From positions 1 through 27,736 of IMG/VR virus record IMGVR_UViG_3300033151_001174: DNA of 27,736 bases. One strand, given 5' to 3'. The translations under genes and the position numbers were made by a program. A model generated the notes under the pieces. The model was not told where the DNA came from, did not search any database, and saw only the letters and a program-made list of their open reading frames with translations. Shown here piece by piece: positions 1 through 27,736 of the stretch. Source of the DNA: a virus. The number at the start of each line of letters is the position of its first letter. Position 1 is the first letter of the stretch.

Positions 1-207
1 CAGTGCCCTCCCAATACACTCGTGCAGCGGCCTGAAGTGCTTGTCATAGAAGTAGTCGAGCTGGGTATTTCGGAAATGCACCTCGTCAAGTGGGGTCACT
101 ATACATTCATCACGTAAGGGGCAGTCACCACAGTGGTCGGTGTCCTCCATCATCCTCCCGAAGTCACTCCGGCAGTCTGATATGGACGCGCCTTCAAGTT
201 TCGCCAT
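1..207 (-). CDS. Cys-rich protein, partial (runs off the window)
   Basis: An open frame starts at ATG 207 and stays open for 69 codons to the left edge, so the C-terminus is missing. It begins MAKLEGASISDC and carries a cluster DHCGDCPLRDECIV, giving cysteines spaced C-x13-C-x2-C-x5-C. Such a cluster could bind zinc or an Fe-S centre; I do not recognise the family. The start is set by a GAGGAGGG ribosome site lying in the end of the preceding gene, whose TGA overlaps this ATG (TGATGG). It is the last visible gene of the second transcription unit. The coding call rests on frame integrity, ribosome site and coupling, not on homology. Confidence 0.7.
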   Translation of the reverse strand, partial: MAKLEGASISDCRSDFGRMMEDTDHCGDCPLRDECIVTPLDEVHFRNTQLDYFYDKHFRPLHECIGRAL

Positions 208-368
208 CATCCCTCCTCGGCTTGCTGTTCGGACTCGTCACTGAGTAGCACACCGCGCCGGAATCTACGGTATGATTTTGATGCCTTGCCCCACGGGGAA
301 TCGCCAGGCTTCCACTTCGATTTCTTGGCGCCACTTCGGTGGGAACGCCTACTCAAGGGAACACTCAT
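207..368 (-). CDS. Small basic protein (53 aa)
   Basis: ATG at 368 gives a 53-residue, strongly basic protein (MSVPLSRRSHRSGAKKSKWK at the N-terminus, then KSYRRFRRG) ending in SEQQAEEG. The start is preceded by GAGGAGGGG and overlaps the upstream stop as TGATG, which favours this start over a longer in-frame one at 419. The acidic tail EQQAEEG is shared with the end of the neighbouring upstream gene because both junctions carry the same 21-base repeat. A nucleic-acid-binding role is possible from charge alone; no domain is recognised. Confidence 0.6.
   Translation of the reverse strand: MSVPLSRRSHRSGAKKSKWKPGDSPWGKASKSYRRFRRGVLLSDESEQQAEEG
211..231 (-). repeat. Direct repeat copy 1 (gene junction/RBS)
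   Basis: The 21 plus-strand bases from 211 match those at 372-392 exactly. On the minus strand the repeat encodes the C-terminal EQQAEE of one gene and supplies the GGAGG ribosome site for the next, so it duplicates a complete gene junction. Confidence 0.75.
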
Positions 369-664
369 CACCCCTCCTCGGCTTGCTGTTCGAGCGGATA
401 TCTTGGACACTTCTCCCACCCAAGACCAGCAGCAAGATTACAATGTTTAGCATCCATCCCCGTCCGCTCACATTCGTCTGGGCGTTGGTCAACTCCACTA
501 ACGTGCGAGATGCGTGGACATTCCAGGCTAATCCTGGCCCGCATGTCATCCACCCTGCGCTCTAGCTTCTTGACGTAAGCGCAATACTCGGCGAACGCCT
601 CCTGTGCGTGTGGCGGTTCGGGTGCGTTACGGTGTCGGTCGTCGTGAGCCTCACAGACGTTCAT
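368..664 (-). CDS. Hypothetical protein with central helix and Cys-rich end (98 aa)
   Basis: The frame from ATG 664 (GTG 667 is also possible) encodes MNVCEAHDDRHRNAPEPPHA followed by a charged helix, AYVKKLERRVDDMRARI, that could form a coiled coil, then a tail with several cysteines and the shared end EQQAEEG. No family is recognised. The start is odd: the good ribosome site AAAGGAGGGG lies about 20 bases upstream and points at ATG 677/680 in another frame, which reads MDDRDERL and stops at 651. A one-base indel near 655 would join that start to this frame, so the real N-terminus may be MDDRDERL-x-EAHDDR. The 21-base repeat forms its 3' end. Confidence 0.6.
   Translation of the reverse strand: MNVCEAHDDRHRNAPEPPHAQEAFAEYCAYVKKLERRVDDMRARISLECPRISHVSGVDQRPDECERTGMDAKHCNLAAGLGWEKCPRYPLEQQAEEG
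372..392 (-). repeat. Direct repeat copy 2 (gene junction/RBS)
   Basis: Second copy of the 21-base repeat at 211-231. It encodes the EQQAEE end of the 98-residue gene and provides the ribosome site of the small basic gene that follows. It suggests duplication or recombination at gene boundaries. Confidence 0.75.
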
Positions 665-667
665 CAC

Positions 668-770
668 GATCGTCCATCATCCCCTCCTTTTCCGGTACTA
701 TCGTCCCATTTTTGTGGTATCTCGTTCTCTGCCTTCGCTAAACCTAATTACGTTTCCGTTATGGTTAGGG
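668..770 (-). other. Non-coding spacer with inverted repeats
   Basis: About 100 bases without a convincing gene. Plus-strand GGTACTA at 694-700 and TAGTACC at 772-778 are complementary, and CCTAA/TTAGG copies are nested inside (743-747 and 765-769), so the transcript could fold between the transglycosylase stop and the next ribosome site. I see no T-tract and no convincing promoter. Confidence 0.3.
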
Positions 771-1409
771 CTAGTACCACTCGTCAATGAGCCAGAACGC
801 CCATGCGTTCACCGGACTGCCATACCTGTCGCGTATGTAGCTGAGCATCCCATGTATCTCGCTCATCATGTCGCCGTTGACGACTCCGTACTTTGTACGG
901 TTAGAGAGCGTGAGTTGTCCAAGTCCCATCGCGCTACTGTTTGGATCCGCACACGGTATGCCCACGCGGGAGTCCGACTCAGCATCGCATATCCACACAG
1001 CCGCGTTCATGTTCGCATCGTCTGACCATGTGTACTCGGGACAAGTCGCACGAATCGCTGCAGTCACATCGTTGACCGGGACGCGCTTCACGCCCCTGCT
1101 CGTCACGGGTGTAGACGCACGCAGAGCCTCCACAAGTTCCGCTTCCGTGAGTATCAGCGCGTTAGCGGTAGCAGAGAGTTCGTCGCTCAATGACACGTTG
1201 CGGTACATAAGTGTCGAACACTCTACTGCTAGTGCTGCTGTGCGGGATTCCTCTTGCGCTATCTCTACGTGGAGAGAATCTACCTTGTCCTCTAGCGTGG
1301 CGATGTTGCCGTTGAGCATCGTCATATACCAGGTGCAACAGACGACGGCAACGGCTATCAGACACGGTGCGAACAACGCTCGTAGTCTTATCTTCGTCAT
1401 GGGCTTCAT
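771..1409 (-). CDS. Membrane-anchored lytic transglycosylase-like protein
   Basis: This 212-residue protein has a short basic N-terminus, one membrane segment (about 11-32, signal-anchor type), a probable coiled coil (35-95) and a lysozyme-like domain (115-212). The domain shows AES at 143-145 with E144 as candidate catalytic acid, SAMGLGQL (159-166) and the C-terminal DRYGSPVNAWAFW...WY typical of SLT/resuscitation-factor-like transglycosylases, which cleave the glycan strands of peptidoglycan. ATG 1409 follows GGCAGGAG and overlaps the SWIM gene stop; ATG 1400 is a weaker alternative. It lies far from the holin and amidase, in the unit carrying recombination genes. It could act as a membrane-tethered lysin or remodel the wall early in infection. 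Domain call firm, timing inferred. Confidence 0.8.
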   Translation of the reverse strand: MKPMTKIRLRALFAPCLIAVAVVCCTWYMTMLNGNIATLEDKVDSLHVEIAQEESRTAALAVECSTLMYRNVSLSDELSATANALILTEAELVEALRASTPVTSRGVKRVPVNDVTAAIRATCPEYTWSDDANMNAAVWICDAESDSRVGIPCADPNSSAMGLGQLTLSNRTKYGVVNGDMMSEIHGMLSYIRDRYGSPVNAWAFWLIDEWY

Positions 1410-1666
1410 GTATGCTCCTGCCTTTCGGGTGCATTTTCAGCCCACACCAGGCTTAGTGCTTCCAGGTGTGAGCAATACGCTTTGGCGGGGTAGGCACAGG
1501 TGCAAGAATCTTGCAGTATGCCGTTCTCCATGAACAGCTTTGTCTGGTACTCCCCGTGGTCGCCGCGTACTAACGCCCATATCCCGCTAGAATCAGCTTT
1601 GACGATTCGGACTCTGCGTTCGGATATGAGGCGAAGTGCCTTGTTGTGCTTCGTCACTCTTGCCAT
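1406..1666 (-). CDS. SWIM zinc-finger protein (86 aa)
   Basis: An 86-residue protein with the SWIM signature C-x-C-x(n)-C-x-H, here C55-T-C57 and C65-S-H67 (DSCTCAYPAKAYCSHLEAL). SWIM fingers bind zinc and mediate DNA or protein contacts, for example in SWI2/SNF2 and MuDR proteins and in archaeal and bacterial recombination-linked proteins. The domain fills most of the protein with no enzymatic partner attached. ATG 1666 follows CTGGGGGAGAT and overlaps the nuclease gene end by 13 bases, suggesting coupled translation. Adjacency to the nuclease and annealing genes suggests a DNA transaction role, which is inference. Confidence 0.8.
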   Translation of the reverse strand: MARVTKHNKALRLISERRVRIVKADSSGIWALVRGDHGEYQTKLFMENGILQDSCTCAYPAKAYCSHLEALSLVWAENAPERQEHT

Positions 1667-2394
1667 ATCTCCCCCAGAATCTCACCTACGCTCGTTTCCC
1701 TGCACTTGCGTTCGAGTTCGTATGCCTGGAGGTTCTTCAAGAAGTGGCTCCAGGTCTGGTTGCTGGTGAAAGCCTTGCGTACCGAGAAGTTGCCCTTGTT
1801 GGTCAGCTTCACTAGCAGACAGCCGCGAACCTTCTGCATCGGCACCCAACCCCTGTCAGTCTGCATGATGTCCGCTCGGCGGTAGGCGGTCTGCTGCATG
1901 GCGTGGGCCTTGTCCCAGGCTCCCGTTTTCCAATCCACTAGATACTTGTAGCCGTCGATACGCACCAATGCGTCAGCGCGTCCGGCGTACTTGAAGTGTT
2001 CGTTCACCATAAGCATCTCGGATGCTAGGAACGTGGGACGGTGCTTCTCACAGAAACCCTCCCAGGCAGCTATGTATGGCTCTGTCGCGGGAGTTAGGGG
2101 TACGTCTAGTCCCTTGATACGCTTTTCTATAATCTCGTGTACCTCGGAGCCTAGATTACGCGCTCTGTTGCAAGCAGCCTCACCACCCTCGGATGCGAAT
2201 TCCACCGCTGCCTCGCGTCCTTCGAGTGCCGCTATGGTGTCGAGAGTGCTGGCGGTGTTCACGCAGAACTCAGCAGTCTGCTTTATGTACCATGGCTTCA
2301 GCCAGGGCTTCGCATGAAGGTTGCAAATGGTGGTTACTCGGGTGAAGCGTTCGTCGTCTATGATGTAGTGGGTCTGGTTGGTTTCTATAGACAT
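1654..2394 (-). CDS. PD-(D/E)XK nuclease, Cas4/RecB-like exonuclease
   Basis: The 246-residue protein from ATG 2394 (MSIETNQTHY) shows the motifs of the Cas4/RecB-like nuclease clan in order: H86 in GSEVHEIIE, E126 in SEMLMV, D141 in GRADALV, D154-x-K156 in YLVDWKTG, and Q167 with the following tyrosine in QQTAYRRAD (motif IV). Such phage proteins resect DNA ends, usually with a single-strand annealing protein. An upstream in-frame extension to 2511 lies over the membrane-protein gene and looks like a shadow. The ribosome site is weak (AGTAGGT), with a 10-base overlap of the preceding gene. With the annealing protein at 2552-3151 it forms a likely recombination pair. Confidence 0.88.
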   Translation of the reverse strand: MSIETNQTHYIIDDERFTRVTTICNLHAKPWLKPWYIKQTAEFCVNTASTLDTIAALEGREAAVEFASEGGEAACNRARNLGSEVHEIIEKRIKGLDVPLTPATEPYIAAWEGFCEKHRPTFLASEMLMVNEHFKYAGRADALVRIDGYKYLVDWKTGAWDKAHAMQQTAYRRADIMQTDRGWVPMQKVRGCLLVKLTNKGNFSVRKAFTSNQTWSHFLKNLQAYELERKCRETSVGEILGEIWQE

Positions 2395-2549
2395 GCTACA
2401 CCGATACCTACTGCGAGAGAGACGGCGGCGAGTGCGGCGAATATTGCCGCAGGTGCGGCATCGTTCTCGGCTACTGCGCCAAATACAGCACCGATCATTA
2501 GCCCACACCAAAACCCGCAGATAATCCCGAAGATGATGTCCCAGTTCAT
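2385..2549 (-). CDS. Small two-helix membrane protein (54 aa)
   Basis: ATG 2549 follows GAAGGGGGAGTAGGT and encodes 54 residues that are almost entirely hydrophobic: one membrane segment at about 4-27 (IIFGIICGFWCGLMIGAVFG), a short AENDAAP turn, and a second from 33 to the end. The layout resembles small holin-like or membrane-modifying proteins, but it sits between annealing and exonuclease genes rather than in a lysis cassette. Function unknown. A longer in-frame reading to 2660 overlaps the upstream gene and is rejected. Confidence 0.65.
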   Translation of the reverse strand: MNWDIIFGIICGFWCGLMIGAVFGAVAENDAAPAAIFAALAAVSLAVGIGVACL

Positions 2550-2551
2550 AC

Positions 2552-3151
2552 CTACTCCCCCTTCGCGCCAGTCTGCGCCGTCAGCTTGAGTGCTGCTAGG
2601 TCTAGCTTCGATAGCTTGCCGAACTTCGCGTGGTCGGTTCCCTTGCCGTCGATATAGCATCCGAGCCGCTTGAGTTCCGATGCGAGTGCTTCCGTGTGGT
2701 CGTTCTTCTTCGCAGAGTCTACGAGTTCACGGAGTCCTTCTGGCTCGGGTTTGGACTTCTCGGTAGGTACAGATTCCGCGGATTGGGACTTCTTGGCAGG
2801 TGCAGATTCCGCACGCCTCACCTTCTCCATCTCCTCGCGGGACGGTCGCTTGTCGCCGTGGAAGGTGAGGTTGGCAAGCGCACGACCAATAGCGGAAGTC
2901 TCGCAGTTCTCGATGTGCGCGTTCTTGTTCACCATGCCGTCGCCCTTTGTTTCCGCAGCCCACCCAGAAGCGAGTGGTAGGTCGCGTTCTTGCTCGGGTG
3001 CGGCACAGAACAGGTATGCGCGGAACAGCACCCACGACCAATCAGCAGAGTGTTCGACGGGATAGGTTATTACACGCCCGTCTGGGTACTTCTCGAAGAA
3101 CTTGGGTAGGCGGTCTTTCACTTCCTCGTAGTTCTCGATGTTGAACTTCAC
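2552..3151 (-). CDS. Candidate single-strand DNA annealing protein
   Basis: Start GTG 3151, just after AAGGGGAGAGGGC and overlapping the upstream TAG, gives 199 residues; a reading to 3199 overlaps the upstream gene. The core (1-100) contains FFEKYPDGRVITY near the start and ENCETSAIGRALAN at 81-94, a block I associate with phage proteins annotated as ERF-like or Rad52-like annealing proteins. The middle is charged and low in complexity (KSQSAESVPTEKSKP), and the C-terminus holds a small helical domain. Such proteins coat and anneal ssDNA in phage recombination. The adjacent PD-(D/E)XK nuclease and nearby SSB-like gene support this. The family assignment rests on motif memory, so moderate certainty. 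Confidence 0.65.
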   Translation of the reverse strand: MKFNIENYEEVKDRLPKFFEKYPDGRVITYPVEHSADWSWVLFRAYLFCAAPEQERDLPLASGWAAETKGDGMVNKNAHIENCETSAIGRALANLTFHGDKRPSREEMEKVRRAESAPAKKSQSAESVPTEKSKPEPEGLRELVDSAKKNDHTEALASELKRLGCYIDGKGTDHAKFGKLSKLDLAALKLTAQTGAKGE

Positions 3152-3633
3152 TAGCCCTCTCCCCTTTCGTGTAAGACACTCTCTCCACACTTCGGACAAG
3201 TATCGTGTTCGCAGTAGTCATGCTCTACTTCGTCTGGTGGTACGTAACTCGGGTCGAACTCCACACGCAGGTCACGGACGGCTGGAGTCACGGAGCGAGT
3301 GATGTAATCCACTATTCGCTCTGTGTCGCCACCGCGCTCTATCAGCTTCCCCGCTTCGGCACACAGGGCTTGCGGAAGTGTCGCTATACCGCTGTTGTCT
3401 GTAGCCGCGAACAGGGATGCCACATACTTGCAGCGAGTGAGTTGCGGGTTCGATATAGCACACGCTTCACACACCATAGCACGCGCCGTTTTCATGGCTT
3501 CGCGGAGTCCGTTGTCTGGTGCTAGGACTTCCGCTATCTCCGATGTGGCGTTCCAGCGGTTCACATCCAGCATACGCTGTACTACTGCTTCGGCTGAAAC
3601 ATCTTCGATGATGGCTTGTACTCGGGGGTTCAC
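3151..3633 (-). CDS. Unknown protein with C-terminal zinc-ribbon-like end (160 aa)
   Basis: GTG 3633 lies seven bases after GGAGG and overlaps the previous stop (GTGA), giving 160 residues starting MNPRVQAIIEDVSAEAVVQR; an ATG at 3717 would overlap the previous gene by 88 bases. The body is helical with scattered cysteines (VCEACAIS at 54-61). The tail YCEHDTCPKCGESVLHER (140-157) has C141-x4-C146-x2-C149 and H155, consistent with zinc binding. No enzymatic family is recognised. It lies directly upstream of the annealing protein gene with overlapping stop and start, so a helper role in DNA metabolism is possible. Confidence 0.65.
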   Translation of the reverse strand: MNPRVQAIIEDVSAEAVVQRMLDVNRWNATSEIAEVLAPDNGLREAMKTARAMVCEACAISNPQLTRCKYVASLFAATDNSGIATLPQALCAEAGKLIERGGDTERIVDYITRSVTPAVRDLRVEFDPSYVPPDEVEHDYCEHDTCPKCGESVLHERGEG

Positions 3634-3932
3634 TCCTCTACCTCCACGCCGTACTCCTTGAAGGCTTTGAGGATGGCATCCTTGCGGAGTGCGGTGGCAG
3701 ATACCTTTTTGCAACAACGCCAGTCCTCCGCTATCTCGTCTATCGTGCGACGGGCTGGACGGACGTGCTCGTCCTTGAGAACCGTCGTCCGGCCCTCGTT
3801 TGTTTCTACGACGTGATCGCCGCGCCTTGTCAGTCCGACGTAGTGAAACCGCAACCAGCCATATCCAAGTGGTTCTGATACGTCGACAATCACACGTCCT
3901 TCTACTGGTTTCCCGTTCTCAAACTTCTGCAT
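3630..3932 (-). CDS. Hypothetical protein (100 aa)
   Basis: ATG 3932 overlaps the previous stop (TGATG). The 100-residue product starts MQKFENGKPVEGRVIVDVSE, a beta-rich segment followed by GYGWLRFHYVGLTRRGDHVV, then a helical basic C-terminus (RRTIDEIAEDWRCCKKVSAT). A small beta-barrel joined to a helical part is plausible, but no known domain is recognised. Its ribosome site is weak (GATGCGGGTG), so expression is probably coupled to the upstream gene. Confidence 0.6.
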   Translation of the reverse strand: MQKFENGKPVEGRVIVDVSEPLGYGWLRFHYVGLTRRGDHVVETNEGRTTVLKDEHVRPARRTIDEIAEDWRCCKKVSATALRKDAILKAFKEYGVEVEE

Positions 3933-4330
3933 CACACACCCGCATCCAGGATTGCGAACAGGAGAGCACGATCGTCAACACTCAGACACTTTTCTCGGTC
4001 AACCGCAAGCGCGAGTGCAGTCCAGAAATCCTCTATCGCACGTTCGATGCGCTCCTCACGCGTGTACGGATACGGCTCGATGGCTTCTGCGAGAACCCAC
4101 TCGGTGGGGTTCGGATTTCCTACGTGCTCCATGTCGTCAATAATGAGAACCTTGCCCTCACAGTCCACGGATTTGCCAACATAGAACCAAGTCTCGCCCG
4201 CACCGTCATACCCCTCCTTGATGCGTACACGGTCGCCTTTCTTGAGTGGTGCGAGGGTGTCCCAGTAGGGTGTCTGTATCTTCGCCATCATTTCCATTAT
4301 CGCTTGCGACTGTATTACCCGTTCATCCAT
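3932..4330 (-). CDS. Hypothetical protein with KOW/SH3-like segment (132 aa)
   Basis: ATG 4330 follows GAGGGGAAGAAG. Residues about 27-80 (LKKGDRVRIKEGYDG, WFYVGKSVDCEGKVLIIDD) resemble a small SH3/KOW-type beta-barrel; the C-terminal half is helical and acidic (ERIERAIEDFWTALALAVD). No catalytic motif is visible. It sits between the HNH and 100-residue genes. Function unknown; the SH3-like reading is an impression from pattern only. Confidence 0.6.
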   Translation of the reverse strand: MDERVIQSQAIMEMMAKIQTPYWDTLAPLKKGDRVRIKEGYDGAGETWFYVGKSVDCEGKVLIIDDMEHVGNPNPTEWVLAEAIEPYPYTREERIERAIEDFWTALALAVDREKCLSVDDRALLFAILDAGV

Positions 4331-4342
4331 CTTCTTCCCCTC

Positions 4343-4756
4343 TCATTCCGTGATACAACGATAGGCCACACCGGGTTCGATGTGACCCAAAGGCCAATCC
4401 CACCTCATGCCACTATGGTAGTTCTTGCGAGTCAGCTTCTTCGCATACTCGCGGTCGTGTACGACGAACATCCACACGCGGTCGAAGGAGAAGGTTATCT
4501 GCTTCCCCTCTGCGCGTCCGTGACAGCCCGTGGTTCCTGAACCGCATAGCCTCACGCCGCTGTCGTGGTCGCCACCAGCTAGTGACTTGCTAGGTACGTG
4601 GTGGAAGGTGGTGCCAGGTTTGCCGCATACACAGCAGTACGCTTGTTGCGGCATGGTGGTGCCGAACTGCTCTTGCAGCCCTGGCGGTAGGTCGTCGCGT
4701 GTCACCCTGTGCTTATGCTTTTTGTGTTTTGGTTTCGGTGCCGCTTGCGAAATCAA
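4343..4756 (-). CDS. HNH endonuclease-like zinc protein
   Basis: The conserved part has CCVCGKPGTTFHHVPSKSL, then D, then LCGSGTTGCHGRAEG: a CxxC pair, an HH in the beta turn, and a C-x6-CH pair, matching the zinc-supported HNH fold that nicks or cuts DNA. The N-terminus is Lys/His-rich (PKPKHKKHKHR). The start is uncertain. TTG 4756 overlaps the SSB stop (TTGA) and gives 137 residues; GTG 4816 is in frame but overlaps SSB by 64 bases; ATG 4654 would leave only the core. HNH genes often lie next to terminase, but here it is beside an SSB, so a replication or recombination nuclease or a selfish endonuclease are both possible. Confidence 0.72.
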   Translation of the reverse strand: MISQAAPKPKHKKHKHRVTRDDLPPGLQEQFGTTMPQQAYCCVCGKPGTTFHHVPSKSLAGGDHDSGVRLCGSGTTGCHGRAEGKQITFSFDRVWMFVVHDREYAKKLTRKNYHSGMRWDWPLGHIEPGVAYRCITE

Positions 4757-5055
4757 AATGGGATGTCGGGCTTGTCGTGACCACCTATCGCGGTCACGTA
4801 GATACCATGCACCCACACTTCTTCACCGTCGCGCTTGTCCTTCATCGGTGAGAGAACGCCTACAACGTCTACCACATCTCCCTTGTGAACGTCAGCGAGT
4901 GCAGCGATACCAGCGTCTTGCCCCGATAGCTGGATGTAGGCGGTGTTCCCTGCGGCGGTGTCGTACTTACCTGTGGAGAAGCAGTATTCTCCGAGGCTGG
5001 ATGCTCCGTATACGGCATCCCTGGTTATTGTCAAACGTCCCTTGACTTCTAGCAT
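4753..5055 (-). CDS. Short SSB-like OB-fold protein
   Basis: A 100-residue beta-rich protein opening MLEVKGRLTITRDAVYG, with OB-like strands through KGDVVDVVGVLSPMKD and EEVWVHGIYVTAIGG, and ending HDKPDIPF. The last four residues DIPF match the conserved C-terminal tip of bacterial SSB (DDDIPF), which recruits replication and repair enzymes. At 100 residues it is shorter than typical SSB (about 150-180), and the linker is nearly absent. ATG 5055 follows AAGGAGGATAC and overlaps the previous stop. Context with annealing protein and nuclease supports single-strand DNA binding. The OB fold is inferred from pattern; the tail is seen directly. Confidence 0.68.
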   Translation of the reverse strand: MLEVKGRLTITRDAVYGASSLGEYCFSTGKYDTAAGNTAYIQLSGQDAGIAALADVHKGDVVDVVGVLSPMKDKRDGEEVWVHGIYVTAIGGHDKPDIPF

Positions 5056-5399
5056 GTATCCTCCTTCTCGGCCTCACGAAAGTCTACCGATGGAAAGAAC
5101 CAATCATCTTTTGTGATGTGTCCGATGCCGTCCACCTTGTCAAAAGATGCCTTCACGCGAACGGTCTTTCCTGGCAGGTCGGCCCACCGCACCACTCCCG
5201 CAACTTCCATGACTCGCCAAATCCAATGACCGGCAACTGACATCATGTCGTGATGTGAGAACGACTGCGGCAAATATAGTGCATAACCACCGAATCCTTG
5301 ACCGCTGCCACCATAGTCTAGATTTATCCACCCAGATAGACACCCGTGGTCGTCAGTCGTTAGTGTTGCCGACTCTATGATTGCGTTTCGCTCGTCCAT
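5049..5399 (-). CDS. Conserved-looking hypothetical protein (116 aa)
   Basis: ATG 5399, five bases after AAGGAGG and overlapping the previous stop (TGATG), gives 116 residues beginning MDERNAIIESATLTTDDHGC. The centre GGSGQGFGGYALYLPQSF and WIWRVMEVAGVVRWADLPGK is aromatic and structured, followed by a beta strand KTVRVKASFDK. I have an impression of similar proteins in phage early regions but cannot name a family, and no catalytic motif stands out. Start 5402 is three bases longer and too close to the ribosome site. Confidence 0.65.
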   Translation of the reverse strand: MDERNAIIESATLTTDDHGCLSGWINLDYGGSGQGFGGYALYLPQSFSHHDMMSVAGHWIWRVMEVAGVVRWADLPGKTVRVKASFDKVDGIGHITKDDWFFPSVDFREAEKEDTC

Positions 5400-5557
5400 C
5401 ATTCCTCCTTCTTATTAAAGAAGCCGTATCGACCCTTGCCGATTTCACGTATGGTCTGCCTACGCTCATGACGGGGCAACTGCGCCAAGCAGTGATGGAT
5501 GGTTCGCGCTGCGTATCTGATGCGCCGACGCGCTATGTACCGCCTGATGTTACCCAT
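5399..5557 (-). CDS. Small very basic protein (52 aa)
   Basis: ATG 5557 follows TAGGGGGATG (ATG 5560 in the same frame is closer to the ribosome site). The 52-residue product begins MGNIRRYIARRRIRYAARTI and ends GRYGFFNKKEE; arginine and lysine dominate. It occupies exactly the space between the winged-helix gene (stop 5565) and the 116-residue gene, with a TGATG junction at its 3' end. A short DNA- or RNA-binding protein is plausible from charge; no family recognised. Confidence 0.6.
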   Translation of the reverse strand: MGNIRRYIARRRIRYAARTIHHCLAQLPRHERRQTIREIGKGRYGFFNKKEE

Positions 5558-5564
5558 CATCCCC

Positions 5565-5792
5565 CTACCAATCTCTCGGCGGTGTTATGAGGCGATAGCA
5601 CCCCAGGTTCTTTCCGCGCCTGTTGCCTAGTCCCCTTCTGGTTGTACGGTCGATGCGCCATCCTTCGTACAGCAACTCCCCGATGCGTTGTGAGTAGGTC
5701 GGTGTGTAGTGGTTGAGGAACACGCGACCATCCACCCATGACGGGTAGTGTTCCTTGAGGATGTCTAGCACCTTCGTCTTTTGTGGACTCAT
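5565..5792 (-). CDS. Winged-helix DNA-binding protein (75 aa)
   Basis: A 75-residue protein reading MSPQKTKVLDILKEHYPSWV, then a second helix region (PTYSQRIGELLYEGWRIDRT) and a basic wing RGLGNRRGKNLGCYRL. The helix-turn-helix-wing layout resembles small phage winged-helix regulators. ATG 5792 follows a long purine ribosome site (GGAGGAAGGAGAGG). It is the first gene after the terminator/promoter boundary, the position expected for a regulator of the second unit. Assignment is by pattern and position. Confidence 0.7.
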   Translation of the reverse strand: MSPQKTKVLDILKEHYPSWVDGRVFLNHYTPTYSQRIGELLYEGWRIDRTTRRGLGNRRGKNLGCYRLITPPRDW

Positions 5793-5817
5793 ACCTCTCC
5801 TTCCTCCAAAACGGACA

Positions 5818-5840
5818 AAGCCCCCAGGGAGCGGGGGCTT
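5818..5840 (-). promoter_or_regulatory. Leader hairpin upstream of the winged-helix gene
   Basis: Plus-strand AAGCCCCC (5818-5825) pairs perfectly with GGGGGCTT (5833-5840) around a 7-base loop. In the minus-strand transcript it lies between the candidate promoter and the first ribosome site and is followed by UUUGUCCGUUUU, a broken U-tract. It could be an attenuator, a back-up terminator or an mRNA-stability stem. The loop contains CUCC, which could pair with the ribosome site GGAG. Confidence 0.5.
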
Positions 5841-5881
5841 GTGTGTATTCCGTTGCGAGGTTTCCCCCGAACCCTTCTCTC

Positions 5882-5910
5882 TGGATACTACTACAGAAGT
5901 GTCCTGTCAA
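5882..5910 (-). promoter_or_regulatory. Candidate sigma70-type promoter of the second unit
   Basis: On the minus strand a perfect TTGACA (5910-5905) is followed, with a 17-base spacer, by TATCCA (5887-5882), a weak -10; TAGTAT at 5890-5885 gives only a 14-base spacer. It directly abuts the T-tract of the late terminator and precedes the first gene of the next unit by about 90 bases, where a promoter is expected. The -10 is poor, so an activator or phage factor may be needed. Confidence 0.45.
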
Positions 5911-5911
5911 G

Positions 5912-5943
5912 AAAAAAAGCCCCCCGACCAATGGCCGGGGGGC
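5912..5943 (-). terminator. Rho-independent terminator of the late unit
   Basis: On the minus strand GCCCCCCG and CGGGGGGC pair as a perfect 8-bp stem (5943-5936 with 5926-5919) around a 9-base loop, followed immediately by seven Ts (5918-5912). It lies just after the holin stop at 5970, where the morphogenesis and lysis unit should end. Confidence 0.9.
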
Positions 5944-5969
5944 AAATCCCCAACGAGGGGGGCGTTGGG

Positions 5970-6185
5970 CTACTGTGCGGCGGCTCTTGAGCCGAGTGTG
6001 TTGGGTAGTACTGACCTCAGTACCGCGCCAACTACGGCAGCTACAAGTGCAGCGTACTCTGTGCTGAATCCTGTCACGGACTTCAACCACTCAGCATCCG
6101 TAGCAAATACCACCACTACGGGTACGAGTGCGAAAAGCAAGGAACGTCCGAATGAGCGCAACGCGCCCTTCCGTGTGTCTGTCAT
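5970..6185 (-). CDS. Holin (71 aa, two membrane segments)
   Basis: A small protein with a basic N-terminus (MTDTRKGALRSFGRS), a first membrane segment at about 15-29 (LLFALVPVVVVFATD), a linker, and a second at about 44-60 (AALVAAVVGAVLRSVLP). Size, topology and position just after the amidase gene fit a phage holin, which permeabilises the inner membrane and times lysis. ATG 6185 follows AGGAGGACCA, and the amidase stop TAG lies inside that ribosome site, coupling holin and endolysin. The late terminator follows immediately. No family-specific signature is visible. Confidence 0.8.
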   Translation of the reverse strand: MTDTRKGALRSFGRSLLFALVPVVVVFATDAEWLKSVTGFSTEYAALVAAVVGAVLRSVLPNTLGSRAAAQ

Positions 6186-6193
6186 TGGTCCTC

Positions 6194-7060
6194 CTAGATT
6201 ATGGCCTTGATGCGGTCGAGTTTGTCTTGCAGCTTGACTACCGTCGCCCTGAGAGCGTCTGATTCCGATGTGTCCGGCGTAGTGGGTGCTATCGCTTCGT
6301 CGTAGTCGGCCCGGAGGGATGCCATCGTGAGTCGTCCGACAATCCCATCCACTACTAGGAAGTGTGATTTTTGGAACGACTTCACAGTAGCTTCGGTTTC
6401 ATCTCCGAAATCGCCATCGGCACCGTACTTCGGCAGAGTGAATCCGCACTCCAACAGCATCTTCTGGATGTGTTCTACTGCGTCACCCTTGTTGCCCTTC
6501 TGCAATATCATACTTACCTCCTTGTCTGGCTCCCCCGCCCAATCAAGCAGGAAGCTAACAATGACATCACACACACTTCCACTACGGTCTTGATACCCCA
6601 ATATGTCTTTGGGGTTCGTTATGAAGCAGACCTCTAACAGCATATCGGGATGTAGGCCGCCGAGTGTACCAAAGTTCTTCTCGAACACTCCACGCCACGA
6701 GATGTTTTGCGTTTGGGCCACGGCAGAGCCGAGTCTCTTGGCGGCTTCTTTATGCACTCTCGCAGAACCACGGTTCACGTAAACGCTGGTACCAGAGGCA
6801 CCCTGGTTTGTGGAGCCGTCGAAGTGCAGGGAGAGGTAGTAGTTCGCTCCCCACTTCTCCGCGATATTGTCCCTTGCCCAGTAACGTCCAGAGTCAAGGA
6901 GTAGGACTTCGTGGCCGAGTGTCACCAGCGCGACCTCGACCTTCTTTCCGAGTTCTAGTGTCAGGTCATGTTCGCGCAAGCCAGAGCCGCAAGCACCTGG
7001 GTCAAACACACCGGTCTTGGTATTATCCTGTCCGTGTCCACAATCTATAGCAAAACGCAT
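6194..7060 (-). CDS. Endolysin: N-acetylmuramoyl-L-alanine amidase with PG-binding domain
   Basis: From ATG 7060 the 288-residue protein starts MRFAIDCGHG. Amidase_3 features: H9 in DCGHG, E30 as second zinc ligand, H79 in SLHFDG, and catalytic E143 in LLEVCFITNP. Residues about 187-250 form a peptidoglycan-binding repeat (GADGDFGDETEATVKSFQ, VDGIVG), and the tail ends in a short coiled coil. It cleaves the amide bond between N-acetylmuramic acid and the stem peptide. GAGGTG eight bases upstream selects ATG 7060; GTG 7069 and ATG 7066 are in-frame alternatives inside the ribosome site. No signal peptide, consistent with holin-dependent release. Confidence 0.92.
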   Translation of the reverse strand: MRFAIDCGHGQDNTKTGVFDPGACGSGLREHDLTLELGKKVEVALVTLGHEVLLLDSGRYWARDNIAEKWGANYYLSLHFDGSTNQGASGTSVYVNRGSARVHKEAAKRLGSAVAQTQNISWRGVFEKNFGTLGGLHPDMLLEVCFITNPKDILGYQDRSGSVCDVIVSFLLDWAGEPDKEVSMILQKGNKGDAVEHIQKMLLECGFTLPKYGADGDFGDETEATVKSFQKSHFLVVDGIVGRLTMASLRADYDEAIAPTTPDTSESDALRATVVKLQDKLDRIKAII

Positions 7061-7070
7061 TAACATCACC

Positions 7071-7892
7071 TCATACGCTACATGTGAGTATCTTCGAGGG
7101 GTCGTGTTGCACCCACGGTCGGATGTGTACTCTCGTCATTCCCTGGTCGGTCGGCTGGAAGCCAGCATCATCGGCGTATGTGTCCTCACCGTCTGCGAAT
7201 CCCAACAGGTAGCTTCCTGCGACGGTGCCCACGCGCTTGTTGCGTATCGTTTTCAGGCTCTCGCGCCTCGACACGTCCATAAACTCTGGAGTCCACACCG
7301 CCTTAGCGTGCGTGTGGCCCATGAGCGTTATGTCAGAGCCGAAGCGCAGCATCTGCTTGGATAGCATGTTGAGTGAAGCGGTCGGGGATGTACCACCGCC
7401 GGTTCCGTGTGCGAGGTGTACGGTGAACACATTAGATGCTCGACCTCGCGTGAACACCAGGCGTATGAATCCCTTGCCGCCTAGATACGGTAGTCCGATG
7501 CGGTCTTGGAGCGCGTCACATACGGAGTAGTAGTACCGCTTAGCTATCGTGTTCTCGTGGTTGCCGCGAACGATACCGATGCACTTGTCAGCTATCGGCT
7601 TAAGTATCTCGCAGAGGTCGTTAGTCTCGCCACGTAGGTAGTTCTCGGGGTCAAGCAGGTTCTTCTTGGAAGTCTCACAAGCACGCCACCGCTTATCACC
7701 CGGCAGGATACCGTCTATGAAGTCACCAGGACCCACCCAGAGCGCGTTGGGGTCGTCACGGATGATTGCTACGTCCCGCAGAAGCATCTTCTCGTCGTGC
7801 GCTCTTGCGCCTCTGTGTATATCCGACAGGTTGTAGAGAGTGAAGCTGTCTGTGCGTGATGCACATTTGATTCGCCGCTCTACTAGCCGCAT
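7071..7892 (-). CDS. Calcineurin-like metallophosphoesterase
   Basis: A 273-residue protein with all metallophosphoesterase blocks: D24-x-H26 in LSDIHRG, GPGDFID (D57), RGNHE (N111, H112), a middle histidine block near 159-162 (HLAHG), and GHTH at 192-195. The family uses a two-metal centre to hydrolyse phosphomonoesters or phosphodiesters, including nucleic acids, nucleotides and phosphoproteins; the substrate here cannot be read from sequence. ATG 7892 follows GAAGGGGGAAC. It lies in the late unit between the zinc-ribbon miniprotein and the endolysin, which is unusual for a DNA-metabolism enzyme and leaves a virion, lysis or late nucleotide role open. Confidence 0.88.
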   Translation of the reverse strand: MRLVERRIKCASRTDSFTLYNLSDIHRGARAHDEKMLLRDVAIIRDDPNALWVGPGDFIDGILPGDKRWRACETSKKNLLDPENYLRGETNDLCEILKPIADKCIGIVRGNHENTIAKRYYYSVCDALQDRIGLPYLGGKGFIRLVFTRGRASNVFTVHLAHGTGGGTSPTASLNMLSKQMLRFGSDITLMGHTHAKAVWTPEFMDVSRRESLKTIRNKRVGTVAGSYLLGFADGEDTYADDAGFQPTDQGMTRVHIRPWVQHDPSKILTCSV

Positions 7893-7923
7893 ACCGTTCC
7901 CCCTTCTATGGGTTACAGTCTTT

Positions 7924-7943
7924 GCGATTGAACACGCAATCGC
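7924..7943 (-). other. Intergenic hairpin
   Basis: GCGATTG (7924-7930) and CAATCGC (7937-7943) form a perfect 7-bp inverted repeat with a 6-base loop in the 65-base gap between the zinc-ribbon miniprotein and the metallophosphoesterase. On the minus strand it is followed by AAAGAC, not a T-tract, so a terminator is unlikely; RNA processing or an operator are possible. Confidence 0.35.
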
Positions 7944-7957
7944 TTATGTGATTAGCT

Positions 7958-8035
7958 TCAAGTGTCACATGCGGGAGTCCCGCAGGTCGGACAAACAGTA
8001 TCGTCGGAGTCCGTTCCGCAAATCTCACAGGTCAT
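7958..8035 (-). CDS. 25-aa zinc-ribbon miniprotein
   Basis: ATG 8035 opens a 25-codon frame MTCEICGTDSDDTVCPTCGT followed by PACDT and TGA. It has two knuckles, C3-x2-C6 and C15-x2-C18 (each CxxCG), and a final C23, the minimal layout of a zinc ribbon. AAGGAAC lies eight bases before the ATG, right after the stop of the 77-residue gene. It fills an otherwise empty gap. Very short; the call rests on paired CxxCG motifs, ribosome site and position. Function unknown; a zinc-held adaptor or transcription modulator is conceivable. Confidence 0.55.
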   Translation of the reverse strand: MTCEICGTDSDDTVCPTCGTPACDT

Positions 8036-8045
8036 AGCTTGTTCC

Positions 8046-8279
8046 TTAGATTAGTAATCGGGTAACTATCGGGACAATGACGGCGAGTGTCGCCACCGCC
8101 CCCCAAATCTGTCGTGGGTCTATGTAGCGGTGCCGCTCTCGACAGGCGGCACGCAATACATATTTCTCGTCAAGATGGTCGAAGCAAGAGTCTATGTGTC
8201 TCTTGATTCGTCGTTCCATCTCGAACAGTTCCCGCGTGTGTACGATGTCTCCGTTGCCTACGGGGGTATCCGCTGACAT
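8046..8279 (-). CDS. Small tail-anchored membrane protein (77 aa)
   Basis: Residues 15-55 form a charged helix (LFEMERRIKRHIDSCFDHLD), followed by DPRQIW and one membrane segment at about 58-77 (GAVATLAVIVPIVTRLLI) ending the protein. This helix-plus-C-terminal-anchor layout resembles XhlA-type or other lysis-accessory proteins. ATG 8279 follows AACGAAAGG. It lies between the virion peptidase and the lysis genes, consistent with a lysis or membrane role, but no family signature is certain. Confidence 0.65.
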   Translation of the reverse strand: MSADTPVGNGDIVHTRELFEMERRIKRHIDSCFDHLDEKYVLRAACRERHRYIDPRQIWGAVATLAVIVPIVTRLLI

Positions 8280-8293
8280 ATTTCGGCCTTTCG

Positions 8294-8872
8294 TTAGGCG
8301 TATTCGATATGCCAGGGTTCTTTACCGGGCATCGGGACTTTTAGGCTAAAGCGATGCGCGTTCTCTTGCACCCACTTCTGTTGTGCCGGTGTCATTTTCA
8401 GGTCGGCAGCAATACCTAGACCGTGTTTCGACCTACCTGGGGTAGCGGCTAGATTCGGCTTACGCTTCTTTAGGTCTACCTGCTGCTGGTAGCTTCGGAA
8501 ACCGTCCGTTATTGTGAACGTACCGATACCAGCGGCTTTCATGGCGGCGTTCATGCGCGACAAGGAGTTCCACATGTATGTTTGGAATCCGTATGGCGCA
8601 TCTCCACGGTGTTCTGGGAGTCCAGTCACACCGCCAGTAGGCATCATCTGGTCGATGCTGACTTGCTGTTTGGGTGCGTACTGGTCTGGTACTTCTCCCA
8701 TCTTCGGTATGGTGAGCCGCTTGAGGCTCATACCCTCTGTTACGGGGGTTTCATACTGTGGTTGGAAGAAGCGGTCAAGGTCGGGTAACTCGTAATCAGT
8801 TTCCCATCTCGGGATGTCCGGCAGGTCAGTCGAGAGGCGCGGTTTGATAGTCTGCGAGAAGTCGTCGAACAT
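8294..8872 (-). CDS. M15-family (VanY-like) peptidase with virion-type N-terminal extension
   Basis: From ATG 8872 (TGATG junction; GTG 8875 also in frame) the product has 192 residues. The C-terminal half carries the M15 zinc-peptidase signature SxHxxGxAxD as SKHGLGIAAD (H150, D157) and the PWHIEY block (H188, E190), together with TDGFRSYQQQ upstream. These enzymes cut D-Ala or L-Ala linkages in peptidoglycan stem peptides. The first 95 residues are an acidic, Pro-rich, non-enzymatic extension (DDFSQTIKPRLSTDLPDIP). It is translationally coupled to the 1009-residue virion protein, so a virion-carried wall-penetrating peptidase is likely. Specificity (endo- or carboxypeptidase) unresolved. 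Confidence 0.88.
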   Translation of the reverse strand: MFDDFSQTIKPRLSTDLPDIPRWETDYELPDLDRFFQPQYETPVTEGMSLKRLTIPKMGEVPDQYAPKQQVSIDQMMPTGGVTGLPEHRGDAPYGFQTYMWNSLSRMNAAMKAAGIGTFTITDGFRSYQQQVDLKKRKPNLAATPGRSKHGLGIAADLKMTPAQQKWVQENAHRFSLKVPMPGKEPWHIEYA

Positions 8873-11800
8873 CACCGCCCACCGCCCAACAGACTTTGGA
8901 GAGTAGCCGCCTGTGGTTTTTGTGCGCCCTCGTCGCGCATACGCCGGAGCAGGGCTTCTATCGCGGCCCTATCGTCGTATGCCTGGGATGCGGCGAAACG
9001 CTCTGTGTCATATAGCATCGGTTTCACACCCGTTGCGAACGCGAACCTGTCAGACGGTGTACGCGCCTGGTCGTCCAGGGCTTTGCTGATGTTGTTCATC
9101 CACGGTACGAGGTCCTTGAGCAGCTTCACGGCTTTTGCGTTCATGTAGTAGTAATCTTCGCCGTCTGCATCACGCTCTTGGATACCGAGTTTGTCTGTGA
9201 TTATCTCCCACACATCGCTCAGTCCGGGTACGCCAGAAGCCATGTCACCGAAGCGTTCTATGTACGCAGGTGCGCGGCGTTTCTCGCCCTTGTAACGAGC
9301 AATCGGAGAGTCGTACCAGAGGTCTTTGTTAAACAGGAACTCTAGTGGCTCTCTCAGGAGCGGGGAGATAGAACCAAAGGCATCCTTCGGCTCAAACTTC
9401 CCACGCATGAGTCCGCTCAACATTTCTAGGTCGCCCTGCGGGAACAGCCCAGCGGTGGATATGAATGTCGGGTCTTTGCCGCCAGTCGGGAGCGGTATCG
9501 GGAAGGTGTCCCTGAACCAGTCTGGCATCACGGACTCGTCGTAGTCGGTGACTGCTTCGCCAGATTCTTTCAGGTGGCCTAGCCAGGTGGAGCGACCTGG
9601 AGACTCAGCAAGCACACGAACCTGCTTGGTGAGGTTGCCCTTCGTCCACTTGTAGAACGGCATGAGGCGTTTTGCTACGCCGCGCTCAAAAACGCTGAAC
9701 GCTTCATCGGAGTAGTCGAGTAGTGCCTTGTTCACCATCTCAGCAGCAGCGGGAAGTGAAAGCCCCTTGTTCTGCGCCGTGACGAAGGCAGAGATACGCG
9801 ACTGGTTCTCGATTAGCTCATTGAGTTTTCCGAGCCATTGAGTAGCCTTGCTACCGCCACCCTTGCCGACCTGCTCGCTCAACTCGCGGAACGTGGTAAA
9901 CACGTTCGCCCTCACAGCATCGTCTAACAGCCGGAGGTCTGCGGGAGTGGGCTTGCCTAGCTTCATGCGGGTAAGCAACTCGAAGGAACGCTTTTCACCA
10001 GCGTAGGAGAAAAGCCCCTCTTGGAACATCATTATCTTGTTGGAGATTCCGTTGCGGTTGCCGAACGCGGGGAAGCGGAGAATCGTTGCTCCGCGCTTCC
10101 ACATGTTGTTGGCCTTGTCGAAAATGCGGAAGAAACCACCAACAGCTTCGTCGTCTGTGAAGGCATCGTTGAGCGACTTCGCAACACGACCAGCGGTGGC
10201 TTCGTCTATGCCGGTGGCTACTAGCTCGTCAGCGAATCTCTTGCCGTTGATTGCAGCGTAGTCCTTGTAGAGTCCTGCGCGTGTCAACTCTGCGAAGTCA
10301 AACTCGGTAGTGAGTCCTGCGCCCTTCTGTACGAAACCGTCCTCTGTTATAGAGATAGCGGCTCCGCGTTTCGGGCCTACACGCTTCCCTTCGTCTGCAA
10401 GTCCAGCCAAGTCCTCCATAGAGATACCCCTGGCGCGGTCTGATGCGGTCGCATACTGCTTGCCGGTAAGTCCTGCTCCTGCGCCAGCACGACCTGATGG
10501 TGCGCCACGGAGGTCGCCGGGGTCTACGCCAAGGAACTCTCGTAAGAAGTCGTCAAGAGTCTGTGTCTGCTTGCGGGTTCGGGATACTGGGTGCATACCG
10601 GGCGTGTATCCTGCGACTCCTGCACCTTCGCCCAGAAGCGCGTTCACCTTCAAGCCAGCAGCACGCATCTCGCTAAGAGACTCCGTGAAGCCCTGCTCCA
10701 TGATGTCTGCGGCTTGCTCTGCTCTTTTCACCAGGTCGTCGGTGACAGTTACCCCATGTGTGGAGAAGTACGCTCCTGCTTCTTTCGATGTGAATACCTC
10801 TCGGATTGTTCCTGGGATATGCATGGCTTCACGGTGCGCCAGCATGTTATCGACTAGACCAGAGATGTCGTCGCCCTTGTTAGCGACGGTCTTTATCTCG
10901 TCTATCATGTTGGTGAACTTGCCCAAGTCCTCGGGCGTACCCATGCCCTTGTTGTAGGCATAGGTGAGCATGAAGCGAGTCTCGGGGTCTGGGAGTAGGT
11001 CTTGTACCCTCTTGGCGGCATCGTCAGCTACGTTCCTAAAGAACGCATTGGAGCCTTTGTGTATCTTCGCTGCGAGTCTCGCGCTGGATGCTACTGCTTC
11101 GTTCCCCTCACGGAATATGCGGGTGAAAGAGTCCAAAGCACCGTGACCGAACGCACGTTCGAGTCCTTCGGTGATGGGTAGCTTGCGGAGTCCGGCTTTG
11201 GTGCCGAAGCCTAGCTTGGAGAGTGCTGCTTCGCCGCCTAGCTGGATTCCTGCGAACTTCACGCCGCCACGACCGTACAGCTTGAAAGCGTCGGTCAGGA
11301 GCCTCTGGGACTCCTTAATGTTGGTCGGGTCGGCTATGGACTTGAGGATACCTTCTGCGGTGAAGTGTCCTGCCTCGCGTAGCTTGTCTACGAGCGGCAG
11401 CACTTCATCGGCAGACTTGCCGAGAATACGAGCAACATCATCTACGTTGTCGCCGTACTGTGCTAACGCTCCTACGAGCGCACGACCGCCAGACTTGCCA
11501 GCTGAGCCGTAGCCCATAGTGACGTATGTAACGGGGTCTAGGAGTACGTCCACGGCGAAACCGCCGAGCATCTTAGCCCACTTGTTACTTACGCCGAGTT
11601 CGTCAAGGATGTCGGCACCTTCTACGCGCCGTTCGCCCTTCCACGCCTTGCCGAGTTCATCCCAGATGTCTACATCTTCGTCTGAGACAACGTTGTGTAC
11701 TAGGCCACGGACAGCGGTTCCCGGCATATCCATTACGCCAAAGATGCGCTCAAGCGCACCGCCCCCCTGCTTCTTTGTTGGGTCTTGCTGACCCATAGAA

Positions 11801-11901
11801 GCAAGGAGGGCACGATTCGCCTGGTTCGTCTTTAGGACGCTAGATACGGGGTCTGCTGTCTTGGTACCCGCCCTGAGTATGTCTGAGAGAGAAACGGGCA
11901 T
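8872..11901 (-). CDS. Large internal/ejection virion protein (1009 aa, inferred)
   Basis: A 1009-residue largely helical protein with Gly/Ala-rich stretches (AGAGAGLTG near the middle) and a segment NNMWKRGATILRFPAFGNRN resembling regions of very large phage and plasmid polyvalent proteins. No catalytic motif is evident. It lies after the nozzle-like gene and before a peptidase, the place where podoviruses encode internal virion proteins that are ejected with the DNA. ATG 11901 follows CTAGGAGTCCTAA. Tape measure is an alternative but unsupported: no tube, sheath or baseplate genes are nearby and hydrophobic blocks are scarce. Coding call firm, role inferred. Confidence 0.72.
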   Translation of the reverse strand: MPVSLSDILRAGTKTADPVSSVLKTNQANRALLASMGQQDPTKKQGGGALERIFGVMDMPGTAVRGLVHNVVSDEDVDIWDELGKAWKGERRVEGADILDELGVSNKWAKMLGGFAVDVLLDPVTYVTMGYGSAGKSGGRALVGALAQYGDNVDDVARILGKSADEVLPLVDKLREAGHFTAEGILKSIADPTNIKESQRLLTDAFKLYGRGGVKFAGIQLGGEAALSKLGFGTKAGLRKLPITEGLERAFGHGALDSFTRIFREGNEAVASSARLAAKIHKGSNAFFRNVADDAAKRVQDLLPDPETRFMLTYAYNKGMGTPEDLGKFTNMIDEIKTVANKGDDISGLVDNMLAHREAMHIPGTIREVFTSKEAGAYFSTHGVTVTDDLVKRAEQAADIMEQGFTESLSEMRAAGLKVNALLGEGAGVAGYTPGMHPVSRTRKQTQTLDDFLREFLGVDPGDLRGAPSGRAGAGAGLTGKQYATASDRARGISMEDLAGLADEGKRVGPKRGAAISITEDGFVQKGAGLTTEFDFAELTRAGLYKDYAAINGKRFADELVATGIDEATAGRVAKSLNDAFTDDEAVGGFFRIFDKANNMWKRGATILRFPAFGNRNGISNKIMMFQEGLFSYAGEKRSFELLTRMKLGKPTPADLRLLDDAVRANVFTTFRELSEQVGKGGGSKATQWLGKLNELIENQSRISAFVTAQNKGLSLPAAAEMVNKALLDYSDEAFSVFERGVAKRLMPFYKWTKGNLTKQVRVLAESPGRSTWLGHLKESGEAVTDYDESVMPDWFRDTFPIPLPTGGKDPTFISTAGLFPQGDLEMLSGLMRGKFEPKDAFGSISPLLREPLEFLFNKDLWYDSPIARYKGEKRRAPAYIERFGDMASGVPGLSDVWEIITDKLGIQERDADGEDYYYMNAKAVKLLKDLVPWMNNISKALDDQARTPSDRFAFATGVKPMLYDTERFAASQAYDDRAAIEALLRRMRDEGAQKPQAATLQSLLGGGR

Positions 11902-11910
11902 TTAGGACTC

Positions 11911-13686
11911 CTAGTAGATTGACTTGCCAGTAGTGCGCTCAATGGCTCTGCGCTGAGCGTCGGTTACTGGTGCTTTGTAGCCGAAGTCATATCCTATCTG
12001 GCCTAGCAGCTTGCTGAGTGGGCCTCCCACCAATGCTCCGATAGGAGATGCCGGGTTAGTCATAGTCCACTCGTTTGCATTTTTGATGCCGCTCCACAGA
12101 CCAGAGGCCGCACGACCACCGCGAGTGGCTGGTGGTTCGTTCACGGCGGGTACTGCTGGTGCCGCTTCAACAACCGGCGGTGAGATTAGGTCGAGGATGT
12201 ACTTGGCGCGCTCGTTGCCACTTGCGGCTTCTGCGTTTAGGTCAACGCCATATATGGCCTGTAGGCCGCGCATGAATACGTCTGGGGCTGGTCGTTCTTC
12301 TTCTGGAAGACTAAACCAATCGACGGCGCGAGAAGCGACCTCAGACCAGTCGGTTGCACCGCCAGCCTCCTGTGATGCCGCCCATTGGTTTTGAGCCATC
12401 TTGAGATAGGCACGCCGTAATGCTAGGTCGGCTTCCGTGTTCTGCTGCGCGAGTGGCGTACCCAGGTTCTCGTAGTGCATGGGTACAGATTCCCACGGAT
12501 TCTGTGAGGTCGGGGGGTCGCCTACTGGCCCACGCATGGAACTCTTGGGTTCCAGGTAGTCCATGGTCGGTGCGCCACCAGGCTTGTACGTTGAGAAGCC
12601 AGGTTGACCGACTGTGGCGGTTCCTGGTGTCCAGCGCGAAACGGGAGATGTGGACGGTGGTGATAGCCACCCTGGTTTGTACGTCGGTAAACTGGGTTGC
12701 CCAACCGTCTTGGTTCCCGGTGTCCACGGAGAGGTTGGGGGTGCTACGGGAGAGATGGACGGTGCGCCAGAAGAAAACGCGGTCGTCGGTGCAGCGGTCG
12801 TCGGTGCAGCGGGGGTCGGTGCAGCAGAGGTACCCCACACGCCGCTCATTATCTGCTCGAAAATACCAGGCTGGTCGGGGAACGTCTGTTCCTCACCACT
12901 AAGCTGCCACTTGGCTAGACCAGCGGCGTTCAGGAGTTCCCACAAACGCATGGCGTTCTCTGACATCATACCACGCTCGGAGAGTGCTAGGGCATGCTGT
13001 GCGCGTGCGTCTGCTTCACGGCGGGAAAGAATCTCGTCAAATAGCAGGTTGGAGCGCGATGCCAGGTCTGCGCCTACGTCTTGGTGCATCTGTGCGCCAG
13101 CGGTGGAACTCGAAAGTCCCTTGTCGGCTAGATACTGCCGAACGCCGCGTGCTGCTCTCTCCCATGCCGGACGCATGGCTTCTTCTGCCATAGAGCGTAC
13201 AGAGCCGTAGTCTATCGGCTGATAGGCCGGTGCCCCTGGTACGTCTGGTGCGGGAGCGGGTGCAGGAGCGGGTGCAGGGGCGGGTGCAGGGGCGGGGGGG
13301 GGTGTCGGGGGGTATCCACTCCTGGGGGGTACTGGCGAGGGCGTAATCGGGGCTGCGTTGCGCTCCGTGATTCTTGTTAGCTGGTCTGAGAGGTCTTTGG
13401 CCCAAGTATCTTCTGCGCCAGCAGCATCGTTGCGCCTCTTGATGGCCGTTAGCTGTTCGCTGCGTTCTTTGACCTTCTTGGACTCCTTGGCCCTCTTAGT
13501 AGCAGCATCGTTGCGCCGTTTGATGGCCGCTAGCTGTTCGCTGCGTTCTTTGGCAGCAGCAGCACGCCTCTTGGCGTCTGCGGCCCTCTTTGCAGCAACC
13601 TTCCGCTTAGCAGCCGCGCTAGTGGTTTTCTTCGAGGTCTTTTTTCTGGTGGTCTTTCGCTTGCTACCACGGGCTATTACTGCCAT
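11911..13686 (-). CDS. Basic, Pro/Ala-rich virion protein (591 aa, inferred)
   Basis: Residues 1-90 are Lys/Arg/Ala-rich, like histone H1 tails (RGSKRKTTRKKTSKKTTSAA), and include a 27-residue repeat KERSEQL(A/T)AIKRRNDAA. About 115-150 is a Pro/Ala run. Then comes a helical domain with YGSVRSMAEEAMRPAWERAA, a second Pro/Thr-rich region with two copies of a WTPGT(K/A)TVGQP...TYKPG unit, and a C-terminal globular part (GALVGGPLSKLLGQIGYDFG). ATG 13686 follows GAGGGTGAG. The basic tail could contact packaged DNA, so an internal or ejected protein is likely, but no family is recognised. Confidence 0.7.
   Translation of the reverse strand: MAVIARGSKRKTTRKKTSKKTTSAAAKRKVAAKRAADAKRRAAAAKERSEQLAAIKRRNDAATKRAKESKKVKERSEQLTAIKRRNDAAGAEDTWAKDLSDQLTRITERNAAPITPSPVPPRSGYPPTPPPAPAPAPAPAPAPAPAPDVPGAPAYQPIDYGSVRSMAEEAMRPAWERAARGVRQYLADKGLSSSTAGAQMHQDVGADLASRSNLLFDEILSRREADARAQHALALSERGMMSENAMRLWELLNAAGLAKWQLSGEEQTFPDQPGIFEQIMSGVWGTSAAPTPAAPTTAAPTTAFSSGAPSISPVAPPTSPWTPGTKTVGQPSLPTYKPGWLSPPSTSPVSRWTPGTATVGQPGFSTYKPGGAPTMDYLEPKSSMRGPVGDPPTSQNPWESVPMHYENLGTPLAQQNTEADLALRRAYLKMAQNQWAASQEAGGATDWSEVASRAVDWFSLPEEERPAPDVFMRGLQAIYGVDLNAEAASGNERAKYILDLISPPVVEAAPAVPAVNEPPATRGGRAASGLWSGIKNANEWTMTNPASPIGALVGGPLSKLLGQIGYDFGYKAPVTDAQRRAIERTTGKSIY
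12781..12825. repeat. 15-base tandem repeat (three copies)
   Basis: GGTCGTCGGTGCAGC occurs at 12781-12795 and 12796-12810, with a degenerate third copy at 12811-12825. It encodes a short Ala/Thr/Pro repeat in the 591-residue protein and is a likely site of copy-number change. Confidence 0.8.
13249..13303. repeat. GC-rich tandem repeat encoding Pro-Ala, with a G9 run
   Basis: Units related to GCGGGTGCAGGG repeat from about 13249 and end in nine consecutive Gs at 13294-13302. They encode an (Ala-Pro)n linker. The homopolymer is also a likely sequencing or slippage hotspot, although the frame is intact here. Confidence 0.8.
13421..13551. repeat. Coding repeat, two about 50-base copies 81 bases apart
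   Basis: Bases 13421-13470 and 13502-13551 are nearly identical, with two visible substitutions. They encode the repeated KERSEQL-x-AIKRRNDAA block. The 81-base spacing keeps the frame and indicates a 27-codon internal duplication in the basic region. Confidence 0.85.
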
Positions 13687-13687
13687 A

Positions 13688-15847
13688 TCATCTCACCCTC
13701 GGGCCGATAAAAGTGGTTGTCACAGAGGAAATAGTCACAGGCTGCTCATTCGCGTCAGCCGAGAACTCGTACTGGATACTTCTCCCCCTGCTGGGAACCT
13801 TCGCTCTGAGCGGCTGCACATCTGTCGTTCCTGTGATACTCACGTTCTGTGAGGCTGGTGCAGCATCGTCGGTCGTCACATCGACCGCAAGCGATTGTGT
13901 GGTTGTTGCTTCGGCGGCTAGGTGCAGGTGCTTGAAGTGATACACACCCGCATAGCCCTTCGGTGAGAGGGGCGGTGTTTTGTACGCCCAACTTATCGCG
14001 GAGCCGTTGTCGTTGTGGCCCGTGTCTAGTTTGTAGACATGGCCGTTCGCCGTATCTCCACCGTACAGTCCGTACTCGTCGCCTCGGGTGACGCAGAAAC
14101 TCGCCATCCCGTAGTTATGTTGAGTCCAGGCAGGAGCGGTAGTGCCATCAGATAGCTTGTGGACTTTTGAGAGGTCGCAGACGAACGTGGTGTCGTTTAC
14201 GCCATCGCCGTCTGTATCGACGCTCAACCAGTAGCGACCCTTGAAGAACGCCCCGCAAGCAGCGGAGAGGGACGAGTCTGATATGGCCCGCAACGTGGGC
14301 CAAATGTTCACGCCCATGTTGATTAGGCCAGTACCGTCTGTGGCGAACAGTCCAAGGACTGAGCCGAAGGCTCTTACCGTTCTGTCAGACGCGAAGAAGA
14401 TTACCGCCGTGTCTGTGTGTGCTATCGACCTCGGACTCACGCAACCGATGTTCCAAGACTTCGCGGAGTAGCCCGACATGGCTACATTCCAGTCCGTATC
14501 AGCCCCCGTTATGTCCAATCCCCAGATACGGTCGTTTGCGAAGTAGAGGATGTTGTTGTCGAACACGGTCAGGCCGGTACACTCGTCGCCAGCGTCTTTA
14601 CTGGCTAGTCGTATACTGCCCCCACCAGCCCAGTCCTCCGGTTCGTCTACGTCCGTGTAGGATAGGAGCGAGGGGTCGTCCTTGTCACCAGCGGAGAAGA
14701 TACGCCGCTTGTGACTCGTCATAAACGCGCCCTCGGGAGAAGTGGCTACCACTACTGCCGTCGCGCCTACGGTGCTATGTACCGTGTCATACGCGGTGGA
14801 GTAGAACATGGAGCCGTTCAGGGTAGTGAATCCAACGTAGTCTGCCGTTGCGGAGATGGAGCCGATGTGTGTCCAGTCAGACGTTGTTGCGTACTGAAAC
14901 GACTCGACCCTTATAGTCGGAGTCGAGTAGTATGTGCCGCCAGCTACTTCCATGCCCCCCCACGAGGATGCATCAGCACCATCTTCAACAAGTATGTCGT
15001 TCACATACAGGCAGTCGGCATAGTTGAACTGCGCTTCACAAGCATAATAGAATTTCCGCATATTAGTGGGCGGAAACTCAACGGTTTGCCACGAAGCAGA
15101 CCCGGCGAAACCACTTATGCCAACATCAGTCCCACCGCTAGTCCTTAACAGGAAATACCCACTCTCAGAAGTGAGAAAGCTGACACGGATGCGCCTAGTA
15201 GCATCACTACCAAAATCGTACAGCGTGTGTTTGTCAATACCGGAGCACAGCGATGATGCATTGAGCGCGGGGGTTTTCAGCGCGACGGTGTGTGTGGTTT
15301 CGGCTAGGCCGATTTTCTCATAAGCCCAACCAGTAGCCGAACCAGAGATAGACGACCACGCACCGCCATCTATGCTGATGGACGCGCAATTCGAGCCACC
15401 AAGGAGCCGCATCCTGACGTCCGTGCTTGTGGGGATGTTGAAGGTGGCAGATGTCACCTGCAAGACCGCGCCACCAAAATACTCTGGCCCGGAGATGGTT
15501 GATGTAGCCGTTCCAGAACCCAACAACGCCCCGGCCCCCGCTGGCACCCAGCTATATTCGTTCGCTGCATCCTGGCTTGTATAAAGCGCGGTTCCGCAGA
15601 CTGCCATCCACCGATTTGCAGCACCTTCGCGGTAGAGGCGATACAACTCTGATACCTCGTTCGCAGCGATGGGTGTACCCGTGACAGACACGTAGCCGGT
15701 ACGAGTGCTGATACCGCCGGACTCCGTGAAGTCAACGTCATGCAGAGCAGCAGACTTCGTGTAGGGAAGCCGAGCCTCCGCTATAGCGGTGTCAAGGCCA
15801 CCCGTGAAGTCATTGAGTACGATTGTTTTTCGAGTGGCGCGTGCCAT
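13688..15847 (-). CDS. Beta-propeller tail nozzle/stabilisation-like protein with inserted beta domains
   Basis: This 719-residue protein opens with DFTGGLDTAIAEARLP and VDFTESGGISTRTGYV, the start typical of podoviral nozzle or stabilisation proteins (P22 gp10-like and T7 gp12-like group). Repeated blade-like strands follow (MAVCGTALYT, GFTTLNGSMFYS, GLTVFDNNILYFANDRIWGL). Residues about 105-300 interrupt the propeller with Ser/Gly-rich jelly-roll-like strands, possibly carbohydrate-binding. A calcium-type loop VDTDGDGVND lies at 543-552. ATG 15847 has a weak ribosome site and follows the adaptor stop closely. Likely role: closing the tail channel and attaching fibres or receptor-binding proteins. 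Fold assignment by pattern. Confidence 0.72.
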   Translation of the reverse strand: MARATRKTIVLNDFTGGLDTAIAEARLPYTKSAALHDVDFTESGGISTRTGYVSVTGTPIAANEVSELYRLYREGAANRWMAVCGTALYTSQDAANEYSWVPAGAGALLGSGTATSTISGPEYFGGAVLQVTSATFNIPTSTDVRMRLLGGSNCASISIDGGAWSSISGSATGWAYEKIGLAETTHTVALKTPALNASSLCSGIDKHTLYDFGSDATRRIRVSFLTSESGYFLLRTSGGTDVGISGFAGSASWQTVEFPPTNMRKFYYACEAQFNYADCLYVNDILVEDGADASSWGGMEVAGGTYYSTPTIRVESFQYATTSDWTHIGSISATADYVGFTTLNGSMFYSTAYDTVHSTVGATAVVVATSPEGAFMTSHKRRIFSAGDKDDPSLLSYTDVDEPEDWAGGGSIRLASKDAGDECTGLTVFDNNILYFANDRIWGLDITGADTDWNVAMSGYSAKSWNIGCVSPRSIAHTDTAVIFFASDRTVRAFGSVLGLFATDGTGLINMGVNIWPTLRAISDSSLSAACGAFFKGRYWLSVDTDGDGVNDTTFVCDLSKVHKLSDGTTAPAWTQHNYGMASFCVTRGDEYGLYGGDTANGHVYKLDTGHNDNGSAISWAYKTPPLSPKGYAGVYHFKHLHLAAEATTTQSLAVDVTTDDAAPASQNVSITGTTDVQPLRAKVPSRGRSIQYEFSADANEQPVTISSVTTTFIGPRVR

Positions 15848-15853
15848 CTAGTA

Positions 15854-16474
15854 TCACCAAGCCGTAGATATGGGGCAGAAGTCGTCAGACATGTTTGCGC
15901 TCGTCTGTTGGTTCCGAGCGTCATGCAGGAAGCGTTCGTAGTTAGTCCACTCGCGGTTGGATGCTTCGGCATCCCCAACCTGCTCGAACGCCTGAGCGAG
16001 TACACGCGCTTCGACTGCTGGCATCAGGTGGTTCGGGACTTCGATTGTCGAACCCGTAGCGGTGAGCGCGGTAGGCCACGCCTTGTACCAATGCACCATG
16101 GAAGCTGCGACCCCAGGAACGGGGCGTAGGTACAAGGAGGCATTGACGATAGCGTACCCTTCGGGCGTACCAGTAGCGGTTAGCGTCAGACCGCTCCACT
16201 CATACGGCCTCTCACGGTACATCTTGTTCGTACTGTGATAGAGGACTATGGTTTCGCGGTGCAAGGTAGCAGAGGCCGTGAGGGCGTATGTGCGAGTACC
16301 AGCAACGGTGTTGAAGCGGTACTCACTCAAGAACTCTGGCGGGTCTGTCTCTGCAACCACGGTACGCATCGACTGGTTGTAGCTGTCACGCAGGGCATCG
16401 TCGTCCCACACTCCCGCTGTTTCTTCCTCTAGCTTCACTCGCAAGAGTGTCAAGCGGTCGTTGAAGGTCGTCAC
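15854..16474 (-). CDS. Head-tail adaptor-like protein (206 aa)
   Basis: GTG 16474, preceded by GGGGAGG, gives 206 residues. Helical ends (LTLLRVKLEEE, DDDALRDSYNQSMRTVV; C-terminal VEARVLAQAFEQVGD) flank a beta middle (YRFNTVAGTRTYALTASATL; YAIVNASLYLRPVPG). That helix-beta-helix layout, its size and its position before the nozzle-like gene match podoviral and siphoviral adaptor proteins that bind beneath the portal. The family is not certain. Confidence 0.65.
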   Translation of the reverse strand: MTTFNDRLTLLRVKLEEETAGVWDDDALRDSYNQSMRTVVAETDPPEFLSEYRFNTVAGTRTYALTASATLHRETIVLYHSTNKMYRERPYEWSGLTLTATGTPEGYAIVNASLYLRPVPGVAASMVHWYKAWPTALTATGSTIEVPNHLMPAVEARVLAQAFEQVGDAEASNREWTNYERFLHDARNQQTSANMSDDFCPISTAW

Positions 16475-16477
16475 GAT

Positions 16478-16840
16478 TTAGCCTCCCCACGCCCAGTAGG
16501 TAAGCGTGCCGGTCACTCCCGTATCCACAGAAGCGGTCACGGAGTATCCACAAGTAGGCATAGCTACCCATTGAAGTATCTCGCCGGAGAGAAAACCTGT
16601 GCGTGGATATGTGTTGTCGTCTAGGTCTTTGGGTGGGTCTACCGTCGAGGGCTGACCCGCCACATCCAGCTTCAACGTGAATACGGTGGTGGCAGAAAGA
16701 CTCGCCACGCTGATTCCCAGGTGCGGGAACCCAGGTGCCACGTTTATCGCGGTGTGCGTCCCATTCACGGCTACGGCGAGGGATTCAGTCACCCTCACGG
16801 GGCCACTTGCATCGTACCTTACGTGTAGTTCGTTAGCCAT
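16478..16840 (-). CDS. Small beta-rich virion protein, possible decoration protein (120 aa)
   Basis: A 120-residue protein, nearly all beta and Thr/Ser/Val-rich (ESLAVAVNGTHTAINVAPGF, SATTVFTLKLDV, YSVTASVDTGVTGTLTYWAW). ATG 16840 follows AAGGAGTAGAAG. It is the first virion-type gene after the six-gene glycan cassette and lies before the adaptor. A capsid decoration or minor structural role is plausible by size and composition; no family recognised. Its many Ser/Thr residues would make it a conceivable target of the cassette enzymes, which is speculation. Confidence 0.55.
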   Translation of the reverse strand: MANELHVRYDASGPVRVTESLAVAVNGTHTAINVAPGFPHLGISVASLSATTVFTLKLDVAGQPSTVDPPKDLDDNTYPRTGFLSGEILQWVAMPTCGYSVTASVDTGVTGTLTYWAWGG

Positions 16841-16843
16841 CTT

Positions 16844-17467
16844 CTACTCCTTCTGTGCAACGCCGAATGTCATAGCGGGTAACTTCTTGTCGAGTTCCGC
16901 TATAAAGCCTTCGACATCTGCTTTGATGGCGAGGGCATACTTGGATTCATGCCGCCACTCGTCTAAGTAGCAAGTCAGAATCGCACCCCCAGGCATAATC
17001 ACAGGCCGGTTGAAACCCGCCCTGGTCATAAGGAATCTAAGCCCGTTGGTTTGTATCCCCCACAGGTCGCGGCCTTCGTCTGGCTGCGTGTTCCCTACGG
17101 AGATAAGGATGCTACCGCCGGGCTTCAACACGCGGTACATCTCGTTCACTATCGCCGCCGGATTGACGGCGTATTGTAGTACGTCGGTGCAGAGTACGGT
17201 GTCGAACTCGTTGTCAGCTATCGGCATTTCCTCTGCGTCAGCCAAGATGAAGTCGTCTGCGTGAACGGAGTCCACGGCGCGGAAATCAAGTCCGACCCAT
17301 CCCGTAACGTCACAGTCGGGTCGCCAGTCGTCCAGGTCGGAAGCCCAGAACATACGGCGAAACGGCATTGTGCCGCAACCTACGTCCAGCACACGCCCCT
17401 TGAACTTGTCTGCGTTCTCCTGCACTAGCCTCGAGCGCATGTATGCGTTGTACAGCATCTCTCTCAT
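16844..17467 (-). CDS. Class I SAM-dependent methyltransferase
   Basis: A 207-residue methyltransferase with motif I VLDVGCGTMPF (26-36), an acidic second strand (WVGLDFRAVD), the DAEEMPIADNEFDTVLCTDV block and post-motif LKPGGSILISVG, as in Methyltransf_11. Targets in this family include small molecules and sugars; here the context suggests a sugar or glycan. ATG 17467 follows TTGGGGGAGGCACT and overlaps the upstream GT-like stop (ATGA). Last gene of the cassette. Confidence 0.87.
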   Translation of the reverse strand: MREMLYNAYMRSRLVQENADKFKGRVLDVGCGTMPFRRMFWASDLDDWRPDCDVTGWVGLDFRAVDSVHADDFILADAEEMPIADNEFDTVLCTDVLQYAVNPAAIVNEMYRVLKPGGSILISVGNTQPDEGRDLWGIQTNGLRFLMTRAGFNRPVIMPGGAILTCYLDEWRHESKYALAIKADVEGFIAELDKKLPAMTFGVAQKE

Positions 17468-18246
17468 AGTGCCTCCCCCAAGTCGCGCAGGTAACGCTCC
17501 TTGCTGTTGAACTCATGGTAGAAAGCGGCGGCTTCGTAGTCTGGCTCAGTCTCTTTGAGCGCGGCGCGTAGCTTGCGTATCGTCGTTTCCAGGTCGCTCC
17601 GCTTCACTAGCTGGACATACGGCAGGTCGGTGGTTCCGACCACCCTTCTTCCAGCCTCCATGAACTCTCTTGCCGTGTTCGCGGAACCGTCATGTGGCGT
17701 TAGACGCAGGTTCACGCTGCATTGAGATACCACGCTCGGCATCTGTTCTGCCTGGTATGTGTGTACTCCGTATGTGTGCCACCCCACATCTGGGAAAACG
17801 TCTTGCAGATAACTCACGATGCGCGTTCCGTAGAACAGCGGATTACCGCCGAGATACACACCCACGACAGGCTTCTCTGGAAGCGGTGTGACGGGGAATC
17901 TCTGTGTGGTCGGGAACGTCACGACCTCGGCTTCGACACCCTTCTCCGCGAGTTCTTCCTTCAACGCTTCGGACTCGCAAAGGTGTACCGCGTTGTTCGG
18001 GAGCATGTGAGGCTCCGCTAGGCGCAGTACGTCAGTACCGCACCAATGTATGATGCGGCGGTCTGCACGCTTGGTAGCATCGACCGTTCGTGCATAAGTC
18101 GGTGCGTCATACATACCGATTATGTATACGTCCTTGCAGTCTGGGACTGGTGCATCGACCATCGGCGGTGCGTCTATCGCGTTCGCTACCACCTGCCCGA
18201 AGAACCCCATAGATGGGATTGCCCATACAACGGTGTCGAGTTTCAT
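17464..18246 (-). CDS. GT-B-like glycosyltransferase (260 aa)
   Basis: Start ATG 18246 (ATG 18249 too close to the ribosome site GAGGGGGA) gives 260 residues. The N-terminal half shows RRIIHWCGTDVLRLAEP at 63-79 and the second half VVGVYLGGNPLFYG (127-140), HTYGVH, and NLRLTPHDGSANTAREFMEA (179-198), matching the acceptor/nucleotide-binding layout of GT-B enzymes including the conserved Glu (about 194). At 260 residues it is shorter than typical GT4 enzymes (about 350), so it may be a compact or degenerate form. A TGATG junction couples it to the GT2 gene. The sugar is unknown. Confidence 0.68.
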   Translation of the reverse strand: MKLDTVVWAIPSMGFFGQVVANAIDAPPMVDAPVPDCKDVYIIGMYDAPTYARTVDATKRADRRIIHWCGTDVLRLAEPHMLPNNAVHLCESEALKEELAEKGVEAEVVTFPTTQRFPVTPLPEKPVVGVYLGGNPLFYGTRIVSYLQDVFPDVGWHTYGVHTYQAEQMPSVVSQCSVNLRLTPHDGSANTAREFMEAGRRVVGTTDLPYVQLVKRSDLETTIRKLRAALKETEPDYEAAAFYHEFNSKERYLRDLGEAL

Positions 18247-18935
18247 CATTCCCCCTCGAAATAGTCGTACAGTTCTGTGCGGAATCGCCGTCGTTCTATG
18301 CCGTCGTCCGTCATTTGCCCTTTGTGCTTCCTGTATGCCAGGAGTTGCATCGGCACGTAGGTCAGGTGCGGGTCGGCTTCTAGGTACTTTAGGCAGGTCA
18401 GGCAATCGTCACCGAAATAGGTGGAGCCGAAGTGATACCAGGATAGGTCGTTCTCCCTAAGCCACTTCACGCGCAGTAGACCCTTTAGGTTTATCGGGGT
18501 CGTCAGACGTTCCTTCGCGTAAGCGATAGCGGCCTCCTTATCCTTTGGGAACCCGCTATAATCCCATACCGTGACTACGCGGTGGTTCTCGTCCACTACG
18601 AGCAGGTTGCACCATGCCCAATCGGTGTCGGGCGACATGAAACTCTTGTAGGTCTTTAGACACGCCGGAAGAAGGTAGTCGTCAGCGTCTAGGTGCATCA
18701 CGTAGTCGCCCGTGGCGCGTTCTAAGACCTCTCTACGCCCCGTGACGAGCGTTCCCGTGTTCTCTTTGTGCAGTATCGGTATCACGCTTGGGTAGGACGC
18801 GATGATGTCTTGTGAGCCATCTGTGGAGCCGTCGTCTACTACTATCACTTCGTCGGCTTGGCTCAACGCGCTCTCGATGCTTTTTCTGAGGAAACGTTTG
18901 TAGTTGTAGTTCGTGATGCCTACTGTGACCTTCAT
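18246..18935 (-). CDS. Glycosyltransferase family 2 (GT-A)
   Basis: A 229-residue GT2 enzyme: MKVTVGITNYNYKRFLRKSI at the start, VVDDGSTDGS (32-41) binding the nucleotide-sugar, and HLDADDYLLP (81-90) with the DxD metal motif. GT2 enzymes transfer a sugar from UDP- or dTDP-sugars with inversion. ATG 18935, preceded by GAGGGGGAAGTG, overlaps the methyltransferase stop by one base (TGATG). No membrane segment, so a cytosolic enzyme is expected. Donor and acceptor unknown. Confidence 0.9.
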   Translation of the reverse strand: MKVTVGITNYNYKRFLRKSIESALSQADEVIVVDDGSTDGSQDIIASYPSVIPILHKENTGTLVTGRREVLERATGDYVMHLDADDYLLPACLKTYKSFMSPDTDWAWCNLLVVDENHRVVTVWDYSGFPKDKEAAIAYAKERLTTPINLKGLLRVKWLRENDLSWYHFGSTYFGDDCLTCLKYLEADPHLTYVPMQLLAYRKHKGQMTDDGIERRRFRTELYDYFEGE

Positions 18936-19582
18936 CACTTCCCCCTCTTGAAAATAGCTGTGAAACTGCCTTCTGAGTCTAGGAACACGGGTTCTTCGTC
19001 CTGGTGTATGAGTTCTGCATACTCGCTAGAGATGTCAGCACCCTCGGTTTCGCCTACCGAGTGCATCAGAACGCCGTTCTCCATCCAGAGGTTGTGGTGG
19101 TGCAGACCTCGGTATTTGCCGCGTCTACCCTCGTTGGTACTCGATTCGATATAGATGATGTCACCGATGTCTACCGCCATGCACATAGCCTTGAACACCT
19201 GCGGTGGCGATATTGTATGGTCTAGCGAGTTTCTTGCATACGCCACATCGAACGGATTGTCACGATACAGGTTCACTATCTCGCCAGTACCGAACACGGG
19301 CTTTATCGGATAGTCGATACCGTGTGCCAGGAGCAGTTCTGCGTAGCGGTTCGCCAGAGGGTCTATAGCGGTCACTTTTAGTAAACTGGTGTCTACCCCC
19401 CACCGAAGGGTGGAAAGTGGCCCAGAACCGACCTCAAGAACGTCTGTGGGGTTGTATTCGAGCATTTTCTTGGGGAAGTGCGCTTCGCCGCCCGAAAGCA
19501 GGTCTGCTAGGTTCTCTTGGTGTGACCTTCCCGCAAGAACGCCATCCCAGAATCTTACCTCGGAAGCGTAGTCGTCCCTCAT
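18935..19582 (-). CDS. SAM-dependent methyltransferase (215 aa)
   Basis: From ATG 19582 (ribosome site AAGGGGGAGAGC; ATGA overlap with the radical-SAM stop) the 215-residue protein has motif I DVLEVGSGPLSTL (47-59), VTAIDPLANRYAE with the ribose-binding acid, and FDVAYARNSLDHT. This is a class I Rossmann methyltransferase, of the type often found with O-antigen or glycan clusters. An in-frame extension to 19834 overlaps the radical-SAM gene and is rejected. Substrate unknown. Confidence 0.83.
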   Translation of the reverse strand: MRDDYASEVRFWDGVLAGRSHQENLADLLSGGEAHFPKKMLEYNPTDVLEVGSGPLSTLRWGVDTSLLKVTAIDPLANRYAELLLAHGIDYPIKPVFGTGEIVNLYRDNPFDVAYARNSLDHTISPPQVFKAMCMAVDIGDIIYIESSTNEGRRGKYRGLHHHNLWMENGVLMHSVGETEGADISSEYAELIHQDEEPVFLDSEGSFTAIFKRGK

Positions 19583-20244
19583 GCTCTCCCCCTTGTATAC
19601 GAGTCGAAGTCGATGCGGTTGTGACAGGTCTTGCATACGTCGAATACGTCTTGTCCATCGGAGCAGAGTGACAGCATCATCGGGAGATACGGTTGCAGGA
19701 TGTGTTCCAGCGACGAGTCGAAGATGTTGCCGAGCGTGTTCTTCCAGTCCTGGCAGCACAGGTGTACGCCGCCATCGTGGTCTATCGGGACTTCCACACG
19801 ATGCCGCCAGCAAGTAGCAGAATCGCTCGTCCACGCCTTGTAGTTCTTGAGCCTTGAGTCGGGCGAGGACGGGTAGACGCTCATGCGCTTGTGCATGATG
19901 TCAGGTACGAACCCGTAGTCCGTGACCACTATCCACTCGAACAGGTTTGCGAAGTCTTGGTCGAGCAGCGTACCGTTAGTCCAAAGCATGAAACGGTCGT
20001 AGTCGCACGCCTCGATAGCAGCGCGAATCTCGTCCTTGTAGAGACACGGTTCGTTGTAGAAGTGGAAGCCCACATACCCGTCGAAGCCGAGTGCCACCGC
20101 TTCGTCGGTGACTCGGGCTATCGTGCCTGGGTCGAGTGTTGCGCGAGAGATTATACGGTCGTGCGCCGGACACCATTCGTGTTTGTGTGCCAGGTTGCAC
20201 TTGCCGCCTATCTCAAACGATAGATGCCTTACCCCCTTAAGCAT
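19579..20244 (-). CDS. Divergent radical-SAM/SPASM-like protein
   Basis: ATG 20244 (GAGAAGG upstream; ATG 20262 lacks a ribosome site) gives 221 residues. The radical-SAM fold is suggested by RHLSFEIGGKCNLA, FYNEP at 62-66 where GGEP-like motifs occur, and WTNGTLL (88-94). The cluster motif is abnormal: instead of CxxxCxxC it reads C16-NLA-H20-KHEW-C25, so one Cys position is His and the last Cys is displaced. The C-terminal part is SPASM-like (C145, C163-C164, LGNI, C194, C204-x2-C207). It may have an altered cluster or a non-classical role. Neighbouring enzymes suggest a sugar or cell-surface substrate. Confidence 0.72.
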   Translation of the reverse strand: MLKGVRHLSFEIGGKCNLAHKHEWCPAHDRIISRATLDPGTIARVTDEAVALGFDGYVGFHFYNEPCLYKDEIRAAIEACDYDRFMLWTNGTLLDQDFANLFEWIVVTDYGFVPDIMHKRMSVYPSSPDSRLKNYKAWTSDSATCWRHRVEVPIDHDGGVHLCCQDWKNTLGNIFDSSLEHILQPYLPMMLSLCSDGQDVFDVCKTCHNRIDFDSYTRGRA

Positions 20245-21247
20245 TTTCAAGCACCTTCTCATATAGGTCAGTTATCACATGGATGTTGCGTTCCATCGTG
20301 ACACTCTCGCGCCGTAGCTTGACGGCCTTGCGGAGCGGCTTTGGGTCTACCTCCTGCACCACTCTTGGTACATCTTCCAGTTTGTTGACGTAGACTCCGC
20401 AACCAGCGTCACAGAGCGGCTTGACTAGCGGGTTGTTGAACGCGATAAAGGGGATACCCGCCGCCATGTACTCGAACACCTTATTGGGCAGAGATATGTC
20501 CCATTGGAGGATGCGCTTGGTCGCGCCCGTGAATCCCCAGTCGTGTCGCGCCATAGCGTGTATCAGGTGCGAGTATTCAAGGACTGTTTCGTGTACCAGG
20601 CCGTAGTCTATCCCTGGATTGCCTGGATACAGGTGTAGCGGTACGTCCTTAGCGGCACACAGGTCCGCTAGTGCCGACAGGTCGCGCCACGCACCATCTT
20701 CGTTGCGCTTCTGCAAACCACCAGCGTATACAAGACCGCCGATGTGCGGGAGCGGGGTTTTGTCGATTATCACATCTGCGTTCACGAAGCAGGGCAGGAC
20801 AGCGTAGTGCTTGCCCTCCATGTACTTGCCAAAGCCCATCTCGATACAGAACTGCCGCTGTTCCTCGCTCACGAACACGTAAGCGTCTGCGACACGGAAC
20901 GCCTCTTCTTCGTAGGGGTCGAACGGTGAGTCCGGCCTGATGCTGGTAACGTCATGCACGTTGAAGATAACGGGCTTGTCGGTAGCTTCCTTCGCCGCGA
21001 TAACGGGCCAGTTCGGTTCGTTGTGAACGTGGATTATCTCGGCTGGGTGTTCCGCTATGCGCTTCTTGAAGTCGTCGTATCCCATGAACGTGTTGCTGTA
21101 GATACGACGATACTCATACTCAAGCTGGAACGGTGGCCTAGAGCCGAGTGCGTCATGTATCCAGCCAGCTTTGTTCATAGCGGCTGTTATCTTGCCTACA
21201 CGGACACACGGGTAGTTGCCAGACACCATCAGTCCGAGTCGCTTCAT
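20237..21247 (-). CDS. Glycosyltransferase, GT4-like (GT-B)
   Basis: ATG 21247 after ACAAGGGGGAAACC yields 336 residues (an extension to 21304 runs into the hairpin and is rejected). It shows IIHVHNEPNWPV (71-82), VIFNVHDV, AYVFVSEEQR (122-131) and the C-terminal GT4 signature SLPNKVFEYMAAGIPFIAF (252-270). The enzyme would transfer a sugar from an NDP-sugar to a glycan or lipid carrier. First gene of the six-gene cassette; its 3' end overlaps the radical-SAM gene by 8 bases. No transmembrane segment. Confidence 0.87.
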   Translation of the reverse strand: MKRLGLMVSGNYPCVRVGKITAAMNKAGWIHDALGSRPPFQLEYEYRRIYSNTFMGYDDFKKRIAEHPAEIIHVHNEPNWPVIAAKEATDKPVIFNVHDVTSIRPDSPFDPYEEEAFRVADAYVFVSEEQRQFCIEMGFGKYMEGKHYAVLPCFVNADVIIDKTPLPHIGGLVYAGGLQKRNEDGAWRDLSALADLCAAKDVPLHLYPGNPGIDYGLVHETVLEYSHLIHAMARHDWGFTGATKRILQWDISLPNKVFEYMAAGIPFIAFNNPLVKPLCDAGCGVYVNKLEDVPRVVQEVDPKPLRKAVKLRRESVTMERNIHVITDLYEKVLENA

Positions 21248-21262
21248 GGTTTCCCCCTTGTA

Positions 21263-21304
21263 TTGTGGGAAGGGCAGGGAGGGGGAACCCCACCCTCCCC
21301 ACAA
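21263..21304 (-). promoter_or_regulatory. 17-bp hairpin between coat gene and glycan cassette
   Basis: On the minus strand TTGTGGGGAGGGTGGGG (21304-21288) pairs along all 17 bases, with three G-U wobbles, with CCCTGCCCTTCCCACAA (21279-21263) around an 8-base loop. It begins 12 bases after the coat stop and ends 15 bases before the cassette start. No T-tract follows, so a classical terminator is unlikely; it may protect the coat mRNA 3' end or reduce downstream expression. Confidence 0.75.
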
Positions 21305-21316
21305 ACTAGGAATCGG

Positions 21317-21844
21317 TTAGAGCGCGCCAGCGTACAGCGAAATCTTCACTCCGAACGCGTCGATAAGTTCGCAAGAACCAGCGCGAGTGCTGGAAACGAG
21401 CTTGACTGCACGAAGGTCGATGTCCTCGTCGGTCTTTAGACGGAACTTACGTGGCCGCCAGAGGCCGAGAGCATCCTTGTTGAACATACCGCAGACAGCG
21501 ACGGAACTGGAGATGCTGATTTGCGGGTCACGATACACACGAACGTCACCGAGCAGGGTTGTCTCGTAGAACTTCTTTAGAACATCGTTACCCAGGTCGC
21601 CCTGAACTCCGTATGTGGAGTTACTTGTGGTGGCTACTGCGAAGTAGTACCAGGCGCGTGGGTGGATTACGAAGTTGAACGGACGAGGAACACGAATCTT
21701 CTGCTCGTCTAGGGTCGTGTAGCCCTTCATCACAGTACCGATAGTCAAGCCTGTGGTGGAGGTGGCGGTGAGGGTGTTCGAAAAGTTGGAGAAGTGAGCA
21801 AGCAGATTTTTGTCTACGCTCTGACCACACGCTACGCCATGCAT
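21317..21844 (-). CDS. Major coat protein, C-terminal part (frameshifted)
   Basis: This frame encodes the main body and C-terminus of the coat protein (VPRPFNFVIHPRAWYYF, LLGDVRVYRDPQI, ending VKISLYAGAL). It is open upstream of ATG 21844 into EDERSRNEIKDQHAY, which continues the N-terminal part after a one-base shift in the T-run at 21891-21894, so 21844 is probably not a real start. The restored protein is about 283-285 residues, a small HK97-type coat protein. Family inferred from gene order (scaffold before, adaptor after) and sequence style. Confidence 0.8.
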   Translation of the reverse strand: MHGVACGQSVDKNLLAHFSNFSNTLTATSTTGLTIGTVMKGYTTLDEQKIRVPRPFNFVIHPRAWYYFAVATTSNSTYGVQGDLGNDVLKKFYETTLLGDVRVYRDPQISISSSVAVCGMFNKDALGLWRPRKFRLKTDEDIDLRAVKLVSSTRAGSCELIDAFGVKISLYAGAL

Positions 21845-22173
21845 GTATGCGTGCTGGTCTTTAATCTCGTTTCTAGAACGCTCGTCCTCGAAAACGTTGT
21901 GAACTCAGAAGCCGAGAGGTTCACCGATGCGTTGACGTAAGTGGTGGTACTTGAGATTGCCGTACCCTCAGTCAACGTGCTGGACTCGGAGATGTTTACC
22001 GGGTTCCAGTAAGGATACTGTAGCGAGTTACCCTTGCTGCCTTCGCCAATTTTCTTGACGAGATGCTGCATAGGGAAGTCCTCGTACATCACCTTGTACG
22101 ACTTTTCGCGGATGTCCCCGATTAGGACTGCGAAAGAGCCGGAGATGGACTTGCCGAGGTTAGCCAATGTCAC
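21832..22173 (-). CDS. Major coat protein, N-terminal part (frameshifted)
   Basis: The first part reads ANLGKSISGSFAVLIGDIRE, then LQYPYWNPVNISESSTLTEG and VNASVNLSASEFTTF, then loses sense and stops at 21832. After TTF the other frame continues as FEDERSRNEIKD, so one missing T in the run at 21891-21894 (or a -1 slip there) restores one coat gene. Start: GTG 22173 is too close to AAGGA; TTG 22167 is spaced well and gives MANLGKSISG. Without correction no coat protein is made, so sequencing or assembly error is the first suspicion. Confidence 0.8.
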   Translation of the reverse strand: MTLANLGKSISGSFAVLIGDIREKSYKVMYEDFPMQHLVKKIGEGSKGNSLQYPYWNPVNISESSTLTEGTAISSTTTYVNASVNLSASEFTTFSRTSVLETRLKTSTHTCMA

Positions 22174-22194
22174 TCCTTAGAGTAGTGACCCAAG

Positions 22195-22950
22195 CTATCC
22201 CTTCTTCTTCTCCTTACGCTTTAGCCATGCGTAGATACCCTCGTCGTCCTCTGTGGCTGATACTTCCTCGAAGGTACGGTTATCTTCGGTGTCGGGGAGG
22301 TCGCCCTTCGGCGAGATACCTACGACTTCCTCACCCTTATCGACCATTTCCTTTAGCCGCTTTTGTACCTCATTCTCCACTAGGTCTGTGAGGTGCTGCG
22401 ACTTGTGTACTCCTGATGCGACTTCAAGGGCGTATTCTACACCCTCGTCAGTCCCGGTGTACTTCATAAGGTCATGTGATTCCATGATTTTAGTCAGTTC
22501 ACCGAAGTTATCAGAGAACTCTGGGTGGGCTTCTGCCCATGTGTCGATAGCCTTGTCACGCCGCCTTGCGACATCTTGCTTGTATGCCTCTGCGAACGCG
22601 ACTGATTCCTGTACCTTCGTCGGGTCGATGCCTACGCTCTTGAGTATGCGCTGAGTCTCACGCTCGAAAACCGCTCTGGCGGCAGGGTCTAACTCTGCGT
22701 CAGGCTCTATCACCGGTGGTTCTGGTGCGAGTTCAACGGTTGGCTCGGGCTGTACCTTCGCCTTGTCCATACTCTCGTGCCGTAGGTCACGTTCCCAGTC
22801 TTTGAGGTTTTTCAGCTTGTCAAGGTCGCCCGGTTCCACGCCAAGCTGGTCTGCTATGGCTGAGGTATCTACTTCCGGGGCTTTTGGTTCGGCTTCTTGC
22901 GTTGGTTCTGATTCGGGGGCTTCTTGGGTCGTGTTTTCTTCTTCTGTCAT
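22195..22950 (-). CDS. Scaffolding protein
   Basis: A 251-residue, strongly acidic, Glu/Pro-rich N-terminal half (EAPESEPTQEAEPKAPEVD) is followed by helical segments (RAVFERETQRILKSVGI, VQKRLKEMVDKGEE) and a basic C-terminal tip AWLKRKEKKKG. This composition and a basic C-terminal coat-binding end are usual for phage scaffolds, which template procapsid assembly and then leave. It lies directly before the coat gene. ATG 22950 follows TAGGAGGAAACC. No protease motif is visible. Confidence 0.85.
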   Translation of the reverse strand: MTEEENTTQEAPESEPTQEAEPKAPEVDTSAIADQLGVEPGDLDKLKNLKDWERDLRHESMDKAKVQPEPTVELAPEPPVIEPDAELDPAARAVFERETQRILKSVGIDPTKVQESVAFAEAYKQDVARRRDKAIDTWAEAHPEFSDNFGELTKIMESHDLMKYTGTDEGVEYALEVASGVHKSQHLTDLVENEVQKRLKEMVDKGEEVVGISPKGDLPDTEDNRTFEEVSATEDDEGIYAWLKRKEKKKG

Positions 22951-23066
22951 GGTTTCCTCCTAGCCCGTCACTCCTGATTGGCCGCTACGATGCGTCTTGC
23001 TCCCTTTCGGGTTGGCTCTACATCGCGCCTAGCGTCAAGAGCAGGTGGCCGATAGAAACGGATATA
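22951..23066 (-). other. Non-coding leader before scaffold and coat genes
   Basis: This 116-base spacer has no small gene that I can support. On the minus strand it contains CCCGAAAGGG (GNRA-type loop) flanked by CGATG/CATCG, and a TTGACG hexamer at 23038-23033 without a good -10. It could hold a weak promoter or a structured leader for the scaffold and coat mRNA. Confidence 0.3.
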
Positions 23067-23390
23067 TCACCAAGAGAGGACGGATGCCTTCTCTCTGGTT
23101 TCGTCACTTAGCGGGTCTAGCCCGTCGTTCGCCGGGTTCCATATAAGGAATCCAGCCGGACATTTGAAGCACCAGTTGTGCGCCCTATCGCCTAAGTCAC
23201 AACGATTAGCGCACCAGACCCCACGGGTGCCAGGTAGGTGGTTAGCGTATTCGCTTGAATCTTTCTTGAACTCGCTGCAAAACGCAACGGGGATGCGGCT
23301 TTGCGCCTCTACACAACGGTTGTGATGGTCTTGGCGACCCTCCGCTGTATCGGGATACACACATGTCGGTGGGTGGTCGCTATACGGCAC
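23067..23390 (-). CDS. Cys-rich hypothetical protein (107 aa)
   Basis: The only start is GTG 23390, preceded by GAAGGGGGCGGTACC inside the portal gene end (11-base overlap). The 107-residue product has seven cysteines, with WCANRC and NWCFKCP giving C-x3-C-x8-C-x2-C toward the C-terminus and CVYPDTAEGRQDHHNRC near the N-terminus. Zinc binding is plausible. It lies between portal and scaffold, an unusual place for a zinc protein. Function unknown. Confidence 0.6.
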   Translation of the reverse strand: MPYSDHPPTCVYPDTAEGRQDHHNRCVEAQSRIPVAFCSEFKKDSSEYANHLPGTRGVWCANRCDLGDRAHNWCFKCPAGFLIWNPANDGLDPLSDETREKASVLSW

Positions 23391-25293
23391 CGGTACCGCC
23401 CCCTTCGAGTAGTGGTACTAACATGTCTATGAGTTCAGGCGGGAGTTGCTGTAGCACTTCCGGACCACCTTGAGCAATCATAGCCATCAGTTCTTCGAGC
23501 GGGTCTGCTTGTGGCATCTGCGTAGCCATACCCGCTACTGGTGCGCCTCCCCCCGCCATCTCTGCAGGAACGGGAGCGGGGGCGGGCTGCTCGGGGGCTT
23601 GCGCTTGTGCTTGCTGGGCTTGGGCTTGCTGGGCTTGGGCTTGCTGGGCAGCAGCACCTTCGGGGTTACCCGGCGCACGCGACCACACTTCCTTGAAGTT
23701 GGGCCAGCGGAGCCTACGGAGTAGTTCTTCACCGTCTATCACCCCCATACCGAATAGCTGGAACGCTTGTTGTGCTGTCTCCTGTTGCGTTGTAGGAAGC
23801 ATGGAGTCTGGGGAGATTTTGATGTCCCGCTCCAATACGTCCTTCGTTATCAGTTCGCCAGGGGTGAACTCGGCGGTGTTAGCTTGGGTGTTGTCGTAGT
23901 TTCCTGCGACTTCGACTATCCAAGTCTCCTTGCTGTACTGCTTCATGTTGTGAAGGAGTTGCCTACCGAGTTTTCGCATAGACCATTCGAGCAGACGTGC
24001 CGCGCTCCTGACCCTTGTGAGGTCGGACTGCGCTATCGTCGCTACTTCCTCAGCGGTCTTGTTCCCTGGGGTGTATGCACCATAGGAGATGTCGTGCAAT
24101 CCCAAGATGTCGTTTATGGCCTTCTCGATGGTCGCAAGGAACTCGAACACATGCCGCGACGGTTGCGGCGTGCGGAGAATGTTGACCGCTCGGTTCACAT
24201 CCCTACACTCCAGCGCATACGCGGGAGCGTTCGTCATTTGCTCCTTCTTGACACCGAGGGATGGGTTGACGAGTGCGAGGAATCCACCAGCCTGTACGGT
24301 CTGGTCGTAGAGAAGCTGCATCATGCGGTTGTACATGGTCTGTAAACCTATGATGTTCTCTATGTCACCAGCGGGGTAGAAACGCCCAGTAGTGGGATAC
24401 GCAAATATCGGGATGAACGGGAACTCGCCGTGGTCATACGGGTTCGCCCTATCCTCTAGGACTTGTCCACCGGCAAGAACCATCACGCGCCCGTTCTTGT
24501 ACTTCTTCTTGGACTTAGTGATTGTGAACTTGTCTGCGTCCTCACTCCACACGACTTCTGAATCGTCTTTCGTCCAGAACTCATACACGTTGCAGGAGAG
24601 CGCGGGATTCAGGCGTTCGTTCTCGTCACGGAAGCGGGTGTCTATCTCGTTGCCGTGTTCCGGGTCGTAGCCAGCTTCCCACCCTGGGTCGAAGTTGTCC
24701 CAATCAACATCCTTGTTGTCCTTGTACTTCTTCTTTACCGCGCCGACCTGTGCCTTGTACTCGTATACGAGCCAGGTGGGGTCGAAGTCCTCACAGGTGC
24801 AGTCTGGGTCTACTATCACATGGGACGGGTTTATGACACCCATATCCATGCGTTTTAGGTGCCACCAGCCGACTCCGTAGATGCGGGAGTCCTGAACACC
24901 GAAGAACACCTTTGTATCGGCACTCGCCAAATCCCACCAACGATTGACACCGGCTTTGATTATCTCGGAGCGGGGTCTGTCGCTTTCCTCCACCGGGCCG
25001 ATGTCGATAGCGGGACGGTTGTCCGTGAGGAACGTGGAATACGACTTGACTGCGCGGAAGCAGAAGTTGACATACGGCTTCGACTTCCAAGAAGCAAGGT
25101 TGGGGATAAGACCCCATTGTTCGCCGTCGTGGAAGTCCTTGTAGACCCGCCACGGGTTCTCGATAGAACCAGTAGTCTTGAACGGATGGGAATGTTCAAG
25201 GTCTGCTGCGCGCTTCTCTTTGCCGTCCGTATAACACCTGTTGAATAGGTGTAATGTGGCGGCTGTGTCACGCTTCTTTTCTTTCTTCGGCAT
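23380..25293 (-). CDS. Portal protein (P22-like)
   Basis: A 637-residue protein with portal-style blocks: an N-terminal NPWRVYKDFHDGEQWGLIPN, PYVNFCFRAVKSYSTFLTDN, INPSHVIVDPDC (the strand-rich wing), FPFIPIFAYPTTGRFYPAGD and IENIIGLQTMYNRMMQLLYD, typical of P22-like portals. It ends in a Gln/Ala/Pro-rich low-complexity tail that may form the crown or barrel. The dodecameric ring is the DNA gate and the motor dock at one capsid vertex. ATG 25293 follows GGAGTGAGAT right after terminase. Confidence 0.9.
   Translation of the reverse strand: MPKKEKKRDTAATLHLFNRCYTDGKEKRAADLEHSHPFKTTGSIENPWRVYKDFHDGEQWGLIPNLASWKSKPYVNFCFRAVKSYSTFLTDNRPAIDIGPVEESDRPRSEIIKAGVNRWWDLASADTKVFFGVQDSRIYGVGWWHLKRMDMGVINPSHVIVDPDCTCEDFDPTWLVYEYKAQVGAVKKKYKDNKDVDWDNFDPGWEAGYDPEHGNEIDTRFRDENERLNPALSCNVYEFWTKDDSEVVWSEDADKFTITKSKKKYKNGRVMVLAGGQVLEDRANPYDHGEFPFIPIFAYPTTGRFYPAGDIENIIGLQTMYNRMMQLLYDQTVQAGGFLALVNPSLGVKKEQMTNAPAYALECRDVNRAVNILRTPQPSRHVFEFLATIEKAINDILGLHDISYGAYTPGNKTAEEVATIAQSDLTRVRSAARLLEWSMRKLGRQLLHNMKQYSKETWIVEVAGNYDNTQANTAEFTPGELITKDVLERDIKISPDSMLPTTQQETAQQAFQLFGMGVIDGEELLRRLRWPNFKEVWSRAPGNPEGAAAQQAQAQQAQAQQAQAQAPEQPAPAPVPAEMAGGGAPVAGMATQMPQADPLEELMAMIAQGGPEVLQQLPPELIDMLVPLLEGGGTGAV
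23611..23650. repeat. 15-base tandem repeat in the portal tail
   Basis: TTGCTGGGCTTGGGC occurs at 23611-23625 and 23626-23640, then a partial copy to 23650. It encodes Ala-Gln repeats in the portal C-terminal tail and keeps the frame. Confidence 0.8.
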
Positions 25294-25296
25294 ATC

Positions 25297-27141
25297 TCAC
25301 TCCATTGGCAGACCCGTGAGAGGGTCGATGATGTGCGCCCGTACCTCACGTTCGCGGTGGATGTACTCTTGTGCGCCTATGACCAGGAGGCCGGAGGCAA
25401 TCACAAGGTCGTCGTGTAGCCCCTTCGGGTGTGTGAGCCGCCCACTCTCTTGTTCCTCAAAGTGCGCGAACTCCGTCACGGTCTTACTATCGGGGGTTAT
25501 GAACCACCCCTTGTTCACCCAGGCTTTCAGGGTGTCGCATAGGATGGTCTTTGTCGCCTTGTTCTCTTGATAGCCGATAAGGTCAGAAGGGTCGTCCACT
25601 AGCTTCTTGGTGTTGCGGTCGTACCACAGGTTGAAGTATGTCTCCTTCACCGTCTTTATGATGGTGCCACCGTGGTTGTTGCGCTCGATTATCAGTATGG
25701 CCTCGTTGTACCAGTTAGCCATTCGCTCGGCTATGAGTGAGGTTATGTCGGTGCCGGAACGTGCCTGATAGATGCAGACCGCTTCGCAACCGAGGTTCGA
25801 CGGCTCGAAGCGTTCTAGCGCGTCTAGACCGTATTCGAGAGCGCGTTTCTCATGCTCACCAGCACGAAGCACACGCCCCGCCATCACTACGGCGAAGTCA
25901 CCGTCTGGACTACCGCCAGTAGGGTCTACGCTCACAACGTAATGCTCCCCCGCTCTCGGGGGTTCGTACATACGCAGCTTTCCTCTTGCGGAGGAACGCA
26001 CTACGCAGAAGCCTCTATACTCCTTCTCGTCAGGAGTCAGATTACCGACTACGGGGCGGTTGACACGGTTCATCTTGTGAATACTCGGCTTCAATACGCC
26101 GTTGATGATGTCCAGGTCGAAGAAGCTGTTGCCGGATAGGAAAAACGCTTCTTCCTCTGTACAAGGATACTGCACACGGAACGCCCAGATATCGGCTTCG
26201 GGGTTCTTGCGGAGGAATAGTTGTAACTGTCTCTCGCGCCACGGAGCGTTCAGCCGCCCTTGAGCGGCGGCAAACATAATCTCGTCGCGGGAGAAGTCCT
26301 CTACAGGGACTTCTGTGCCGTCCTCTTGTGTGATAGTCGCGTCTTTGAGTCTGCGCGGGTCGTCGCCCCACCAGAAGAAGTACGCCTTGAAACCTGGGAG
26401 GTCGCCAGCACGCGCCTTGCTATAGGTGAAGTAGAGTTCATCTTCTCCGTTGCCGTTGCCGATTATGAACATTTGCCCACCACCCTCTACGGATGGGAGA
26501 GCGTTGTTCAACACGCCTTCTTGTTCGCGGTGCCGCCCGAACTCGTCCAGGCCGACCGCACCGGAGACACCAGCGACGGAGTTTGGTGTGGATGTCAAGA
26601 CTTGCAGTTCCGAGAAACCGAACGATACGGTCTTTTTCGCGGACATCTTATCGCGCTTGCGGTCTAAGCTCTGCTTGGAGCGCGTCATAGCGCGTTCACG
26701 CATCCACTCTGGAACGCGGTCTAGCGTCACTCGGAGGCGTTTCATAGCCTCCTTAGCCTTCTCCTCGCTATCGGCGCACTCGTAGGACTGTGCGGCCTCT
26801 GAGAAGATGGTTCTCCACAGGAAATAGTGGATTTGGAGGGTCGTGATGCCTAACTGACGGGCTTTCACGGCCACCATACTGTAACCAGCGTGCCATTCAC
26901 GCAGAAGGTGACGCTGGATGGGCCACATGACCCACCGGGAGATGGTGCCGTTACCCTTGTCCCAGAGCCAACCGTAGTTGTCGATGAAATACTCGGGACT
27001 CTCGGAGCATCTACGCCACTCCCACTCGCGGAAGGCTTGTATCTGGGCGTAATCGCCCTCACCTTTCCGCAAACGCTCGAATATCAACGTGAACTCTAGT
27101 CGCTTGCGGTCACGGAAGCTGAGGGACGCTTCGGCAGTCAC
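25297..27141 (-). CDS. terL: Terminase large subunit
   Basis: GTG 27141 (GTGA overlap with the previous gene; AGGAAGAA upstream) gives 614 residues. The ATPase has a Walker A-like KARQLGITT (93-101) and Walker B VGLDEF with D199-E200. The nuclease has VVSVDPTGG (D406), AILIIERNN (E486) and LHDDLVIA (D577/D578), the acidic metal ligands of the RNase H-like terminase fold. It packages DNA into the prohead through the portal and cuts concatemers. No separate small terminase is recognised in the window; it may lie to the right. Confidence 0.95.
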   Translation of the reverse strand: MTAEASLSFRDRKRLEFTLIFERLRKGEGDYAQIQAFREWEWRRCSESPEYFIDNYGWLWDKGNGTISRWVMWPIQRHLLREWHAGYSMVAVKARQLGITTLQIHYFLWRTIFSEAAQSYECADSEEKAKEAMKRLRVTLDRVPEWMRERAMTRSKQSLDRKRDKMSAKKTVSFGFSELQVLTSTPNSVAGVSGAVGLDEFGRHREQEGVLNNALPSVEGGGQMFIIGNGNGEDELYFTYSKARAGDLPGFKAYFFWWGDDPRRLKDATITQEDGTEVPVEDFSRDEIMFAAAQGRLNAPWRERQLQLFLRKNPEADIWAFRVQYPCTEEEAFFLSGNSFFDLDIINGVLKPSIHKMNRVNRPVVGNLTPDEKEYRGFCVVRSSARGKLRMYEPPRAGEHYVVSVDPTGGSPDGDFAVVMAGRVLRAGEHEKRALEYGLDALERFEPSNLGCEAVCIYQARSGTDITSLIAERMANWYNEAILIIERNNHGGTIIKTVKETYFNLWYDRNTKKLVDDPSDLIGYQENKATKTILCDTLKAWVNKGWFITPDSKTVTEFAHFEEQESGRLTHPKGLHDDLVIASGLLVIGAQEYIHREREVRAHIIDPLTGLPME

Positions 27142-27350
27142 TTCTTCCTCTCGGACAGTTCCTCGCCATCAAGAATAAACGGCTTCTGGCGGGTGTAGTC
27201 CGACTCGTCTATCGCTACCGTGGCCTCATTAGCCAGTACGCCGGCACTATCGCGTGCTTTCCAGCCGTCAGAGAAGGCTAAACGGTGCAAGAAGAAACCC
27301 CCGGCGATGCCGAGGGCAAACAAGAGGACGTATACGGCTGCTTGTATCAT
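27138..27350 (-). CDS. Small N-terminally anchored membrane protein (70 aa)
   Basis: ATG 27350 (GGGGGAGAAG upstream; ATGA overlap with the previous stop) encodes a membrane segment at about 4-25 (AAVYVLLFALGIAGGFFLHR) and a hydrophilic C-terminus of about 45 residues (ESDYTRQKPFILDGEELSER). One-helix phage proteins before the terminase are common but variable in role. Function unknown. Confidence 0.65.
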   Translation of the reverse strand: MIQAAVYVLLFALGIAGGFFLHRLAFSDGWKARDSAGVLANEATVAIDESDYTRQKPFILDGEELSERKK

Positions 27351-27736
27351 TTATCTTCTCCCCCCGAAAAGTCTGGCGACGGAACGCTCCCGCAATAAAC
27401 AACGGGCGCACCGCCGATTTTTCTTACCTGTTTTGACGGAAACGCCTCAAAGATGTTAAGCCGCTCGTACCTTATGGGCCACCGTTCCCTTGCCCACACT
27501 GGAAACCAACGCTCCTTAAACGCCTCACGCCAATCGGAGGGCCACTTATACTCGTTTTTGATTCCATAGAAGCGGGCTGTCGCGGTAAAGGTGTTAAACC
27601 TAGAAGATATGTCCCGCCGCAACCTTATAGAAATGGCGTTCTCTATGTCGAACCTAGCCGCAACAAGGGTTTCATCAGAAACACGCTGGGCCAAACCAAA
27701 CTCTTGGGCCGTCAATATAACACTATGCTCTTTCAT
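27347..27736 (-). CDS. Hypothetical protein, possibly truncated at window edge (129 aa)
   Basis: The frame begins at ATG 27736, the last base of the window, so the true start may lie beyond. The product is rich in aromatics and arginines (KWPSDWREAFKERWFPVWAR) and ends PSPDFSGGEDK. No motif is recognised. A small terminase would fit the position, but I see no helix-turn-helix or oligomerisation signature. Its stop overlaps the next ATG. Confidence 0.65.
   Translation of the reverse strand: MKEHSVILTAQEFGLAQRVSDETLVAARFDIENAISIRLRRDISSRFNTFTATARFYGIKNEYKWPSDWREAFKERWFPVWARERWPIRYERLNIFEAFPSKQVRKIGGAPVVYCGSVPSPDFSGGEDK

Follow-up and report, generated by a model that had tools for sequence, protein, structure and literature searches.

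The usual assumption is that phage particles consist of unmodified protein. In mycobacteriophages, capsid glycans serve as a shield against antibodies. The presence of capsid glycans in these phages is cited in PMC11256854 and PMC12619734. A similar gene arrangement has been described in the cluster O mycobacteriophages, where gp35-gp38 of Corndog comprise O-methyltransferase and glycosyltransferase genes within the virion block, between the portal and protease genes; their products have been proposed to modify the capsid (PMC4351075). Corndog has a long tail and a prolate head, and no radical-SAM gene has been reported in its set. Among solved radical-SAM proteins, the nearest to the one discussed below is BtrN, the radical-SAM/Twitch enzyme of butirosin biosynthesis (PDB entries 4M7S and 4M7T), which acts on an aminocyclitol hydroxyl as a dehydrogenase, not a mutase, and has the canonical CX3CX2C motif. 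A non-canonical motif, CX5CX2C, is found in HmdB (PMC4389238). Glycosyltransferase/methyltransferase cassettes inside virion blocks are already known; new at the locus described here is a predicted radical-SAM gene in such a cassette, with a C-X5-H-X2-C motif.

The window analyzed is the whole 27,736-base virus record IMGVR_UViG_3300033151_001174, which comes from an uncultured tailed phage and carries every recognized gene on the minus strand. The phage is podovirus-like, with kin that include Cellulosimicrobium phage DS1 and spring-water and pelagic phages (about 20 to 28% portal or hub identity), and a Gram-positive actinobacterial host is plausible. The virion block starts with the terminase large subunit (25297..27141; phrog_5989, 2.7e-17) and a P22-like portal (23380..25293; P22_portal, 3.2e-30), followed by a 107-aa gene, a scaffold-like gene (22950-22195), and the major head protein gene (21317..22173). 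The latter appears to be interrupted by a frameshift of one base at a four-base A/T run, at about 21891-21894 (region 21832-21900). This more probably reflects an indel from sequencing or assembly than a true interruption of the gene, since the two halves, when joined, match a major head protein family (phrog_544, 8.2e-7). On the other side of the cassette, 3 bases past its last gene, lies a gene for a 120-aa protein (16478..16840) that gave no match in family searches. Its position, the same as that of small decoration-like genes in three related loci (L009, L013, and L019), suggests that it is possibly a head decoration protein. It is followed by an SU10/P22 gp4-type head-tail adaptor (15854..16474; SU10_adaptor, 1.6e-12) and a P22 gp10-type hub (15847-13688), beyond which are found more tail, lysis, and exonuclease genes. 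The tail region encodes a 591-aa protein (11911-13686), a possible glycan acceptor, with the Pro/Ala/Thr-rich linkers PPTPPPAPAPAP and AAPTPAAPTTAAPTT; linkers of this type are O-glycosylated in actinobacteria. The window also encodes a 1009-aa protein (8872-11901), probably an ejected internal virion protein, that is related to a 1783-aa protein of DS1 (phmmer, 8e-9) and weakly to a protein of Arthrobacter phage Jasmine. Promoter and terminator scans left the coding strand blank.

The cassette itself consists of six genes, referred to here as g1 to g6, that run from 21247 to 16844 on the minus strand between the major head protein and the SU10/P22-type connector. The preliminary description of this DNA had its coordinates, strand, gene order, and flanking coat and adaptor genes right. 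g1 (20237..21247) encodes a GT4-type glycosyltransferase of 336 aa (Glyco_transf_4, 7.7e-9), with the ribosome site AAGGGGGAAACC and the C-terminal motif LPNKVFEYMAAGIP. g2 (19579..20244; 221 aa from the ATG at 20244) encodes a radical-SAM/Twitch-like protein with a SPASM match (1.3e-6). The 215-aa product of g3 (18935..19582) is class I methyltransferase-like, having a below-cut-off match to Methyltransf_23 (3.5e-4) and motif I in the form LEVGSG. g4 (18246..18938) encodes a GT2 glycosyltransferase (Glycos_transf_2, 9.9e-24) whose DAD motif lies at residue 84 and which matches glycosyltransferases in PDB (from 2e-10) and, weakly, GtrB-like PHROGs families. The 261-aa product of g5 (17464..18249) is a probable GT-B glycosyltransferase, with a weak Glyco_trans_4_4 match (4.8e-3) and a C-terminal E-x-M-E-A-G motif. 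Its single-sequence AlphaFold2 model was too poor to use (pLDDT 37), and PDB matches to PPR proteins were discarded, as no stretch passed alone. g6 (16844..17467) encodes a 207-aa class I methyltransferase (Methyltransf_11, 1.4e-15; motif I, LDVGCG) that matches methyltransferases in PDB (from 4e-9). Pfam backing is firm for g1, g2 (as SPASM), g4, and g6, where the earlier family calls stand; it is weak for g3 and faint for g5, leaving the GT-B call unproven on a single match. A tblastn search of the phage set with g1, g2, and g5 at 1e-3 found no match, and scans of a viral contig collection with single g2, g4, or terminase proteins found no close relatives.

All five junctions in the cassette overlap, by 1 to 8 bases: 8 at g1/g2 (counted from the g2 ATG at 20244), 4 at g2/g3 and at g5/g6, and 4 or 1 at g3/g4 and g4/g5, each of which has two possible starts. 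A GGGGG ribosome site is found at five of the six starts, with GAGAAGG at g2. Overlap lengths and ribosome sites are as first described, and together with the flanking genes they confirm the view of the cassette as one coupled unit in the virion block. The G5 site is enriched in the cassette and not exclusive to it (5/6 versus 2/15 other reading frames, at 7892 and 23390; Fisher p = 0.006). The GC content and codon use agree with those of the other phage genes and give no sign of recent import, which is therefore unlikely.

At about even odds (a probability of roughly 50%), we read the cassette as a late-expressed, soluble virion-glycosylation module that would add methyl caps and one sugar oxidized or epimerized via g2. 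In such a module, g1, g4, and g5 would draw on the host's nucleotide sugars to link a short glycan to its acceptor and lengthen it; no recognized nucleotide-sugar genes are seen in the window. The acceptor would be a particle protein of the same transcript; candidates are the product of the head gene, the small 120-aa protein encoded at 16478, and the PT-rich protein of the tail region (11911-13686). The two methyltransferases would cap sugar hydroxyls. g2 would act like BtrN, using AdoMet together with one auxiliary Fe-S cluster to oxidize a single hydroxyl of a sugar, and its product, a keto or epimerized sugar, would then be methylated or extended. The gene identities (weak for g3 and probable for g5), the overlaps, and the head-to-connector position are grounded in the sequence; from these we infer what g2 does and which glycan is placed on which acceptor.

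The cassette might instead serve late remodeling of a host envelope glycan, blocking competing phages or adsorption to debris. Phage glycosyltransferases often target O-antigen or wall polymers. The weak similarity of g4 to GtrB-like families points the same way, as does a pelagimyophage host-recognition island with glycosyltransferases and radical-SAM cassettes, which has been read as a surface modification locus (PMC7029224). However, no membrane segments are predicted in the six proteins (in 19-residue windows, no mean hydropathy exceeds 1.45), and the cassette encodes no flippase or polyprenyl-phosphate transferase; the membrane flippase and membrane glucosyltransferase that accompany GtrB in GtrAB-type systems are thus missing. 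What is found is a Corndog-type arrangement of soluble glycosyltransferase and methyltransferase genes in a virion operon. The absence of a membrane protein makes a soluble, virion-directed glycan a better fit, and the late position by the coat genes would leave little time for a change of the surface. We regard envelope remodeling as unlikely, although it is the alternative to which we give the most weight.

The glycosyltransferases of related phages also lie within the virion block, which further argues against an envelope target. A portal profile search yielded 80 loci, and 50 portal-lineage records were scanned for protein families. Most of these phages lack a cassette. GT2 is found in three records (in one of them above the cut-off), GT1 in one, methyltransferases in two, and SPASM in none of the 50. 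Glycosyltransferase matches are thus confined to 3 of the 50 records, in all three within the virion block and in two within the coat-to-connector interval. In one of these two (G014), the head protein is followed by two decoration-like genes, GT2-like and methyltransferase-like genes, and the next structural gene; in the other (G017), it is followed by three decoration-like genes, a GT2-like gene, and the next gene. Both GT2 matches are below the Pfam cut-offs, and the connector is named there by position, as the next gene has no adaptor match. The third, the uncultured phage ctf1B273 (MW202497.1), shares a P22-like portal and hub with the phage studied here and encodes GT2-TPR-GT4, a chaperonin, GT1, and a methyltransferase. 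In contrast to the cassette described here, these genes lie between the terminase and the portal and include no radical-SAM gene. The chaperonin, located inside the glycosyltransferase/methyltransferase block (3187-4755 of locus L006), is full-length (Cpn60, 1.6e-48).

In HTVC115P, just 63 bases with no gene separate head and adaptor, and the corresponding junction of HTVC104P is close to empty. Decoration-like genes fill this interval in L009, L013, and L019, as they do the head-to-connector interval of ctEqG8; those at 9360-10481 of L013 and 2332-3453 of L009 are rich in NLTRxTxxVTNRA repeats. The gap between head and connector genes therefore resembles a slot for accessory genes of the particle surface, and glycosyltransferases seem to have entered it more than once. 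No relative carrying the whole six-gene set was found. Of the two targets originally suggested, virion or surface glycan, the virion is supported by this synteny (two of whose matches are below cut-off), by the Corndog precedent, and by the absence of a membrane protein.

g2 is the most unusual member of the cassette. The canonical CX3CX2C motif is absent near its N terminus, where C-X5-H-X2-C is found instead (CNLAHKHEWC, 20170..20199, minus strand; C16/H22/C25). The GGEP-like acidic motif of strand 2 is present as FHFYNEP and aligns with FHFYGEP of BtrN. g2 also contains a BtrN-type set of auxiliary-cluster cysteines (C144, C162, C203, and C206, numbered from the codon at 20241), with Cys on either side of a β-hairpin and a C-X2-C after a helix, an arrangement for one cluster that aligns with BtrN. 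The AlphaFold2 model of g2 (pLDDT 44) is too poor for ligand placement; BtrN is the top Foldseek match of this poor model.

At the sensitivities applied, searches of phage, viral, plasmid, and genome collections found no close relatives of g2. A search with the HFYNEP motif revealed one true homologue, encoded in the 216-kb phage contig IMGVR_UViG_3300032236_001859 (L097); the other 5 of 6 pattern matches were rejected as four short frames sharing one common peptide and one 24-residue frame. This 499-aa protein consists of an N-terminal GT25 domain (3e-8) fused to a C-terminal g2-like domain, which aligns with g2 residues 4 to 209 at 29% identity (3e-24); in the aligned domain, the two proteins are 32% identical. 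The C, H, and C of the motif (CNLAGVHSRC in L097), HFYNEP, WTNG, and the auxiliary-cluster cysteines are invariant between the two. g2 alone matches BtrN at 9e-5, and the two-sequence profile matches it over the full length at 1.5e-9, as its sole match in PDB. Genes for two further proteins lie near the fusion gene (6119-7618 of L097): one protein, at 7623-10052, is large and weakly resembles sialyltransferases, and the other, at 11305-13044, is of the GT2/Capsule_synth type. As a Rosetta-stone fusion with GT25, the fusion gene counts for a joint action of g2 with glycosyltransferases; in contrast to the cassette, it is located on a much larger phage and offers a glycosyltransferase link, not a virion link. 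The rarity claimed for the radical-SAM combination is borne out by the single relative found and by the lack of SPASM in the portal lineage.

Among 399 Bacillota genomes, SPASM-type matches are found in 12 cases; the motif is readable in 11, all of which are canonical and none CX5HX2C. Two candidate relatives (H3/L004 and H68/L107) were rejected because they are radical-SAM genes of the canonical cellular type and lack the variant motif. A match in L001 to a pattern that included the first histidine was out of frame and due to chance, as were out of frame all five matches to E.G..CNL...H..CP in the genome contig collection; the pattern CC.DW.N.LGN gave no match. In the literature covered, which mostly excludes subscription papers, we found no description of a C-X5-H-X2-C motif or of a radical-SAM/Twitch member of a virion-glycosylation set.

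The spacing of the three ligand positions in g2 is identical to that in HmdB, which has cysteine in the middle position where g2 has histidine; the comparison concerns motif spacing alone. This shared spacing makes a cluster site of two cysteines and one histidine conceivable. Since the three canonical cysteines are not all present, g2 may fail to cleave AdoMet, and AdoMet radical chemistry is the weakest step of the proposal. The radical-SAM call thus retains the SPASM match and the acidic motif and lacks CX3CX2C. The "radical-rearranged" sugar once suggested is not borne out, given this motif and a nearest solved relative that is a dehydrogenase. In the best reading, g2 would be an atypical sugar-oxidizing, or possibly catalytically altered, radical-SAM/Twitch protein, which differs from BtrN in its motif and in being encoded by a phage among glycosyltransferases. 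It is possible, if doubtful, that g2 and its homologue represent a phage radical-SAM/Twitch branch that holds the AdoMet-cleaving cluster by C-X5-H-X2-C, partners glycosyltransferases as a neighbor or in a fusion, and oxidizes or epimerizes a sugar of the virion glycan. We know of no earlier example of a histidine-ligated AdoMet-radical cluster.

A virion-glycan cassette might also include g2 as a nonradical protein, with the auxiliary cluster only or none, that assists the glycosyltransferases by binding substrate or serving as a scaffold. Both homologues lack the canonical middle cysteine yet keep the Twitch cysteines, and the GT25 fusion would suit a partner domain. Nevertheless, invariance of the outer cysteines, histidine, HFYNEP, and WTNG at 32% identity argues for a retained active site, and we regard this version as unlikely. 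The relationship to BtrN also brings to mind antibiotic clusters, including that of BtrN, in which sets of radical-SAM, methyltransferase, and glycosyltransferase genes occur (PMC6231123). A modified nucleoside or small molecule, for DNA hypermodification or as a diffusible metabolite, is nevertheless a very unlikely product of the cassette: no nucleotide-modifying genes are seen in the window, three different kinds of glycosyltransferases suit glycan chains better, and the cassette lies in the virion block.

If the virion-glycosylation reading is true, methylated and radical-modified sugars would widen the known glycan chemistry of phage particles, and a histidine-ligated cluster would be new chemistry for viral particles. 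The C-X5-H-X2-C motif, common to two distant phage proteins and absent in the canonical cellular matches, would offer a handle on the replacement of cysteine by histidine at the AdoMet-cleaving cluster.
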